A stretch of DNA of 58,097 nucleotides from Hoeflea sp. (lineage in GTDB: Bacteria; Pseudomonadota; Alphaproteobacteria; Rhizobiales; Rhizobiaceae): positions 1-58,097 of the forward strand of contig JAHRFE010000037.1 in NCBI GenBank assembly GCA_019084245.1, given 5' to 3'. Each line of letters starts with the position of its first letter. Position 1 is the first letter of the stretch. The position numbers and the translations under genes are program-made. Below the pieces are notes generated by a model, which was not told where the DNA came from, made no database searches, and worked only from the letters and a program-made list of their open reading frames with translations. This document shows positions 1-58,097 of the stretch, piece after piece.

Positions 1-1
1 A

Positions 2-520
2 CCTGCGGACAAGGATGACACGTTCAAACTGTTTGTTGTTCAGGCGATAAATGCCGCACAGGATTCAATCTGGATTGCGACCCCCTATTTTGTGCCGGAT
101 GAGGAGGTGATAACCGCCCTCCATCTGGCAGTGATGCGAGGCGTCGAGGTTCGGTTGCTGGTGCCGGAAACCAGCGATCACTGGATTGTCGGACTGGCTG
201 TTCATGCCTGGATCGACCGCGCATTGTCCAATGGGGCGAAGGTCGATCGATACAAACCTGGGTTCATGCACCAGAAGGTCATGCTGATCGACGACCGGTT
301 TTCTTCCGTAGGCTCAGGAAACATGGACAATCGTTCGTTTCGCCTCAACTTTGAAGCCAGCTTGCTTGTCCTGGACAAGGGATTCGCGCGAAAAGTAAAA
401 TCAATGTTGGAGCGAGATTTCGAGCGTAGCGAACCGATGGCGGCTGGCCATCTTGCCGGTCGCCCGCTTCTGTTCAGATTGATGGTCAATCTGGCGCGTC
501 TCGCATCGCCACTGTTGTAA
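2..520 (+). CDS. cls: Cardiolipin synthase / phospholipase D family protein, C-terminal part
   Basis: The reading frame is open from the window edge, so the N-terminus lies outside; 172 residues are visible. It carries one complete HKD motif of the phospholipase D superfamily (HQKVMLID followed by GSGNMDNRSF), which supplies the catalytic His, Lys and Asp. The preceding 'ATPYFVPDEE' stretch is typical of the second PLD domain of bacterial cardiolipin synthases, which join two phosphatidylglycerols at the inner membrane. The C-terminus is short and mildly hydrophobic. The next gene, convergent on the minus strand, is an endonuclease/exonuclease/phosphatase protein. In E. coli a protein of that family (ybhP) sits beside clsB, so the pairing supports a ClsB-like assignment. 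Another PLD-family phosphodiesterase remains possible because the first HKD domain is not seen. Confidence 0.85.
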   Translation, partial: PADKDDTFKLFVVQAINAAQDSIWIATPYFVPDEEVITALHLAVMRGVEVRLLVPETSDHWIVGLAVHAWIDRALSNGAKVDRYKPGFMHQKVMLIDDRFSSVGSGNMDNRSFRLNFEASLLVLDKGFARKVKSMLERDFERSEPMAAGHLAGRPLLFRLMVNLARLASPLL

Positions 521-543
521 TCAGGCCTACTGGAAAGAGGTAT

Positions 544-1290
544 CTACTGTTGCAACAATTCGAACTCTGTCTGTACAGGCAGGTGATCGGACAGCCGAAC
601 GTTTAAAACCTCGGCCTTTCCATAGGAGATCGATCTTGAAGCAAAGATGTGATCAATATCGGAATTGGGTTTCCAGGAAGGGTAAGTGTTCGTCGAATTC
701 CCTGTAATCAAATTCATTTCGGACATATTGGCGAAATCCTGTATCCAGGGGCGGCTTGAGCGGCAATTGAAATCGCCTGCCAGGATCGTCTTTGTCCGCC
801 CATGCAGTACTTCCCTGATCAGTTCCAATTGTCTGACCTGCATCTTGGCATAGAGGCTCAGATGCGTGTTCGCAATTGTATGGCCCTGTATCGTGCAGAC
901 CAGCAGACCGCGACCTCTCATTCTTCCAGGCAACCGGTATTCTTCAACCTCGTCAATCGGATAGCGCGAAAAAATCGCATTCCCGTGTTGAGAGATGCCG
1001 GGGATCACCCTTGTAGTCTGTGATGCGCCAAACTGAAAGCCGGATATTTTCTTCAACGCGTCGTATTGCGATGAAAAGCCGCCCCGCCTTCCGCCCAAAT
1101 CCAGTTCCTGCAGACAGACAATATCGAAGCCGGAAATAAAGCGGCCAATCTTTCTCAACGTCCTGTCTTTTGCCGGGCTGTGGGCAATCTGTTTTCTTAC
1201 TCCGAAAAGATAATCGCTATAGTGCCGGCTCCCGATACATGCCTGAATGTTGTAGCTTAGCAGTTTCATTATTGTCAGGATCCGTCGCAT
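544..1290 (-). CDS. Endonuclease/exonuclease/phosphatase family hydrolase
   Basis: A 248-residue protein of the EEP (DNase I / inositol-phosphatase-like) fold. Visible signatures are an N-terminal 'LLSYNIQ' strand, the metal-binding Glu in 'CLQELDLGG', the 'GDFNCRS' motif and the C-terminal 'SDHLPV' catalytic motif, in the normal order and spacing. No signal peptide is evident. The first in-frame ATG has no clear ribosome site. A second ATG seven codons in (position 1269) gives the more usual start 'MKLLSYN'. The substrate cannot be read from sequence; relatives cleave nucleic acid or phospholipid phosphodiesters. Its position tail-to-tail with a cardiolipin-synthase gene resembles the ybhP-clsB neighbourhood of enterobacteria and hints at a lipid-related role. 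Confidence 0.85.
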   Translation of the reverse strand: MRRILTIMKLLSYNIQACIGSRHYSDYLFGVRKQIAHSPAKDRTLRKIGRFISGFDIVCLQELDLGGRRGGFSSQYDALKKISGFQFGASQTTRVIPGISQHGNAIFSRYPIDEVEEYRLPGRMRGRGLLVCTIQGHTIANTHLSLYAKMQVRQLELIREVLHGRTKTILAGDFNCRSSRPWIQDFANMSEMNLITGNSTNTYPSWKPNSDIDHIFASRSISYGKAEVLNVRLSDHLPVQTEFELLQQ

Positions 1291-1429
1291 AAAGAATTGG
1301 GTACTGGAGCAGCTTCATTATCGGGGCTCCGTTTCGGTTGTCAGGTTATTAAACGGCATGCTCTGGGCGTTACAAGCGGCGTTGCCGGAATAGCTGGCAG
1401 CCGCCATCACGCAACACCTCCGTCTGTGC

Positions 1430-1603
1430 TCAATACCCCACAGTCGCCGAACCCGTCCGCCTTGGGTCAGCTGCTCCAAGCAGCAGGCCCTTGTCCGCAT
1501 CGACATGGATCGACTGGGTCGAGCCCATCACGCTCTTGACCGAAATTGTGTGGCCCATGGCTTCGAGTGCTGCCACCGTGTCGCGCGACAGGCAGCCATA
1601 CGA
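1430..1603 (-). pseudogene. Gamma-glutamyltransferase C-terminal remnant
   Basis: About 55 codons in one frame match the extreme C-terminus of gamma-glutamyltranspeptidase: 'YGCLSRDTVAALEAMGH', then 'SVKSVMGSTQSIHVDADKG', then 'GAADPRRTGSATVGY' and a stop. The family ends in this DPRR...GY pattern. The frame meets a stop just upstream, near 1605, and no nucleophile Thr or other small-subunit motif is found, so only a scar of a once complete gene remains. It marks this stretch as a site of past deletion or recombination. Confidence 0.7.
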
Positions 1604-2075
1604 TCGGAAATGCCGCCATCAGTGTGCCTCTCCATTGGTTGGCCAAAACGGTTTCTCCAGCGCAATGAATACCCATTGAAGGGTTGTCACGCATAAACCA
1701 TCGCCGACGTCCGCAGTTGGCGCAAAGCGGAATTCATTTGAGATGGCAACCAAAGTCCGCAATGGACCGTAAGCGCCGAGAAAACCAAGCTGATGAAACG
1801 CCTCAAGCGAGTGATCCCTCTGAACTACACCGAGAGCAGGCAAGCGGACAGAGTATGACGACAAGCGACACGGCGGGTTACTCAGGTATGATGCCGACAG
1901 CGGATGAAGGATCTCCGTTCGACGAATCTGCGCTGGCGAAGCCGGTCTATCGCAGACAAAGAGTTACATGACAGCTTACGCCGTCTCTCAGGTGATTTAT
2001 TGATCAGATTATGCACTCGCATCAATTTCACGCAATCACTGAAGTACCAGATCTGGAACTCTCCGCTGAACAGTA
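1604..2075. other. Gene-free stretch upstream of the ABC operon
   Basis: No convincing gene on either strand. A minus-strand frame (1619-1864) is open but matches nothing recognised and has no ribosome site. It directly precedes the gamma-glutamyltransferase scar and may be further decayed sequence. The promoter for the downstream transporter operon should lie here, but I could not single out a convincing -35/-10 pair. Confidence 0.4.
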
Positions 2076-2903
2076 ATGCCGAGGGAACCCGTGCTGAAGA
2101 TCAAGCCCGCAACCGGTCAGTTCAAGACAGAGTTAAGCGATACGAAAGCAGCGCTGCACGTCGTAAACCTGAGAAAACGCTTCGGCCAGCTTGAGGTGAT
2201 CAAGGGTCTCTCGCTAACCGCAAATCAGGGCGACGTCATCTCCATCCTGGGGAGTAGCGGATCGGGCAAGAGCACGCTGTTGCGATGTCTCAATTTCCTT
2301 GAACCGCCGAACGAGGGCGAAATCTGGATCGGGGGGCGGCAAATCCAGGCGCGCGCCGGCGCAACCGGGCAGCGGGAAATCAACGCGCTCCGCATCAATC
2401 TCGGCATGGTCTTCCAGACATTCAATCTCTGGCTTCACAAGACCGTGCTCGAGAACATCGTGGAAGCGCCCATTCATGTTCTCGGTCTCAGCAAAGCGGA
2501 GGCCCATCTTCGCGCCGAGGAGCTGTTGCTCAAGGTCGGCCTGGCGGACAAGCGACATGCTTATCCCTCCCAGCTTTCCGGAGGGCAGCAACAGCGCATC
2601 GCAATCGCACGTGCGCTGGCCATGGAACCGGAAATCCTGTTGTTCGACGAGCCCACCTCCGCTCTCGACCCGGAGCTGGTCGGGGACGTGCTGAAGGTGA
2701 TCCGGGCGCTGGCTGACGAAGGCCGCACCATGCTCATCGTTACCCACGAGCTCAACTTCGCCCGGCAGGTATCGAACCGGATCGTTTTCCTTCATGAGGG
2801 GCAGATCGAAGAAGAAGGTCCGCCTGACGCCTTTTTCAACCATCCATCGTCGCCACGGGTAAGGCAGTTCCTTTCGTCCCAGCGTGACGGGTATCACCGA
2901 TGA
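2076..2903 (+). CDS. Polar amino-acid/opine ABC transporter ATP-binding protein (HisP/OccP type)
   Basis: A 275-residue ABC ATPase that would energise uptake of a polar amino acid or opine. Walker A is GSSGSGKST, the Q-loop is in 'GMVFQTFNLW', the signature is LSGGQQQR, Walker B is 'ILLFDEPTSALDPE' and the H-loop is in 'LIVTHELNFA'. 'FQTFNLWLHKTVLENI' is typical of the HisP/GlnQ/OccP subfamily. The ATG at 2076 has no clear Shine-Dalgarno. A GTG at 2091 is preceded by GAGG at good spacing and is an equally likely start. The stop overlaps the next permease start by four bases (ATGA), so the genes are translationally coupled. Confidence 0.93.
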   Translation: MPREPVLKIKPATGQFKTELSDTKAALHVVNLRKRFGQLEVIKGLSLTANQGDVISILGSSGSGKSTLLRCLNFLEPPNEGEIWIGGRQIQARAGATGQREINALRINLGMVFQTFNLWLHKTVLENIVEAPIHVLGLSKAEAHLRAEELLLKVGLADKRHAYPSQLSGGQQQRIAIARALAMEPEILLFDEPTSALDPELVGDVLKVIRALADEGRTMLIVTHELNFARQVSNRIVFLHEGQIEEEGPPDAFFNHPSSPRVRQFLSSQRDGYHR

Positions 2904-3577
2904 CGTTGCTGCAGGGATTTGGCGACCAGATCATCGCCGGAGCAATCACGACATTGCAGGTCGCACTGACCAGCCTCGTGCTCGGCATCGCAGTTGGTCT
3001 GTGTGGGGCCATGGCAAAGGTCAACGGGATCGGCGCCCTGCGGTGGCTGGCCGATGGCTACACAACAATCGTACGCGGCATTCCAGAGCTCCTGATCATC
3101 CTGATCCTGTATTTTGGAGGCACGGTGGCGCTGACCGCGCTTCTTGGCCGGTATGTCGAGGTCGATGCGTTTGCGGCCGGCGTGTTCGCGCTGACGATTG
3201 TCTTCGGGGCCTATGCCACGGAGGTGTTCAGAGCCGCACTTCTGGCCGTGCCCAGAAGTCAGATCGAGGCCGCCCATGCGCTTGCGCTGTCGAGGGCTCT
3301 CACGTTTCGCCTGGTCATCCTGCCACAAATGTGGCGATACGCGTTGCCCGGCCTGGGCAACCTCTGGCTCACACTCCTCAAGGACACCGCGCTGATTTCC
3401 GTCGTGGGGCTCGAGGATCTCATGCGCAAGGCCAGTGTGGCGGCCGGCGCGACACATGATCCGCTGACCTTCTACCTGATCGCCGCCGCCCTCTATCTGA
3501 CATTCACCTCCGTCTCGCTGGTTGGCCTGGCGCTGCTGGAGCAGCGCGCGGGCCGCGGCGTGCGCATCTCGGAGTAA
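2900..3577 (+). CDS. Amino-acid ABC transporter permease (HisQ/OccQ type)
   Basis: A 225-residue inner-membrane permease with about five hydrophobic segments. It has the N-terminal 'GAITTLQVALTSLVLGIAVG' pattern and the EAA-type cytoplasmic loop 'EVFRAALLAVPRSQIEAAHA', through which the subunit contacts the ATPase. It belongs to the His/Glu/Gln/Arg/opine permease family and is expected to form a heterodimer with the next gene product. The start overlaps the ATPase stop by four bases. The order ATPase, Q-type permease, M-type permease, enzyme, binding protein resembles histidine or octopine/nopaline transport operons with one enzyme gene inserted. Confidence 0.92.
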   Translation: MTLLQGFGDQIIAGAITTLQVALTSLVLGIAVGLCGAMAKVNGIGALRWLADGYTTIVRGIPELLIILILYFGGTVALTALLGRYVEVDAFAAGVFALTIVFGAYATEVFRAALLAVPRSQIEAAHALALSRALTFRLVILPQMWRYALPGLGNLWLTLLKDTALISVVGLEDLMRKASVAAGATHDPLTFYLIAAALYLTFTSVSLVGLALLEQRAGRGVRISE

Positions 3578-3587
3578 GAAACCGACC

Positions 3588-4361
3588 ATGAACTGGTACC
3601 TTGTCATCGACGCCATGCCGCGACTGCTGAGCGGCGCACTCCTAACCTTGCAGCTGGCCGCCCTCTCCGTTCTTGCCGGGCTCGTAATCGCCTTGCCGCT
3701 TTCGCTGTTACGGTCATCGTCTTCAGGCGTGCTCTCACGCCCGGTCCTGGCTTACACATTTGTGTTCCGCGGCACGCCTCTGCTCGTTCAGCTGTTTGTG
3801 ATTTACTACGGCGCGGGCCAGATCGAATGGATCCGGACCACCTCTGCCTGGATCATTCTCAGAGAGCCGTACTGGTGCGCTCTGATCGCGTTCTCGCTCA
3901 ACAATGCCGCCTACACCACGGAAATCCTGCGCGGCGGGATACGTGCCGTTCCTGCGGGAGAGGTCGAGGCCGCAAAAGCACTCGGCATGTCCTATGCGTT
4001 GCGGACCCGGCGGATCGTGCTGCCTATCGCCTTTCGACTGGCCCTGCCCGCCTATGCCAACGAGGTTGTCCTGATGCTCAAGGCAAGCTCGCTCGCCAGC
4101 ACGATCACCATCATGGAACTGACTGGAACTTCCCGCAAGATCGTCGCACAGACCTTTTCGCCCTATGAGGTCTTCATTTCTGCGGCCCTCATCTACCTTG
4201 CGATCACATTTGTCGTCGTCAAGGCGTTCGCTCGACTGGAGCGTCATCTTGCGCATCACCTTGAGCGCGTCGAGAAGAATAACGGCGGCACGGACCCGGT
4301 GCACAAGGGCCCCGTGCAAGAGCTCGATCGCGATCCGGTGCTGCAGCGGGAGGCAAGATGA
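3588..4361 (+). CDS. Amino-acid ABC transporter permease (HisM/OccM type)
   Basis: A 257-residue permease, the second membrane subunit. It begins 'MNWYLVIDAMPRLLSGALLT', has several hydrophobic helices and carries the EAA-like loop 'EILRGGIRAVPAGEVEAAKA'. I chose the ATG at 3588, ten bases after the previous stop, because homologues begin with this MPxLLxGxxxTL pattern. The longer upstream frame overlaps the HisQ-type gene and is not needed. The C-terminal tail of about 30 polar residues after the last helix is a little longer than usual. It ends in an ATGA overlap with the racemase-like gene, so that enzyme is clearly part of the operon. Confidence 0.92.
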   Translation: MNWYLVIDAMPRLLSGALLTLQLAALSVLAGLVIALPLSLLRSSSSGVLSRPVLAYTFVFRGTPLLVQLFVIYYGAGQIEWIRTTSAWIILREPYWCALIAFSLNNAAYTTEILRGGIRAVPAGEVEAAKALGMSYALRTRRIVLPIAFRLALPAYANEVVLMLKASSLASTITIMELTGTSRKIVAQTFSPYEVFISAALIYLAITFVVVKAFARLERHLAHHLERVEKNNGGTDPVHKGPVQELDRDPVLQREAR

Positions 4362-5515
4362 TGCTCCCATCGACTTCATGCGGGACATATCATCCCGGCC
4401 ACATCGGCGATCCGGCATTAAGAGGAAGCTGGTATGAAATCGACCTCGGCGCCATCCGCCACAATTACCGTCAGTTGCGGGCGTGCCTTCGGCCCGAGGT
4501 CAAGATCTATGCCTGCCTCAAGCGCAATGGCTATGGCTGCGGTGCAGCCGAGGTTGCGGCAGCGCTGGCATCAGAAGGTGTGCACGGCTTTGCGGTCGCC
4601 TCGATACTTGACGCCATATCCATGCGAAGCGCGGGCATCACGGACCCGATCCTGCTCTATCCGGGCGCGTTACCTGCTGCCTGGCCAACGATCGAGGCGC
4701 TCGACCTCACCATCAGCGTTTCGAGCATTGAGGAACTCGAGCGGTGGCGCGCCCGAAGGTCGAACATCCGCGTCTTCATCAAGGTTGATCTCGGCTTCTT
4801 TCGCGCCGGCGCAACTCCGCGTGAGGCGGTCAGACTTCTTGCCCTGGCTTCTGCCTGTCGCGACGTGCGCCTGGAGGGGGTCTATGCCCATCTGAGTGAA
4901 CTGCCGACATCAAGGGCGCCGGACGCAACCGACCAGTTCAACCGCATGCTTGCGATACTCAAGGAGGCCGATGCGAGAGGCATTCGCCCAAAAGTGGCGA
5001 TGATTTCAAGCACGGAGAGCGTGCTCAACCACCCGGAAATGGACCTCGACGCGGTCGATCCCGGAGCCTTGCTGGTTGGTCTGTCCGAGGCAACCGGTCC
5101 GATCCGGCACCTGGCCTTGCGGCCCGCCCTCAAAACCATTTCCACGAGCCTCGTCGCTGTGAAGCATGTTGACGCATCGCTTGGTCCGGTCCCGGAAATT
5201 CCCGGCTTTCATGCCGGCATGAGGCTGGGTGTCGTGAACTTCGGCTGGGGGGACGGATACCCACGAAAGGTCCCCGACAAAGCCCAGGCTCTCGTCGGAG
5301 GCAAAAGGGTCAGGCTCCTGCCTCCCGCTCATCTTGAACATCTGCGCGTCGATCTGACGGAGGTTCCCGAAGCCCGTTTCGGAGACCAGGTCGTGCTTCT
5401 GGGACGACAGGACGGCGAGGAGATAACGCATAAGGAACTGGCTTGCCTATGGGGAACCGACCTCGTCGGGCTTTACGGCCAGCTACGGGACCATGTGCCA
5501 CGGATCTACACGTAA
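4358..5515 (+). CDS. Alanine-racemase-fold PLP enzyme with altered catalytic residues
   Basis: A 385-residue protein with the fold-type III architecture of alanine racemase: PLP-lysine segment 'YACLKRNGYGCG' (Lys55), 'IKVDLGFFRAG' (equivalents of Lys129 and Arg136 of the Geobacillus enzyme), 'YAHLS', and a C-terminal beta domain. Three catalytic signatures differ. The family RPG(I)xLYG motif reads VDPGALLVG, so the Arg that faces the PLP ring nitrogen is Asp234. The GYADGYPR motif reads GWGDGYPR, so the second catalytic base Tyr is Trp297. The GRxSMDQ motif is replaced by 'LPPAHLEHLRVDL'. Normal alanine racemisation therefore seems unlikely; an Asp next to the pyridine nitrogen suits other PLP chemistry. 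Coupling to an amino-acid transporter suggests it acts on the imported substrate. The reaction is unknown. Confidence 0.8.
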   Translation: MMLPSTSCGTYHPGHIGDPALRGSWYEIDLGAIRHNYRQLRACLRPEVKIYACLKRNGYGCGAAEVAAALASEGVHGFAVASILDAISMRSAGITDPILLYPGALPAAWPTIEALDLTISVSSIEELERWRARRSNIRVFIKVDLGFFRAGATPREAVRLLALASACRDVRLEGVYAHLSELPTSRAPDATDQFNRMLAILKEADARGIRPKVAMISSTESVLNHPEMDLDAVDPGALLVGLSEATGPIRHLALRPALKTISTSLVAVKHVDASLGPVPEIPGFHAGMRLGVVNFGWGDGYPRKVPDKAQALVGGKRVRLLPPAHLEHLRVDLTEVPEARFGDQVVLLGRQDGEEITHKELACLWGTDLVGLYGQLRDHVPRIYT

Positions 5516-5542
5516 AGACAAACCGCAACGAAAGGAAGTACG

Positions 5543-6394
5543 ATGAAAACACTCAAGCTGATGATGTACGCCGTGATCGCCACGGCGATGGTTGCTCTGG
5601 CACAGGCTCAGGACAACAGGACGATCAGGATCGCAACAGAGGGCGCCTTTCCGCCCTGGAACGCGGTCGATACATCCGGCAACCCTGTCGGGTTCGACAT
5701 TGATGTCGGGGCTGCGTTGTGCGAACGCGCCGAGCTGGACTGCGAGTTTCAGACGCAGGCCTGGGACGGGATCATTCCAGGCCTCACCGTGGGAAAATAC
5801 GATGCGGTCATGGCCGGCATGTCGATTACGGAGAAGCGAAAGCAGGTTATCGCGTTCTCCAACCCCTATGCGCTGACATCCAACTACTTTGTCGTCCGCA
5901 AGTCACTTGACCTGCCCGCCCTGGATGACAGCGTCCGGATCGACCTCTCAAGCGAGACCGAGAAAGGCAAACGCGCGCTGCAGGCCCTGAAGGAGAACCT
6001 GAAGGGGACGACCATTGGCGTCCAGGGTTCGACCAACGCCGAAGCTTTTGTCCAGGCACACTTGAGCGATGAGGTGGAGATCCGCACCTATGACAAGCAG
6101 GATAACCTCAATCTCGACCTGGTCGCAGGCAGGATAGATGGGGGGCTTGCGGACTTCTCGGTCTGGAAGGCCTTTCTGGAGTCACAGGATGGCGCTTCTG
6201 CCGAGCTCTACGGCCCGCGGATTTCCGGCGGGCTGTTCGGTCCCGGCGTGGGGATCGGTCTGCGGAAGGAGGATACGGCTCTGGCCTCGAAGTTCAACAC
6301 AGCGATCAAGTCCATCATCGCCGACGGCACATTGGAGACGATAAGCCTCAAATGGTTCGGCACAGACGTCGTCCCCCAACCGAGCGACAACTGA
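5543..6394 (+). CDS. Polar amino-acid/opine ABC transporter substrate-binding protein
   Basis: A 283-residue periplasmic binding protein. A signal peptide (MKTLKLMMYAVIATAMVALA) precedes the mature start near 'QDNRTIRIATEGAFPPWN'. Family motifs include 'GFDIDVGAALCERAE', 'WDGIIPGLTVGKYDAVMAGM' and 'ITEKRKQVIAFSNPY'. The insert of about 25 residues between 'YFVVRKS' and 'TTIGVQGSTNAEAF', and the ending 'DGTLETISLKWFGTDVVPQ', remind me of the octopine/nopaline-binding branch (OccT/NocT) more than of plain HisJ. The ribosome site 'GAAAGGAAG' lies just before the start. It closes the operon and is followed by a hairpin. The ligand is a basic or opine-like amino acid by inference only. Confidence 0.9.
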   Translation: MKTLKLMMYAVIATAMVALAQAQDNRTIRIATEGAFPPWNAVDTSGNPVGFDIDVGAALCERAELDCEFQTQAWDGIIPGLTVGKYDAVMAGMSITEKRKQVIAFSNPYALTSNYFVVRKSLDLPALDDSVRIDLSSETEKGKRALQALKENLKGTTIGVQGSTNAEAFVQAHLSDEVEIRTYDKQDNLNLDLVAGRIDGGLADFSVWKAFLESQDGASAELYGPRISGGLFGPGVGIGLRKEDTALASKFNTAIKSIIADGTLETISLKWFGTDVVPQPSDN

Positions 6395-6395
6395 C

Positions 6396-6434
6396 AAAAA
6401 GGCCGCCATGCGAATACTTTCGTCTGGCGGCCTT
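6396..6434 (+). terminator. Hairpin after the ABC operon
   Basis: Just after the binding-protein stop lies AAAAA, then the perfect inverted repeat GGCCGCCA (6401-6408) / TGGCGGCC (6425-6432) with a 16-base loop, then TT. It is well placed to end transcription, but the U-run is short. Confidence 0.55.
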
Positions 6435-7412
6435 GGCCATACTGATCCGCTGCAACACCCGGTCACGGGTTGCCGCAGCGGATACGGATAGAAGATGCAA
6501 AAGCAACGCCGTCCGCCTTCACGCTGCACCGCAGCGCTCCGCATGACAATGAAGAGTACCGGAGAAATCAGCATCGCGCCGCCGCTCCGGCGGGATTTCG
6601 GGCGTTCTCGACACGGGACGGGCGGTACAAGGTCAGCCGCAGGAGCCTCAGCATAGCGCCCGCAGGGGAGGCGGAACCGACTGACCCCGCCCGGGTCGTT
6701 CTGTTTGCAGCTGCCATCGCAGCCACAGTCCGAACCCGATCTCGTTAGCACTCTGCTGACAAAGCAAACCGTCCCGAGAAATGTCCGGACTTCGATTCCA
6801 TCGGCGCAACGGGAATGGTTGGTTTGCGTGGGCAGTTTACCGCAGCAGCAAGCGTCCGATGATTCCGAATCTGGTGCTGCCCGCGCACCGGCTCCCAGGC
6901 TTCCCAGTGAAATTGCGACCGTTGTGGGGAGCAATCCCCCGCTCAGGAGACCGCGCATACGCCGTGCAACGGCACCTATCTGCAGATAAAAGTCAAAGGA
7001 ATCTGCCGCCTGGTTTTGACCCTGACACTCCATGGAAACTCAGGGCGTTGAACTGGCGAAGCGCCCTGTTGACGGCCGTAATTGTAATACCAGCTCGGCT
7101 GACAATGGGGGTCGCACATTCTGCGGTACGGCCTACGTCGTGGGAGGCGAGGCCCGTTGCAATTACTGTTTTGCACCTCCATTACAGTCATTCCGCCGGC
7201 CTCGTGGGTTCTCAAAAGCGGACATTGCTGGTGCGTACACCGTGAACGGAACCGTGACCTCTGCTTCTCATAGCGAACGTTCGTACGACACGGGACAGAT
7301 CAAGGCTTCAGGTTGGGCTTCACGCCGACCCCATCAACATTGAACTTTAACGGAAACGAAACAATGCCAAGGACATATTGACGTCTGCAAAGGGGCATAT
7401 TACCCATTCGGC
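6435..7412. other. Gene-poor stretch of about 1 kb
   Basis: Several frames are open on both strands (for example 6182-7033 minus and 6781-7245 plus), but none has recognisable motifs, a plausible ribosome site or protein-like composition. I read it as non-coding or heavily decayed sequence. It borders the methyltransferase cassette on its left side. Confidence 0.4.
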
Positions 7413-7874
7413 ATGGAACCTGTCCAATTTTCAGATGCACTTCACCTCACCCAGCTGTCTGAAAGCCAGCTTCGCGAGTGGTGTGGTAAACGGGGCTTGT
7501 TTCAGCCAACTGTCGCCGCGCGGGGACCTGGGCGGGTGGCACTATATTCATGGCAGGATCTGATCTCATTGCGCGTTTTCGGAGAGGTATTTCGTGTCTT
7601 CGGCGGTCGCGCCAGCGGCTGGGCGACCGGCATTGCGGATCTGCGGCAGAAACTCGACGGGCAGTTTTTCCCCAATCTCTGGGGACAAGCCGCACTGTTT
7701 GCAAGCCAACATTCTGTCGAGCTTGTTAACCTACGGTCGACCTCTTTACATGCTGCGGCACTCGTCGTTCCGCTCGATCCACACCTAGCGTATCTCGCCA
7801 ACCATGCAGCGGAGAATGAGCTTGAGAAGCAGATGCCACTGCCACTCCTTGCGCCGATGAGGACGATGCGATGA
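7413..7874 (+). CDS. MerR-like helix-turn-helix protein of the methyltransferase cassette
   Basis: A 153-residue protein. The first 70 residues resemble a MerR-type winged HTH: 'LSESQLREWCGKRGLFQP' followed by 'RVALYSWQDLISLRVFGEVF'. That matches the usual order of DNA-reading helix, wing and Arg/Tyr 'YSxxDLxxLR' helix. The C-terminal half has no recognised effector domain and no Cys cluster for metal sensing. Its stop overlaps the start of the DNA methyltransferase gene (ATGA), so the two are co-translated. A controller-protein role for the cassette is plausible; DNA-specificity support for the methyltransferase is another option. Confidence 0.7.
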   Translation: MEPVQFSDALHLTQLSESQLREWCGKRGLFQPTVAARGPGRVALYSWQDLISLRVFGEVFRVFGGRASGWATGIADLRQKLDGQFFPNLWGQAALFASQHSVELVNLRSTSLHAAALVVPLDPHLAYLANHAAENELEKQMPLPLLAPMRTMR

Positions 7875-10375
7875 TCGATCCTCGACTTGCAGCAGCATGG
7901 AGCCAACGCTTCGGCCTCGCAAAGTCGCCAATGTTCGGCGCAGAAGCCGAGGGCGACGGCGGCCATCACGACGTGTTGCTCGATGGCGGGTATGGATCCT
8001 TCGGATTGTCCGTCGTCGAGGAAAGGCCCAATCCGGCGGGCGTCGCAGCCTGGGCGTGGTCTAGCGACCTCCCGCACCATGTGGCTGTGACTGAAAAGGA
8101 CGTCCAAGTGGTCCGGTGGGACGCCGCAAGCGATGCACAGCTCTATTCGCTGAGCTCGGTCAACCGCGATCTCGATGGGTTCTATCGCTACCTGTGTCGC
8201 GATCGGCTGCGATCGAACCGGACCGTCGTTCAGCATCTTGTGAGCCTCTTTGGCCGCATCCGGTCGCTGGTTGCCCATGCGGGCCTTCCCGATGATCGAA
8301 CCATCGATGCCTTTGTCACCGTGCTCGGGGACCTCATTACCGACGGTGGTGCCGCGCGCGAGCCGGAGGCCTACGGCCTGCCTAGTGAAGCTGCGTCCCT
8401 GCGTGACGCTCTGGCGGGGCCTTCTCTGGAAGAGGCGCTCAGCGACATTCGAAGGGCTCCCTCGACCTTGTCTGCGCTTGCGTTGCATCCGCATCTAGCG
8501 GTGCGGCATGCAGGCGGTCAACTTTTTCAGGAGGCGCATTTTGATCTCGTGCGCGCCCCGCCCCCGGACCTTTTCGGCTATGTCGAAGCCGCGACATCTA
8601 TGCCAACGTCGCGCGGCGGAACGCACTTCACGCCGCCGGCGCTGGCACGCTGCATCGTCGATCAGACCTTGCTGCAGGTCGCTGATCTCAGCTCACGCCA
8701 ACATCTGGTCCTCAGCGATCCAGCCTGCGGATCTGCGGCTTTCCTTCACGAGGCGCTGCGTGGACTGCGCAGAGCAGGATTCAACGGTGCATTGCGAATT
8801 GTGGGCCGCGATGTCTCGGCGCCTGCAATTGCAATGGCGCGTTTCACGCTGAAACTTGCCCTAAGGGACTGGACGCCCGCCGGAGGCGCGGAACTCGATC
8901 TGCGAACCGAAGACACACTCTCGCGCCCCGGATTTCCTGAGGCCGATTTCACCGTGATGAACCCCCCTTTCATCTCCGTAATAGCACAGACAGCGGAGCA
9001 AAAGGCCCAACTCCGCGCCGCCGTTGGCGATCGTGCCGGCAGCCGTGGTGACTACAGCATGGCCTTCGTGACCCGAGCGCTGGAAGCCTTGAAGTCTGGG
9101 GGAGCGCTGGGCACGCTGTTTCCAGCGAACCTGTTGACCCACGAAGCTGCGACCTCCTGGCGCGAGCATCTTCGAAGTGAAGGCGATGTGCGGCTACTCG
9201 CCAGTATTGGGGATTTCGGTCTGTTTAGTCAGGCTCTGGTCCATGTTGCCTGCGCAGTGATCGCGAAGGGCCAGCCTCGTAAGCTTGAGTTCACCGCGCT
9301 CGTTACGGAAAATGATCCCGGCGCTACCGGGGATGCGCTGCGAGAGCTGCGCAAGACGGCGGGGGCCCCACCCGCTATCGCCCTTGGCGACCAACACTGG
9401 AAGCTCTTCGCAACCGACTCGGCCGTGCTCGCCAAAAAGATGCCTTGGAGGATCCTAAGTCCGAACCAGAGGAAAGTGCTGGATGCGATGGAGGCTCGCC
9501 AAACGCCCACCGTCGGCGATCTGTTCAATATCGCGCAGGGCGTGCAGACAGGTAACCTGAAGGTCTTTCTTTTTGATGACAATGCGTTCCGCCAGCTTCA
9601 TTTGCCGGCACGTGAGCAGCAGTATTTTCGCGACGCCATCATGACTGATTCGATCGAAGATGGCCGGATAGTTAAACATTACCACCTCTTCTACCCGCAC
9701 GGTGCAGATGGACCGCTCTTTGCCGATGAAGCTGAACTAGCATCAGCCGTTCCGATCTATTATCGCCAAGTACTCAAACCTAACGAGCAGTTACTGCGGA
9801 GGCGTGCGTCGATTGTGCAGGCAAACCGCAGTGACTGGTGGGGATTAATGCGCCCGCGGACCAGTACCTTCGCCTTCAGCGGACATTCGCGGATCGTCTC
9901 CAAGTTCTTTGGCGCCGACGGCAGCTTCGTGCTCGATGAAGAAGCACGATATCTGCCCTCGACAGGCCACGTCTGGTCGCCAAAACCTCAGTCGTATCGT
10001 TCTCACTCGGTGCAGAACGACGATCTGGCATCAGATGCTGTCGACGCGCTTGAAGAAAGCGATATCGACGCACACGTCTCAATTGACATTATGCGTGCTT
10101 ATACGGCGTTGTTGAATTCGCGAGCATTCATGAAGCTCGTGTCGTTTCGTTCGGTAACTATCGCTGGAGGACAACTCGATCTCAGCAGCCGATTTGTCGG
10201 CCCAGTATTCCTGCCAAACCTTTGGGAGAAGGGTGAAGACCCGCATTCCGGCGAATTGGTTCTCCGGCTTGCTCAATCGACGTTGGCCACCGAGCGAGGC
10301 CAGTCGTCGAACCCGGTCGACATCGATCGCATTGTCGGCAGCCTTTACGGAGTACCCGAGCTTGCCGAGCTCTGA
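7871..10375 (+). CDS. Large N6-adenine DNA methyltransferase (type IIG/BREX-like architecture, no nuclease seen)
   Basis: An 834-residue class I SAM-dependent DNA methylase. An N-terminal part of about 240 residues has the helical segment 'GFYRYLCRDRLRSNRTVV'. Then come 'GTHFTPPALARCIVD' (motif X-like), SAM-binding 'SDPACGSAAFLHEAL' near residue 282, and catalytic 'FTVMNPPF' near residue 363, which is the N6-adenine NPPF motif. The C-terminal 400 residues presumably recognise the target sequence. I see no PD-(D/E)XK nuclease motif, so restriction, if any, must come from another protein. It is coupled by overlap to the HTH gene upstream and to an unknown gene downstream. A solitary modification enzyme, or the methylase of an uncharacterised defence cassette, are the main alternatives. 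Confidence 0.85.
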   Translation: MIDPRLAAAWSQRFGLAKSPMFGAEAEGDGGHHDVLLDGGYGSFGLSVVEERPNPAGVAAWAWSSDLPHHVAVTEKDVQVVRWDAASDAQLYSLSSVNRDLDGFYRYLCRDRLRSNRTVVQHLVSLFGRIRSLVAHAGLPDDRTIDAFVTVLGDLITDGGAAREPEAYGLPSEAASLRDALAGPSLEEALSDIRRAPSTLSALALHPHLAVRHAGGQLFQEAHFDLVRAPPPDLFGYVEAATSMPTSRGGTHFTPPALARCIVDQTLLQVADLSSRQHLVLSDPACGSAAFLHEALRGLRRAGFNGALRIVGRDVSAPAIAMARFTLKLALRDWTPAGGAELDLRTEDTLSRPGFPEADFTVMNPPFISVIAQTAEQKAQLRAAVGDRAGSRGDYSMAFVTRALEALKSGGALGTLFPANLLTHEAATSWREHLRSEGDVRLLASIGDFGLFSQALVHVACAVIAKGQPRKLEFTALVTENDPGATGDALRELRKTAGAPPAIALGDQHWKLFATDSAVLAKKMPWRILSPNQRKVLDAMEARQTPTVGDLFNIAQGVQTGNLKVFLFDDNAFRQLHLPAREQQYFRDAIMTDSIEDGRIVKHYHLFYPHGADGPLFADEAELASAVPIYYRQVLKPNEQLLRRRASIVQANRSDWWGLMRPRTSTFAFSGHSRIVSKFFGADGSFVLDEEARYLPSTGHVWSPKPQSYRSHSVQNDDLASDAVDALEESDIDAHVSIDIMRAYTALLNSRAFMKLVSFRSVTIAGGQLDLSSRFVGPVFLPNLWEKGEDPHSGELVLRLAQSTLATERGQSSNPVDIDRIVGSLYGVPELAEL

Positions 10376-11111
10376 ACCGGACGAGCCGAAACTATCGGCG
10401 GGGGCTTTCGAGCGACGGAGCAAGGAACTTGCGGTCGACTTGGCCCGAACTCTGGACATGGCGACGGGCGAAGTTTCTCTGGCGTACGATATTGCCAATC
10501 TCCAAGCGGCAATGAGCCTCGGCGGGCGAGCAGGTGAGATAATCGCCCGTAATCGCGGCAAACCGCATCGGGTGATTCCGCTCTGTCGCATTACCGACGA
10601 CGTGTTCGCCTGGGTCGGCTACCGGGAGCATTGGAAAAGAGAAAACGGTGAGCAAAATTTCCGCTTTATCGAGGGCGGTTTCACGCTCCATGTCGGCCGA
10701 CAGGGAGAACTCGACAAACCACAAATTCTCCGGAGCGAATGGATCGGACGGCGCAGCGGTATGTTCGGAAACGAGGCCGGGCATCCTCATTGGCAGCTCG
10801 ACGTGCTTGAAAGTGCACGACAGGCAGTAGTCGAACCAGCGAGGTTCGCTGAGAATCCCACAGAACTTGTAGAGTTCGGTTCGGCTAGCGCGGAAGAATC
10901 TTTCGGGGAGAGCCTTCTGTTTGGCCTCACGGTCGAGCGGATGCATCTAGCAAGTGCCGCACTGTGGTGGCGTAAGCCAAGTCTTCCAATAGCTCATCCC
11001 CCAGAAAGCATCGCGGATCTCGACCGCTGGATTCTGGGCTGCGTGACCTATCTTCGCCAAGAAGTCCGCCGGTGCGTTATCGTCGGCGTGCCGTCATACC
11101 TTGCGACCTGA
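10362..11111 (+). CDS. Unknown protein, third gene of the methyltransferase cassette
   Basis: A 249-residue protein if it starts at the TTG at 10362, which has GGAG about nine bases upstream and overlaps the methyltransferase stop by 14 bases. The next in-frame ATG is at 10458. I do not recognise the family. The sequence is soluble and mixed alpha/beta with no signal peptide or membrane segment. Notable stretches are 'KPHRVIPLCRITDDVFAWVGY', 'FGNEAGHPHWQLDVLE' and 'ERMHLASAALWW'. No Walker, HNH, PD-(D/E)XK, GIY-YIG or TIR signature is evident. The tight coupling argues that it works with the methyltransferase, possibly as an effector, inhibitor or specificity partner. Confidence 0.65.
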   Translation: MPSSEPDEPKLSAGAFERRSKELAVDLARTLDMATGEVSLAYDIANLQAAMSLGGRAGEIIARNRGKPHRVIPLCRITDDVFAWVGYREHWKRENGEQNFRFIEGGFTLHVGRQGELDKPQILRSEWIGRRSGMFGNEAGHPHWQLDVLESARQAVVEPARFAENPTELVEFGSASAEESFGESLLFGLTVERMHLASAALWWRKPSLPIAHPPESIADLDRWILGCVTYLRQEVRRCVIVGVPSYLAT

Positions 11112-11776
11112 TCGGGCGCTCGCTTCCTCGCGTCGTTCTTTTTCACGATAACGCTTCGCTCTTCGTAAGGCTTCCGGCCGGGTTCGTTCCCCGGCCCCAA
11201 TCCGGTCATTGGTTTCCCCCAGAGCTAGTGTCCGGGCCCAGTCCGATCGGGCGGCCCGTTCGAGACCGTTAGCTTCACCGGATGCAGCCCGCCAGGTGCT
11301 GTAATTCGCATTAGGATGTGGTCTGAGCTTTGTGGTTCATCATGAACTGCGGGTAGTCCGGAATGGCGCGGCTTTGCCCTCCGGGAACGCGCCCTGCCCT
11401 GACGGTTCAGTCAAAAACTGACGCCTACATTTGCATGAAAGTGCCAGAATCCGACAATCCTACCGCGATCCTGGCCGCCAACCACACTTTTCCGTCTTGG
11501 TGCTCTAGCGATGTTGCTTCCTGTCGGCTATTTTCCGCCGCGAGGCAGTACGCGCTGCCTTGGGGCTTGGAAACCCCTCGGTGCGATAGGTGCTGGTCGA
11601 TTCAGCACCAAACTCTCTGACCTTTGGGTCGGGGAGCCTGTGGCGTATGTCCAGGTTCCTCGGAACTAAAGGCCACAGGGCTGTCACCGACAGTTTCCAA
11701 CTCCCCGATCAGTCGGAGGTAATAGTGAGTTCGCGGGGGCGCACCGCGAGAAACTCACCTTTCCGGGGAGCGGCCG
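11112..11776. other. Gene-free stretch with one hairpin
   Basis: No credible coding frame on either strand. Near its right end an imperfect inverted repeat GTGAGTTCGCGG / CCGCGAGAAACTCAC (11725-11758) sits 18 bases before the XRE gene start. It could be an operator or a leader hairpin for that regulator. The left part may be cassette boundary sequence. Confidence 0.4.
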
Positions 11777-12265
11777 ATGGAACATCGGAAGATTGCGTCA
11801 ACATCCAGATTTCCGACAGCGGGCGACAGGGCTGCTGGGCACTCCGTCAAACAAGCGCCTCATCCAGCCGACATACATGTCGGCCGACAGATCACGGCAA
11901 TCCGCATCCATTGCGACTTCTCGCAGCAGCGGCTCGCCGAAAAGGTTGGCATCACCTACCAGCAGCTCCAGAAATACGAAAGCGGCAAGAACCGCGTGAG
12001 CGCCTCCATGCTCTATGAGATAGGCACCGCGCTGGGTGTTCCCGCCGGCCGGTTCTTCGAAGGCCTGCCCGGCAACGTGACCGCAGTGGGCGAGACCCCG
12101 CAGATAATCGCTGATGAGCGCATCATCTTCATAGCCAGCGCCCAGGGGCGCCGGCTGACGGACGGTCTGATGCGGCTCAGTCCCGGCGTGCGGTCCCGTC
12201 TATCTTCGCTGATCACGGCGCTGGTCAAGGATCTGCCAGAAGCCGATGGGGCGAGTTCCAGATGA
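11777..12265 (+). CDS. XRE-family helix-turn-helix regulator
   Basis: A 162-residue protein. After about 35 weakly structured N-terminal residues it has a typical Cro/C1 HTH: 'VGRQITAIRIHCDFSQQRLA', 'VGITYQQLQKYESGKNRVSA' and 'MLYEIGTALGVPAGRFFEGL'. That is the five-helix XRE pattern including the 'YExGxxR' recognition turn. The C-terminal 60 residues are helical and carry no known ligand domain. GGGGAG lies six to seven bases before the ATG. The stop overlaps the AraC-type gene by four bases, so the two regulators are co-translated, an unusual pair. The target is unknown. Confidence 0.85.
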   Translation: MEHRKIASTSRFPTAGDRAAGHSVKQAPHPADIHVGRQITAIRIHCDFSQQRLAEKVGITYQQLQKYESGKNRVSASMLYEIGTALGVPAGRFFEGLPGNVTAVGETPQIIADERIIFIASAQGRRLTDGLMRLSPGVRSRLSSLITALVKDLPEADGASSR

Positions 12266-13155
12266 CCCGGCAATCCGTCGCTGCCTTCACGACGTTCAAG
12301 ACCGGCAGCTGCCTGACCCTGTCGCGCGAGAGCAAATCCTGGGGTCGTGTAAGGGCTGAGCAGGTTCAACGGACCGGCCTCAAGAAAGAGGAGACGTCCC
12401 TCACCTCGCGTGATCATCTGGTTCTCCTCAATCTGAAAGGAAGCTCCGAGCGGGGTGATTATTCGTTGGACGGCAAGCCGGCCGGCTTCGCCCGGCGAAG
12501 GCCCGGATCGATCCTGTTCGTTCCTGCAGGGTGTCACTGGAAGGGTTGGGAAGCCGGTGCGTCCTCGGCCGCATACCTGTCGATCACAATAGACCCAGCC
12601 AAAGTGTCGGAACTGCTCGGTCGGGACAGCGTGCGCAGGCATCCGGCACTATCCCCGGATCTGGGCTTTGAGGATCCGGCGGTGATGCACGCGGTGCGGG
12701 GGATAGGGGCTGAGATTCATGATCAAAGCCCCCTGAGCACGCTGCTTGTCGAAAGCTATGTGTCGGCGATCTTCATTCAGTTGTTTCGCAGGCAGACAAA
12801 TTGTTCCGTTGTCAACAAGGCCGGTGGCCTGGCACCAAAGAGCTTCAACCGGGTCATGGAGAAAATCGAACAGGATCTCGCCGCCGATCTGTCTCTTTCA
12901 CAACTTGCGGACGTCGCTGGCGTCAGTATTCCCCATTTCTGCAGGGCCTTTAAGCAGATGACCGGCTCCCCTCCATACGCCTTTATCATCGGGCGCCGGA
13001 TCGACCGGGCAAAACAACGTCTGCGCAGTTCGGACATGTCCATCACCGACATAGCGCTGGATTGCGGCTTCTCGAGTTCGAGCCACTTTGCAAATGGATT
13101 TCGTCGCGAGGCCGGCATGTCGCCGGCGGCCTATCGCAGATCATTCCGGCAATAA
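12262..13155 (+). CDS. AraC-family transcriptional regulator
   Basis: A 297-residue regulator. The C-terminal 100 residues hold the double HTH of AraC/XylS proteins: 'DLSLSQLADVAGVSIPHFCR', 'FKQMTGSPPYAFIIGRRIDR', 'DMSITDIALDCGFSSSSHFA' and 'GFRREAGMSPAAYRR'. The N-terminal 180 residues look like a cupin-type sensor ('PGSILFVPAGCHWKGW'). The start overlaps the XRE stop. No metabolic gene is adjacent in the same direction, so the regulon cannot be guessed from context. Confidence 0.9.
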   Translation: MTRQSVAAFTTFKTGSCLTLSRESKSWGRVRAEQVQRTGLKKEETSLTSRDHLVLLNLKGSSERGDYSLDGKPAGFARRRPGSILFVPAGCHWKGWEAGASSAAYLSITIDPAKVSELLGRDSVRRHPALSPDLGFEDPAVMHAVRGIGAEIHDQSPLSTLLVESYVSAIFIQLFRRQTNCSVVNKAGGLAPKSFNRVMEKIEQDLAADLSLSQLADVAGVSIPHFCRAFKQMTGSPPYAFIIGRRIDRAKQRLRSSDMSITDIALDCGFSSSSHFANGFRREAGMSPAAYRRSFRQ

Positions 13156-13612
13156 AGCGGTCGTGGAGCAACTGCATCGAGTTGTTGATCGGCTCGAGCC
13201 CGGACGTTGCCGATCGCCTGGAGACAGGCGCCGCCGACATTTCCTACGAAATCCCGCCCGGCCCTCGTTCCCCCCGGCTGTGCGTAGAGCCGTGGCTGAG
13301 TGCTGAGGCCATCGAAGGGAGGGAGAAAATACATCCGCGTAGTCGATGATTGAGGCCACGGGGAAGCGAAGTGCGAAAGCTCGAACCTGAACCGCACACT
13401 AATCGATAAATGCCGAGCTTCTCAGACCAGCGCCACCTGCAATTGCCGCAACACCGATGCCAGTCCCAGCGAACCCATTTAGGGAACCATGCATTTGGGT
13501 AGCGATTTGAAGACCGCGCGGTCATAGAGAGCGAGGTTCACACGCCCGTTAAGGCGAGATGGATAGATTACTCCAACCGAAACGGTAAGAACGATCATTG
13601 CCTGCTGACATG
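13156..13612. other. Gene-free stretch, possible LysR-type or binding-protein fragment
   Basis: No intact gene. In the plus frame around 13170-13254 a short stretch reads 'ELLIGSSPDVADRLETGAAD', which resembles the effector domain of LysR regulators or a periplasmic binding protein. It has no start, no HTH and soon loses similarity. I treat it as a possible scar only. Confidence 0.3.
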
Positions 13613-13640
13613 AAAAGGACCCCGCCTTGCGGCGAGGCCC
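13613..13640 (-). terminator. Rho-independent terminator for the mobile-element block
   Basis: Read on the minus strand, a 10-base-pair stem (GGGCCTCGCC with GGCGGGGTCC, two G-U pairs) closed by a GCAA tetraloop is followed directly by TTTT. It lies 17 bases after the DUF736 stop and is the clearest intrinsic terminator in the window. It ends the long minus-strand block. Confidence 0.85.
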
Positions 13641-13656
13641 TTGTCCTTGGGGGAGA

Positions 13657-13974
13657 TCAGTCGCGGTTGGTGTTCGGACGCGACCAGATCAGCTGCATGC
13701 CCTCGTCGCCTTCCACCTCTACCAGGGTGGCGTAGATCGGCGCCGGGAAGCTCGGGTCGTCCAGCTTGACCGAGAGGTAGTCGCGTTCGGTTTCCTTGGC
13801 CTGCTTCTGCCAGGCGGCGCCCAGTTCGACAGCGCCGGAGAAGATGCGGAACTGCGGGCCATTGTCGGAGGGGTTTTCGACGCGCTCGAAGCGGGCCTTG
13901 ACGTTGAGTGCGAGGGTTTTGATCTGGCCGGTGAAGCCGTTCTTGGTGGTGGTGAAAGTGCCGATGTTTGCCAT
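13657..13974 (-). CDS. DUF736 domain-containing protein
   Basis: A 105-residue protein beginning '[20 protein letters not shown]' and containing '[14 protein letters not shown]' and '[17 protein letters not shown]'. These are the hallmarks of DUF736, a small single-domain family common on alphaproteobacterial plasmids and integrative elements. Its biochemical role is unknown. I chose the ATG at 13974 because the conserved N-terminus starts there and an AGGA site lies just upstream; the longer frame would add 28 unconserved residues. It is the last gene of the minus-strand block, followed by a strong terminator. Its leader holds one of the recurrent hairpins described at 14000-14018. Confidence 0.9.
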
Positions 13975-14743
13975 TGTCCTATTCCTTTTCGATGTTTCGG
14001 GCCGCGCCCATCGCGGCCTCGATGGCTGTCGAAGAGACCGGGAACGATCGGTGCGCATCCCCCCGGGGTCCCCGTTGCGCTTGCGTGATGGGGTGGGCTA
14101 GTAGGGACCGCAATGAAATGGAGGACGGCCGGACGGAGCTTTCTTGTTTGGCGAGGAATGGCGGCGCAGCCGGCAGGGGAAGAAAGTTCCGTACCGCCGT
14201 TGCGACAAACCGAGCGAGGCGAAGCCGGTTGCCGGTCAGACATGCCAAATCGAGACCGCGTTGGGCGAGCTCCGAGAGATAAGACGACAAAAGGAATGGG
14301 CCAGGACGCGGCGAACATGCCGACTGCCACCCGTAACGGTCGAACAATCGGCAATCGATCCAGGCACACTTCAAGGCAGAATGATTGCTGCATCGGGCAT
14401 CCATGTGATCCGGGCCAGCCTCACCGCGTCTCCGTTGACCGGACGGGCGACCGGAAAAGAGAGAACAGGCATCTGTCCGAATGTGACGTTCTGCTCGCAA
14501 GCTTGCGCGGCTGTTGCCGAAGGTCTGCTCTGGCTCCTCGTGATGTGGACAGACAGGTGGCGCGAGCGCTCCGTCGTCGTGCGCTATCGTCGCGATCGAT
14601 GGTGACGGTCATGGGTCCGACCGCGCCATGGGCCGCCATCAGGGCGAGTCTTATCGAGTGGACGCCGGCGCCAAGCGATAGCGCCCGCAGGCGGTTGGCA
14701 GAGGGCGGTCCGCCCTCCGCACCAACATTGGAGAGGGAGAGCA
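13975..14743. other. Long leader between ardC and the DUF736 gene
   Basis: About 770 bases with no convincing gene. A minus frame 14421-14747 starts in an ATGA overlap with the ardC stop (108 codons), but its second half is Arg/Ser-rich and unlike a real protein. The part nearest the DUF736 gene is GC-rich and can fold, including a perfect 7-bp hairpin at 14000-14018 and GGTCCC/GGGACC arms near 14065 and 14105. Confidence 0.45.
14000..14018 (-). repeat. Leader hairpin A (loop ATGGG)
   Basis: Read on the minus strand: GGCCGCG, loop ATGGG, CGCGGCC. It lies 25 bases upstream of the DUF736 start codon. It is one of a set of similar hairpins before genes of this block. It has no U-run, so a terminator role is unlikely. 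Confidence 0.7.
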
Positions 14744-15673
14744 TCATGCCGCCTCCCCCACTTCGATTGCTCGAGCCGGCTGAAGGCTGTGCAGATAGGT
14801 CACGGCGCGTTGTGCATGTGCCGCCGCCTGAAAAATCGCCCGCTTGTCGTCATTGAGGATCTTCAGCCAGGAGTGGAGGTAGCTGGCGTGATCCGGCCGG
14901 GGTTCCAGCTCGGGCACTACACCAAGATCGGCGCACAGAAAGCAACTTCCGAGCTCGGCAATGAGCTCTTCGCGAGCGCGGTCGGAGCGATCCTTGTGAT
15001 AACGCGAAAGATCGCGTCCGACCCGGTGCGCCGGCGCCGTCCAGTGGGTTACCTCGTGGCTGAGCACAGCGACGTAGGATTCCGCATCCCGGAAGCTCTC
15101 GAAGGGCGGCATCTGGATGTGGTCGCTTGCGGGAGCGAAGTAGGCCTTTACTCCTCCGTGGCGGATCACCGCGCCGGTGTGTTCGAAAAAGCGGTCCGCG
15201 TGCTCGATGCGCGATATCGGATCGGTGATCTTGTCCGGCCGGTGATAGTAGTGCTCAGGCAATCCATCGATCTGATCGCAATTGAAGACGGTGTAGGTCT
15301 TGAGGAACGGGACATCCCGCTCGACCTCGTCGCCACGGGAATCCGTTTCGGTCTTCGTGAAGCGGCTGGCATAGACGACGGTTGCGCCGGTCTCGCCCTT
15401 GCGGACTTGTGCCCCGATCTGACCGGCCTGCCGGTAGGTCATCCACAGTGGCGCTTCGAAGCCTCGGGCGAGGCTTTCCGACCAGAGCAGGAGGACATTG
15501 ATGCCCGTGTACGGCTCGCCGGTGTGCCGGAGTGGGCGCGTGATCCGGCCTTCGAACCCGCCCGCGCTCCAGGGTTTCATCCAGGGCCTGACACCTTTTT
15601 CCAGTTCAGTGACGATCGTCTCGGTGATCCGCGCATAGATATCGACGCGCGGGCTTTTCTCTTTCCTTTTCAT
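14744..15673 (-). CDS. ardC: ArdC-like antirestriction protein (DUF1738 plus zincin domain)
   Basis: A 309-residue protein. The N-terminal ArdC domain (about residues 1-130) begins 'VDIYARITETIVTELEKGVR PW' in two parts and includes 'YTGINVLLLW' and 'GETGATVVYASRF'. The C-terminal zincin-like metallopeptidase domain has HEVTHW near residue 210 and a downstream 'REELIAELGSCFLC' helix carrying the third ligand Glu. ArdC of plasmid RSA and relatives bind single-stranded DNA and protect incoming DNA from type I and II restriction. The ribosome site GGAGG precedes the ATG, and a perfect hairpin (15694-15714) sits in the leader. A member of the minus-strand mobile block. Confidence 0.93.
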   Translation of the reverse strand: MKRKEKSPRVDIYARITETIVTELEKGVRPWMKPWSAGGFEGRITRPLRHTGEPYTGINVLLLWSESLARGFEAPLWMTYRQAGQIGAQVRKGETGATVVYASRFTKTETDSRGDEVERDVPFLKTYTVFNCDQIDGLPEHYYHRPDKITDPISRIEHADRFFEHTGAVIRHGGVKAYFAPASDHIQMPPFESFRDAESYVAVLSHEVTHWTAPAHRVGRDLSRYHKDRSDRAREELIAELGSCFLCADLGVVPELEPRPDHASYLHSWLKILNDDKRAIFQAAAHAQRAVTYLHSLQPARAIEVGEAA

Positions 15674-15949
15674 TTTCAGACCTCCTGATTTCAGGACCGC
15701 GCCGATCGCGGTCCGTCACGAGGTCCGAAAACGGCGGGGCTCAAGGCCGGAGCGGCACCCGAGCCGAGGCCCCGGTGCGCGCAGCGCGGCGGGGTGGTGA
15801 AGGGCCGGAACGAAGAGGAGGACGGCAAAGCCGTTGACGCTGCTGCCGGCTCCGCCCGGACCTTTCCCGGGACGGACCACGGTCGGTGTGCCGGTAAAGC
15901 GGAAAGGCGGAGCAGTGCGCCGCCTTCGAGACAGGAAATAGTTGAGCTG
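15674..15949. other. Structured GC-rich leader of ardC
   Basis: No gene. The minus-strand leader holds hairpin B (below). It also has longer-range pairing arms such as GGTCCG (15722-15727) with CGGACC (about 15857-15862), and the local hairpin ACGGC-AAA-GCCGT near 15822-15834. The fold could be regulatory; no protein-like frame is present. Confidence 0.5.
15694..15714 (-). repeat. Leader hairpin B (loop ATCGG)
   Basis: Read on the minus strand: GGACCGCG, loop ATCGG, CGCGGTCC, a perfect 8-bp stem 20 bases upstream of the ardC start. Same architecture as hairpins at 14000-14018 and 16154-16172, with base changes that keep pairing. Confidence 0.75.
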
Positions 15950-16135
15950 TCAGTGGACAGAATGACCGCCGGCGTAAGGGTCGTATTCGAAGAGGATGAC
16001 GATCTCGGCGTCTTCGACCTCGTCGGCGGGCAGGACGCCATATTCGTCGTCGGACTTGAAGAGGATGACAGGAACCATGAGGATGCGTGCGAGGTTCCAG
16101 GCGTGTTTCTGGGCGAGGGAAAGATCGTGCGACAT
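15950..16135 (-). CDS. Small conserved mobile-element protein, unknown function
   Basis: A 61-residue acidic protein, 'MSHDLSLAQKHAWNLARILM' then 'VPVILFKSDDEYGVLPADEV' and a C-terminal 'ILFEYDPYAG'. I chose the ATG at 16135, preceded by GGAG; the longer frame runs back through the leader hairpin. The composition is protein-like and the gene lies in line with ardC on the same strand. I do not recognise a named domain. Small proteins of this kind are common next to ardC in rhizobial elements. A hairpin (16154-16172) lies 19 bases upstream of the start. Confidence 0.65.
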   Translation of the reverse strand: MSHDLSLAQKHAWNLARILMVPVILFKSDDEYGVLPADEVEDAEIVILFEYDPYAGGHSVH

Positions 16136-16465
16136 TTGAGGGCTCCATCGTTGGAGCGGGCCAATCCCGCTCTTGATGGCTCCGTCAGTGTGCGGCCCAG
16201 CGGACGCGATCACCGCGCAGGCCAAAGCCAAGCGGCCGCCGCTTGCGAGCGGACCCTTTACGGGTTGATCGTGGAAGTCCGCGCCGCACCAGGAATGCCA
16301 TCCCTTAAAAGAGCGGGATTGGGTTGCGTTCTAGATAGAGCCCGGCTGTGCACGATCGGTTCGCCAAGGCGACGTGGATCGGTTGGGTCCGTAACACCGG
16401 ATGTCCGTTAGCCGGCGAGCGGCAATATCTTCACCGTTCCGTTGCAATTCGCGCGCTGCATGCTA
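16136..16465. other. Leader of the 61-residue gene and spacer to the toxin-antitoxin operon
   Basis: No gene seen. It contains hairpin C (16154-16172), a short AAGCGG-CCG-CCGCTT hairpin near 16229-16243 and GCGGAC/GTCCGC arms. The right end holds the promoter area of the divergently oriented phd-vapC operon. Confidence 0.45.
16154..16172 (-). repeat. Leader hairpin C (loop ATTGG)
   Basis: Read on the minus strand: GAGCGGG, loop ATTGG, CCCGCTC, a perfect 7-bp stem 19 bases before the start of the 61-residue gene. The stem differs from hairpins A and B at several paired positions while the loop pattern ATNGG is kept. Confidence 0.72.
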
Positions 16466-16485
16466 TATGTAGATACATACCTACA
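16466..16485 (+). promoter_or_regulatory. Palindromic operator upstream of phd-vapC
   Basis: TATGTA-GA-TACATA (16466-16479) is a perfect inverted repeat, overlapped by the imperfect palindrome TGTAG...CTACA (16468-16485). It lies 11 bases before the antitoxin start, between the likely -10 region and the AGAGG ribosome site. That is where Phd-type antitoxins usually bind to repress their own operon. Binding itself is inference. Confidence 0.6.
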
Positions 16486-16496
16486 AGAGGTGCGTT

Positions 16497-16751
16497 ATGA
16501 CCATTACGACTGTCTCGAGCCGCGATCTGAACCAGGATGTAAGCCGTGCAAAGAAGGCTGCCAGGGATGGCCCAGTTGTCATTACCGACCGGGGCAAGCC
16601 CTCCCATGTCCTGATGACCTATGCAGAGTTCGAACGGTTGACCGGTCAGCAACATAACCTCGTCGATGCACTTTCCATGCCCGGACTATCAGAAATCGAG
16701 TTTGCGCCGTCCCGTGTTGAGATCATGCCGCGGGAAATTGATCTTAATTGA
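16497..16751 (+). CDS. Phd/YefM-type antitoxin
   Basis: An 84-residue protein starting 'MTITTVSSRDLNQDVSRAKK', then 'PVVITDRGKPSHVLMTYAEF'. This is the Phd/YefM fold: an N-terminal DNA-binding part with the 'RGKPxxVLM' strand and a flexible C-terminus ('EIEFAPSRVEIMPREIDLN') that would bind and block the toxin. It precedes and overlaps the PIN-domain toxin gene. AAGAGG lies before the start and a palindromic operator lies further upstream. It is on the plus strand inside an otherwise minus-strand mobile block, so it was probably inserted there as a unit. Confidence 0.9.
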   Translation: MTITTVSSRDLNQDVSRAKKAARDGPVVITDRGKPSHVLMTYAEFERLTGQQHNLVDALSMPGLSEIEFAPSRVEIMPREIDLN

Positions 16752-17170
16752 CCTTTCTTCTCGATACCAATGTCATCTCTGAATTGCGGAAGGCTGGAGA
16801 CGGTCTTGCCGATGCCAATGTGACCGCCTGGGTAGCGGCACAGGACGCGACCGCCTTTCTTATCTCGGCGATTACAATCCTTGAACTGGAACGCGGAGTG
16901 CTGAGCGTTCAACGACGCGACTCAAAACAGGGTGGCAGGCTGCGCAAATGGCTTGACGACCATGTCCGGCCGCAATTTGCCGGCCGCATTCTTCCCATCG
17001 ATGACGCAATCGCGACACGATGCGCCCAACTTCACATCCCCGACCGTCGCAATGAAGCCGACGCTTTGATTGCGGCGACCGCTTTGGTGCACAATCTTTC
17101 CGTGGTGACGCGCAATGTGAAGGATTTCCACGAGACCGGCGTGGTCGTTATTGACCCGTGGCAGGGTTAG
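16748..17170 (+). CDS. vapC: VapC-type PIN-domain toxin
   Basis: A 140-residue PIN ribonuclease. The acidic catalytic residues are visible in order: 'FLLDTNVISELRK' (Asp and Glu), 'TILELERGV' (Glu), 'NEADALIAATAL' (Asp) and a terminal 'TRNVKDF' (Asp). VapC toxins cleave RNA, often tRNA or rRNA, when the antitoxin is lost. Translation appears to start at a TTG (16748) that overlaps the antitoxin stop (TTGA), which would keep toxin output below antitoxin output. The gene ends just before a strong hairpin that separates it from the convergent 195-residue gene. Confidence 0.9.
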   Translation: MTFLLDTNVISELRKAGDGLADANVTAWVAAQDATAFLISAITILELERGVLSVQRRDSKQGGRLRKWLDDHVRPQFAGRILPIDDAIATRCAQLHIPDRRNEADALIAATALVHNLSVVTRNVKDFHETGVVVIDPWQG

Positions 17171-17185
17171 CCATCGATATGATAG

Positions 17186-17209
17186 CGGGCGGAGCCGAAG
17201 CTCCGCCCG
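17186..17209. terminator. Hairpin between convergent vapC and the 195-residue gene
   Basis: Perfect 10-bp stem CGGGCGGAGC / GCTCCGCCCG with a four-base loop, which is UUCG on the minus strand (a very stable C(UUCG)G tetraloop). It lies between two convergent stop codons. There is no clear U-run on either side, so termination strength is uncertain. Confidence 0.6.
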
Positions 17210-17215
17210 TATGGC

Positions 17216-17803
17216 CTAGCTGAGTGCGGCCATCTGCAGTTCGGCCGCATTGTGATCGACGGTCTGGCCGGGGTTGTCGATCGGGCGCTGGAAGGGCTTC
17301 CAGGCCTCGCCGACCATCTCTTCGTAAGCGGTCACGACGCCTTCGGCGGCGCAGCGGAGCGCGTGGGCTTGCAGGCCCATATCGGCTGCGAATTCGCGCT
17401 TGCGTTGGGCTGCCCCATCGAAGCCGACCGGGCCATCGATGTCCTCGTCCCGAGTGTCATTGGATCCCTTGGCCGTGGCATCGCGGGCCTCGGTCACGGC
17501 GCGGCTGTAGAATTGTCCGGCCCCGTGGGCGGAGCCGACAAACGAACCAACGATGCGCTGCAGGTGGATCTGCATCGCCCGTTCGCCGAGACCCTCGTTG
17601 AGGGCGTCGGCCGTGTCGACGATGATCTTGTGATGGAGTTCGCGAATGCCGTCACCGTCGATCACGGGAAGACCGAAGCTTTCGGAGATGAGGGAGGCCT
17701 GAGCGCTGTCGGGGCAGGCAAGTCGGACCATTTCGAGCGAAGCGCCCTTGCGAAGCTGGGTGACCTTGGCGGATTGACGGGAAGAACGAGCGGTACTGGT
17801 CAT
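17216..17803 (-). CDS. Conserved mobile-element protein of unknown function (195 aa)
   Basis: A 195-residue soluble protein, mostly helical: 'GIRELHHKIIVDTADALNEG', 'ERAMQIHLQRIVGSFVGSAH', 'GAGQFYSRAVTEARDATAKG'. There is no signal peptide or known domain. The start at 17803 is supported by GGAAAGGAA upstream; the frame continues back into the structured leader but that part is not protein-like. It belongs to the ardC-ParB block by strand and position. Its leader contains the 244-bp nested inverted repeat at 17849-18092, so its expression may depend on RNA folding. Confidence 0.7.
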   Translation of the reverse strand: MTSTARSSRQSAKVTQLRKGASLEMVRLACPDSAQASLISESFGLPVIDGDGIRELHHKIIVDTADALNEGLGERAMQIHLQRIVGSFVGSAHGAGQFYSRAVTEARDATAKGSNDTRDEDIDGPVGFDGAAQRKREFAADMGLQAHALRCAAEGVVTAYEEMVGEAWKPFQRPIDNPGQTVDHNAAELQMAALS

Positions 17804-17848
17804 GTGAGTTTCCTTTCCTTCACGGTATGGCCGAAGGCTCAAGCCGAA

Positions 17849-18092
17849 CTGCCGGCCTTCCCTTCGGACGCGGTCAGGAAAAACCGGTGGAAAGACGGAG
17901 GCTTCAAGGTCCGCGCGGACCGAGACGAGCGAACCTGTCCTGCGGGTCAGCAGGGCTTTCAGCCCTTGCGCCATACCGCGGGGCCGGCTTGGCGAGGATG
18001 GTTCGCGCGGCCGCACCGCGGCGCGTCAGCGGCCTTGAAGGCTCCGGCCGCCGGTTTACGACCGCAGCCTGTCCCGAAGGGAAGGCCGGCAG
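17849..18092. repeat. Nested inverted repeat, large foldback element
   Basis: Two outer arms match perfectly over 19 bases (17849-17867 with 18074-18092). Inside them, in nested order, are GCGGTC/GACCGC (17870-17875 with 18060-18065), AAACCGG/CCGGTTT (17881-17887 with 18051-18057), a 13-base pair of arms with one mismatch (17897-17909 with 18033-18045), GCGAACC/GGTTCGC (17929-17935 with 18000-18006) and a terminal AGGGC-TTTCA-GCCCT hairpin (17952-17966). The whole 244 bases would form one long branched hairpin, in RNA from either strand or in single-stranded DNA. No gene occupies it. Confidence 0.85.
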
Positions 18093-18204
18093 ACATGGCG
18101 CTCCACTGGCGGCGATGTGTGAAGGAAATGACGATCGCCAACCGGACCGCTCACCCAACCAAACCACCGCTGCGTCTGCCGATGCGGTTCGGGAGATCGC
18201 TGCG

Positions 18205-18456
18205 CTAACCCTTGCCTACCGGCCATTGCGGGAAGGGCATGCTTCCGGGTTCATAGTCTGGCGGGATGGCGGCTGGGGCCATGGACGCCGCAAGGTCCTC
18301 GCCGGCGACGGCCCAGTCGATGATGGCGACGTTTGCCTGATCGGGAAATGATGCAGTTCCGTCAAGGTGGGCTTCGAGCGCTTCGGCGATGTGCGCACGG
18401 GGATTGGTGGTATCGGCCGTCACTAGAATATGGACTGCAACGAACCATGTGGTCAT
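18205..18456 (-). CDS. Small mobile-element protein, unknown (83 aa)
   Basis: An 83-residue protein starting 'MTTWFVAVHILVTADTTNPR', with 'NVAIIDWAVAGEDL' and a Pro-rich end. The start at 18456 has AGGAG upstream and overlaps the stop of the preceding 66-residue gene (ATGA). The N-terminal beta-strand-like segment and central 'AHIAEALEAHL' helix suggest a compact alpha/beta domain. Family not recognised. It is the last of a chain of four overlapping genes beginning near 20001. Confidence 0.65.
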   Translation of the reverse strand: MTTWFVAVHILVTADTTNPRAHIAEALEAHLDGTASFPDQANVAIIDWAVAGEDLAASMAPAAIPPDYEPGSMPFPQWPVGKG

Positions 18457-18653
18457 GGTCTGGGTCTCCTGTTCGGGGTCATGAAGCGGGGAGCGTGGAT
18501 CGACGTCAGAGCCGCGCGCTTCCACGCGTCGGCCCCCGCGAACCGGGTGCTGTGCCGCCTGTGATGGATGATGAGCTTCGGATAGGCGCCCTCCATCCGG
18601 AAGCTGGGGTGCCAGCCGAAGGCAATGGCGATCAATTTCCAGGGGACGGACAT
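18453..18653 (-). CDS. Very small mobile-element protein, unknown (66 aa)
   Basis: A 66-residue basic protein, 'MSVPWKLIAIAFGWHPSFRM' and a Arg/His-rich tail. Its start overlaps the stop of the 292-residue gene (TGATG) and its stop overlaps the next start (ATGA). This coupling on both sides is the main evidence that it is translated. No domain recognised, and the tail composition is only moderately protein-like. Confidence 0.5.
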   Translation of the reverse strand: MSVPWKLIAIAFGWHPSFRMEGAYPKLIIHHRRHSTRFAGADAWKRAALTSIHAPRFMTPNRRPRP

Positions 18654-19531
18654 CAGCGCCCCCATCCGATAAAGCTGGAGGGTCCGTCATAGACATCGTG
18701 GCGGGCGGGATCGATGACGAAACCAAATGGGCCGACCGTGTATTCCGCCGAGGGAACCAGAAATCGGCGCTCCTCCGCAGCGTGATCGCGCGTGCCGCCA
18801 AGCGTCGCGACGACCTCGACAAAACCGTCGTGATGATCCGACCTGATAGCGGAGATCACGATCCAGTCGCCGGCATGGCGCGACTGGAAGGCCCGGCGAT
18901 CCTTTTCGCGGGATTGACCGGGTTCGAGCACGGTTCCCGTGATCGCCTCGAACTCGTCCGGCCAACTGTCCTTGACCGTCTGGTCGGCGCAGCGCCGTTC
19001 GAAGCTGGTAAACAATTCCGGGAAGGTGATCGCAACGATCGCCCACTCGGCGTCTTCTTCGTACCAGCTATTGGCATTGCGAAGCCGCCCATCGACCCTG
19101 GCATTGCAATCGTCCGCAAGATGGAATCCGCCATGACCGGCGGTCGAATGGCAGACGATCCCCTCTGCAAAGACCGTGGCGCCCTGCGAGGGTCCCCAGG
19201 GCGTATGCGCGCGGGAGTGGATCTCCCGGCGGCCGAGAGCATTTTTCTCGCAGATGTGCTCGGCCTTCGCGGCCATTTTGGCACGGAAAGCCGGCTCGTA
19301 GGCGAGCGCCCCGTGATATCCGTTAAAGTCTCCCCGCACAAGCTCGCGCAAAGACCGGCGCTCCAACAATGCCGCGGCAAGGTGGTGGGTTCCATCCCGG
19401 CCGGGCAACATGGCGTAGGCGGTGTCATCGATGCACGCCACGGCGAAACCGTCGGCACTGGTCCCGAACTCAACCCCGGCCATGTCGGTGGGCTGAGAGG
19501 CGGAAGGGTGGGATTGGGCGGAATTGGTCAT
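18653..19531 (-). CDS. Conserved mobile-element protein, probably DUF7007 type (292 aa)
   Basis: A 292-residue soluble protein. Notable stretches are 'NALGRREIHSRAHTPWGPSQ', 'IVCHSTAGHGGFHLADDCNA', 'WYEEDAEWAIVAITFPELF' and 'GPFGFVIDPARHDVYDGPSS'. The middle section 'STAGHGGFHL' recalls the DUF7007 family of plasmid proteins, but this is from memory and not certain. No signal peptide. The start overlaps the stop of the 157-residue gene by four bases (ATGA), and the stop overlaps the next small gene. The function is unknown. Confidence 0.75.
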   Translation of the reverse strand: MTNSAQSHPSASQPTDMAGVEFGTSADGFAVACIDDTAYAMLPGRDGTHHLAAALLERRSLRELVRGDFNGYHGALAYEPAFRAKMAAKAEHICEKNALGRREIHSRAHTPWGPSQGATVFAEGIVCHSTAGHGGFHLADDCNARVDGRLRNANSWYEEDAEWAIVAITFPELFTSFERRCADQTVKDSWPDEFEAITGTVLEPGQSREKDRRAFQSRHAGDWIVISAIRSDHHDGFVEVVATLGGTRDHAAEERRFLVPSAEYTVGPFGFVIDPARHDVYDGPSSFIGWGR

Positions 19532-20001
19532 ACCGCCCTCCCCTCGACATGATCGGCGGCCAGCTGGTCGGCGGTCACCTCATACAGCACCGCATCGGGG
19601 TAGCCGTGGCGCGACAGCCATTCATCGGCCGCGGCCCTGCTGACCGCGACGTGGACCAGTTCGCCCGCATCGCCGGGCCGGCTGAGCACGAGAACCGAGC
19701 CGGCCGAAGGACGCTCGATGACGGTGAAGTCGAGATCGCTGTCGAGCGAGAAGGTCTTGAAGACCTTCAGCACGATCACCGCCTTGGTGCCGTAGTCGCC
19801 CTCATGCAGGGTAAAGCTTCCGGGAACGATGGTTTTCCCGACGCGGGCACCCGCCTGTCTCTTGACGAGACGGCCGGTGTTGTTGTGGCGCTCCCAGGCC
19901 TGGAGCTTGCGGCGGTGCCGCTCAGGGGGACGGGGTGTGCCATCTGAGTAGCGGATGATCGCACCGAGCGGTGCAGTGTCGAAGATCAGTCGCGCGGACA
20001 T
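19528..20001 (-). CDS. Conserved mobile-element protein, unknown (157 aa)
   Basis: A 157-residue protein, 'MSARLIFDTAPLGAIIRYSD', 'PERHRRKLQAWERHNNTGRL' and 'GDYGTKAVIVLKVFKTFSLD'. The start at 20001 has AGGAGGG upstream; the longer frame would run through hairpin E. Composition is clearly protein-like, without membrane segment or recognised domain. It lies between the ParB-like gene and the overlapping chain of small genes, on the same strand, and likely belongs to that transcript. Confidence 0.75.
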   Translation of the reverse strand: MSARLIFDTAPLGAIIRYSDGTPRPPERHRRKLQAWERHNNTGRLVKRQAGARVGKTIVPGSFTLHEGDYGTKAVIVLKVFKTFSLDSDLDFTVIERPSAGSVLVLSRPGDAGELVHVAVSRAAADEWLSRHGYPDAVLYEVTADQLAADHVEGRAV

Positions 20002-20032
20002 GAGTGATGCCCTCCTGTTGGATGAAACGGAA

Positions 20033-20058
20033 ACGCCGCCGGACAATGCCGGCGGCGT
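20033..20058 (-). repeat. Leader hairpin E (loop CATTGT)
   Basis: Read on the minus strand: ACGCCGCCGG, loop CATTGT, CCGGCGGCGT, a perfect 10-bp stem between the ParB-like stop and the start of the 157-residue gene. The ATTG in the loop resembles hairpin C. Confidence 0.7.
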
Positions 20059-20085
20059 GATGTGCATTCGGAAGGAAACAGACCG

Positions 20086-21750
20086 CTATTCGGCCGCTTC
20101 GCGGAAACCCTCGGAGACGGCGTCCGGGTCGGATTCGTCCGTTTCCGGCTCGTCGAAGGAGCCGTCGGCATCCCCGGCGTCCTCGTCCTGGGAGAGCTCG
20201 TTGCGGGCCTTCCAGTCGGCGAGTTCGGTTGCCTCCGGCGCGAAGTGTGCCGACGCATGGACGAAGCGTTCTTCCTTGAAATGCTCGACGAGCACGGCGC
20301 GCGTATCCCGGACCTTGTTGCGCGGCAGAACCGAGGTGTCCACGCATGCCCCTTCGAGAGCCTGCCGGGAGAGGCACAGAAGAAAGTCTTCGGTCCCCAT
20401 ATTGGGCAGGAAGCTGTCGGCTCCGACGACAGCGCCGGCAATCCGCGAGACGATGCCGCTGTTCGACATGTTGCGGCGGCACGATAGCACTTCGATCAAG
20501 ACCGAGCGGACCGCAATCCTCAGCGTGTCCTTGTCGAAGGCAAGATTGCCAGTGCCATCGACCAAGGTCGCGGCATGGGGCGCGATCTGGCTTCGGAATG
20601 AACCCGTATTGCCCGAGCCGGTATCAACGCGGACGTTTTGACCGGCAAAGGCAATGACGAGCAGCGCCATCAGCGTGTCGTCCTCGATCGGCGCGCGTTG
20701 AAGCGCTTCGTGAAGCGCATCGGTGCGGAAATCGCCAATCATGTCTTGGCCCTTCTGGGTGACGTCCGGGCGCTGCGCCGGGGCGACGGTCCCGGCGTCC
20801 CCAGCATTGCCCTTGGCCGCTTCCGGCTCGGGCATCCGGTAGACGACGGACTGCACCTTGCCGTCGCGATCGAGATACATGGCCGTATGGTCGGACTTCT
20901 TTGGCTTGCCGTAGACGCGTTCGGCCTTCCTGGGGAGTTCCGGACCGTTCCAGCCATTGAGCTCGGTAATCATGCCGTTCTTGGGCAGGTTGTTGGTCAT
21001 CCATTCCTGCTGGGCGCCGAGAAAGGCCTCGACATCGGTGGTATAGCGGCTGTCCTCGTCGGCGGGGGCGAAGAGATCCTCGACCCAGGCGATGCCGTAG
21101 GCCTGCGTGAGCTCATCGTCGAAGCTGGCGTCCCGGGCATACATGCGGGTCTTGGACAGGCCGTTGGCAACCGACCACCAGGACGTCGCTTCGTTCTTCT
21201 TGGGCTTGTGGATCTTCCAGACCTCCTTCTGCTCCACGATCGAGGCTGCGGCAATGGTCCTGAGCTGCCGTTCATCCGGCATGTCGCCCTTGGCCATCTG
21301 GTCCAGCATGGCCGGAAGTACATTTGCGAGCAGCCGGAGCTTCTTGATCTGGCGCACCGAAAGTGACAGCGCCGCGGCGATGCCTTCCTCGGTCCAGCCG
21401 AGAGCAACCAACCGTTCGATGGCTCGCCACTGGTCGACGGGATTGAGCGGTTCGCGGGCGATGTTCTCGACCATTGAGCGCATTGCGCCGCCGTCGTCTG
21501 CCGGATCGGTCACGATGACCTCGATCTCTTCGAGCTCCGCGGCAATCGCACCTCTGGTGCGGCGATGGCCGGCCTGGATGATGTAGCCGTTGCCGCCATC
21601 AGCCTCGGGAGAAACGACGGGCGGCTGGATGATGCCGACGGCCTTGATGGTCGCGGCCAGCAGCGCATCGCCCTGCGGCGTGGATTTGGATTTGCGGGCA
21701 TCGTCGGGATTTTCCTTCAGCGCGCGCGGGTCGATCTTGATGATATGCAT
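20086..21750 (-). CDS. ParB/RepB-like nuclease-domain protein
   Basis: A 554-residue protein. The N-terminal 100 residues form a ParB/Sulfiredoxin-like domain ('MHIIKIDPRALKENPDDARK', 'VGIIQPPVV', 'IQAGHRRTRGAIAAELEEIE'). An HTH region follows: 'ENIAREPLNPVDQWRAIERL', 'GWTEEGIAAALSLSVRQIKK'. The long C-terminal part (about 350 residues) has no recognised domain and ends in an acidic tail. It is longer than true partition ParB proteins (about 300 residues), and no parA is adjacent. A role in element maintenance or gene control, not simple partition, is likely. GGAG lies six bases before the start. Confidence 0.85.
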   Translation of the reverse strand: MHIIKIDPRALKENPDDARKSKSTPQGDALLAATIKAVGIIQPPVVSPEADGGNGYIIQAGHRRTRGAIAAELEEIEVIVTDPADDGGAMRSMVENIAREPLNPVDQWRAIERLVALGWTEEGIAAALSLSVRQIKKLRLLANVLPAMLDQMAKGDMPDERQLRTIAAASIVEQKEVWKIHKPKKNEATSWWSVANGLSKTRMYARDASFDDELTQAYGIAWVEDLFAPADEDSRYTTDVEAFLGAQQEWMTNNLPKNGMITELNGWNGPELPRKAERVYGKPKKSDHTAMYLDRDGKVQSVVYRMPEPEAAKGNAGDAGTVAPAQRPDVTQKGQDMIGDFRTDALHEALQRAPIEDDTLMALLVIAFAGQNVRVDTGSGNTGSFRSQIAPHAATLVDGTGNLAFDKDTLRIAVRSVLIEVLSCRRNMSNSGIVSRIAGAVVGADSFLPNMGTEDFLLCLSRQALEGACVDTSVLPRNKVRDTRAVLVEHFKEERFVHASAHFAPEATELADWKARNELSQDEDAGDADGSFDEPETDESDPDAVSEGFREAAE

Positions 21751-22002
21751 TGGAAGCTCCTAGTTGGGGATTGAGGACCCGGCACGCCGCCGGTTCCCTT
21801 TTTCGTCTTCCTCTCGAAGACATCCCCGGGACCGCGGAGCGGACGGGCCGGTGCAACTGCGGCCGAGCGTCCCTGTCCGGCCGGGCGAGCGGGGCTGACC
21901 AGCCCTGCGAAGAACGACGGGCCGGGATGGCGCAGGCGGCGGTTGAGCGACAGCATCGCCGGACCCAACCGATCTGCGACCGGTCCCCTTCCTCATTCTT
22001 CT
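21751..22002. other. Structured leader of the ParB-like gene
   Basis: No gene. Hairpin F (21775-21797) reads on the minus strand GGAACCGGC, loop GGCGT, GCCGGGTCC (one G-U pair). Further hairpins are GTCTTC/GAAGAC near 21806-21821 and GGGCT-GACC-AGCCC near 21892-21905. It continues the pattern of GC-rich folded leaders in this block. Confidence 0.5.
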
Positions 22003-25000
22003 TCAGGCCGCCTCCCCGGCCTTCTCCCCCTCCTTCAATACCTCATCCGCCAGATCGGCTTCGATCTCGGCGAGTTGCCTGCGTTTATCGCCAAGCTCGT
22101 CTTCGAACCCGAATTCTCCACCCTGGCGGGACTGGTATGAGGCCAACCGGCGCTCCGCGTCGTCGAGGCGGAAGCGGTATTGCGAGCGCTCGTCTTCGAA
22201 GCCGCCGAGCACATGTTCGATGCGGGAGACGGCGCCGAGCGGAGTGACCGTCAGCGCCAGGTCGATCTCAGTTTCCGCGCCGGTTCGTGCGAGCGCGACG
22301 TCGTATTGGATTTCGTCATTTCCGAAGCATTTTCCGGAGAATACGAGATCGAAGCCGCCGATGGTGGCAATGGTGGTCTCATTCTCCTCCTGCAGATGCA
22401 CGAGCGTCATGATTTCCTTCATCAGCGCGCGGCCAGCCGGCTTACGCTCGGCGAAGGATTGTCCGCCAACGGTCATGGCGAAGCCGTCACCGGAAGTCGG
22501 AATCCGCCGCTCGATGTCTTTGCCGATCTCCGCAATGCGCCGGATATCATGCTCGATATCGCGTTCGGCGTTGCAGATTTGACGACGCACGGCAAAGAGA
22601 TCGTCTCGGTGCGCGGCGCGCAAGCGTTCAAGCCGGGCGATATTGGCCTCGAGGCCTGCCTTCTGCATCAGGCGCTGATCGCCGGAAGCGATCGCTTTGG
22701 CCATGGCGAACTGGTTGGCCTGCCCGTCGCCCAGATCTTCGAGCCGGCGAACGGATGTATCGCCGGAGAGGGCCGCGGCGATGAACCGGGCTTTGCGCTC
22801 GTTGTTCTGCCACATCTGCGCATCCATCGAGCCTTCGGTGGCGTAGGCGAAGATGTCGATCTCGTCATGCTGATTGCCCTGCCGTTCGATGCGGCCTTCG
22901 CGCTGCTCGATCTGGGAGGGAAGCCAGGGCACGTCGAGATGATGAAGGGCCTTCAAGCGAAGCTGGGCGTTGACGCCTGTGCCCATGGTTTCCGAGGAAC
23001 CAATCAGGAAGCGGACCTTGCCCGCATTGACATCGGCGAAGAGGCGATGCTTGGCCTCGGTCTTCTTGAAGTCCTGCATGAAGGCGATCTCGGACGCCGG
23101 AACGCCGAGACGAACGAGCTCGTCGCGGATCCAGCGATAGGCGGAAAAGCCTCTGCTTTTCTCGACGCTGATCGTGCCGAGATCGGAAAAGATCATTTGC
23201 GCCGCACCGGGCAACTCGAGAGGCCTTCCCTCCCGGGTCAGGTAGGTATTGGCGCCGGTCTCGCGCCAGATGCGATAGACGTTGGCGATCAGCTTGTTGA
23301 GCTTGTTGTCCGGCTCGTTGTCATTGTCGGGATCGACCAGCCGGAGATCAATCGCCGCATGGCGCCCGTCGGTAATGACGGAAAGGAGAATGTCATCGCC
23401 GGGTTGGGCCGGACCCTCGCGCTTTTCGATGGCCTTGATGCGGGCATCAAGCACCCGCTGATAGAGCTTGAAGTCGTCGGTCGGCTTGGCGGTGACGATC
23501 TGTCGTTTGCCAGTCGAGACGGCGGGGATTTTCACATACTGCTTCAAATCCTCCGGCAACACGACATCGGCGAAGCAGCGGAACATGGCGATCAGTTCCG
23601 GCACATTGACGAAGGTGGCAAACCGCGAGACGGGCTTGTATTTGCCCGAGGGCTGCAATTCGAGTTCGGTCGCCACATCGCCGAAGGTCGAGGCCCAGGC
23701 GTCGAATTCGTGCAGGCCGCGCACCTTGAGCGCGTCGAAGCCAAGGAAGCGCTGAATCGAAAACATTTCACCAAGCGTATTGGTGATCGGCGTACCCGAG
23801 GCCAGCACCAGCGCCCGACCCGGGTTCTTTGTCTCGATGAAGCGGGATTTCACATAGAGGTCCCAGGCCCGCTGCGAGCCGTTCGGATCGACGCCTTTCA
23901 ACGTCGACATGTTGGTGGCGAAGGAGAGTTTCCGGAACTCCTGCGCCTCGTCGACGATGATCTGGTCGACGCCGATCTCGGAAATCGTCAGGAGGTCGTC
24001 CTTGACGGTCGCCAGAGACTCCAGCCGGTCCTTCAGACCCTCCTTCAGCCGTTCCAGTCGCTTGCGTGACACCCGATCGTCGCCCTCGACCCTGGTGAGC
24101 AGATCTTCATAAAGCGTGAGTTCATCCTCGATCATCTGCTTTTCGAAGACTGCCGGTACGCCGATGAACTTGAAGGCCGAATGGGTGATGATGATCGCGT
24201 CCCAATTGGCCGTCGCGGCGCGCGACAGGAAGCGGTGACGTTTGTCTTTGGAAAAATTCGTCTCGTCGGCGACGAGTATCCGCGCAGTTGGATAAAGCGC
24301 CAGGAACTCGCGGGCGGCCTGGGCCAGGCAGTGTCCGGGTACGACCAGCATGGCTTTCGAGATCAGGCCGAGCCGGCGTTGCTCCATGATGGCGGCGGCC
24401 ATCGTCATGGTCTTGCCGGCGCCGACGGCGTGAGCGAGATAGGTCGCGCCGGAGGAGATGATCCGCCAGATGCCGCGTTTCTGGTGGCCGTAAAGAACAA
24501 AGGCGCCTGAGGCGCCCGGTAGCTGGAGATGGTCCCCATTGAAGGATCGGGGTGCGATATTGTTGAAGCAGTCGTTATAGACACGCGCCAGCCGGTCGGT
24601 CCGGTCCGGATCGGACCAGACCCAGGTCTGGAAGGCGGTCTTGATCTTGGTGAGCTTCTCCTTTGCCGCCTCGGTATCTACGACATTGAGGACGCGCCGC
24701 TCGCTGTCGCCGTCTTTGATCGTGTCGAAGATCTGCGGAATACGGCTGTTGAGGGCATCGGCGAGCAGTTCGCCGGCATGCCGGCGCTTCGTGCCCCATT
24801 CTGAGGTGCCTTCGGCGCGGTAGTCCAGCATACGGGCATCGACCGTCCATGAAGCGAGTTCCGGCATATGCCGAATCGTGATCTCGGTGCCCATCGTCTC
24901 TCTTACAAAATCAACGACATCACTTGCCGGAATCCATGGTGCCCCGAGCCTGGCGGTGATCTCGGACGGGCTGAGATCGGCCGGCTGCACCGCCTCCAGC

Positions 25001-27111
25001 GCCTCGACATTGCGCCTGTAGGCCGGATCCAGCTCGGCGGCCGCTTCCGCGATCGCCAGTTTGTCGCGGACCGGTCCGGATAGGTAGGCGTCGGATGTCT
25101 GCCAGGACCCGTCTGTCGGATCTCGATAAATCGCGCTGCCGAGTTCCGCGATGACGGTCTCCCGGTCTTGATTCAGCAGTTCGGCGATATGGTCTGGATC
25201 GACATGGCCGCGTTCGTTGAGGACGACGGCCAGAGCGTCGGCGGCGCTGGTGATCACCGGGGGCGATGGCGGGGCAATGACTCGTTCGGAGAAGATCGGA
25301 CCGGGCTTCGCGGTATCCGTATCGAGATCGTAATTCTCGATGGAGGCGACCAGCCAGCAATCGGGATCGTCGAGGAAGGGCTGCAGGTTCGGGCGGCGAT
25401 GCGTCTCGCGGGTTTCGCCCGTCGCATCGCTCTCCGAGATCGACACCCTGGTGTGGTTGATCGGCCCGAAATCCCGCACGAAGCTCGACCAGGCGATGCG
25501 CAGCTTCACCTGAAGATCGCGCCACGGCTGATCGGTCTCCTGGGCCTTGAGCACCGCGCGCACCGCATCGCGGACCGGGATCAGCTTCCTGACGATGTTG
25601 ATCTGCTTTTCGGAAAACCCCTCACTTGACCGGCCCTTGCGGACCGGAACGGGAGCGGGCTTGCCGTCGATCACCTGCATGAGGCCCCTCGCGGCATCGA
25701 AGAAGAAGCTGCCTTCGCGGACATGGGCATCTTCGGGTCTCGCGATGTCGGTCAGGGTCGTCCCAAGTTCGAGATCTATATCGATCGCGCCGGGTTCGCC
25801 GTCATAGAGCGCTTCCGGAAGAAGATGGATTGCGGCGTCCAACGCAGCTTTGAGATCGCCGTCACCGGCTAGGCATGTGTAGGTCTCCCCGAAAGGACCG
25901 GAGGTGGTCGCATGACAGCCGAGCACATGGTCGGGATGATCGGCAAACCAGCGATTGACGCGGAAAGCTTCGCTGTCCTCGCTGGCCGGAATGACCTCGG
26001 CCAGGTCCAGCCACGCCGCGTCGCTACGGGACTCTCCCGGCTTGCGCTTGCGGAAGAACAGGATGTCGACCACCACATCCGTCCCCGCGTCCTGCCGGAA
26101 GCTGCCTTCGGGTAGGCGAATTGCGGAAATCAGATCCGCGGATTTGGAGATGTGCTCGCGGGCCGCGGCGTCCGCCTTGTCCATCGTGCCCGACGAGGTG
26201 ACGAAGGCGGCGAGCGCGCCGGGTTTCAGGAGATCGATCGATCGCGCAATGAAATAGTCATGCAGCCGCAGACCCATCGATCGGTAGGCGCGGTCGGATC
26301 GCACGGTCCGGTCGGAAAAGGGAGGGTTGCCGATGGCGAGATCGAAGTGCGCCGGCAGATCGGTACGCGCGAAATCACCTTCGATGATGTGGGCGACCGG
26401 CTGGAGGAGCTGGGCGATCCGCGCGGTGACCGGATCGAGCTCAACGCCGGTGACGAATGACTGACCGCGAAGCGCTTCCGGCATGAGGGCTGGGAACAGC
26501 CCCGTCCCGATCCCCGGTTCGAGAACGCGGCCGCCGCGCCAGCCGAGCCGTTCGAGACCTTTCCAGATCGCCCGGACGATGAACTCCGGTGTGAAATGGG
26601 CATATTGGGTGCAGCGGGCAAGCGAAGCGTAATCGGCCTCGTTCACGGCCTCCTGCAGCTCTTCGCCAAGGTCTTCCCACCCCTTCCGGAACCCGTCCTC
26701 GCCTGGCCGGGAGAAAATCGCATTGGCAAGATCGGAGGCGCCAAAGCCTGTGAACCGAACAAGACGAGCCTGTTCCTCCGGCGTCGCGGGCCGGTTCTCG
26801 GACGCGATTGTCGCAGCGAGCGAGATGGCGGAGAGATTGTCGCGCGCCCGGGCTTTCCAGCCCTTGGCGAGGTTCCGGCTACCAGAAAGATGAAAATTGC
26901 TGCCGCGCTCGGGCGCTTCGGCGGCTTGTCGTTCCGCGGGCCGCCGGCTCTTGGACCGGTTGGCCGCTGCCGCCGGCAGCGGTACGCCCTTGTCGGGTTC
27001 GATTTCTGGGCTGTCGGCAAAAGCGGTGACGCCGAAGCCAAGCCCGGAGGACAAGGCGTTCTGCGAACTGCCGAACGTCATGTCGAGAATGAAGGTGTCG
27101 TGGTCTGACAT
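22003..27111 (-). CDS. Giant DNA methyltransferase-helicase protein (DarB-like antirestriction type)
   Basis: A 1702-residue protein. After a disordered N-terminus it has an N6-adenine methyltransferase domain ('VLEPGIGTGLFPALMPEAL', 'LAIGNPPFSDRTVRSD' near residue 260). Then comes an unannotated middle part. A superfamily 2 helicase follows: Walker A 'AVGAGKTMTMAA' near residue 895, 'IIVDEAQEFRKL' near residue 1053, and motifs V-VI 'SSETMGTGVNAQ' and 'QIEQREGRIERQGNQ' near residue 1408. The C-terminus is coiled-coil-like. Phage P1 DarB has this methylase-plus-helicase layout and protects DNA from type I restriction. Relatives are frequent on conjugative plasmids and are often mis-annotated. 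GGAG precedes the start. With ArdC this gives the block two antirestriction candidates. Confidence 0.85.
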   Translation of the reverse strand: MSDHDTFILDMTFGSSQNALSSGLGFGVTAFADSPEIEPDKGVPLPAAAANRSKSRRPAERQAAEAPERGSNFHLSGSRNLAKGWKARARDNLSAISLAATIASENRPATPEEQARLVRFTGFGASDLANAIFSRPGEDGFRKGWEDLGEELQEAVNEADYASLARCTQYAHFTPEFIVRAIWKGLERLGWRGGRVLEPGIGTGLFPALMPEALRGQSFVTGVELDPVTARIAQLLQPVAHIIEGDFARTDLPAHFDLAIGNPPFSDRTVRSDRAYRSMGLRLHDYFIARSIDLLKPGALAAFVTSSGTMDKADAAAREHISKSADLISAIRLPEGSFRQDAGTDVVVDILFFRKRKPGESRSDAAWLDLAEVIPASEDSEAFRVNRWFADHPDHVLGCHATTSGPFGETYTCLAGDGDLKAALDAAIHLLPEALYDGEPGAIDIDLELGTTLTDIARPEDAHVREGSFFFDAARGLMQVIDGKPAPVPVRKGRSSEGFSEKQINIVRKLIPVRDAVRAVLKAQETDQPWRDLQVKLRIAWSSFVRDFGPINHTRVSISESDATGETRETHRRPNLQPFLDDPDCWLVASIENYDLDTDTAKPGPIFSERVIAPPSPPVITSAADALAVVLNERGHVDPDHIAELLNQDRETVIAELGSAIYRDPTDGSWQTSDAYLSGPVRDKLAIAEAAAELDPAYRRNVEALEAVQPADLSPSEITARLGAPWIPASDVVDFVRETMGTEITIRHMPELASWTVDARMLDYRAEGTSEWGTKRRHAGELLADALNSRIPQIFDTIKDGDSERRVLNVVDTEAAKEKLTKIKTAFQTWVWSDPDRTDRLARVYNDCFNNIAPRSFNGDHLQLPGASGAFVLYGHQKRGIWRIISSGATYLAHAVGAGKTMTMAAAIMEQRRLGLISKAMLVVPGHCLAQAAREFLALYPTARILVADETNFSKDKRHRFLSRAATANWDAIIITHSAFKFIGVPAVFEKQMIEDELTLYEDLLTRVEGDDRVSRKRLERLKEGLKDRLESLATVKDDLLTISEIGVDQIIVDEAQEFRKLSFATNMSTLKGVDPNGSQRAWDLYVKSRFIETKNPGRALVLASGTPITNTLGEMFSIQRFLGFDALKVRGLHEFDAWASTFGDVATELELQPSGKYKPVSRFATFVNVPELIAMFRCFADVVLPEDLKQYVKIPAVSTGKRQIVTAKPTDDFKLYQRVLDARIKAIEKREGPAQPGDDILLSVITDGRHAAIDLRLVDPDNDNEPDNKLNKLIANVYRIWRETGANTYLTREGRPLELPGAAQMIFSDLGTISVEKSRGFSAYRWIRDELVRLGVPASEIAFMQDFKKTEAKHRLFADVNAGKVRFLIGSSETMGTGVNAQLRLKALHHLDVPWLPSQIEQREGRIERQGNQHDEIDIFAYATEGSMDAQMWQNNERKARFIAAALSGDTSVRRLEDLGDGQANQFAMAKAIASGDQRLMQKAGLEANIARLERLRAAHRDDLFAVRRQICNAERDIEHDIRRIAEIGKDIERRIPTSGDGFAMTVGGQSFAERKPAGRALMKEIMTLVHLQEENETTIATIGGFDLVFSGKCFGNDEIQYDVALARTGAETEIDLALTVTPLGAVSRIEHVLGGFEDERSQYRFRLDDAERRLASYQSRQGGEFGFEDELGDKRRQLAEIEADLADEVLKEGEKAGEAA

Positions 27112-27198
27112 TGATGGTTTCTCCTGGATTGAGGGCGAACGAAGCCGCGCCGCCAGGGGACCCAGCGGCGTCGCCAGCGTGCGGATTTGAAAGCGGAG

Positions 27199-27597
27199 TT
27201 AGCGGGTGATCAGCGAGAACGAGATCTCGTTCTCGGTGAGCTGGATCCCGAGATGGGACGCGGCGAAGTGCCGGTTGAAGCTCGGAACGACGAGGACGGC
27301 ATCGATGAACTCGATGCCGTCATCGCCTCCGAAATGCCGGCGCTTGTAATCCCACCAGTCGTCACAGCCCTTGGGGTGGCATTCGTTCGAATAGACAACG
27401 AGCGGCTTTTGGCCCTCGGCGAGCTTGCCGTTGGAGATGATGTAGACGCCTTCGTCTCCCACAAGCCAGAAGCCGGGTTTCTCACCCTCGCCTGGTCTGG
27501 TGCCGTAATAGGGATTGCGAAAGCCGCCATTGGCGGCCGCGTCCTCTTCCCCGCGCGCGATAACCTTGCGCACCGCTTGAACCGGAAATGTGAACAT
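27199..27597 (-). CDS. DUF3085 domain-containing protein
   Basis: A 132-residue protein, 'MFTFPVQAVRKVIARGEEDA', 'GFWLVGDEGVYIISNGKLAE' and 'LVVYSNECHPKGCDDWWDYK'. The 'FWLVGDxGVYxxSNG' stretch is characteristic of DUF3085, a family seen on alphaproteobacterial plasmids and islands; its function is unknown. I chose the ATG at 27597, eight bases after the upstream stop, with GAGG before it. No signal peptide or membrane segment. Confidence 0.8.
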   Translation of the reverse strand: MFTFPVQAVRKVIARGEEDAAANGGFRNPYYGTRPGEGEKPGFWLVGDEGVYIISNGKLAEGQKPLVVYSNECHPKGCDDWWDYKRRHFGGDDGIEFIDAVLVVPSFNRHFAASHLGIQLTENEISFSLITR

Positions 27598-27605
27598 GAC
27601 GGACC

Positions 27606-28202
27606 TCACGCAGCTTCAGGCAGCGGCAGGTGACGCAGATGCACCGGCAGCTTTTCCGAAATCTGCTCATCCGTCAGGTCGTCGAGCAGCTGGAAGCTGG
27701 TCTCCGACCGACCGTAGACGATGACCGTTCGCTTGCCTCGATGCTCGGGCCGGAAGGCCCCTCCGGCATAGCCTCGATAGTCGTCCTGCGTGGCACTCCA
27801 GATGTGCTCGATCCGTTCTTCGCGGGTCATCGCCTTGACCGGCCAGCGTTCGCGCTCAACAATCGCGTCGCGCATCTCGTACGGCGAGCGTGGATCGGCA
27901 AGATCGCAATAGGCGTGAAAGAACCGCGTCACTCCATTGATGCTGAGCGTGTAGAAGACGCTGGTGATGCTGCCGGTCAGGAATTCGCGCATGGCGAACA
28001 TCTCGCCGCGCATCCAGAGCGGCGGCAGGATTTCGAGCATGTAGTCGTGTTCGGGGCGGGCGATTTCGAACCATTCGCCGGCGTAAAGCGCACTGTCGTC
28101 TTTCTGCCAGCGGTCGGGTCGCCCAGCATGGCGGTCGAAGAGTCTGAACATCTGATGGCGGTCGGCGATGCCGAAATGGATCTTGCGGATGAGAGAGGTC
28201 AT
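27606..28202 (-). CDS. DUF1419 domain-containing protein
   Basis: A 198-residue protein with 'LYAGEWFEIARPEHDYMLEI', 'LPPLWMRGEMFAMREFLTG' and 'TRFFHAYCDLADP'. These motifs match DUF1419, a family restricted largely to rhizobial plasmids and integrative elements. Its function is unknown. AAAGGAG lies close to the start. It is followed by the DUF3085 gene after only eight bases, and this pair recurs beside DarB-like genes in related elements as far as I recall. Confidence 0.82.
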   Translation of the reverse strand: MTSLIRKIHFGIADRHQMFRLFDRHAGRPDRWQKDDSALYAGEWFEIARPEHDYMLEILPPLWMRGEMFAMREFLTGSITSVFYTLSINGVTRFFHAYCDLADPRSPYEMRDAIVERERWPVKAMTREERIEHIWSATQDDYRGYAGGAFRPEHRGKRTVIVYGRSETSFQLLDDLTDEQISEKLPVHLRHLPLPEAA

Positions 28203-28403
28203 GGCGGGCTCCTTTGAAGCCTGTCACGGGCTGGAGCGCGGCGCACCCTTTCGGCATCACCATCTTCTTCAGCCCTTCCGGACCCCCTCCCGCGGCCGCC
28301 TCTCCGTCCGGCCGGGTCAAGGGCCGGCGTCAGCCGGGCGAAGCGTCACCCTTGAGGCGGACGGCGGGCATGCGGCATGCCGTCCTCGTTTTTCTCTTCT
28401 CCA
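28203..28403. other. Structured leader of the DUF1419 gene with terminator-like hairpin
   Basis: No gene. It contains CCGGCC/GGGCCGG arms near 28309-28326. On the plus strand a GGACGG...CCGTCC hairpin near 28359-28385 is followed after three bases by TTTTT. That is terminator-like in the plus direction although all flanking genes are on the minus strand, so a plus-strand transcript may end here. Confidence 0.45.
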
Positions 28404-29294
28404 TCATTCCTTCCATTTCAAGGAGGCGTTCCAGTCATCTGATGGCGGCCTGAGCCGCTGCCAGTTGGAGCCTTCCTCCTCAGCGAGAACCCGCAGGCGC
28501 TCGGCAAAGGTCTCGCCCTGGCTATTGGCGTCGGTGGCTGCGACCATGAGGACATCCGGGCGGGCGGCGAGCCCGCGTAACGCCGCATCGGTCGATGGTG
28601 ACCAACCCCCGCCGGTGCTAAGGTAAAGCGATCCTGGACGACACTGTTCGATTGCCGCAAGGCTCATTGCGTCGATCGCCGCCTCGGCAACGCAAAGACG
28701 CGTTGCATCGGCGGGCCCGAGCCGAAAGAGAACTTTCGCACCTCCATTGGCAAAACCGCGCCATTCCGGACCGCGTTCCTCCCAGCCGGTGATCTGGCCG
28801 CGATCGTCTTTATGGGCGGCCCACATGCTGCCCTGCGGGCCTTCGCGCAGAGCATCCTCGGCAATAGCTTGCCTGAGAACCGGGTCCATGATGCCCCGGA
28901 TGTCACACAGATAGCGCCACGTTGCGGAGCCGCGCCACGGCTTACGGCGTTTTTGCCAACGTTTCGACACCGTCGTGTCCGGCGTCTTCTCCCTGGACTG
29001 GGTCCAGGCGGGCTCTGACGGCGTGAAGCCTATAAGGTCGGCGACGACATAAAGGGCTGCGGCAAACGGGAGCCCATCAAGATGTTCGACTAGGCGGAAC
29101 ACGTCGCCCTTAGCGTCCGAAAGGGGATCGAACCAGCCCTTGCCGTCATGAATGACAATGATGATGTCGCCGCCACGGCGGTACTTGACCGCCCTGCGCG
29201 TGCTTTCCTTCAAATCGACAGCAAATCCAGCGGATTCCAGGACGGCTCCGCAGGCGACTTTTTCCCTCAGTTCTTCCAGCTCGGCTTTTTTCAT
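28404..29294 (-). CDS. Toprim-domain (primase-like) protein of the mobile block
   Basis: A 296-residue protein. The N-terminus 'MKKAELEELREKVACGAVLE' with 'IIVIHDGKGWFDPLSDAKGD' resembles the degenerate zinc-binding part of plasmid DnaG-like proteins. The C-terminal half carries a Toprim domain: the catalytic Glu in 'RLCVAEAAIDAMSLAAIE', 'LYLSTGGGWSP' and 'MVAATDANSQGETFA', where the usual DxD is DxN. No helicase domain follows, so it is a Toprim-only protein as common on conjugative elements, perhaps helping complementary-strand synthesis after transfer. I chose the ATG at 29294 with GGAGAG upstream; the longer frame runs through leader sequence. Confidence 0.82.
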   Translation of the reverse strand: MKKAELEELREKVACGAVLESAGFAVDLKESTRRAVKYRRGGDIIIVIHDGKGWFDPLSDAKGDVFRLVEHLDGLPFAAALYVVADLIGFTPSEPAWTQSREKTPDTTVSKRWQKRRKPWRGSATWRYLCDIRGIMDPVLRQAIAEDALREGPQGSMWAAHKDDRGQITGWEERGPEWRGFANGGAKVLFRLGPADATRLCVAEAAIDAMSLAAIEQCRPGSLYLSTGGGWSPSTDAALRGLAARPDVLMVAATDANSQGETFAERLRVLAEEEGSNWQRLRPPSDDWNASLKWKE

Positions 29295-29691
29295 GCACTC
29301 TCCGCGTTCCGCGCGGTCCTCTGTCCGGGTTTCCGCTCCCTCACTTTTCGGGGCTGGACCCGGAGGCCGCGAAGAGCAAGGCAGGACAAGGGCGCGGATG
29401 GCAAGCCGGCAGTTATGACGGGTCGCGGTTTTCGCCGCCAGAAGCGGCGAAGCCTCCCTTGCCGGCCGCCGCGCACAAGCGGCATGGGTGTTCTGGCTGG
29501 TCTCTTTAATACCTTCGGCGCCAAGGACCTCAATAGAATAAAGTATAACATTTTCTCGCAAAGCAGTGGTTTGCGAATGCAGCCGCTATCCGCTATCAAC
29601 CATACACACGCGTAGCAATTTCCCTTCTTCCCGCCGCAACCATTAGGCTCATGCAGCAATCACATTCGCCGTCCAATGCTAAGGAAACCAG
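29295..29691. other. Leader of the Toprim gene and left edge of the copper island
   Basis: No gene. The part next to the Toprim gene is GC-rich and folded: hairpin I reads on the minus strand CCGCG, loop CGGAA, CGCGG (29302-29316), and TTCGCCGC-CAGAA-GCGGCGAA lies near 29430-29451. From about 29510 the sequence becomes AT-richer, which may mark the boundary between the mobile block and the copper island. Confidence 0.45.
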
Positions 29692-30156
29692 ATGGACCAC
29701 GTGACACGCCTGCCCGAATTCTCGGTGATCGTATTCTCCTTCCTGCTCCACTTTGTCTGGGAGTTCTGGCAGGCACCCACCTATGCGGGCATGATCGAGA
29801 TGAACCATTGGGAAGGCATCAAGCTCTGTTCTTCGGCAACATTCGGGGATGTCGGATTCGCCATGACTGCATTCTGGATTACCAGCGCTGCCGCACGATC
29901 CCGCTTTTGGTTTGAAGCACCCAAAGCCTGGCAGATACTGTTGTTTGTTGGGGTCGGCATCGCTCTGACTGTTGGTTTTGAATATTATTACACCAACATA
30001 TCGCAGCGCTGGACCTACTCCGATCTCATGCCGCTGGTGCCGCCGTTCGGAACAGGACTGAGCCCGCTGCTGCAGTGGGTTTTCATCCCGCTTGCCGTGG
30101 TCTGGCTTACACAACGGCAGGCCGCAGGGGCCAAAGCCATGGAGGACCGGAAATGA
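29692..30156 (+). CDS. Small polytopic membrane protein, unknown
   Basis: A 154-residue inner-membrane protein with four predicted hydrophobic segments ('FSVIVFSFLLHFVWEFWQAP', 'SSATFGDVGFAMTAFWITSA', 'ILLFVGVGIALTVGFEYYYT', 'PLLQWVFIPLAVVWLT'). 'LHFVWEFWQAPTYAGM' and 'FEYYYTNISQRWTYSDLMP' are conserved-looking polar breaks. I cannot name the family. Its place beside copper and cytochrome genes suggests a link to metal or respiratory chemistry, but that is context only. The stop overlaps the next tiny gene (ATGA). Confidence 0.75.
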   Translation: MDHVTRLPEFSVIVFSFLLHFVWEFWQAPTYAGMIEMNHWEGIKLCSSATFGDVGFAMTAFWITSAAARSRFWFEAPKAWQILLFVGVGIALTVGFEYYYTNISQRWTYSDLMPLVPPFGTGLSPLLQWVFIPLAVVWLTQRQAAGAKAMEDRK

Positions 30157-30269
30157 TGAACGACACAATGGGAGGCGGGATTATGGGGCTTGGCGGTGTC
30201 TGGATGCTGCTGATTGCCATTCTGGTAATCCTGGCCATTGCCGCACTGGCCAAGTACCTCATGAAGTGA
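30153..30269 (+). CDS. 38-residue single-span membrane peptide
   Basis: 'MMNDTMGGGIMGLGGVWMLL' followed by a hydrophobic helix ending 'ALAKYLMK'. It starts in an ATGA overlap with the preceding membrane protein, so translation is coupled. The Met/Gly-rich N-terminus and the helix ending in A-L-x-K-(Y/F)-L closely resemble the 47-residue peptide at 38291-38434 in the same island. Both look like tiny membrane proteins linked to copper or cytochrome functions. Confidence 0.65.
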   Translation: MMNDTMGGGIMGLGGVWMLLIAILVILAIAALAKYLMK

Positions 30270-30507
30270 GGCTGCAATCCGTTCCGTCGATGACTTGACC
30301 GGTCGGACGTGCGGTAGAAAGGCTCCATTCCCCTCTGCCATTAGGCTGCGGGCCGGCAAGCCGTAGACAGCAAAACATACCGGGCGATGCGTGTTTTGAT
30401 GACGGTATTCATCAAATGCAACAAACCGCACGCGTTGCCGTCACAGTCCAATGTTTTCGGATTAAGGATTGCCAGGCTCTACGTTGTCGCGAGCCTGCCG
30501 TGCGTGG

Positions 30508-32016
30508 CTAACTCACTGTGAATTGCCCCATCATGCCGGCATCTTCATGCTCAAGAATATGGCAATGATACATGAATGGCGTTTCCTCGGCCGCTGGCTG
30601 AGTGAACTGGACAAGCAGCTCCGTTTCACTGTCGACAACGACCGTGTCCTTCCATCCCAGGCTCTCCGGCCGCGGTTCTCTTCCGTTCTCACTGATCACC
30701 TGAAAGGAGACACCATGAACATGAAACGGATGCGCGAGCATGCTGGTGCTGATCACCCACTTCTCGGTGTCGCCGAGGCGCACGCGGTCGTTGATGATAC
30801 TCATGTCGAATGGCTGCCCGTTGATGGCCATGCCGCCCATCATGCCGCGACCCATTCCGCCAGATCCCATCATTCCGCCTCCCATGCCCATATCGAGAGA
30901 GAAGTTGCGCAGCTTTGACACCCTGGCGGCTGTGAGGTCAGGTTGATCTCCACCGAGCACATCGGGGATGCGGGTGACTTTGGCGGCAAGCCGCTCGTCG
31001 ACCAGAAACGGAAGCACTTCGAACCGCCTGCCTCCGGTTATTTCATCGAGCAGGCCGCGGGCCCTTCCCATCATGCCGCCCATACCCGCATTGGGGTCAC
31101 CCTCACTCATCAGCGACATGCCATGACCATCCGAGAAGTCGACCAGAATCTCGGCACGTTCTCCCGGTCCGAGGCGGAGCGTCTCAAGCTGTACCGGGGC
31201 TGGCAGATATCCACCGTCAGTTGCGATCAAGTGAATGGGTCTGTCGTCGCTGGAAAACAATGAATAGATCCGCGCATTCGAACCGTTGATCAAGCGTAGC
31301 CGCACGACTGACTTCGGCACAGCGGCGACGGAACCTGCCTGACCATTGACCAGTATCGTGTCGCCGGTCATGCCATGCATGATATCCATCATCGAGTTGG
31401 CGTAGGCAAGCTGGCCGTCCGTGGAGAAGCGGCGATCCTGAAGCAGCAGCGTCATGTCATCGACGCCATAGGTTTCCGGCAAGCCTCGTTCGCCGTCGAG
31501 CCCGTCTGCTACGTGCAGCACGCCGGCCAGTCCGGCGTACACGTCACGCGCGGTTCGACCATGGATGTGGGTATGAAAAAAGGCGGTGCAGGGCCCCTGT
31601 CCAATTTCCATGTCCGGCGCCCATACCTCTCCCGGTTTGACGGGCAGGTGTGGCCCTCCGTCGTGATTGCCTGGCACCACCAGGCCATGCCAGTGCGCGC
31701 TGACCGGCCATGACAGTCCGTTTTCCACACTCGGCCGCAGCGCGCCGTTGCTTATCCGAACCACGGGTCCGAGATAGGCTTGATTGAAGCCAATCGTTTC
31801 TGCTGGATGGCCCGGAAAGAAGGATGTTGTGCCTGACTGGGCAGTGACCAGAAATTTTCCTGTGTCGACTGTGTCGATCAGCGGCGGAAACTGCAACACT
31901 GGACGACCTGCGGCACCAGATGAGGGTGAGATGAAGCGGCTATCTGCCCATGCGTAGAGGGCGCTGCTGGCTGTAAGTGCCGCGCCACCGGCGAGCAGGT
32001 TCCTTCTCTTTATCAT
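30508..32016 (-). CDS. Multicopper oxidase (CueO/CopA-like), Met-rich
   Basis: A 502-residue periplasmic cuproenzyme. A Tat-type signal 'MIKRRNLLAGGAALTASSAL' opens it. Copper ligands are visible in all four motifs: 'HWHGL', 'FFHTHIHG', 'HPFHVHG' and the type 1 site 'HCHILEHEDAGMM'. A Met-rich segment ('MGMGGGMMGSGGMGRG' and neighbours, about residues 370-395) resembles the labile-copper region of CueO. It probably oxidises Cu(I) to the less toxic Cu(II). It is the downstream end of the copper island and convergent with the tiny membrane peptide. A fragment of a second multicopper oxidase lies directly upstream. Confidence 0.93.
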   Translation of the reverse strand: MIKRRNLLAGGAALTASSALYAWADSRFISPSSGAAGRPVLQFPPLIDTVDTGKFLVTAQSGTTSFFPGHPAETIGFNQAYLGPVVRISNGALRPSVENGLSWPVSAHWHGLVVPGNHDGGPHLPVKPGEVWAPDMEIGQGPCTAFFHTHIHGRTARDVYAGLAGVLHVADGLDGERGLPETYGVDDMTLLLQDRRFSTDGQLAYANSMMDIMHGMTGDTILVNGQAGSVAAVPKSVVRLRLINGSNARIYSLFSSDDRPIHLIATDGGYLPAPVQLETLRLGPGERAEILVDFSDGHGMSLMSEGDPNAGMGGMMGRARGLLDEITGGRRFEVLPFLVDERLAAKVTRIPDVLGGDQPDLTAARVSKLRNFSLDMGMGGGMMGSGGMGRGMMGGMAINGQPFDMSIINDRVRLGDTEKWVISTSMLAHPFHVHGVSFQVISENGREPRPESLGWKDTVVVDSETELLVQFTQPAAEETPFMYHCHILEHEDAGMMGQFTVS

Positions 32017-32074
32017 TGATATGTTCCTTTCGGCAGAATTCGTCTGGTTCCACGGTCATCAGTTCGCTTGCCCA

Positions 32075-32225
32075 TCAGACCACCTCAAACCAGGTGTTCA
32101 TTCCGGCTGCCGCATGTTCAAGCATGTGGCAATGGAACAGCCATTTGCCGGAACTGTCGGCCACGAAAGCGATCTCGGTCGTCTGGTCAGTGGTGGGCGA
32201 TTGCGCCTGCCCGTAGAATTTACGG
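32075..32225 (-). pseudogene. C-terminal remnant of a second multicopper oxidase
   Basis: About 48 codons read 'SPTTDQTTEIAFVADSSGKW', then 'LFHCHMLEHAAAGMNTWFEV' and a stop. That is the type 1 copper motif and natural C-terminus of a multicopper oxidase different from the intact neighbour (HCHMLEHAAAGM against HCHILEHEDAGM). Nothing of the rest of the gene is present upstream, where a 65-residue gene abuts it. It is a deletion scar. Confidence 0.75.
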
Positions 32226-32228
32226 CTT

Positions 32229-32426
32229 TCAAGAGTCGCGGGGCTCGATCAGATCGCGATAGGAATCGATCAGTGGACGGTTACTCACAGTAGACCTCGC
32301 ATACTCACCATCCATCTTTTCCAGTGCCGCGAGCATGAATTCGGCGATGTCAAGCCGATCTTGCCGGCAGGCATACCTGAACACGCGCAGGATATCCCGC
32401 TCCAGGATTTCGGTTTTCGAGATCAC
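32229..32426 (-). CDS. Small cytoplasmic protein, unknown (65 aa)
   Basis: 'ISKTEILERDILRVFRYACR' then 'QDRLDIAEFMLAALEKMDGE', helical and charged. Translation starts at a GTG (32426) preceded by AGGGAGG at ideal spacing, so the non-ATG start is well supported. No known domain. It directly follows ccdA in the transcript direction and precedes the oxidase remnant. Confidence 0.65.
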   Translation of the reverse strand: MISKTEILERDILRVFRYACRQDRLDIAEFMLAALEKMDGEYARSTVSNRPLIDSYRDLIEPRDS

Positions 32427-32507
32427 AGCTACCTCCCTATAAAAGTCAAGCCTGCGCCTTTCAGCGACAGGAATGTCAAATCACAATTTCCTCAACGGGC
32501 CGTTGGC

Positions 32508-33248
32508 CTAGCCGATTGTAGACAGCAACGGGAACGTCTCCAAAAGCCAGAAGGCGAAAGCGGACAGATATCCTGTCATCATGGCGACTCCCATCAAGAT
32601 CATAACCGCTCCGGCGAATGTCCGCAGAATACGCCCGAGGCGTCCGAAGGTCTTCAATCTTGCTGCCAAGGCGCCGGTGAAAACGGCGGCAAGCAGGAAC
32701 GGCACACCGAGGCCCAGCGAGTAGATCGCTAATAGTGCGACGCCGTCGGCGACCGAGGCTGATGCCGCGCCAACGGTCAAGATGGCACCGAGGATCGGAC
32801 CGATGCAGGGGGTCCAGCCGAAAGCGAATGCCAGGCCCAGCACATAGGACGATACGGCCTTGCCGCCGGGCAGATCAAGGTGAAACCGTGCCTCGCGCAT
32901 CATCCACGTGGGTCGAATGGTTCCGAGCATGAACAATCCGAACAACGTAACAATCCCGCCTCCGACGATGTTCATCTCGAAGCGGTAGCGAAGCAGCAAT
33001 TGCCCCAACGCTGTAGCGCTGGCACCAAGGATGACAAAGACGGTTGTGAAGCCGAGCACGAAGCAGAGGCTGAAACCGAGCGCTGCGCTTCGCGCAACAG
33101 AAACCTCACCTGAGGGTGATGTAATCGTCGACCGGCCGGCGACATAGGAAACATACCCCGGCACCAACGGCAGTACGCAAGGCGACAGGAATGAGACGAT
33201 ACCGGCAACGAAGGCGCTCAGGATACCAATATTGGAGAGTTCAGGCAT
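32508..33248 (-). CDS. ccdA: Cytochrome c biogenesis/thiol transporter CcdA
   Basis: A 246-residue, six-helix membrane protein that moves electrons from cytoplasmic thioredoxin to the periplasm. Both redox cysteines are in their conserved contexts: 'FLSPCVLPLVPGYVSYVAG' in helix 1 and 'FAFGWTPCIGPILGAI' in helix 4. It is intact, unlike the second copy at 42765-43505. Neighbours DsbA-like, SCO-like, TlpA and DsbE-like proteins are natural acceptors for its electrons. The stop is followed by the 65-residue gene, and the start lies 30 bases after the DsbA-like gene. Confidence 0.95.
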   Translation of the reverse strand: MPELSNIGILSAFVAGIVSFLSPCVLPLVPGYVSYVAGRSTITSPSGEVSVARSAALGFSLCFVLGFTTVFVILGASATALGQLLLRYRFEMNIVGGGIVTLFGLFMLGTIRPTWMMREARFHLDLPGGKAVSSYVLGLAFAFGWTPCIGPILGAILTVGAASASVADGVALLAIYSLGLGVPFLLAAVFTGALAARLKTFGRLGRILRTFAGAVMILMGVAMMTGYLSAFAFWLLETFPLLSTIG

Positions 33249-33278
33249 TCGGACGGCCCTTCAAGTCTTCTTCCGAGC

Positions 33279-34121
33279 TCACTGGTCACCGCTTTTCCGG
33301 GCACGCGCGATCAGCGTTTGCATGGTTTGCAGGTCGGTGGCGCCGCGCAATATTTCGTCACCGATAACAAAGCCCGGCGTGCCGTTGATCCGCAGAACTT
33401 GGGCGAGCGCGAGGTTGCGCGCGATTTCAGCGTCGACAGCAGGATCAGCCATATCGTTTCGCAGCCGCTCGACATCCAGGCCGATTTGCCCAGCAACCTC
33501 CATCACTCGCCCCTCGTCGGCAGCTCCTGACACCTGCATCATTGCTTTATGGAATTCGGGGTAGAGGTTCTGCTGGCGGGCCGCAAGAGCTGCCTTGGCT
33601 GCGAACACGGAATTTGGCCCGAGGATGGGAAACTCCTTGTAGACGATGCGTAGTTTCGGATCGTCTGCTTCCGCCGCCATCATCGTTGGCGCAACCTGGC
33701 GGCAGTAGGAACAATTGTAATCAAAGAATTCGACCAACGTCACATCGCCTTGCGGATTGCCACCGACTGGACTTTCCGGGCTGTTGAGCAGTTCATCACG
33801 ATGGGTGGCAAGGGCCGCCTGAGCTTCTGTCTGTTCCGCCTCCCGCTGCTTCCGTTCGAGGTTCTGCATGGCCTCGACGATGACCTCCGGATTGGCTACA
33901 AGATAGTCGCGCACCCGCCGCTCAAACGCGTCCTGCGGCAGGTTCTCCGATCCGATAGTAGGCTGCTGGCCGGTCCTGAACCCCGAATCGAGCAGATACC
34001 AGGCGCCTGCCGCAATGATCAGCAGCAGGGGCAGCATGAGAAAGCCGAAACGGCGCCCCGTGAATTTCGAAAATTGCGTCAACTTCCTTCTCCCGCTGTT
34101 TAGAACAGGCCTGTCAGCCAT
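33279..34121 (-). CDS. DsbA-family thiol-disulfide oxidoreductase, membrane anchored
   Basis: A 280-residue protein with an N-terminal membrane anchor ('FGFLMLPLLLIIAAGAWYLL'), an alpha-helical linker ('AMQNLERKQREAEQTEAQAA') and a DsbA/ScsC-like thioredoxin domain. The active site is 'FFDYNCSYCRQV' (CSYC), and the cis-Pro loop 'NGTPGFVIGDE' is present. The start at 34121 overlaps the SCO-like stop by 22 bases; the longer frame would run back through that gene. DsbA/ScsC proteins oxidise or isomerise periplasmic disulfides and, in copper islands, protect cysteine proteins from copper damage. Confidence 0.88.
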   Translation of the reverse strand: MADRPVLNSGRRKLTQFSKFTGRRFGFLMLPLLLIIAAGAWYLLDSGFRTGQQPTIGSENLPQDAFERRVRDYLVANPEVIVEAMQNLERKQREAEQTEAQAALATHRDELLNSPESPVGGNPQGDVTLVEFFDYNCSYCRQVAPTMMAAEADDPKLRIVYKEFPILGPNSVFAAKAALAARQQNLYPEFHKAMMQVSGAADEGRVMEVAGQIGLDVERLRNDMADPAVDAEIARNLALAQVLRINGTPGFVIGDEILRGATDLQTMQTLIARARKSGDQ

Positions 34122-34726
34122 CCCCACCACCCCTTTTCGGTAGGCGGCTTTGGCGCATGCGCGTTGTTGATGAGCTGGTTGATGTAGAGGGTCAGATTTG
34201 TCTTGCTGAAATCCGATCCATGGAAAATACCGGCATGCCGTCCGTTGCGGTCGATGACATGCGCCATCGGCAACTCCTGGTCGCGGCCGCTGAACGCCGC
34301 AAATCGATCCGCCACAGTGGCAGTTGTCTCGTCGTCCGATAGGATCATGAGCCGCCAGTTCGCCTGGTCCCACGGAGCCTTGATCGAGGCATCTGCGTCA
34401 AGAACGGTTACAAACGTGACCATTTGCTTCATCGGCGAAGCATTCACCTGTTCTTGCACGCCTGCGAGAACGGCTTGCTGTTTGGCGCATGGACTGTCAC
34501 AGTTCTGCGGAACAAAGCTCAGCACGATGATCTGATCATGGAGATCGCCGAGGCGCAGGACGTCACCGTCCGGTTCTTCGAGGCTGAGTTCGGGCGTGGA
34601 AGGGCTATCCGCGACCTCGAAGGCCGGTTCGCGATCGGTCATCACCTCATCGATGCGCTCACCGGGATGGTTTGCGAATGCCGGCTGTGCGACCAGCAGG
34701 GCGGCCAGGATCAGGAAGCGCTTCAT
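34100..34726 (-). CDS. SCO-like thioredoxin-fold protein
   Basis: A 208-residue exported protein with signal peptide 'MKRFLILAALLVAQPAFA'. It has a SCO/peroxiredoxin-like fold: 'DLHDQIIVLSFVPQNCDSPC' contains a Cx3C pair in a CDSPC context, and 'ELPMAHVIDRNGRHAGIFHG' gives the candidate His ligand. It is a divergent SCO relative. Canonical SCO proteins read 'CPDVCP', as at 35175-35813. A copper-delivery or thiol-reductase role is likely. The start overlaps the PCuAC stop by four bases. Confidence 0.78.
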   Translation of the reverse strand: MKRFLILAALLVAQPAFANHPGERIDEVMTDREPAFEVADSPSTPELSLEEPDGDVLRLGDLHDQIIVLSFVPQNCDSPCAKQQAVLAGVQEQVNASPMKQMVTFVTVLDADASIKAPWDQANWRLMILSDDETTATVADRFAAFSGRDQELPMAHVIDRNGRHAGIFHGSDFSKTNLTLYINQLINNAHAPKPPTEKGWWGWLTGLF

Positions 34727-35175
34727 TCAGAAACCTCCCTTGGCCCCTCGGCCGCTATTCCGAGCACGGAGACCTCAACGGTGATCTCTCCGGCGTTCTC
34801 GAAGCTGAGCGTCATAGGGAAAGTCGTGCCCTCGCTGAGTTTGTCTTGCAGTCCCATCAGCATCAGGTGCATGCCGCCGGGTGCGAGCGTGATCCGCTCG
34901 CCTGTCGGCACCTCAAGCGTTTCGATGTGCTTCATGCGGCTTACGTCGCCGTCCTTTTCGACTGCGTGAATCATGACGTGGCCGGCGACAGGCGTGGTCA
35001 CACCGAGGAGCCGATCCTCCACAGCACTCTCGATCGTGAGATAAGAGGCGACCGGCCGGGACGCGAGAACGGAGGCGCGCGCCCACGCATCGGAAACGCG
35101 GACGCTCTCCTCTGCGAGTGTCGGCGATGCGCCCGCCCAGAGCGCCACGACGATTGCAATCAGTATTTTCATCAT
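34723..35175 (-). CDS. PCuAC periplasmic copper chaperone
   Basis: A 150-residue exported protein of the PCuA(C) family. After a signal peptide it shows the copper-binding pattern H-x-M ... M ... H-x-M: 'GHVMIHAVEKDGDVSRMKH' and 'APGGMHLMLMGLQ'. These proteins bind Cu(I) and pass it, with SCO, to the CuA site of cytochrome oxidase. It is embedded between two SCO-family genes with four-base or one-base overlaps, which fits that partnership. A second PCuAC gene lies at 50136-50618, also between SCO genes. Confidence 0.92.
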   Translation of the reverse strand: MMKILIAIVVALWAGASPTLAEESVRVSDAWARASVLASRPVASYLTIESAVEDRLLGVTTPVAGHVMIHAVEKDGDVSRMKHIETLEVPTGERITLAPGGMHLMLMGLQDKLSEGTTFPMTLSFENAGEITVEVSVLGIAAEGPREVSE

Positions 35176-35813
35176 TATTTTCCATTCATTCTTGCAAGGA
35201 CATCGACGGCCATATCTTCCGCGGACTGGTCAGCTTCGCGGAAGACATCCTCAAAGCGGCCTTCGGGTGTCATCAGGTAGATGTGCCCTGAGTGTGCCAT
35301 CAGGTAACCGTCCGGAGCCGTTTCCTCTTCCATTCTCTCGTAGTAGACGCGGAAGGATTGGGCAGCTGCGGCAACCGCGGCTTCGGATCCGGTCAGTCCA
35401 ACCAGCTTCGGGTGGAAGGCCTGAACATATTCCGCCATCACCTCCGGCGTATCGCGCGACGGGTCGACGGTGATGAAGATCGGTGCAACCCGCTCGACCT
35501 CGCCGCCAAACCGATCCAGCACATTCGCCATGTAGGCGAGCGTGGTCGGGCAGACGTCGGGGCAATGGGTGAATCCGAAGAACACGAGTTGCCAGCGCCC
35601 GAGGAAGTCGGCCTCGGTCACGCGATTTCCGTTGTGGTCGATCAAAGAAAACTCGGAGCGAATTGCGGCTTCGCCGGTGGTGACCGACGGCGGCTCGCGG
35701 ACGCCGATCGTCCGGACGAAATAGGCACCACCGATCACCAACGCGGCAATGGTCACCAGGAACCACAGGCCGTAGCGAATTCGTCTGACATGTGTTGTTT
35801 TGCCTGATGTCAT
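35175..35813 (-). CDS. SCO1/SenC family copper chaperone
   Basis: A 212-residue membrane-anchored protein (helix 'YGLWFLVTIAALVIGGAYFV'). It carries the classical 'FGFTHCPDVCPTTLAYM' copper/thiol motif, 'ITVDPSRDTPEVM' and the distal His in 'LMAHSGHIYLM'. SCO proteins metallate or reduce the CuA centre of cytochrome oxidase. The ATG at 35813 is chosen because 'MTSGKTTHVRRIRYG' is a natural start before the anchor. The stop TAA overlaps the PCuAC start. Confidence 0.93.
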   Translation of the reverse strand: MTSGKTTHVRRIRYGLWFLVTIAALVIGGAYFVRTIGVREPPSVTTGEAAIRSEFSLIDHNGNRVTEADFLGRWQLVFFGFTHCPDVCPTTLAYMANVLDRFGGEVERVAPIFITVDPSRDTPEVMAEYVQAFHPKLVGLTGSEAAVAAAAQSFRVYYERMEEETAPDGYLMAHSGHIYLMTPEGRFEDVFREADQSAEDMAVDVLARMNGK

Positions 35814-35873
35814 GTCTGTTTCTCGCAGCCCCCCCGCCCTGACCAAATGTCCGGGCGGGGGGATCTCAGCCTC

Positions 35874-36164
35874 CTATTGGTCTGTCGACAACTTCATGTT
35901 GTCTGTCATGCTGGCCATCACCTTGGTGCACTGCTCCATCATCGGCGCCATCTGGGCCATCATTTTCATCATGCCCATCATTCCGCCCATGCCGGACATT
36001 CCGTCCTGATTCATCATATCTTTGTTGTTCCCCATGCTGCCCTCTTCCATCATGGAGCCCTGGTTGCTTGGAGTTTTGTGCTCAGCGGCTTGAAGGGTCG
36101 GGACTGCGGCGATGCTGATCATCAAAACGGCAGCCATAGTGAGAGACTTGATAGGTTTAATCAT
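35874..36164 (-). CDS. Met-rich exported protein, probable copper binder
   Basis: A 96-residue protein with signal peptide 'MIKPIKSLTMAAVLMISIAA'. The mature part has about 20 Met in 70 residues ('GMSGMGGMMGMMKMMAQMAP', 'MMEQCTKVMASMTDN'). Met clusters bind Cu(I) in periplasmic copper proteins, so a copper buffer is the likely role. It has one Cys. The start overlaps the end of the 143-residue gene by eight bases. Family not named. Confidence 0.7.
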   Translation of the reverse strand: MIKPIKSLTMAAVLMISIAAVPTLQAAEHKTPSNQGSMMEEGSMGNNKDMMNQDGMSGMGGMMGMMKMMAQMAPMMEQCTKVMASMTDNMKLSTDQ

Positions 36165-36588
36165 TGGTAGTTTTCCTTTTCTGCTTGGTTAGGGATAGGG
36201 AATGCCGGGGCGAAACCGCAACACTGACGGATTGTGCGTGTTGCGCGGTTTCGTCCGACAAGAGGTCATTTTGGGCTCCGCCCGGTAATGAAGATTCACC
36301 GTCTGCGGCAGCAGGGTTTCCGGCCTGGTTTGACTTGCAGGAACCGCCGGTAACCTTGTTCATGCAGAGTCCGAGCGCGCACATGGCGACACACGGCAGT
36401 GCTGTGAGGAGCAGCGGCGCTATGCCTGCCGCGGCTAGCCAACTCCAATTAAACGCGAGACCGCCAGCAATCAGGACCGCCGCAAGTATGAGGTATCCGC
36501 GACGGCCGCCGAGGTAGTAGCGAAGCGCGTAGAGAACATCGCGGCCAAACGAACCGTCCTCGGTGCTGTATTGTCGTGACTTATCCAT
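36157..36588 (-). CDS. Membrane protein with Cys/Met motif, unknown (143 aa)
   Basis: Two hydrophobic helices (about residues 30-70) end in a Cys-rich segment 'LPCVAMCALGLCMNKVTGGS' with one more Cys just after, then a polar, probably disordered tail of 50 residues. Four closely spaced Cys near a membrane surface suggest metal binding. It resembles small membrane proteins found in copper and heavy-metal clusters, but I cannot name the family with certainty. It lies between TlpA and the Met-rich protein. Confidence 0.65.
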   Translation of the reverse strand: MDKSRQYSTEDGSFGRDVLYALRYYLGGRRGYLILAAVLIAGGLAFNWSWLAAAGIAPLLLTALPCVAMCALGLCMNKVTGGSCKSNQAGNPAAADGESSLPGGAQNDLLSDETAQHAQSVSVAVSPRHSLSLTKQKRKTTND

Positions 36589-36601
36589 GAAGGCTTCCTT
36601 T

Positions 36602-37213
36602 TCAGTTCGAGGTCTGATGTGTTTTGAGAAAATCGATCATCTCGGGCGCGTCCCATTCTGCCGGGCCGACGAGCCGTCCCAGTTCCCGCCCCTCACCGTC
36701 GATCAGGAGCGTCGTAGGTAGGCCGACAGCCGCAAGGTCGAACGAAGCCCGCATCGAGGCATCGATATAGAGACCGAGATTCCGGATACCGATCTCGGCA
36801 TAGAACTTGCGGACCACCTCCGGCCCGGCCCGGTCGACAGAAAGAGGCACAACCTCGAAACCGGGGCCGCCGAGTTTTGCCTGAAGCGCGTCGAGCGTTG
36901 GCATTTCCTCGCGGCAGGGCACGCACCAAGTCGCCCAGATGTTGAGCAGAACGGTTGTGCCTTTGAATGAGGCCAGCGTGAGAGCCTGACCTGCCCCGTC
37001 CTCGAACGTGACCACGGGAAGCGGCCGAGGCGTTTCGTGCATGACGAAGGACTGGGGCGATAGTGTTGTGCCTGGTCTGTCGCTAACGGGGTGGGAGCCC
37101 TTATCGCCGTCGATGTAAATCATTGCGGCGGTGACTGCGAGCGCGACCAACACGAGGCCCCCTGCCGCAAGTGCGATTAGAATTGTGCGTTTTGCGTGCA
37201 ATAGACCCGTCAT
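36602..37213 (-). CDS. tlpA: TlpA-family thiol-disulfide oxidoreductase
   Basis: A 203-residue membrane-anchored thioredoxin ('ILIALAAGGLVLVALAVTAA'). The active site is 'NIWATWCVPCREEMPTLDAL' (WCVPC) and the cis-Pro 'AAVGLPTTLLIDGEGRELGR'. TlpA reduces SCO and the CuA site during cytochrome oxidase maturation in rhizobia. Its company here (SCO, PCuAC, CcdA) matches that pathway. The start overlaps the DsbE-like stop by four bases; the longer frame lies over that gene and is rejected. Confidence 0.9.
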   Translation of the reverse strand: MTGLLHAKRTILIALAAGGLVLVALAVTAAMIYIDGDKGSHPVSDRPGTTLSPQSFVMHETPRPLPVVTFEDGAGQALTLASFKGTTVLLNIWATWCVPCREEMPTLDALQAKLGGPGFEVVPLSVDRAGPEVVRKFYAEIGIRNLGLYIDASMRASFDLAAVGLPTTLLIDGEGRELGRLVGPAEWDAPEMIDFLKTHQTSN

Positions 37214-37812
37214 GGACCAGCGCCCCGCATCTTCTGGTCCGCGGTCCGCTGGCGCAATGATTCCACCAGCGGCAGGATGGTTTTCGCGAGCACCTCTTCG
37301 TTCACCGGTCCGATATGTTTGTAGGCGATGAGCCCGTCCGCATCGACCACAAAGGTCTCGGGCACGCCATAGACGCCCCAATCGATCGCCACGTGCCCAC
37401 TGATGTCGGCTCCGGTACGCGTATAAGGGTCGCCGAGGCTGTCCAGCCATTTCGCCGCATCGTCCGGCTGATCCTTATAGTTCAAACCGTGCAGCGGCAC
37501 GGTGCCTTGCGCTGCCAGCTTCATGAACAAGGGATGCTCTTCGCGGCAGGCAACGCACCAGGAAGCAAAGACATTGACCAGCGATACCTCCCCTTTGAGA
37601 TCATCGCTCGACAGCCCGAGCGATCGCCCCTGAACCGGCGGCAAGTCAAATTCCGGCACCACCTTGCCGATGAGCGCGGACGGAAGACTGCCAGGGTCTT
37701 GGGTCAAGCCCCAGGCCAGAAAGATGGCAAGCACCGCAGCGACAGTAAGCGGCAGGAAGGCCAAAACGCTTCGTCCCGTTTTGGCGAACGACTGTTCCCT
37801 GTCCATAGTCAT
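37210..37812 (-). CDS. DsbE/CcmG-type thiol-disulfide oxidoreductase
   Basis: A 200-residue membrane-anchored thioredoxin-like protein. 'LIGKVVPEFDLPPVQG' is the standard DsbE opening, 'NVFASWCVACREEHPLFMKL' gives WCVAC, 'GLNYKDQPDDAAKWL' is the CcmG acidic insert region, and 'GVYGVPETFVVDADGLIAYK' is the cis-Pro loop. It reduces apocytochrome c haem-binding cysteines. The adjacent upstream gene encodes a c-type cytochrome. Overlaps on both sides show tight operon structure. Confidence 0.92.
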   Translation of the reverse strand: MTMDREQSFAKTGRSVLAFLPLTVAAVLAIFLAWGLTQDPGSLPSALIGKVVPEFDLPPVQGRSLGLSSDDLKGEVSLVNVFASWCVACREEHPLFMKLAAQGTVPLHGLNYKDQPDDAAKWLDSLGDPYTRTGADISGHVAIDWGVYGVPETFVVDADGLIAYKHIGPVNEEVLAKTILPLVESLRQRTADQKMRGAGP

Positions 37813-38294
37813 AACCCACCACCGGCTTTGGCCGTCACTCGAGCCTGTGATTCCCGCTGGCGCTCGGGCCAGGTACTCTTGATGAATGCGAGTACCGCTG
37901 CGATTTCCTCGTCGCTCAGGATGTCTTCGAAGGCGGGCATGTCGCTCTCGTAGCCCGCAACAACACCGCCGACACCGAGCTTGGTGATGTCGAACAGGTC
38001 CTGGTCTGAGTGATGCCAGGTGTGGCCGCTCTCGTCATGGGGCGGCGCCGGCATGCGGCCGTTCTCCAGCCTGCGCCTCCAGTTCGGCTGCCCCTGGAGC
38101 TCGGCCCCATGGCAGGAGGCGCAGTTTTGCGCATAAACTTGCCTTCCGAGGGTGATCTGCTCGTCTGTCACAGGATAACCCAGCACAGTCAGGTCTTCGG
38201 CTTGTGTACCGGTACTTTGCGATTGCCCCTGCGCGGCGATAGCTGTCAGACCCGAAAAGGCGACAGAGGAAAGGAGGAGCATCATCCGCTTCAT
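37809..38294 (-). CDS. Monohaem c-type cytochrome
   Basis: A 161-residue exported protein. After the signal peptide comes 'LGRQVYAQNCASCHGAELQG' with haem motif CASCH, and distal ligand candidates 'GYESDMPAFEDILSDEEIAA' (Met). The fold matches small class I cytochromes that donate electrons in the periplasm. 'ESGHTWHHSDQDLF' is a His-rich loop of unclear role. It is embedded between DsbE-like and a tiny membrane peptide gene by overlaps (ATGA). Confidence 0.9.
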   Translation of the reverse strand: MKRMMLLLSSVAFSGLTAIAAQGQSQSTGTQAEDLTVLGYPVTDEQITLGRQVYAQNCASCHGAELQGQPNWRRRLENGRMPAPPHDESGHTWHHSDQDLFDITKLGVGGVVAGYESDMPAFEDILSDEEIAAVLAFIKSTWPERQRESQARVTAKAGGGL

Positions 38295-38434
38295 TGCCGC
38301 CCCCGCAGAAACTTCACCAACGCGAAAATGCCGAGGACCAGAACTGCCAGGATCAGAAGGCTGAACAGACCACCTCCGAACATCATAAAGCCCATCATGG
38401 AGCCATCCATCATACCGTTCATGCCATCACTCAT
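38291..38434 (-). CDS. 47-residue Met-rich single-span membrane peptide
   Basis: 'MSDGMNGMMDGSMMGFMMFG' followed by a hydrophobic helix and 'ALVKFLRGRQ'. Its start overlaps the DUF411 stop by eight bases and its stop overlaps the cytochrome start (ATGA), so it is well supported although short. It resembles the 38-residue peptide at 30153-30269 in the same island. A role as accessory subunit or copper ligand near the membrane is possible. Confidence 0.72.
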   Translation of the reverse strand: MSDGMNGMMDGSMMGFMMFGGGLFSLLILAVLVLGIFALVKFLRGRQ

Positions 38435-38909
38435 CGGAGTAAACGGCGACGCCGTCCTTGCCGAAGGCGTAGGTCTTCAGCGTGCCTGTCTTTGCCGGTG
38501 CCATGCCGGGAGCATTCCCCGGCATTCCGGGCAACGTGATGCCGGTGACATCTGGACGCTCGCTGACCAGCCGTTCGATAATCTCGACAGGCACGAGGCC
38601 GCTTACGACATAGCCGTCAATCTCGGCCAGGTGACACCCGATACCTCGCTCGGGAACGCCCATTTCAACCGAGCGCTTGTCGAAATCGCGATCATCGACG
38701 CGCGTCACGGAAAAGCCGTTGGTCTCCAGATAGTCGGCATAGGTATCGCAACATCCACAGCCGGGGTCGCGCCAGATTGTGATCGCCTTGGCACCAGCAA
38801 CGCTGGCACTTTCGTCTTGGGGAGCTTGAGCCGAGGCCAACGCCGTAAACGCCACACTACCAATGACAGCCAAGGCGGTAACGGTTGCGGCAACAAAGAT
38901 CTTTTTCAT
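38427..38909 (-). CDS. DUF411 metal-binding protein
   Basis: A 160-residue exported protein with signal peptide 'MKKIFVAATVTALAVIG'. It shows the DUF411 pattern: 'WRDPGCGCCDTYADYLETNG', 'GVPERGIGCHLAEIDGYVVS', 'GLVPVEIIERLVSE' and 'LPGMPGNAPGM'. The family 'GHVP' motif is 'GLVP' here, so one expected His is missing. DUF411 proteins occur in copper and silver resistance clusters. I prefer the ATG at 38909 with GGAG upstream; an ATG at 38921 overlapping the previous stop (TAATG) is also possible. Confidence 0.85.
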   Translation of the reverse strand: MKKIFVAATVTALAVIGSVAFTALASAQAPQDESASVAGAKAITIWRDPGCGCCDTYADYLETNGFSVTRVDDRDFDKRSVEMGVPERGIGCHLAEIDGYVVSGLVPVEIIERLVSERPDVTGITLPGMPGNAPGMAPAKTGTLKTYAFGKDGVAVYSDE

Positions 38910-38920
38910 GTTGTTCTCCA

Positions 38921-39859
38921 TTAATTGTTAGCGAGCGGGGTCCAGGACAGACCGCCGTCGCGAGTTTGGATGAGACCGTCCTCGGTGAGGGCAACGACTT
39001 GATCGGCATTGTTGGGATGGACGGCGACCGCATCAGTGCGGAAAGATGAGCGTTGCACCCAGACGACCCCCGCGTCCGCAGAAGCCCACACACCGGAAGG
39101 TAGGGCGGCATAGAGCCTCATCGGAACCGACGCTACGCTCACCAAAGCGTGGATAGGTTCTCCGGTGGGCAACGGTGCCTCCGGCGCAGGCGCTGCCCCG
39201 GATACCAATGCGTCCATCGCATCGCCTGGCTGCACGTCCTGCCAACGGCAGAAACAGTCGGGCACGCGGGTGAGACCCAATCCGGTTCCAGCGTATAACC
39301 AGATGCCGCCCATGCCCGTGGCCAGATCGACCGAGGCCAATGCAGTCAAGTCGCGTTCGGCATCTGCCAGCCAAGGCCGGTCCATCGCGAAGACCCAAGA
39401 TCGGCCAGCATCTTCGCTTTTCCATAGACCGTCACCATGAACGGAAACATACAGGGTTTCGGGGTTTGAAGAAGCCGCTGCGACAGCAACTACTGGAGCC
39501 TCGGGTAAACCCTGGCTTCTCGCCTCCCAGCTCTGCCCGCCGTCTTCGGATAGCGCAACGCCCCCATTAGACAGCCCCGCTACAATCCGACCGGCACGGT
39601 CGTTGTGCGTCGCAAGCGAAAGAATGCTGCCGCTTTTCGGACCGGGCAACGGTGTGGACACTCCGCCGTCGTCGCGGCGGATGAACCCGGCACCTCCAAC
39701 GATGAGCGCATTGCCATCGAAAGCGATTGCGGAAGGTGTTTTGCCCGGCGCGGCGCGAGCTGTCCGGTTTACCGAAACCGAGAGCACTGCACTGGCCCCG
39801 AAGGCCGCAGCGGACGTGAGAAAGGCTCGACGCGTCGGCGTCGGCAAAAGCAATGTCAT
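38921..39859 (-). CDS. Exported BNR-repeat beta-propeller protein
   Basis: A 312-residue protein with a Tat-type signal ('PTRRAFLTSAAAFGASAVLS'). It contains repeated Asp-box-like motifs 'SEDGGQSWEAR', 'SEDAGRSWVFA', 'SADAGVVWVQR' and 'TRDGGLSWTPL', which mark blades of a sialidase/VPS10-type propeller. Catalytic sialidase residues are not evident, so it is more likely a structural or redox-cluster accessory protein. It starts the overlapped minus-strand chain that runs to the multicopper oxidase. Confidence 0.82.
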   Translation of the reverse strand: MTLLLPTPTRRAFLTSAAAFGASAVLSVSVNRTARAAPGKTPSAIAFDGNALIVGGAGFIRRDDGGVSTPLPGPKSGSILSLATHNDRAGRIVAGLSNGGVALSEDGGQSWEARSQGLPEAPVVAVAAASSNPETLYVSVHGDGLWKSEDAGRSWVFAMDRPWLADAERDLTALASVDLATGMGGIWLYAGTGLGLTRVPDCFCRWQDVQPGDAMDALVSGAAPAPEAPLPTGEPIHALVSVASVPMRLYAALPSGVWASADAGVVWVQRSSFRTDAVAVHPNNADQVVALTEDGLIQTRDGGLSWTPLANN

Positions 39860-39992
39860 GATGTTCCAACTATCCTGAGGGGGTGCTCGATCCAGCAGTG
39901 CGCGAACCCGCGATGCTGAGTAGGACCATGAACGATCAGATTGATCGCGCATGAAGTCAGCCGCAGCTAGCCGGAACGGATTCCGGGCAGCG

Positions 39993-40331
39993 TCAGCTCA
40001 GGGTGGAGGATCTCGGAGGGTAAGGGTTCGGCAGTCCGGTGCGTCCGGCCATGCTTAGATAAACCGCATCTTCGGTGGTCGTCACTGCCTCAGGCAGGCC
40101 GGGCTCGCCCGATGGCAGGATGGCCGACAGGGGAGAAACGCAGATATAATCGCACGGCTGCATGTCACCGCCGCCGACAGGGCAATCTTTGCAGCTGCCC
40201 ATATCGCCGTTTTCGACGGCGGTAAGGGCCATCGTCGTATTCATGCTGGCGGCATTCGCGGTATGCACGACCGAACCCGCCGCGAACACGGCGAGCATGA
40301 GGATCGTTAGAATGCGAGCATACCTTTTCAT
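39993..40331 (-). CDS. Exported Cys-containing protein of the copper island
   Basis: A 112-residue protein with signal peptide 'MKRYARILTILMLAVFAAGS'. The mature part has 'GSCKDCPVGGGDMQPCDYIC', four Cys and one Met in 20 residues, a likely metal or disulfide site, then a Pro-rich tail. I recall similar short proteins beside copper resistance genes in alphaproteobacteria but cannot name the family. It is probably the first gene of the island's main transcript. Confidence 0.68.
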   Translation of the reverse strand: MKRYARILTILMLAVFAAGSVVHTANAASMNTTMALTAVENGDMGSCKDCPVGGGDMQPCDYICVSPLSAILPSGEPGLPEAVTTTEDAVYLSMAGRTGLPNPYPPRSSTLS

Positions 40332-40750
40332 CTCATATCGAATAGCTAAAACTTGGTGACCTGTCCATACACGTTTTGTCGCACCGCCTGTAAGGGTTCA
40401 GGAAGGCATCAATTGTGGAACTGGTGTCCGGTCCTATCCGATTTTCCAAGCCGATGGGTGTGTGATTTCGCACTGAGCTACCAAACAAAGCCATCACGAT
40501 AGACTGTAGGCAAGACATCAAGTCGGCGTTCAAGTCTCTCGTTTCACATCCTTTGGCGGAGATACCACGACAAACGACGCGGTAGTCTCACCTCGGTTGA
40601 TCGAAAGTTCAGCTATCCAATTGTTTCTAAATCGTGTGTTGCTAATGCAGCATTTGAATCGCATTTGAGAAAAATCCAAGTCTTTGATTTTTCCCAGTTT
40701 TTATCTGTTTCTCGTAGTGTCTTTCCATCAACTTTGGGGAAAGGTTCAAC
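40332..40750. other. Intergenic stretch between copper island and BTLCP gene
   Basis: No credible gene. Lower GC than its surroundings. It should hold divergent promoters for the copper island (minus) and the BTLCP gene (plus); I found no strong consensus elements or palindromic CueR-type spacer. Confidence 0.4.
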
Positions 40751-41341
40751 ATGGGAAAGTCAATTATTGCGGCGCTTGCGCTCGCCTTGTCCTGCGGCGC
40801 CGCCGGCGCCAATGCACTCCATCTCAACCCGACGCAGCCCGCCAGCGCCGCAAACATGGAGACATTCGGCAGAACGACAATACCTATCGGCTATTATGAC
40901 TATTGCCAGCGCTACGCCGATCGCTGTGACCGCCCGGCAGATGGCCAGATCGTCGAATTGACACGCGAACTCTGGAAGGACATCATCCAGACCAACGACG
41001 ATGTGAATACAGCTGTTGCTCCTCTGCCCGACAGCGAGATTTTCGGGGTTGAAGAGCGTTGGGAGTATCCCGACAATGTAGGCGATTGCGAGGACTACGC
41101 ACTGGAAAAGCGCAAACGCCTAAATCAGCGTGGAGTTCCGCTGGGCGCGCTATCCATGACTGTTGCACGGGACGCAAACGGTGGCGGACATGCCGTCCTA
41201 ACCGTTGTCACAGACCGTGGGGATTTCGTTCTGGACAACGTTGAACCTCGGGTTCTGCTCTGGAAAGAAGCAGAACTCTATTTCCTCAAGCGCCAATCGC
41301 AACATGACCCCAACACATGGGTCAGTCTCGTCTCTGGTTGA
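40751..41341 (+). CDS. Transglutaminase-like cysteine peptidase (BTLCP family)
   Basis: A 196-residue exported protein with signal peptide 'MGKSIIAALALALSCGAAGA'. The Cys-His-Asp triad of bacterial transglutaminase-like cysteine proteinases is visible: 'DNVGDCEDYALEKRKRL', 'GGGHAVLTVVTDRGDF' and 'FVLDNVEPR'. Relatives such as LapG process surface adhesins, while many rhizobial BTLCPs have no known substrate. A second, longer BTLCP is encoded at 46572-47636. A strong hairpin lies six bases after the stop. Confidence 0.9.
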   Translation: MGKSIIAALALALSCGAAGANALHLNPTQPASAANMETFGRTTIPIGYYDYCQRYADRCDRPADGQIVELTRELWKDIIQTNDDVNTAVAPLPDSEIFGVEERWEYPDNVGDCEDYALEKRKRLNQRGVPLGALSMTVARDANGGGHAVLTVVTDRGDFVLDNVEPRVLLWKEAELYFLKRQSQHDPNTWVSLVSG

Positions 41342-41558
41342 ATCGTGCGCTGGAGGTCGATACCCAAACACCTCCAGCGCCTACAACAAGAGCTAGCAAA
41401 AAGCTCGCGAACCCTCCGTACAATGCTTCCATCATGTTATGGCCTCCGACAAGACAAAATAGACCAAACAGGATTGCAAAGCCCGAATAGGCCGCCAAGG
41501 TCGTCGCGCTGAAAAGGCCGATACGTGCCAGCAGCTGAGAAAGTCCGATGTGATCCAT
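41322..41558 (-). CDS. Small two-span membrane protein, unknown
   Basis: A 78-residue protein, 'MDHIGLSQLLARIGLFSATT', with two hydrophobic helices ('LAAYSGFAILFGLFCLVGGH', 'GGFASFLLALVVGAGGVWVS') and a basic C-terminus. It is convergent with the BTLCP gene and overlaps it by 20 bases; a perfect inverted repeat lies inside its last codons. Protein-like composition argues that it is real; no family recognised. Confidence 0.5.
   Translation of the reverse strand: MDHIGLSQLLARIGLFSATTLAAYSGFAILFGLFCLVGGHNMMEALYGGFASFLLALVVGAGGVWVSTSSARFNQRRD
41347..41380. terminator. Perfect inverted repeat after the BTLCP gene
   Basis: GCGCTGGAGGT (41347-41357) and ACCTCCAGCGC (41370-41380) form a perfect 11-bp stem with a 12-base loop, six bases after the BTLCP stop. 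There is no U-run. It lies within the 3' coding end of the opposing small gene. Confidence 0.5.
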
Positions 41559-41594
41559 CCCCAAATTATGGATGCACCATCGGCACACAGCCAA

Positions 41595-41786
41595 TCACTT
41601 GTCGGTGATTGGCTGTGAAGGCAACGGGTCCATCTGGGTTTCCGACTGCAGGTGAGTGATGCTCACGCCAAACACGGTTACTGCGAAGCAGCACAGTGCC
41701 AATAACAGATAAATGTTCCAGCGCTTGCGCTGTCGCGCTAACGTGTACGATTCTTCGATCGAAAGTCGCAGAGATGTGTCGGTCAT
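41595..41786 (-). CDS. Small single-span membrane protein, possibly CoxF-like
   Basis: A 63-residue protein: 'MTDTSLRLSIEESYTLARQR' cytoplasmic part, one helix 'WNIYLLLALCCFAVTVFGVS', then a short periplasmic tail. The layout (basic N-terminus, one helix ending in 'VTVFGVSITHL') is like small cytochrome-oxidase assembly proteins of the CoxF type, but this is weak. It lies downstream of a possibly broken frame. Confidence 0.5.
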   Translation of the reverse strand: MTDTSLRLSIEESYTLARQRKRWNIYLLLALCCFAVTVFGVSITHLQSETQMDPLPSQPITDK

Positions 41787-41787
41787 T

Positions 41788-42116
41788 TTTGTCCATTGCC
41801 TGATCTTGCCAATTTGTCGAGATCGATACACGAAGCTGCTCGTCGCTGGAAGGCACGCTGACCCGAAAGACGGCGGCGCGCTTCCAAAAGAAACTGGTTC
41901 CCAGCTCGGATGTACGACTCGCTATCGCAATCGGGTGGAAGACCGTCTTTGCCTCTAGATCTTGTCCGAGCAGGATGCCGAGTGGATGGAACTCGGTGCG
42001 GAGAAAGACGTCGTGAGCGAGCCGGGGCCACGGATTGGCATGTTTCCACTCTTGGCTGATCGCACGACGGCCTGGCCAATATTCTAGGCCGAGCGCGAAA
42101 TCCCAAATGGGAGCAG
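41788..42116 (-). pseudogene. Protein-like open frame without a start, possible broken gene
   Basis: On the minus strand one frame reads 'CSAPIWDFALGLEYWPGRRA', 'ISQEWKHANPWPRLAHDVFL', 'RTEFHPLGILLGQDLEAKTV' and 'FHPIAIASRTSELGTSFFWK'. This has strongly protein-like composition, but it opens just after a stop at about 42144 and has no usable start codon until a GTG at 41856. The upstream part of a gene may be in another frame or lost. I do not recognise the family. Confidence 0.4.
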
Positions 42117-42272
42117 AGCACGGAAATGCCCGATTCTACCCCATACTTCCGACATCGCTTCGATATACACCGATACGGATCCTTCATAAGGGCCGAAGTG
42201 GCGTCCGGCGTTTCAGTGCAAGGCATCAGAGGCATTGAAGCGTCCTTCATCGAGCAGGCACTGGTTCAGGCG

Positions 42273-42737
42273 CTACGGGGCTTTCTTGTCATCTCCGGCT
42301 AGGACGCTCTCGATGAGCAAGAGCCCCACCCCGCACACGATCGCCACGTCGGCAAGATTGAAGGCTGGCCAATGATAACCGCCAATGTAAAAATCCAGAA
42401 AATCTGTCGCGGCGCCCTGCCGCAGCCGGTCGAGCAGATTGCCCATCGCGCCCCCGACGATAAGCCCGAGGGCGGCGGCCGTGAGACGGTTGTCGGTTTG
42501 CTTGATCCAGACAAGGAGCCCCACAGCTATGGCGAGCGTGAACGTCATCAGGATCCAAGCCGGAGCCTCGCCGAACAATCCGAAGCTTACGCCGGTGTTA
42601 TAGCCGAGCACGAGATTAAAGAAGTCGGTGACGGGGATGACCCGAGGTGGAATCATGACATAGTTCAGGACCAACCATTTCGTCGCCTGATCAAGGAAAA
42701 ATCCGCCAAGGGCGATTGGAAGGCCGAGCCTGAGCAT
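42273..42737 (-). CDS. lspA: Lipoprotein signal peptidase (LspA)
   Basis: A 154-residue, four-helix aspartic protease that cleaves prolipoprotein signal peptides. Catalytic Asp residues lie in 'GAMGNLLDRLRQGAATDFLD' and 'WPAFNLADVAI'. 'FNLVLGYNTGVSFGLF' is the conserved substrate-binding region. It is not near ileS as a housekeeping lspA would be. It sits with ccdA, a cation exchanger and a CDF exporter. LspA-type genes of this kind occur in heavy-metal operons (pbrC). A second copy is at 57278-57763. Confidence 0.93.
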   Translation of the reverse strand: MLRLGLPIALGGFFLDQATKWLVLNYVMIPPRVIPVTDFFNLVLGYNTGVSFGLFGEAPAWILMTFTLAIAVGLLVWIKQTDNRLTAAALGLIVGGAMGNLLDRLRQGAATDFLDFYIGGYHWPAFNLADVAIVCGVGLLLIESVLAGDDKKAP

Positions 42738-42764
42738 ATCGCATAATCCCTTATAAACTCCGGC

Positions 42765-43505
42765 TCAGCCGATTCGGCCGAGGGCCGGGAACGTCCGGAG
42801 GAGCCAAATTACAAAGCTGGAGAGATGGCCGGTGATCATGGCAATAGCCATGACCACCTTCACCCCGCCAGCGACGATTTTGAGCACCCGACCAGTTCGG
42901 CGCATTGACAACAGCCGTGTCATGCATCCGCGCATGAACAGAACGGCCAGGATAAAGGGCAGGCCAAGGCCCAGCGAGCATACGGCCAACAGTGCCGTCC
43001 CGCTGCAACCGTGGCGTTGGCGGCGGATGGGGCCAGGATCGAGCCCAGCACAGGTCCGATGCATGGGGTCCAGCCGAACGCGAAAGCGAGACCGAAATAG
43101 GCAGACCAAGCGCCCGCCGCTGTTCGGACTGGAATGGAACCGAACGTCACGATCAAGCCAAGGCATCGGTACAAGGCCGGTTGTGAACAAGCCGAAGATG
43201 ACGACGATCACACCGCCGATCAGGTTTGCTTCGTAAAGATGCGTGCGCAGGAGTCCGCCCAACGCGGTCGCACTGGCCCCGAGCAAGACGAACACGGTCG
43301 AGAAGCCGACAACGAAGCAGAGGCTGAGGCCGCGGGGTCGGCTCGCCGCCTTCATCCCGGAATGGGCCGGAACCCCGTCAGCGCTGATCGTGCGCCCCGC
43401 GACATAGGATATATAGCCCGGTACTAGCGGCAGAACGCAGGGTGACAAAAGGGATATCACGCCTGCGGCGAAGGCTGTTGCTACTCCGATGCTGGAAATC
43501 TCCAT
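42765..43505 (-). pseudogene. ccdA: Second ccdA copy with a compensated frame shift
   Basis: The 246-codon frame starts and ends as a good CcdA ('LLSPCVLPLVPGYISYVAGR' with the helix 1 Cys, and 'LLAVCSLGLGLPFILAVLFM'). Between about 43130 and 42995 it reads nonsense such as 'RSRFRVRLDPMHRTCAGLDP'. The neighbouring frame over the same bases reads 'GLAFAFGWTPCIGPVLGSIL', which is the true helix 4 motif with the second redox Cys. Two opposite one-base indels therefore flank this stretch. The encoded protein would lack the essential FGWTPC motif, so it is probably inactive unless the indels are sequencing errors. Confidence 0.75.
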
Positions 43506-44506
43506 CAGACCAGCTCCAGCACCCAGACGACAACCACGGCTACATAGGTAGCGTAGACGCCAACCAGGCTAAGAACCTGCCAGCGTCGGAAGCCAGATTC
43601 GGACGCGCCCCAGCGGACGAACACCGCGTAGAGCGCAGGCATAAGCGCGACAAAGACGAAACTCACCCAGACCAGACGGAAGTTGTCGATCTGCGTCCCG
43701 ACAAGCGCCAGGGGCAGAAATCCGACCGTCATGGTCATGGCGTGATCGCCGATGATGTTGGTGAGTGCCGGCGTGATCTGGCCGCTCCGCGACACCTTCC
43801 AGGACGCGAAGATCTCTGGCAGGGCGGCAACAGGCGCAGTAATGAACAGGCCGCCGATGATCGGCGAGATGCCAAACGCCTGCACTAGATTTTGCGTAGA
43901 GATGACGGTGAAATAGGCGCCGAGCGCGAGAACCCCAACGCCGGCGACCGCCATCCAGATCCCCTTGCGCGACCACTCGACCTGCTCGGGCTTCTCGCGG
44001 CCGCGAATAAATGCCTGGGCGGCATAGGCGACATAGGCGGCCAACAGGACCCCGCCATCAATTGGCTGCAGCCCCTGCCAGGGCGCAGGAAGGATCAGGA
44101 GAGCGGCGAGCGCCAATATGCCGAGATATGGAAGGGCCTGCACGGTTGCTGCTTTCGGATCAACACGCAATAGATGCTCGCGCAGGTGCTGTTGATGTCC
44201 CGGATCATCGGGGATGTCGCGCCTGCGCGTTGCGAGATAGCCGACGGAGACGAGTGCGGGGATGCCGATGGCGGTCGAGCCGAGCATTGCCCCGAGGCCG
44301 ATATCGGTGACGCCCCGCACGGCACTGGTAAGGTTTACGCCGACTTCCGGACTTGCAGTGGCAATGCCGATCAGAGAGCCCCCAGCAGCGGCTGAGAGCC
44401 CCCACTGCTTGCGCAGCTTACGAAGGGGCTCCGCCAGATGATCGGAACCCCATTCCGCCGCGAAGACGGCCGCCAACAAAACGGCGACCCATATCCAAGT
44501 GCTCAT
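43505..44506 (-). CDS. Sodium/calcium exchanger (CaCA) family cation antiporter
   Basis: A 333-residue membrane protein with two inverted halves. It carries both alpha-repeat motifs of the cation/Ca2+ superfamily: 'GGSLIGIATASPEVGVNLTS' in the first and 'GGLFITAPVAALPEIFASWK' in the second, each with the ion-binding acidic residue. About ten hydrophobic helices are seen. It probably exports a divalent cation in exchange for Na+ or H+. Its stop abuts the ccdA copy, and the CDF exporter gene is upstream on the same strand, so it is likely co-regulated by the CmtR-like sensor. Confidence 0.88.
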   Translation of the reverse strand: MSTWIWVAVLLAAVFAAEWGSDHLAEPLRKLRKQWGLSAAAGGSLIGIATASPEVGVNLTSAVRGVTDIGLGAMLGSTAIGIPALVSVGYLATRRRDIPDDPGHQQHLREHLLRVDPKAATVQALPYLGILALAALLILPAPWQGLQPIDGGVLLAAYVAYAAQAFIRGREKPEQVEWSRKGIWMAVAGVGVLALGAYFTVISTQNLVQAFGISPIIGGLFITAPVAALPEIFASWKVSRSGQITPALTNIIGDHAMTMTVGFLPLALVGTQIDNFRLVWVSFVFVALMPALYAVFVRWGASESGFRRWQVLSLVGVYATYVAVVVVWVLELV

Positions 44507-44588
44507 GCTCCTTCGTGACAGGTTGTCCGGGTCGAGCTGATCGACAAGGCGCGGTTCGTGAAGGAGCGGTCGGGTTCGCGGCTCGATA

Positions 44589-45482
44589 TCATGCCGGAGC
44601 GCTCCGCCGTGTCGACGAAGCTTCCCGCAAATCGCTGCGGGCGTCGCGGATGATTGACCAGGACGACTGCAGGAACAGGCCGGCGATCACGGCGGCGACG
44701 ACGAGGTCCGGCCAAGCCGTTCCGGTCCAAGCCACCAGGCCGGCCGCCACGACGACGGCTGCGTTTCCGATCGCGTCGTTGCGCGAAAACAGCCAGACCG
44801 CCCGCACATTCGCGTCGCCGGTTCGGTGGGACAGCAATGGAAGAACCGCAACGACATTGACGACGAGCGCGACCAGTGCGAACAGGCCCATCAGTTCGGC
44901 CTCGGGCTGCTGCTGCACCAGCACCCGATAGGCCGTGTTTACAAGGACCCCAAGTCCGAGCGCCCCAAGAAAAAGGCCTTGGATTAAGGCGGAACGGGCG
45001 CGCCAGACAAGGCTCCACCCGATGGCGAGGATGCCCAGAAAAGTAATGAGGCCATCGCCCAAGAAATCGAGTGCGTCGGCCTTTAGCGCCTGCGACCCAG
45101 AAATGAAGCCACCGAACATCTCGATGATTCCGTAGCCGACATTGAGCAGGACCACCATCCACAGCGCCCGTTTGTAGGCCGGTGTAATATGCGATAGGTC
45201 CTTGGCCAAATCGTCAATGTCGCCCTCGGAGTCGGTTTGGGGCTCATCTAGACGGTCAAGCCGGTAACCGATACCGCTGACGGCGCGTTCGACCTTCGGG
45301 AGGCAGGATACGGGGTCGCTTACGTGCAACGTCATGATCTGCGTAGCAGTCGAAACCTTTACCTCGTCCACTCCGACCGAGCGCACTGCCTTCTCGATCT
45401 TGGCCGCGCAGGAGGGGCAATCCATGCCGGTGACGCGGTAGCGCGCGGTCTCCGCATCGTTCGCTGATGCTGTTATTGTCAT
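44589..45482 (-). CDS. HMA domain-cation diffusion facilitator fusion
   Basis: A 297-residue protein. Residues 12-75 form a heavy-metal-associated domain with 'GMDCPSCAAKIEKAVRSVGV'. Residues 95-285 form a CDF-type transporter with six helices. The metal sites are non-standard: 'ALKADALDFLGDGL' in helix 2 and 'SRNDAIGNAAVVVAAG' in helix 5, with Asp/Asn in place of the more common His. Fusion of an HMA domain to a CDF exporter is uncommon; it could hand the metal directly to the pump. The divergent CmtR-like gene points to Cd(II) or Pb(II). The C-terminal cytoplasmic domain of CDF proteins is absent. Confidence 0.85.
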   Translation of the reverse strand: MTITASANDAETARYRVTGMDCPSCAAKIEKAVRSVGVDEVKVSTATQIMTLHVSDPVSCLPKVERAVSGIGYRLDRLDEPQTDSEGDIDDLAKDLSHITPAYKRALWMVVLLNVGYGIIEMFGGFISGSQALKADALDFLGDGLITFLGILAIGWSLVWRARSALIQGLFLGALGLGVLVNTAYRVLVQQQPEAELMGLFALVALVVNVVAVLPLLSHRTGDANVRAVWLFSRNDAIGNAAVVVAAGLVAWTGTAWPDLVVAAVIAGLFLQSSWSIIRDARSDLREASSTRRSAPA

Positions 45483-45520
45483 GGCTATCTTTCCTACTCA
45501 AGAGGGGATATATATCATCC
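45483..45520. promoter_or_regulatory. Divergent promoter region with palindrome
   Basis: Only 38 bases separate the HMA-CDF start (minus) from the ArsR/CmtR-type start (plus). They contain the perfect 10-bp palindrome GATATATATC (45507-45516), which could serve as both -10 sequence and regulator binding site. Repressor control by the neighbouring sensor is inference. Confidence 0.45.
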
Positions 45521-45883
45521 ATGGCTGATATGTCTAGTAATGTCGAAGAGCTGGAGCGGATCGAAGATACAACCTTTGCTCTGCGTACGAAGCTGTTCCG
45601 GGGATTGGCCGATGCCTCGCGCTTGTCAATTCTTGATGCCTTGCGCACGCGACCGTTGTCCGTCGGCGAGATCGTCGCGATCACGGGTTTGTCGCAGTCA
45701 AATGCCTCGAACCATCTGCGATGTCTCAGCGAATGCGGCCTCGTCTACGGCGAACAACGCGGCCGTTTTGTCCATTATCGCCTGAGCGATCAACGTCTGA
45801 ATGATCTGTTTTTGCTTAGCGACGCGCTGCTGGCGCAGACCGCGTGCGCCGTAGATACCTGCGGGAACTATGGCACAAGCTGA
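45521..45883 (+). CDS. ArsR/SmtB-family metal sensor, CmtR-like
   Basis: A 120-residue winged-helix repressor: 'LFRGLADASRLSILDALRTR', 'GEIVAITGLSQSNASNHLRC'. The recognition region continues 'LSECGLVYGEQRGRFVHYRL'. Two Cys in the 'HLRCLSECGLV' context and a third near the C-terminus ('DTCGNY') match the Cd(II)/Pb(II) site of mycobacterial CmtR (two Cys in helix 4 plus a C-terminal Cys). It is divergent from the HMA-CDF exporter and probably represses it until metal binds. The ATG at 45521 lacks a clear ribosome site; the longer frame starting at 45467 would overlap the exporter. Confidence 0.85.
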   Translation: MADMSSNVEELERIEDTTFALRTKLFRGLADASRLSILDALRTRPLSVGEIVAITGLSQSNASNHLRCLSECGLVYGEQRGRFVHYRLSDQRLNDLFLLSDALLAQTACAVDTCGNYGTS

Positions 45884-46128
45884 TCGAAGCGGGCTATTGC
45901 TGGCGCAGGGCTCCATTTCGCGGTCCTGCCGATTGCAGGTCACGCATGAGCCTACCATCCTCGGCAGGACACCGTCGCAAATCACCATTCCCGGCCATAG
46001 GAGGCCAGGGCCAGGCCGCGGACCTGATCCATTTCAAAGGGACGGACGGGTCGTCACATTGCCCCCGCATCAAGCAACTGCGGCGAAGACGAGGGGAAGC
46101 TCAAAGCCCTTCCCACCACTTTAAGTTT
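45884..46128. other. Intergenic, no gene supported
   Basis: An 84-codon frame (45870-46124, plus) begins inside the sensor gene but is Pro/Arg-rich and not protein-like. Nothing else is seen until the antitoxin operator. Confidence 0.4.
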
Positions 46129-46150
46129 GCAGAATAAACATATATTCTGC
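46129..46150 (+). promoter_or_regulatory. Palindromic operator of the YefM-type antitoxin
   Basis: GCAGAATA (46129-46136) and TATTCTGC (46143-46150) form a perfect 8-bp inverted repeat with a 6-base spacer, 23 bases before the antitoxin start. Such palindromes overlap the -10 box of Phd/YefM operons and are bound by the antitoxin itself. Confidence 0.7.
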
Positions 46151-46173
46151 TTGACCGTAGCCGAGGTGCAGCC

Positions 46174-46377
46174 ATGAAAGAATTTGCCGCCGCCGACCTG
46201 ACCCGCAAGACCGGCGATCTGTTTGACGCCGCGACTATCTCGCCGGTCGCGGTCACCAAGCACCACAAGCCGCGCTACGTCATCATGTCGATGGAACGCT
46301 ATGAGAGCCTGACCCACGGGCAGGAGACCAAGCGAGCATTTCGTCTCGACTACCACGAGGCCGATAAGCTGAGCTAA
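46174..46377 (+). CDS. Phd/YefM-type antitoxin without a partner toxin
   Basis: A 67-residue protein: 'MKEFAAADLTRKTGDLFDAA', 'PVAVTKHHKPRYVIMSMERY' and a C-terminal 'RAFRLDYHEADKLS'. This is the Phd/YefM N-terminal domain with the HHKPRYVIMS strand. The next 190 bases contain no toxin (no RelE/ParE, Doc or PIN frame), so it is an orphan. It could act on a toxin elsewhere or have lost its partner. A clear operator lies upstream. Confidence 0.82.
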   Translation: MKEFAAADLTRKTGDLFDAATISPVAVTKHHKPRYVIMSMERYESLTHGQETKRAFRLDYHEADKLS

Positions 46378-46571
46378 CCGATTTTTCCGCCACGCCCGGA
46401 CACTGTTGCCGATGACGCTGCATGCCGATGAAAGGGGCGATCTGCCCTGATCGGGCAGAGCATCCGATTCACCCGAAATCCGTCGACCGGATCGTTCAAC
46501 CACCCCTTTTTCGCATGTCACTTCATCCGAAAATGCAAGTTCGATTGGAGAATTGTGCCAATCTTATGCGC

Positions 46572-47636
46572 TCAGAAGCCTGCACCTGGCGCAATTGCTC
46601 CGAGCTCCTTGAGTGAGGCCGTAAGGTTGGACTTGCCACCCTTGTAGCCGAATACGTAGTTTGCGGTGCCAGAAATCGAAAACAGAGGCTCATAGCTTTC
46701 CTTCGCCGTGTCAGCTTCAACAGCATCGGTCACGTTGTCGAGGATCAGGCTACGATTCTCAAATGCAACAGACAGAACGGCGTGAAATAGATTACGGCTG
46801 GTATCCTTGAGCACGATTATTTCCATGGCGCTCATTGGAACATCGAGGCGGGCCAGCAAAGCCATTTTCAGGATGGCGTAGTCTTCGCAATCGCCACTGC
46901 TGCGATCCAGAATTTCGCCGGGCGTCGACCAGTAGTCCACCCGGTCATGGTTCTGGTCGTCTGCCTTGTAGGCGACAATTCTGTTGACTGATGCTGAGAC
47001 GTGGCGGAGTTGCTCGCTGACAGTTGATCCGCTCAACGCAAGTTGATCGGCAAGGTCTGCGCACATTTCGGTGCAAATGTCGTCGGGTGCGCCGGAAGCG
47101 ACAGCCTTCTTGATCAGGCCGGATATGCGGGCACCACTCTTGATCTTGCCGAAGCGGATCCTGTAGGCACCGAACAAAGGCGCTTCCTGACGAATGGTCT
47201 GGCTGATCGACACCCCAGCGGGGGCCGTCATCGCAGGAATCGAGGCGGTGATGACCTGGGCCTGGTCGATCATCTTTTCATTGAGAGCCGGATTTTCCGC
47301 CAGGCCCTTATCGGCAAGTTTTGTGAGCGCCGATGGTAGTGCGAGGTCGTTGGTGGAAGCAAGGTCAAAGTCAGGATCGACATCAAGATCAAGGGGAGCG
47401 AGGCCAGCTTGGGTCAGGGCAAGGGTCGTGGTGAGGTATTCCGTGGTCAGCCAAGCTGAACCCCGGGCGACATTCCGGTTCTGCAAGAGGGGAGCGGCGG
47501 CACTGGAGCTTATAAGAACTTCAGGATTTGTTTCGAGTGTTTCGTAAGCACAAGCCTGTGCGAATGAAGCGCAGAGCAACACGAGTGCGAATGCAGATAC
47601 TTTGGAATATGATTTCGCTTTATATTTATCTTGCAT
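46572..47636 (-). CDS. Long transglutaminase-like cysteine peptidase (BTLCP family)
   Basis: A 354-residue exported protein. The first 25 residues are a signal peptide ending near 'SFAQACAYE'. Residues 30-150 are an extra region with no known domain. The BTLCP domain follows with 'DRSSGDCEDYAILKMALLAR', 'SRNLFHAVLSVAFENRSLIL' and 'DNVTDAV', giving the Cys-His-Asp triad. It is about 150 residues longer than the neighbour at 40751-41341. GGGGAG precedes the ATG. The substrate is unknown; an adhesin-processing role as in LapG is one possibility, but no adhesin gene is visible. Confidence 0.87.
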   Translation of the reverse strand: MQDKYKAKSYSKVSAFALVLLCASFAQACAYETLETNPEVLISSSAAAPLLQNRNVARGSAWLTTEYLTTTLALTQAGLAPLDLDVDPDFDLASTNDLALPSALTKLADKGLAENPALNEKMIDQAQVITASIPAMTAPAGVSISQTIRQEAPLFGAYRIRFGKIKSGARISGLIKKAVASGAPDDICTEMCADLADQLALSGSTVSEQLRHVSASVNRIVAYKADDQNHDRVDYWSTPGEILDRSSGDCEDYAILKMALLARLDVPMSAMEIIVLKDTSRNLFHAVLSVAFENRSLILDNVTDAVEADTAKESYEPLFSISGTANYVFGYKGGKSNLTASLKELGAIAPGAGF

Positions 47637-48115
47637 CTGATTATTCTCCCCTTCGTTGAGGAGAAGACTACAATGCAGAGTATAATATCCCGCAAATGGG
47701 CATGCTTAACGATTTTATACTTATTTCTCTAAAAATTTATCCAATTTCATTGCGAGACTCCATCGTTCGTGGTTGGGCATTTCCGCTTCTGCGGAGCATC
47801 TTGATTGATCGCTGGATCGCCGCGCGGTTGCGGCTGATTTTAATCTCTCAATCTGCGACTTTTCATGCTGTCATGTCGTCAGGATCAGCTTGCAGGTATC
47901 GCATCCTGCGTTCGCATGCTTTGTCCCGAAGATATTTCCTCAATCTCGTCGAAGATAGGTTCATGAAGGCACGGCTGAGCGGTAAACGCGCAGTCCTCGG
48001 GTAGAGTAACATGCGCAGAGATCAAAATGCTCCCTTCCGTCTCAAGTCAGCTGCATCAGCGCCATGCCGGAATTGTTGCCGTTGTTTCGTATCGCGGTCT
48101 CCGCCGCTGGATCCG
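47637..48115. other. AT-richer gene-free stretch
   Basis: Lower GC than the surroundings near 47640-47760. Short plus frames (47696-48004, 48011-48394) show no domain and no ribosome site, and the second overlaps the arsenite carrier gene. I see nothing functional beyond the likely promoter of the BTLCP gene. Confidence 0.4.
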
Positions 48116-49102
48116 TCATGCAGCCATTTTGGAACCGAGCTTTGGCGCCAGACGGACATACGCCAACTCGCTTATAAGTTCGATCAATGTCTGCGTGACA
48201 ATGATCGCAGGAAGGAGTGGGACCGCGCCGGGAACAGCGAATGCCAGCGGAAGGACGACGAGAGAATTACGCGTTGCGGCACTGAACGCGAGGGCCCGCC
48301 CGGCTGGCGCATCAAGGCAAAACAGCCTGCTCATGCCCCATCCCGCCAAGGGTGCAATAACCGCATATGCCACGTAAATCGGGACGACCCGTAACGTGTC
48401 ATCAAGTGCGGGGCCGAGTTGCGGCACCACAGCGGCCACGACAACGAATAATACAAACGCTGTCGCGGGAACTGGGAGCAGCCCAAGAACCGAGGCTACA
48501 CGTGCCCCCGCGGCACTTTTGATGGCCCAAAACTGGACGAGAGCGGAGAAGACAAGCGGGACCGCAATCAACCAGGCGAATGCGTGAACAAATGGCCCCG
48601 CTGTCACAAGAGACCCAGCCTCAGGGCCAAGGAAAAAACCCAGGTAGACGGGAAGCATCATCATCTGGATGACCAGAAGCGCGGGCGTCGCAGCTAGCAG
48701 GAGACGGGCATCGGCACGACCGAGATGCGAGAAGGTTACGACATAGTCGATGCATGGCGCGAGAAGCACCAACAGCACGCCTAGCCTTATCATCGGATCG
48801 GGCGGCAGAAACTGAACAAGGGCTCCCACCAGAACAGGAACCACAACGAAATTGGTCAGCAGCAGGACGCCAAGAAAGCGAAAGCGCGAGAAGGCCACTC
48901 GTAACTCGGCTAGGGGGACCTGGAGGAACGTCACGAATAACATGAATGCCAGCGCGGGGTTGATGCCGATTTCCAGCGCCGTCATTCCGTTGAGAGTTAC
49001 CGCCACAATCATGCCGAGGACGACAGCGCCAAAATAGATGGGGACCTGACGGTTTTCGAGGGTTTCACGCAGGAGGGTCAATCGAACTCTTTCGTTTGTC
49101 AT
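48116..49102 (-). CDS. ACR3-like arsenite efflux carrier
   Basis: A 328-residue membrane protein with about ten hydrophobic helices, belonging to the bile-acid/arsenite transporter superfamily. 'LVLLAPCIDYVVTFSHLGRA' contains the conserved Cys in the helix 4 'APC' motif that ACR3 carriers use for As(III). 'SAATRNSLVVLPLAF' matches the helix 9 region with its Glu position replaced by Asn, a variation. An arsR or arsC is not adjacent. Export of arsenite or a related oxyanion is likely; another organic-anion substrate is the alternative. Confidence 0.8.
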   Translation of the reverse strand: MTNERVRLTLLRETLENRQVPIYFGAVVLGMIVAVTLNGMTALEIGINPALAFMLFVTFLQVPLAELRVAFSRFRFLGVLLLTNFVVVPVLVGALVQFLPPDPMIRLGVLLVLLAPCIDYVVTFSHLGRADARLLLAATPALLVIQMMMLPVYLGFFLGPEAGSLVTAGPFVHAFAWLIAVPLVFSALVQFWAIKSAAGARVASVLGLLPVPATAFVLFVVVAAVVPQLGPALDDTLRVVPIYVAYAVIAPLAGWGMSRLFCLDAPAGRALAFSAATRNSLVVLPLAFAVPGAVPLLPAIIVTQTLIELISELAYVRLAPKLGSKMAA

Positions 49103-49530
49103 TTTGGCTTCGGGGAAGGTCTATATGGAATTACGGGAATGGCTATCCCGGTGGCGCCATCTTTTTGTCAGACCCAAGAACGGGATGTGAGTGACGCAAT
49201 CTATGCCATGCGCGCCTTGAAGTCAGCGCATCCAGCGTACAGGTGATTGGGGGCTTAGGTCTCCTCAGGGGTGGGGCATGCAACGCAGCCGCATTGATTG
49301 GTTGCAGATGTCGCGAAAGTGCTTCCACCCACAACAGTTTAGCGACGAGTGAGGAAGTATCCGATTTCCCAACGGCAGGCTGAACATCAGAGCTTGTGGG
49401 GTCCAACAGGATCGAAAGGCAACCTGTCGCCGCAAGCCGGGTCAACGTCGGAACTCTTCAAGAGCACCGCATGAAGTTCGTCGTGAAGGCGGCTTGTTTT
49501 GCGACCACAACACCAAGCCAACAGAGCCGG
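49103..49530. other. Gene-free stretch
   Basis: A minus frame 49143-49445 is open but Pro/Arg/Leu-rich and unlike any protein I know. No RNA gene or strong repeat was noticed. Confidence 0.4.
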
Positions 49531-50139
49531 TCAGCTAGCCGCTTTCAACAACCTCTGGATCTTCAGCAGAGCCACATGCCGATCCTCGTGATAATCGATG
49601 ATCCCGCCAAATCGCCCGTCGGCCCGAAACAGGAACACGCCGGCGGTGTGGTCCATGGTATAGTCATCCTCCCTCGGCACCTTCTCGAATGTTGCGCGGA
49701 ATTCGTCCGCGGCGCGCTTGATCTCGGCAGGTGACCCCGTCAGACCGGTGATTCTTGGATCGAAGTTCGACAGGTAGTCGGCAAGAACCTGTGGAGTGTC
49801 GCGCTCCGGGTCGACACTGACCAGAAAGATATTCATCCGGTCGGCGTCAGGGCCGAGATCTTGCAGCCAGAGCGAAATATCGCTCAGCGTCGTCGGACAA
49901 ACATCGGGGCACCAGGTAAAGCCGAAAAAAACCATTGTCGGGCGGCCAATCCACTCTGATGGCGTCACCGTCACGCCACGGTGGTTCGTCAGGGTGAAGG
50001 ACATCTTGCCGATGGGCAATGGCAACAGAGCGGAGCCCGTTTGCAGGCTGTCCCGGCTCTGCCACCACCCCAGACCGAGCGTGAAGGCCAGTGCGCCAAC
50101 GCCCGACGCCCCGGCAACAAGTATCGTACGGCGTCTCAA
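49531..50139 (-). CDS. SCO1/SenC family protein
   Basis: A 202-residue exported or anchored protein ('MRRRTILVAGASGVGALAFT'). The copper/thiol motif 'FGFTWCPDVCPTTLSDISLW', 'VSVDPERDTPQVL' and the distal His in 'YTMDHTAGVFLF' are all present. It is the last gene of a tight SCO-PCuAC-SCO trio in which each start overlaps the previous stop by four bases. It presumably cooperates with PCuAC in copper transfer to a CuA-type site or in thiol reduction. Confidence 0.93.
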   Translation of the reverse strand: MRRRTILVAGASGVGALAFTLGLGWWQSRDSLQTGSALLPLPIGKMSFTLTNHRGVTVTPSEWIGRPTMVFFGFTWCPDVCPTTLSDISLWLQDLGPDADRMNIFLVSVDPERDTPQVLADYLSNFDPRITGLTGSPAEIKRAADEFRATFEKVPREDDYTMDHTAGVFLFRADGRFGGIIDYHEDRHVALLKIQRLLKAAS

Positions 50140-50618
50140 TCTTTTTTGTCCACGCAGCCTGCATCTTTCGCACCCATTCCCCGGATCGCCACGGGAACGG
50201 TCACGTCGCCTGCCTCGCGGAACGTCAGTGTAACCGGGAACGTCTCGCCTTCCTTCAGCACCTGTGTAAGACCCATCAGCATACCGTGATAGCCGCCTGG
50301 CTCCAATTGCACGGTGGAATCTGCTGGCACGGGGATCGCCGGCGCGTGCGGCATCGAAGCCACGCCATCCTTCACCACCGTTTCGTGCAGCATGGGCTTT
50401 CCGGACAGCGGCGTCGCGATGCCGGCAAGCGCATCGTCTGTCTCGCCAGTATTGCGGATGGTGACATAGAAGGCGCCGGGCCGGGCCATTCCGATCGAAG
50501 CCCGCGACCAGGCTTCCGAGATTTCGAGTGAGCCAAGTTGAACGGTTTCACACGCCGGCACCGGGGTGGCGGATAGGCTGAGAAGGAGAGCGGTCAGAAG
50601 ATATTTCATCGTATTCAC
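50136..50618 (-). CDS. PCuAC periplasmic copper chaperone
   Basis: A 160-residue exported protein, signal peptide 'MNTMKYLLTALLLSLSATPV'. The copper-binding Met/His motif is 'GKPMLHETVVKDGVASMPHA' plus 'EPGGYHGMLMGLTQ'. An extra Cys pair (one after the signal peptide, one near the C-terminal 'KDAGCVDKKD') is unusual and could form a disulfide. The ATG at 50618 overlaps the upstream SCO stop; the second ATG three codons in is also possible. Partners are the flanking SCO genes. Confidence 0.9.
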   Translation of the reverse strand: MNTMKYLLTALLLSLSATPVPACETVQLGSLEISEAWSRASIGMARPGAFYVTIRNTGETDDALAGIATPLSGKPMLHETVVKDGVASMPHAPAIPVPADSTVQLEPGGYHGMLMGLTQVLKEGETFPVTLTFREAGDVTVPVAIRGMGAKDAGCVDKKD

Positions 50619-51208
50619 AATCTTTGCTTGAGGTCGTTCATGATTTCACTTGCTGGCGTGCCATAGCTGAATTGGCGCAGCCAGTTTCCGTCAGGTCCGA
50701 TCAGGTAGAGTGATGCGCTGTGTGCCATTGTGTAACCATCCGGCGCGCCGGAACTGTCCTCGCGCTCATAGAAAATCCGGAAACTGCCGGCTGCCGCGCG
50801 GGTCTGCGCCTCGTCGCCGGCCAGACCGAGGATTGAGGGGTGAAAGGCCGCGGTATATTCAGCAAGTTCCAGGCCGCGGTCACGTGTCGGGTCGATGGAG
50901 ATGAAGAGGGGCTGTACCTTTCCTGCGTCATCTCCCAGACCCTCCATCACTTGCGCCACTTCGGCAAGCGTCGTCGGGCAGACGTCCGGGCAATTGGTGA
51001 AGCCGAAAAAGACCAGAAGATGCTTCCCCGCGAAGTCCGAGGGCATGCGCACTCTTCCCTCAGCATCAAGCAGGGAGAAGGTCGGCCGGAAAGACACTTC
51101 GGCCACCGGTGTTTCCGCGCGCTCATCAAGAAGATGCAACGCGCCGTAAGCCGGAATAGCAAGGGCCACCGCCGCCCAGAGCATCTTCTGCAGAACCTTC
51201 AATCGCAT
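50615..51208 (-). CDS. SCO1/SenC family protein
   Basis: A 197-residue anchored protein ('MLWAAVALAIPAYGALHLL'). It has 'FGFTNCPDVCPTTLAEVAQV', 'ISIDPTRDRGLELAEY' and 'YTMAHSASLYLIGPDGNWLR' with the His ligand. It begins the SCO-PCuAC-SCO trio. The PhnE-type permease gene ends 144 bases upstream on the same strand, so the trio could share the long transcript that starts at the dihaem gene, or have its own promoter in that gap. Confidence 0.93.
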   Translation of the reverse strand: MRLKVLQKMLWAAVALAIPAYGALHLLDERAETPVAEVSFRPTFSLLDAEGRVRMPSDFAGKHLLVFFGFTNCPDVCPTTLAEVAQVMEGLGDDAGKVQPLFISIDPTRDRGLELAEYTAAFHPSILGLAGDEAQTRAAAGSFRIFYEREDSSGAPDGYTMAHSASLYLIGPDGNWLRQFSYGTPASEIMNDLKQRL

Positions 51209-51352
51209 CCTTGCCGTTCCTCGCGTTCCGGCTAGTCGTATAAAGCCTCTAGTGACATGAGCTTCAAGCGGAATATCTGAACATGCTCGGTCGGGAGGCG
51301 CTCCGCTGGTTAATCACTTCTGGGAGGGTCGCAGCGGGCGGGACGCAAATAA

Positions 51353-52114
51353 TCATGAAAAGCGGCGACGCAATGCAACATTGAACGCCTCGATAGCAAG
51401 AACCATGGCGATGACCGCCAGCGTGACACTGGCAGCCTTTTCGTATTGAAATGAGCGAACATAGGACTGAATGTAGAAGGCGATGCCACCGGCTCCGACG
51501 ATGCCGAGGATAAGCGATTCTCGTAGGTTCAGCTCGAAACGAAAGATTGTATCACGGGCGATCACCGGAGCCATTTGCGGCCAGATTGCATAGCGTAGGC
51601 GTGCAAGCGGCCCGGCGCCCGCGCTTTCCAGTGCGGCGATCGGTCCGCGGGCAACCCCATCAATTGCTTCAGCATAGAACTTCGCCAGCATGCCCGTTGC
51701 ATGGATGGCAACCGCGATGATACCCGGAAGCGGGCCGAGGCCCACTGCGCCAACCATCAACATGGCGACGAGAATCAGCGGAATGGCGCGAATCAGCGCG
51801 AGAGCTGTCCGCACCGGACGGTAAACGACGGGCGGGGCCATGGTTTCCGATGCAAAGACGCCGAGCGGCCCCGACAGGAGCACAGCGCCGAGTGTTCCGA
51901 GGATGGCGATGCGCAGCGTCTCGGCGCTGCCTTTGATGATCTCGGTCATCACTGACGGATCCGGCGGAAACATCCGCGCAAGGAAATCACCGATGCGCGG
52001 CCCGGCGGAGAAGAGGCGGGAAAGTTCCACGTCGGTCGTCGCGAGCGACCAGAGCACGGCCCCGGCGACGAGCCCGCCTGTCGCGAAGCCGCCCCAACCC
52101 CGGCTTTCCATCAC
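51353..52114 (-). CDS. phnE: PhnE-type ABC transporter permease
   Basis: A 253-residue inner-membrane permease with about six helices. 'LFSAGPRIGDFLARMFPPD' near the N-terminus, 'ALIRAIPLILVAMLMVGAVG' and the EAA loop 'EAIDGVARGPIAALESAGAG' match the phosphonate/phosphite permease family (PhnE/PtxC). The start overlaps the ATPase stop by four bases. No phosphonate-degrading genes (phnG-M, phnX) are nearby, so the substrate may not be a phosphonate. Confidence 0.85.
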   Translation of the reverse strand: MMESRGWGGFATGGLVAGAVLWSLATTDVELSRLFSAGPRIGDFLARMFPPDPSVMTEIIKGSAETLRIAILGTLGAVLLSGPLGVFASETMAPPVVYRPVRTALALIRAIPLILVAMLMVGAVGLGPLPGIIAVAIHATGMLAKFYAEAIDGVARGPIAALESAGAGPLARLRYAIWPQMAPVIARDTIFRFELNLRESLILGIVGAGGIAFYIQSYVRSFQYEKAASVTLAVIAMVLAIEAFNVALRRRFS

Positions 52115-52893
52115 GGCACCGCCTTCAGGCGGGGCTGTACGGTAGCATTCGCATCGTCATAGACCCGGGCTGTCGCGTCCTCGGTGAGCTCTGCCGTCGG
52201 AATGTCGAAAACGATCCGACCGTTGCGCATGCCTACGATTCTCCGCGCGAAGCGCCGCGCAAGGTCGGGCTGGTGAGAGGAGAAGACTGTCGTCGCGCCT
52301 CGTTGACGCGCGGCTTCGGTTAGAAGCGAAAGGATCTCGGCTGCGCGTGCGGGGTCGAGGTTGCTCACCGGTTCGTCGGCAAGGATTAGGCGCGGCTCCT
52401 GCGAGAGGCAGCGTGCGATTGCGACGCGCTGCCGTTGTCCGCCGCTGAGACTGTCCACCCGTCGCTCAGCCAGGTCGACAATGCCGCAATCGGCCAGCGC
52501 CGAGCGCGCAACCGCAAGATCGTCTTTCGACGGCCGCCCGAGCAGGGCACGCAGCGGCCTAATGCGGCCCAGCCTGCCGTTCAGCACGTTGCGCAGCACG
52601 CTGGCGCGTTCGACAAGAGCGAAGTCCTGAAAGATGAACCCTGTATCGGCCCGGCGCGCGCGCGGCGGCGCACGGTCCGGATCGAGCGCGTCGCCCAGCA
52701 CCGAGACGCGGCCGCGCCAAGCCCTCAGGCGACCATCGAGCAGCGTCAGGAGCGTCGTCTTGCCCGCCCCCGAAGGCCCGATCAGCGCGAGCGCTTCGCC
52801 CGGCGGGATAGACAGCGTCACCTGATCCAGCGTCGGCAGGCCCGAGGCGACATGGGAGAAACATAGCTCCTCGATGCGGACGGCCTCGGTCAT
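52111..52893 (-). CDS. phnC: PhnC-type ABC transporter ATP-binding protein
   Basis: A 260-residue ABC ATPase: Walker A '[17 protein letters not shown]', Q-loop '[20 protein letters not shown]', signature '[15 protein letters not shown]', Walker B '[14 protein letters not shown]', H-loop '[14 protein letters not shown]'. '[17 protein letters not shown]' is the hallmark of the PhnC subfamily. It overlaps both neighbours by four bases. With PhnE- and PhnD-type genes it makes a complete importer. Confidence 0.92.
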
Positions 52894-53765
52894 TGCAGAA
52901 GTCCGTAGCGACGGGCGAGTGCCCGAACACCGTCGAAAGTGGTCGCATCGGCCGGGACATAGCCGTCCGGGCCGTAGAGATGCCGCAACATGGCGCGATG
53001 TTCGAGCTCGTTCAGCCGCAGCATGGCGTTCACGAAGTTTTCCTGCATTTCGGCGTCCAGTCCGGGGCGGGCAATCACCAGGTGGCTAGGGATCGGCTCG
53101 CTCTCGGCGATCCAAGTGACTTGGGACTGTTGGCCTGGCGCGAGCAGGAGATCGGCATACTGGCTGGCACCCGCGGCATCGACCAGACCCTCTGCCATTG
53201 CCTGCATCGCCTGCTGATATCCGCCCGCGAAGAACACCCGGCCGAAGAAGGCTTCCGACTCTGCGGGTCCCGCGATCAGGCCCGCGCGCTCGAATTCGGC
53301 CAGCGGGTAGAGATAGCCTGACTCCGAAATCGGATCGGCGAAGGCGATATCGCGTCCCCGCAAATCAGCAAGCGTGGTGATGCCGCTGTCGCGTCGCACG
53401 AAGACCCGTCCGGTGTAGGTGGGGGCGTCGCGATAGACCTCGGATAAGAGCGGCACCGCACCGATTTGCGCCTCGGCCAGAACAAAGGGCAGCGCTCCCA
53501 TGAAGGAGATGTCCGCATCGCCGTTGCGCAGCGCCTCGACGGCGGCGGCGTGATCGATGGTCACGAAACCTTCGACCGGCACGCCGATCTCCCGTGACAG
53601 CCAACCGGTGATGGCCTCGATGTCGCCCAGTAGCTTTTCAGGGTTCTCCTGCGGAATAAAGGCCAACCGCAACGGGGCAGACTGCGCGCGAACCGGTGCC
53701 GCGAGGGCGGCGAGACTTGCACAGCACAACGCCAGAATATGACGGCGGGAGAGCATGGAGTTCAT
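52890..53765 (-). CDS. phnD: PhnD-type periplasmic substrate-binding protein
   Basis: A 291-residue exported protein. The signal 'MNSMLSRRHILALCCASLAA' contains RR and may use Tat. The mature part has the phosphate/phosphite/phosphonate-binding pattern: 'LRLAFIPQENPEKLLGDIEA', 'IDHAAAVEALRNGDADISFM' and 'DLRGRDIAFADPISESGYLY'. The family often has 'S-T-S' ligand contacts after 'ADP'; here it is 'ADPISESG'. I chose the ATG at 53765, which overlaps the dihaem-protein stop (TGATG). Linkage to MntR and a dihaem enzyme suggests a metal-related ligand, which is inference. Confidence 0.88.
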   Translation of the reverse strand: MNSMLSRRHILALCCASLAALAAPVRAQSAPLRLAFIPQENPEKLLGDIEAITGWLSREIGVPVEGFVTIDHAAAVEALRNGDADISFMGALPFVLAEAQIGAVPLLSEVYRDAPTYTGRVFVRRDSGITTLADLRGRDIAFADPISESGYLYPLAEFERAGLIAGPAESEAFFGRVFFAGGYQQAMQAMAEGLVDAAGASQYADLLLAPGQQSQVTWIAESEPIPSHLVIARPGLDAEMQENFVNAMLRLNELEHRAMLRHLYGPDGYVPADATTFDGVRALARRYGLLQ

Positions 53766-55657
53766 CAGAACGCCCTTTCTTCGATGGCTTGCGCCTCGGA
53801 CTGAAATGCGACCCAGCTTGCCTCTGCGGCGTCCCAATCGTCGGCGCGGACTGCTGCGCCAACGGCAGCCAGACGTTCTGCGAGGGAGTAGATCTCCGGG
53901 CGGGCTACAAGGTTCGCCATGGTGCCAGCATCCGCTGCGAGATCGGCGGCGACGGTATCAGTCAGGAGCAGGATGTGCTGAGCGTCCCGGCGCGGCAGAA
54001 GGGTATCGAGGGTGGAGGCAAAGGTTGTCAGCTCCGCAAAAGCCAACCGGAATGGCGTATTCTCAGTGTCGAAGTCCTCATAAGGTTCATCCGCCGCGCC
54101 AACGATCTCAAGGTAAGCGGTGAGATCGGCGCGCTCGGACTCGCTGAGGCCAAGGCTCTTGGTCGTGTCGAACCAGTTGACAACGGCGGCCAGCGTCGGC
54201 ATCGAGCCGTCGTGGAAATAGGGCGCGGTATAGACGGTCCCGAGCAGGGTCGGCGTGTCCAGCGCCCCGCCGCGCGACCCTTCATAGGCCGGCGTGACCG
54301 ATCCAATGTCATGTGCCTGCCGGTCCAGGAAATTGCCATCTGGCACATGACAACTGGCGCATGATTTGCCGTTCAGCCCGTCAAAAGGCTGATTGAAGAT
54401 CGCCGCGCCGCGCTGTGCCGCCTCAGGCGCGGCCTCGGTCAGACGACCATCGCCGGTTAGCATCGCGTTCGGCAGAAAGTCGAACTCGGTCATGTACGCG
54501 ACGAGGGCGTCCAGCATGAAGGGCGTCGGCTCGGCCCCAGCGAATTCGTTGACGATCACGTTGCGGGTGAAATCGCGAATGCTGGCAAACCGGCCGTCAC
54601 GGCCATAAGGACCCGTAAACCGCAGGCCGCGCAGGCTGGGAATGTCGATCGGGTCGGCGCGGCGGTCGTTGAACATCGGATTGAAGAAGGCACCGTCCAC
54701 ATCCACTGCTCCGGGTTGATGGCTGGCACCGGGAATGAAGAAACGCTGGTTGATATCCGAACGGTTGTGGCAGGTCGAGCAGGCGATGCCAATTTCACGC
54801 GCCGGGCCGCCGAATATCTCGGGGCTGTCGAAGAGCATGTCGCCATAGGCGATGAGCGGCAGGTCGGTCTCATCTATGCCTTGCTCCTCGAAACCCAGTA
54901 CAAGCAGGGGCAACGGATCCTGATCGAAGATGTCAGAGCCCGGAGGCAGCGTCGCGGGAAGCGTCACCGTACGGCCGCTGAGGGCGATGGTTTCCGGCAC
55001 GGCGGTGAGGGCTGTGCGCGGCGCGAAATCGGCGACGCGGTAGTTGGCGGCAAGATAGTCGGAAACAACCACCCGCGCTGTCGCCATTGCGTTGAGATCG
55101 GGTTCGGTCGCGCCAGCACCCAGCACCCCGGTGGAGCCGGTGGCACTGGACAGTTCCAGCCAGGCCCGTCCGAGCGCGCGGGCCGCTTCAGGGTCGGCGG
55201 CGGCGAGATGATCCTCGATTGCGCGATAAAGTTCCCGGGCCGTGCGTACCGCTTGCTGTGCTGCAGCGGGGCTCTCGGCCGCCAACGCCGCGTCAAGCTC
55301 TTCGTCGATGCGGGCGGAGACAAGACGCGTCGCGGCCCCGAAAACCGCTGCCCGATCTTCGCGCGCGATGGCAGCTGTCAGCGGCTCGGTCGGTAGGGAG
55401 CTTTGGCCCGCGAGCCAATCGAGCGCACCTTGCGTGTATTCCGATCCGCGATAGGGCTCCTCCCAGGCGCGCCCCAATTCATCCCAAGGTACGGGAGTAA
55501 GATTGCCCAGAAACAGGGTCAGCCGGTATGCGGCAGCCTCGGGTAGCCAAGGGGTATCTCTGGCTGGGGTCGCCATGGCCGGCCCGGCGAGCAGACCAGT
55601 TCCTAGCCCAAAGCCGAAGACGAAAGCTAGTAATTTGATACGCACACGCGCCTCCAT
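53765..55657 (-). CDS. Large dihaem cytochrome c peroxidase/MauG-like protein
   Basis: A 630-residue exported protein. The signal peptide runs to about residue 30 ('LLAGPAMA'). Residues 35-220 form a helical domain with no clear relative, somewhat like imelysin/EfeO-type domains. Residues 250-530 form a dihaem peroxidase with haem motifs CSTCH (293-297) and CASCH (433-437) and 'FHDGSMPTLAAVVNWF'. Residues 535-630 are a further helical tail. Classical enzymes of this family are about 350 residues. The ATG at 55657 lacks a good ribosome site; a GTG at 55645 preceded by GGAGG is an alternative. It is the first gene of the MntR-linked operon. Confidence 0.88.
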   Translation of the reverse strand: MEARVRIKLLAFVFGFGLGTGLLAGPAMATPARDTPWLPEAAAYRLTLFLGNLTPVPWDELGRAWEEPYRGSEYTQGALDWLAGQSSLPTEPLTAAIAREDRAAVFGAATRLVSARIDEELDAALAAESPAAAQQAVRTARELYRAIEDHLAAADPEAARALGRAWLELSSATGSTGVLGAGATEPDLNAMATARVVVSDYLAANYRVADFAPRTALTAVPETIALSGRTVTLPATLPPGSDIFDQDPLPLLVLGFEEQGIDETDLPLIAYGDMLFDSPEIFGGPAREIGIACSTCHNRSDINQRFFIPGASHQPGAVDVDGAFFNPMFNDRRADPIDIPSLRGLRFTGPYGRDGRFASIRDFTRNVIVNEFAGAEPTPFMLDALVAYMTEFDFLPNAMLTGDGRLTEAAPEAAQRGAAIFNQPFDGLNGKSCASCHVPDGNFLDRQAHDIGSVTPAYEGSRGGALDTPTLLGTVYTAPYFHDGSMPTLAAVVNWFDTTKSLGLSESERADLTAYLEIVGAADEPYEDFDTENTPFRLAFAELTTFASTLDTLLPRRDAQHILLLTDTVAADLAADAGTMANLVARPEIYSLAERLAAVGAAVRADDWDAAEASWVAFQSEAQAIEERAF

Positions 55658-55665
55658 CCCGATTC

Positions 55666-55709
55666 TTAGCTAAGGCTAACTTATACATCCTTGACCAACA
55701 TATTGTCAA
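55666..55709 (-). promoter_or_regulatory. Promoter and DtxR/MntR-like box of the dihaem-ABC operon
   Basis: On the minus strand TTGACA (55704-55709), an 18-base spacer and TATAAG (55680-55685) form a good sigma-70 promoter pointing to the dihaem gene. Just downstream lies TTAGC-TAAG-GCTAA (55666-55679). In the plus direction the 19 bases from 55666 agree at about 15 positions with the DtxR/IdeR consensus TTAGGTTAGSCTAACCTAA. The box covers the expected transcription start, so a bound regulator would repress. A further repeat TTGAC...GTCAA (55691-55709) overlaps the -35. Confidence 0.7.
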
Positions 55710-55737
55710 TCGGGCAGCGATCCGGCATTGTCCTCTG

Positions 55738-56196
55738 ATGACTGACCAAACTTCACAGGCTAGCGACGATCTCGCGCCGGACAGCCGCGCCCCCGAAGCA
55801 CAAGCCAACGGGTTCGCGACCGTACGCGAGGCGCGTCGCAACGAATTGGCCGAAGATTATGTCGAACTGATCGCCGACCTAATCCACCAGTATGGCGAGG
55901 CACGTCCGGTCGATATCGCCGAGCGGTTTGGCGTTCGCGCGCCGACCGTGACCAAAACGCTGAACCGCTTGGCGCGCGAAGGCCTGATCACCCGCGAGAA
56001 GTACCGTTCAGTGTTCCTGACGGAAGCAGGTCGGACGCTGGCACAGGAATGCCGCCGTCGCCACGAAATCGTACTGCGGTTCCTGATCCGTCTCGGACTT
56101 GACCCCGAAACGGCGGAGCGTGATGCCGAGGGGATTGAACATCATGTCAGCGAGCAGACACTCGCCCTGTTCGAATCCTATGCCAATCGGCCCTAG
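55738..56196 (+). CDS. mntR: MntR, DtxR-family manganese-responsive regulator
   Basis: A 152-residue regulator. A winged HTH ('YGEARPVDIAERFGVRAPTV', 'TKTLNRLAREGLITREKYRS') is followed by the metal-binding dimerisation domain. The MntR ligand set can be read: Asp and Glu in 'LAEDYVELIADLI', His in 'RRRHEIVLRFL', and Glu/Glu/His in 'DAEGIEHHVSEQTL'. An Asp in place of the DtxR Met at the first site favours Mn over Fe. The N-terminal 30 residues are an extra polar tail. It is divergent from the dihaem-ABC operon, with a DtxR-like box between them. Confidence 0.92.
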   Translation: MTDQTSQASDDLAPDSRAPEAQANGFATVREARRNELAEDYVELIADLIHQYGEARPVDIAERFGVRAPTVTKTLNRLAREGLITREKYRSVFLTEAGRTLAQECRRRHEIVLRFLIRLGLDPETAERDAEGIEHHVSEQTLALFESYANRP

Positions 56197-56203
56197 CGGA
56201 ACC

Positions 56204-56857
56204 TCACGTACTCTCGACCGCGCTGCGGACTTCAGCGATGAGGCCGTCCAAACTGGGTTCCGACAGTTCGCGCCCGTTTAGAAAAAAGGTGGGAGTCTGA
56301 CGGATACCCACCGCTTCGACATCTGCCTTATCCTGATTCAGAATTGCTGTAATTCCGGGAAACAACCTGTCGCTCTTGGCCCGTTCCAGATCAAGACCGG
56401 CAGCCGCCGCGATCTGCCAGGCCAAGTCCATACGCGGTGCACCGTGCACAGCCCATGCTGGTTGCTGCTTCAGGATGGCATTGAGCACAGGTTCAAACTT
56501 GTCCTGCATTCGTGCGGTCTCCAGGATACGCACCGCCTCGTCCGATCCTTCATGAAACACAGTGTAGCGCATGACGACGCGCACCTGCTCCGGGAACTCT
56601 TCGCGTATTGCCTGAACTGCCGGATGAAAGGCCCTGCAGGCCTCGCAGGAGGGATCAAAAAATTCAACAAGGGTGACCGGAGCCTCATCGGGGCCGAAGC
56701 TTGGCGAATAATCTCGAATCAACTGCGCCTCATCAACTGCCGGGGTTACTGCCTCGGCCTCGGTCAATTGTTGGCGCCGGGTCAGGAAGAAAGCACCGCC
56801 TCCGAAAGCGGCTAGCCCGAGAGCCGAAGCTCCGATCAAGAGAGTGCGTCTGTTCAT
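56204..56857 (-). CDS. DsbA-family disulfide oxidoreductase
   Basis: A 217-residue exported protein ('MNRRTLLIGASALGLAAFGG', possibly Tat or membrane anchored). The thioredoxin active site is 'LVEFFDPSCEACRAFHPAVQ' (CEAC), the cis-Pro loop 'GIRQTPTFFLNGRELSEPS'. The start at 56857 overlaps the DsbB stop (ATGA); the much longer upstream frame lies over dsbB and is rejected. The DsbB-like partner next door would reoxidise it. It is convergent with mntR, with only seven bases between the stops. Confidence 0.9.
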   Translation of the reverse strand: MNRRTLLIGASALGLAAFGGGAFFLTRRQQLTEAEAVTPAVDEAQLIRDYSPSFGPDEAPVTLVEFFDPSCEACRAFHPAVQAIREEFPEQVRVVMRYTVFHEGSDEAVRILETARMQDKFEPVLNAILKQQPAWAVHGAPRMDLAWQIAAAAGLDLERAKSDRLFPGITAILNQDKADVEAVGIRQTPTFFLNGRELSEPSLDGLIAEVRSAVEST

Positions 56858-57252
56858 GCGCGTCTTCCTTTCGATAGAACAAGGCAACTGAGGATCGCTC
56901 CAAAGGCGATCAGGGATAGATAGGGAATGGGCAGGCCAAGGATGGTCTGTGCCTGATCGGTGCAGGACGGCCCGGTTTTTGCACAAGGCGTGACAGCCTC
57001 TTGGATCCAGCCGGAGTAAAGGCCGGAATGCCAACCCGCCAACATCAGGCCGGCCGCTGCCAACGGCAGGCCGTAGGGTCGGGCCATGCCGTCGGCGCGC
57101 CAGATCGAAAGGCCGACGATGGGCACCAGGGGAAACATGGCAATGCGTTGGTACCAGCAAAGAGTACAGGGCATCTGTCCGAGCACTTCCCCAATGAAGA
57201 GAGCGCCAAGTGTTGCGGCCAGAGCGATTACGAACGCCGCCAGCAAGGGCAT
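56854..57252 (-). CDS. dsbB: Disulfide bond formation protein B
   Basis: A 132-residue, four-helix membrane protein. The first Cys pair is in 'GEVLGQMPCTLCWYQRIAMF' (CTLC), the second in 'EAVTPCAKTGPSCTDQ'. 'QMPCTLCWYQR' is the signature of DsbB/BdbC proteins, which pass electrons from DsbA to quinone. I use the ATG at 57252 with GAGG close by; an in-frame TTG at 57291 overlapping the lspA end would add 13 residues. It is coupled to the downstream dsbA-like gene. Confidence 0.9.
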   Translation of the reverse strand: MPLLAAFVIALAATLGALFIGEVLGQMPCTLCWYQRIAMFPLVPIVGLSIWRADGMARPYGLPLAAAGLMLAGWHSGLYSGWIQEAVTPCAKTGPSCTDQAQTILGLPIPYLSLIAFGAILSCLVLSKGRRA

Positions 57253-57277
57253 ATCCTCGCCGGACAATGATTGAGGG

Positions 57278-57763
57278 TCAGGATTGGTCAACGACGGTGT
57301 CCTTGGATCGGTGTGAAGCGAATGTGGCGAACACGATAAACAGAGCACCAAACGTAATCGCAATATCGGCTGTGTTAAAAGTTGGCCAGCGCCAGCCCTG
57401 AAAAGAGAGATCTATGAAATCAGTGACTGCGCCCTGTCGCAACCGATCAACCACATTGCCAAGCGCGCCACCCACGATCAGAGAAAATCCGATCTGTTCG
57501 ACCGGGTGACGCGCCCGAAATGCCATGATGGCGAGGACCACGGTCAAGGTGCCGGTCAGCGCGGCCATGACCAGCGGTTTACCAGCCATGAGGTCAGAGA
57601 ACAGACCAAAGCTCACCCCTTCATTAAAGCCGAGCGTCAGATCCAATCCGGGCAAAACTGCCACTGAATTACCCTGCGAGAGCAGCGACAAGGCCGCCGC
57701 CTTGGTCAGTTGATCAGCGGTTGTTGTGGCTCCGATCAATGCCCACACCCACCGGGCGTTCAT
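57278..57763 (-). CDS. lspA: Lipoprotein signal peptidase (LspA), second copy
   Basis: A 161-residue four-helix aspartic protease with 'LTLGFNEGVSFGLFSDLMAG', 'GALGNVVDRLRQGAVTDFID' and 'WPTFNTADIAITFGALFI', carrying both catalytic Asp. It is clearly different from the copy at 42273-42737 although the motifs agree. The neighbours are a truncated methyltransferase upstream (four-base overlap) and dsbB downstream, a non-housekeeping context. It may process lipoproteins encoded by the island. Confidence 0.92.
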   Translation of the reverse strand: MNARWVWALIGATTTADQLTKAAALSLLSQGNSVAVLPGLDLTLGFNEGVSFGLFSDLMAGKPLVMAALTGTLTVVLAIMAFRARHPVEQIGFSLIVGGALGNVVDRLRQGAVTDFIDLSFQGWRWPTFNTADIAITFGALFIVFATFASHRSKDTVVDQS

Positions 57764-58002
57764 GGCCTTACACCGCGACGCATGCTAACCCAACGCGGCA
57801 CAGTTGCGGCATACTGCTCATAATCCCGCCCCAACGCTTGGCTAAGTATAGCCTCCTCGGAACGAACCTGTATCGAGGCTGACCAGAAAAAGATCAGCGG
57901 GGCAAGAATCGTCGGGATTGCTGGAACCGCTAGACTGATACCGGCCAGAAGCATGATGTGACTTTCCATTAAACCGAAAGAATTGGAATCCAATGATATC
58001 AA
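57760..58002 (-). pseudogene. Truncated isoprenylcysteine carboxyl methyltransferase-like protein
   Basis: An 80-codon frame. Two hydrophobic stretches ('IMLLAGISLAVPAIPTILAP', 'LIFFWSASI') are followed by 'RSEEAILSQALGRDYEQYAA', the C-terminal ICMT/PEMT pattern E...(L)..G..Y..Y. Members normally have 150-220 residues with further N-terminal helices. Here the sequence upstream of 58002 is AT-rich and carries stops, so the gene is 5'-truncated. The overlap with lspA (ATGA) shows it once belonged to that operon. Confidence 0.65.
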
Positions 58003-58097
58003 GGCGTTGCGCGGGCAGCTAATTTGATATTTAGCAGTTAATCATGATAAATGCCACTTGATCTTGGCACTTAATGTGAGGATGATCGATCTCATAT

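What the first reader, a model, noticed from the sequence alone, without database searches (positions are those of the whole stretch)
53765..56196. MntR-linked operon joining a large dihaem peroxidase to a Phn-type ABC importer
A divergent mntR faces a five-base-overlapped run of dihaem protein, PhnD-, PhnC- and PhnE-type genes. Between them lie a sigma-70 promoter (TTGACA, 18 bases, TATAAG) and a DtxR/IdeR-like box over the expected start site. PhnCDE importers are normally controlled by phosphate (PhoB). No phosphonate-catabolic gene is present. Metal control plus a periplasmic haem redox enzyme suggests an importer for a metal complex or a metal-limited nutrient in which the dihaem protein changes redox state before uptake, loosely like EfeO/EfeB but with other parts. 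I do not know of a described system with this composition.
Basis: partly seen in the sequence, partly recalled or inferred. Interest (0 to 1): 0.75.

Follow-up and report, generated by a model that had tools for sequence, protein, structure and literature searches.

The report
Manganese-switched metal importer with dihaem peroxidase
A mobile bacterial operon, apparently switched on when manganese runs short, pairs a two-haem enzyme with an ABC importer whose "phosphonate-binding" protein has swapped its phosphate pocket for a set of likely metal-holding residues, which suggests a new kind of manganese or iron uptake system.

Summary
A divergent mntR faces dihaem–PhnD–PhnC–PhnE genes, with TTGACA-18-TATAAG and the palindrome TTAGCTAAGGCTAA over the expected start site. 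The linkage is strongly conserved: MntR is divergent in 79 of the 80 related genomic loci kept, and the box lies at the promoter in 78 of those 79, against 2 in 1.36 Mb of flanks. In 248 genomes of one family the same 13 carry the dihaem gene and this PhnD type, adjacent, with MntR and box in 13 of 13.

The new point is the PhnD-type protein. Its phosphite/phosphonate-binding residues are replaced by His72, Ser-Glu148-Ser, Tyr183 and His228, invariant in 32 of 32 aligned members. None of these four was found in rows from 38 other PhnD-family loci. Tyr117, Tyr183 and His228 align, partly in a forced alignment, with three of the four iron ligands of transferrin. One outlying operon has a Fur-family regulator instead of MntR.

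Best reading: a Mn-repressed importer binding a metal ion directly, Mn most likely, Fe next, with a dihaem enzyme acting on metal or binding protein. The metal and the enzyme's reaction could not be tested. My searches of the held library found no such system.

The parts
55738..56196 (+). mntR: DtxR-family, E. coli-type manganese regulator, divergent
   Evidence: NF008273 205.9 vs cut-off 153; E. coli MntR 2h09 145 bits and gap-free alignment to B. subtilis MntR 1on1 giving D40/E43/H109/E131/E134/H135; these six invariant in 6 of 6
55666..55679 (.). MntR-type box TTAGCTAAGGCTAA over the expected start site of the operon
   Evidence: TTAGN6CTAA in 78 of 79 MntR-bearing loci and 2 in 1.36 Mb background; 13 of 13; like the palindrome upstream of E. 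coli mntH
55680..55685 (-). -10 element TATAAG
   Evidence: read directly; position next to the box kept in relatives; not listed by the consensus scan
55704..55709 (-). -35 element TTGACA, 18 bases from the -10
   Evidence: read directly; TTGAC starts 30 bases before the box in 49 of 54 distinct contexts
53765..55657 (-). dihaem peroxidase-like protein, 630 aa: signal peptide, N-terminal helical domain (about 39-227), dihaem core (about 228-530), C-terminal helical domain (about 535-630); start probably GTG at 55645
   Evidence: CCP_MauG 37.4 vs 25.6; helical elements from the model, reliable only in the N-terminal and part of the C-terminal domain; 35-row alignment
54767..54781 (-). haem-binding motif CSTCH (C293-H297)
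   Evidence: invariant C293, C296, H297 in 35 of 35; two CXXCH in 78 of 78
54347..54361 (-). haem-binding motif CASCH (C433-H437)
   Evidence: invariant C433, C436, H437 in 35 of 35
52890..53765 (-). PhnD/PtxB-family substrate-binding protein with metal-type pocket H72, M89, Y117, S147-E148-S149, Y183, H228; signal peptide with R7R8
   Evidence: PF12974 190 bits; pocket mapped through Te_PtxB; invariance; control
52111..52893 (-). PhnC-type ATPase
   Evidence: ABC_tran; TIGR02315 225.3, below its cut-off 266.1
51353..52114 (-). PhnE-type permease
   Evidence: TIGR01097 231.1 vs 216.7
49531..51208 (-). neighbouring SCO (51208-50615), PCu(A)C (50618-50136) and SCO (50139-49531) copper-chaperone genes; 144 bp after phnE, not part of the conserved core
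   Evidence: Pfam; SCO homologues in 47 and PCuAC in 27 of 64 loci over 15 kb, at variable places and mostly on the other side of mntR

Best explanation
It is a metal-ion uptake operon repressed by manganese. When the cell has enough Mn, MntR with Mn bound sits on the box over the transcription start and blocks the promoter; when Mn is short (or, I infer, displaced during heavy-metal stress) the operon is read. The PhnD-type protein binds a metal ion directly in the cleft where its relatives hold phosphite or phosphonate, using His72, Tyr117, Glu148, Tyr183 and His228 with Met89 close by, and hands it to PhnE/PhnC. Mn is the most likely metal and Fe the next. The dihaem enzyme acts in the periplasm, most likely using peroxide to oxidise the metal (Mn(II) to Mn(III), or Fe(II) to Fe(III)) so that the Tyr-rich cleft can hold it, or less likely modifying the binding protein. 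Shown: linkage, box, motif loss and the new invariant residues. Inferred: Mn control, direct metal binding, which metal, and the enzyme's reaction.
For: Linkage: MntR divergent in 79 of 80 loci; PhnD downstream in 77 of 80, the other three contigs ending within 671 bases of the match. 13 of 248 genomes hold the PhnD type, the same 13 hold the full dihaem protein, adjacent, with MntR, box and identical pocket in 13 of 13. Plasmids: 39 of the 40 listed dihaem records are among the 42 listed PhnD records of 71% identity or more; the next listed PhnD hit is 32.7%. Box: 78 of 79 vs 2 in 1.36 Mb. MntR: the six residues aligned to B. subtilis D8/E11/H77/E99/E102/H103 (that these are the Mn ligands is recalled). 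Regulator swap: L132 has the same operon and pocket but a Fur-family regulator with AATGATTATCATT in between. Pocket: Te_PtxB Y55, T131, H160, Y208 (PMC5700983, passages) map to H72, E148, Y183, H228, invariant in 32 of 32; in 75 members, many near-identical, 73 have the full pattern, one has M89I, one lacks only the N-terminal arginines. Control: 39 rows from 38 other loci, none with His72 or Glu148 (39 rows reach), Tyr183 (31 reach) or His228 (30 reach). Transferrin: profile alignment pairs Y117-Y95, Y183-Y188, H228-H249 (score 33.5 vs at most 19.4 in 60 column shuffles).
Against: No binding, expression or structure data exist; the model's coordinates could not be read, so the pocket geometry was not measured. 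Only one of the five models of the binding protein reached pLDDT 85.7; the others gave 57-82. The confident part of the transferrin alignment covers residues 75-141 (probability 33 percent); the Y183 and H228 pairs come from the forced full-length version, and global mode failed. I had noticed the pairs by eye from recalled motifs before running it. Transferrin's Asp63 aligns with Met89; its anion-binding Arg124 is not conserved (Ser by eye). An ordinary PhnD profile aligns to transferrin better overall (P 1.6e-5) than this family does (4.6e-4), so the match is local and shows no special kinship. No member hits Pfam Transferrin. Copper chaperones are frequent neighbours, and Met plus two His would also suit copper. 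The enzyme's distal haem ligands and substrate are unknown; its core was modelled badly (pLDDT mostly under 50). Two outlying operons (L132, L035) lack an adjacent MntR.
Confidence: 0.58

Rival explanations
1. A ferric-iron importer: the dihaem enzyme oxidises Fe(II), the transferrin-like Tyr/Tyr/His/Glu cleft holds Fe(III), and MntR control reflects the exchange of Mn and Fe under oxidative stress.
For: Three of four transferrin iron ligands align, two of them only in the forced alignment; L132's regulator is of the Fur family and its upstream region holds AATGATTATCATT; a related dihaem core follows an overlapping EfeM/EfeO-type gene in Bradyrhizobium sp. 186.
Against: 79 of 80 loci have MntR, whose residue at B. 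subtilis position 8 is Asp as in Mn-type MntR rather than the Met of DtxR/IdeR (the meaning of that residue is recalled). L132's regulator passes no NCBIfam Fur cut-off, and its best PDB match 5fd5/5fd6 is, as I recall, the rhizobial Mn regulator Mur, though the listing calls it ferric uptake regulation protein.
Confidence: 0.2
2. A copper importer or copper-loading system in which the dihaem enzyme works like MbnH on MbnP or CorB on MopE/CorA (recalled systems) and the PhnD-type protein carries copper to SCO/PCu(A)C chaperones.
For: SCO homologues nearby in 47 of 64 loci, PCuAC in 27 of 64; weak MbnH-family similarity (TIGR04039 38.3 bits); His, His and Met in the pocket.
Against: The regulator next to the operon is MntR; TIGR04039 cut-off 362.85 is far from met; SCO and PCuAC sit at variable places and sides among other metal-resistance genes; Tyr and Glu are poor Cu(I) ligands (established knowledge).
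Confidence: 0.1
3. An importer for a metal complex (metallophore, citrate or similar), the dihaem enzyme changing the redox state of the complex: the first reader's version.
For: Metal control and a redox partner; PhnD-family proteins normally bind small molecules.
Against: Four positions that contact or cap the ligand in PtxB became His, Glu, Tyr and His together and do not vary in the members aligned, which suits a bare ion; no outer-membrane receptor or metallophore gene is annotated in the four plasmid neighbourhoods read; the 80 genomic loci were not searched for such genes.
Confidence: 0.1
4. An oxyanion importer (phosphite, phosphonate, arsenate or similar) that merely happens to be under metal control on a metal-resistance plasmid.
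For: Fold and family (PF12974, PhnE equivalog); ArrX and PtxB are the closest structures.
Against: Ser-Thr-Ser/His motif lost and an acidic residue placed in the anion loop in each of the 32 aligned members.
Confidence: 0.06

Closest known systems
PhnCDE / PtxABC (phosphonate and phosphite ABC importers)
   Different: Ligand residues Y55/T131/H160/Y208 of Te_PtxB replaced by H72/E148/Y183/H228; MntR control; dihaem partner; no phosphonate catabolic gene annotated in the neighbourhoods
Transferrin N-lobe
   Different: Asp63 to Met89; no Pfam Transferrin hit; ordinary PhnD proteins score closer overall
EfeUOB and FtrABCD (oxidation-coupled iron importers; recalled)
   Same: Would share the logic of a periplasmic oxidising partner plus an importer
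   Different: The operon's four genes are a dihaem enzyme and an ABC importer, not an FTR1-type permease, M75 EfeO or DyP EfeB
MauG / MbnH / BthA dihaem enzymes (PF03150)
   Same: Two CXXCH, the PYFHDGS..TL motif, CCP_MauG domain
   Different: Extra N- and C-terminal helical domains; far below MauG and MbnH cut-offs
MntR-controlled Mn importers MntH and SitABCD/MntABC (control recalled)
   Same: MntR and the MntR-type palindrome at the promoter
   Different: PhnD-fold binding protein instead of Nramp or a ZnuA-type cluster; extra haem enzyme

Membership tests
PhnCDE/PtxABC phosphonate-phosphite importers | PF12974 substrate-binding protein with PhnC and PhnE | tested here: met
   (PhnC below its equivalog cut-off)
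PhnCDE/PtxABC phosphonate-phosphite importers | PhnD equivalog cut-off TIGR03431 | tested here: not met
   151.2 vs 261.1; 172.8 in L132
PhnCDE/PtxABC phosphonate-phosphite importers | Ser-Thr-Ser and His oxygen-binding motif (PMC5700983) | tested here: not met
   Ser-Glu-Ser and Tyr in 32 of 32
PhnCDE/PtxABC phosphonate-phosphite importers | linked phosphonate or phosphite catabolic genes | tested here: inconclusive
   none among annotated neighbours; the rest of the window and genome not scanned for them
MntR (proteobacterial) | NF008273 cut-off | tested here: met
   205.9 vs 153
MntR (proteobacterial) | Mn-ligand residues | tested here: met
   gap-free alignment to 1on1; invariant in 6 of 6; role of residues recalled
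MntR (proteobacterial) | Mn-dependent binding to the box | not testable with these tools
   needs a binding assay
Dihaem peroxidase superfamily (CCP_MauG) | PF03150 and two CXXCH | tested here: met
   37.4 vs 25.6; 78 of 78
MbnH | TIGR04039 cut-off | tested here: not met
   38.3 vs 362.85
MauG | TIGR03791 cut-off | tested here: not met
   35.1 vs 443.85
EfeUOB | EfeO/EfeM M75 domain in the operon | tested here: not met
   no PF09375 hit in the operon's proteins; hhalign probability 0.1 to 0.4 percent for the three parts of the dihaem protein against a 25-row M75 alignment that EfeM itself matches at 100 percent
EfeUOB | fold relation of the extra helical domains to EfeO | tested here: inconclusive
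   EfeO and imelysin appear only at E 2.4-3.0
Transferrin | Fe ligands Asp, Tyr, Tyr, His | tested here: not met
   Tyr, Tyr, His align, Asp aligns with Met89
Transferrin | Pfam Transferrin match | tested here: not met
   0 of 32 at E up to 10, HMMER filters on
Transferrin-type metal binding (works like) | binds Fe(III) or Mn(III) | not testable with these tools
   needs purified protein

The most novel reading that the evidence does not exclude
A peroxidase-coupled manganese importer. The dihaem enzyme uses peroxide to oxidise scarce Mn(II) to Mn(III), and a PhnD-fold protein that has independently acquired a transferrin-like Tyr/Tyr/His/Glu cleft captures Mn(III) for an ABC importer, all repressed by Mn-MntR and carried on mobile metal-resistance replicons. 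It would be a manganese counterpart of oxidation-coupled iron uptake and a bacterial parallel to the transferrin site.
Probability: 0.22. Interest if true: 0.92.

Novelty: new variant of a known kind. Interest (0 to 1): 0.74.

Why it matters
In the annotated plasmid records that I read this gene set is called a phosphonate-type transporter plus a cytochrome c peroxidase; relatives occur in dozens of mostly marine alphaproteobacterial genomes and 43 plasmid records. If the reading is right, these annotations mislead and a class of Mn or Fe importer has been overlooked. It would show that the phosphonate-binding fold can be turned into a transferrin-like metal carrier by a handful of pocket changes, and would give a first substrate to a group of unassigned dihaem enzymes. 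Each of these is testable with one purified protein and one mutant.

Tried and rejected

Special kinship with transferrin: rejected as a family claim because an ordinary PhnD profile aligns better overall, Pfam Transferrin is not hit, and neither the profile at E up to 10 nor a 36-residue peptide found transferrin by sequence. Only the ligand correspondence is kept.

A genome-wide MntR regulon: TTAGCN4GCTAA occurs 6 times in the own genome against 9 for the reversed control. Of the 5 other sites, 4 came with loci; I looked at their ORFs only, without a family search, and saw no metal gene. So the regulator looks local to this operon.

Copper operon: SCO/PCuAC genes are near but not in a fixed place.

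Core-only relatives in 385 alphaproteobacterial genomes: 26 genomes with E up to 1e-20, only 2 with a full-length match. I fetched larger flanks of 20 places and ran Pfam on one flanking gene in each of seven core-only loci (MAPEG, IF-2B, polysaccharide deacetylase, PmbA/TldD, M20 peptidase, carbamoyltransferase, SBP_bac_3), which gave no lead.

Does the host lack other Mn uptake? No Nramp and two ZnuA-type binding proteins, one His-rich, one closest to AztC/Mn types but below the cut-offs listed: undecided.

Literature: no paper describing this composition turned up in the held library, by the searches. I saw passages of PMC5700983 and PMC6405878, and only listings otherwise. The 2006 comparative study of alphaproteobacterial Mn/Fe regulons, known to me by recall, is not held.


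Full report
1. What is there. Searches confirm a divergent mntR (55738-56196, +) and a - strand run of dihaem protein (55657-53765), PhnD (53765-52890), PhnC (52893-52111) and PhnE (52114-51353). The joints overlap by 1, 4 and 4 bases. After phnE a 144-base gap leads to SCO, PCu(A)C and SCO genes. Read directly, the operon promoter is TTGACA, 18 bases, TATAAG, followed without a gap by the palindrome TTAGCCTTAGCTAA, which covers the expected start site. The window is a whole 58,097-base contig of its assembly.

2. Is it conserved? One scan of 84,980 species genomes found 122 loci encoding a relative of the dihaem protein; the best 80 were kept and the other 42 not seen. In these 80, a divergent MntR lies in front of the dihaem gene in 79. 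PhnD follows in 77, PhnC in 76 and PhnE in 72; each missing gene belongs to a contig that ends within 1.6 kb of the dihaem match, so none is a proven absence. In a draw of 248 genomes of one family, 13 hold this PhnD type and the same 13 hold the full dihaem protein, side by side. The flanks show MntR divergent, D-C-E in order, the box, and an identical pocket in 13 of 13. In wider draws the PhnD type is rare: 2 of 398 genomes of the phylum at E up to 1e-50, and 2 of 385 of the class above 150 bits, the next match having 132; those two are also the only ones of the 385 with a full-length dihaem match. In the plasmid collection, 43 records hold at least 80% of the dihaem protein and 43 hold PhnD at 60% identity or more. 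Of the 40 dihaem records listed, 39 are among the 42 PhnD records listed; after those, listed PhnD identity drops to 32.7%. The element is accessory: 2 of 17 congeners carry it.

3. The box. TTAGN6CTAA was found in the promoter stretch of 78 of the 79 MntR-bearing loci, which give 54 distinct 60-base contexts. L116 has one mismatch. The same pattern occurs twice in 1,361,778 bases of the rest of those loci. TTGAC starts 30 bases before the box in 49 of the 54 contexts, so the layout of -35, -10 and box is nearly fixed. In a 7-kb stretch of E. coli K-12 two TAGCN4GCTA sites occur: TAGCCTTTGCTA, starting 18 bases upstream of mntH and inside the small ORF ypeD, and one inside mntH. That the first is the MntR box of mntH is recalled. 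The window's MntR aligns without gaps to E. coli MntR (2h09, 145 bits) and B. subtilis MntR (1on1), placing D40, E43, H109, E131, E134 and H135 on D8, E11, H77, E99, E102 and H103. These are recalled to be the Mn ligands.

4. A change of regulator. L132 (a MAG named Proteobacteria bacterium; dihaem 58%, PhnD 66%) has no MntR. Instead a Fur-family gene stands divergently, and the spacer holds AATGATTATCATT. It scores 93 bits on a Fur model with cut-off 200, so its subfamily is open. Its best PDB match is 5fd5/5fd6, listed as ferric uptake regulation protein, which I recall to be the rhizobial Mn regulator Mur. Two unrelated metal-regulator families beside one operon argue for a metal role, though the second rests on one MAG.

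5. The binding protein. Bisson and co-workers (author name recalled; PMC5700983, passages seen) list the phosphite contacts of Te_PtxB as Y55, Y100, S130, T131, S132 and H160, with capping Y208 and D22. The printed alignment to 5jvb (that 5jvb is PtxB of Trichodesmium is in its title) maps these to H72, Y117, S147, E148, S149, Y183, H228 and Q39. H72, M89, Y117, S147, E148, S149, Y183 and H228 are invariant in 32 of 32 aligned members. Of 75 members including the window, many near-identical, 73 show the complete pattern, one has M89I and one lacks only the N-terminal arginines. As a control, I aligned 39 rows from 38 other PF12974 loci, at least four genes being there twice and several rows partial. 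Position 72 is Tyr or Asn and position 148 Thr, Asn or, once, Phe (39 rows). Position 183 is His in 24, Glu in 6 and Ala in 1 of the 31 rows that reach it; the six Glu are E. coli-type PhnD, where I suspect a one-residue shift. Position 228 is never His in the 30 rows that reach it. Met89 occurs in one divergent row. The family has therefore lost the anion motif as a unit and gained two His, one Glu and one Tyr in its place. R7R8 of the signal peptide, followed by a hydrophobic stretch, looks like a Tat signal, but only 1 of 32 members hits Pfam TAT_signal.

7. The dihaem protein. Both CXXCH motifs are present in 78 of 78 members kept. The core resembles MauG, MbnH, BthA and hydrazine synthase gamma weakly. 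It carries N- and C-terminal helical domains with no assigned family. The core was not modelled reliably. What it oxidises is unknown. The suggestion that it oxidises Mn(II) or Fe(II) rests on linkage, on the Tyr-rich cleft and on the chemistry of the superfamily; a maturation role on the binding protein, as MbnH has on MbnP (recalled), is possible.

8. Setting. Loci over 15 kb (up to 9 kb on each side) hold P-type ATPase homologues in 53 of 64 (query L002) or 54 of 64 (query L007), DUF411 in 48, SCO in 47, lspA in 45, M23 in 43, ZIP in 39, lnt in 37 and PCuAC in 27 (tblastn, E up to 1e-15, so broad families are counted generously). The operon thus tends to travel with metal-resistance genes. 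A plausible use, inferred, is to keep Mn supplied when other metals compete.

9. Verdict. Observation confirmed with small corrections. Filed as a new variant of a known kind (ABC metal importer), with an unusual binding protein and an enzyme partner.

Noticed in passing
L132:4664-5092 and upstream of L132:5287: The same operon in a MAG with a divergent Fur-family regulator and a Fur-box-like palindrome instead of MntR and its box.
   Followed up: yes
L007:6376-7207 (Dinoroseobacter shibae pDSHI03); hits H94-H100: Seven listed roseobacter plasmid records match only 60 residues of the dihaem protein. In the one read (L007), mntR and the box are kept, the dihaem frame is cut to 276 bases and a convergent P-type ATPase follows: a remnant of the operon.
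   Followed up: partly
L006:7168-9326 (Bradyrhizobium sp. 186 plasmid): An EfeM/EfeO-type lipoprotein gene overlaps a dihaem gene whose core is 44% identical to this one.
   Followed up: partly
window 44589-45482: Cation diffusion facilitator with an N-terminal heavy-metal-associated (HMA) domain.
   Followed up: no
window 42765-43505: A CcdA/DsbD-like reading frame whose middle part, by eye, departs from the related protein at 32508-33248, as if shifted out of frame and back.
   Followed up: no
window 30508-35846: A second copper/redox cluster: multicopper oxidase, CcdA-like, thioredoxin-like, PCu(A)C and SCO genes, with a DsbA-like frame by eye.
   Followed up: no
window 38921-39952: A 343-residue protein with a weak Sortilin-Vps10 match (below cut-off), ending where a DUF411 gene starts.
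   Followed up: no
own genome G000: No Nramp (MntH) homologue and two ZnuA-type binding proteins, one His-rich, one between AztC and Mn types.
   Followed up: partly
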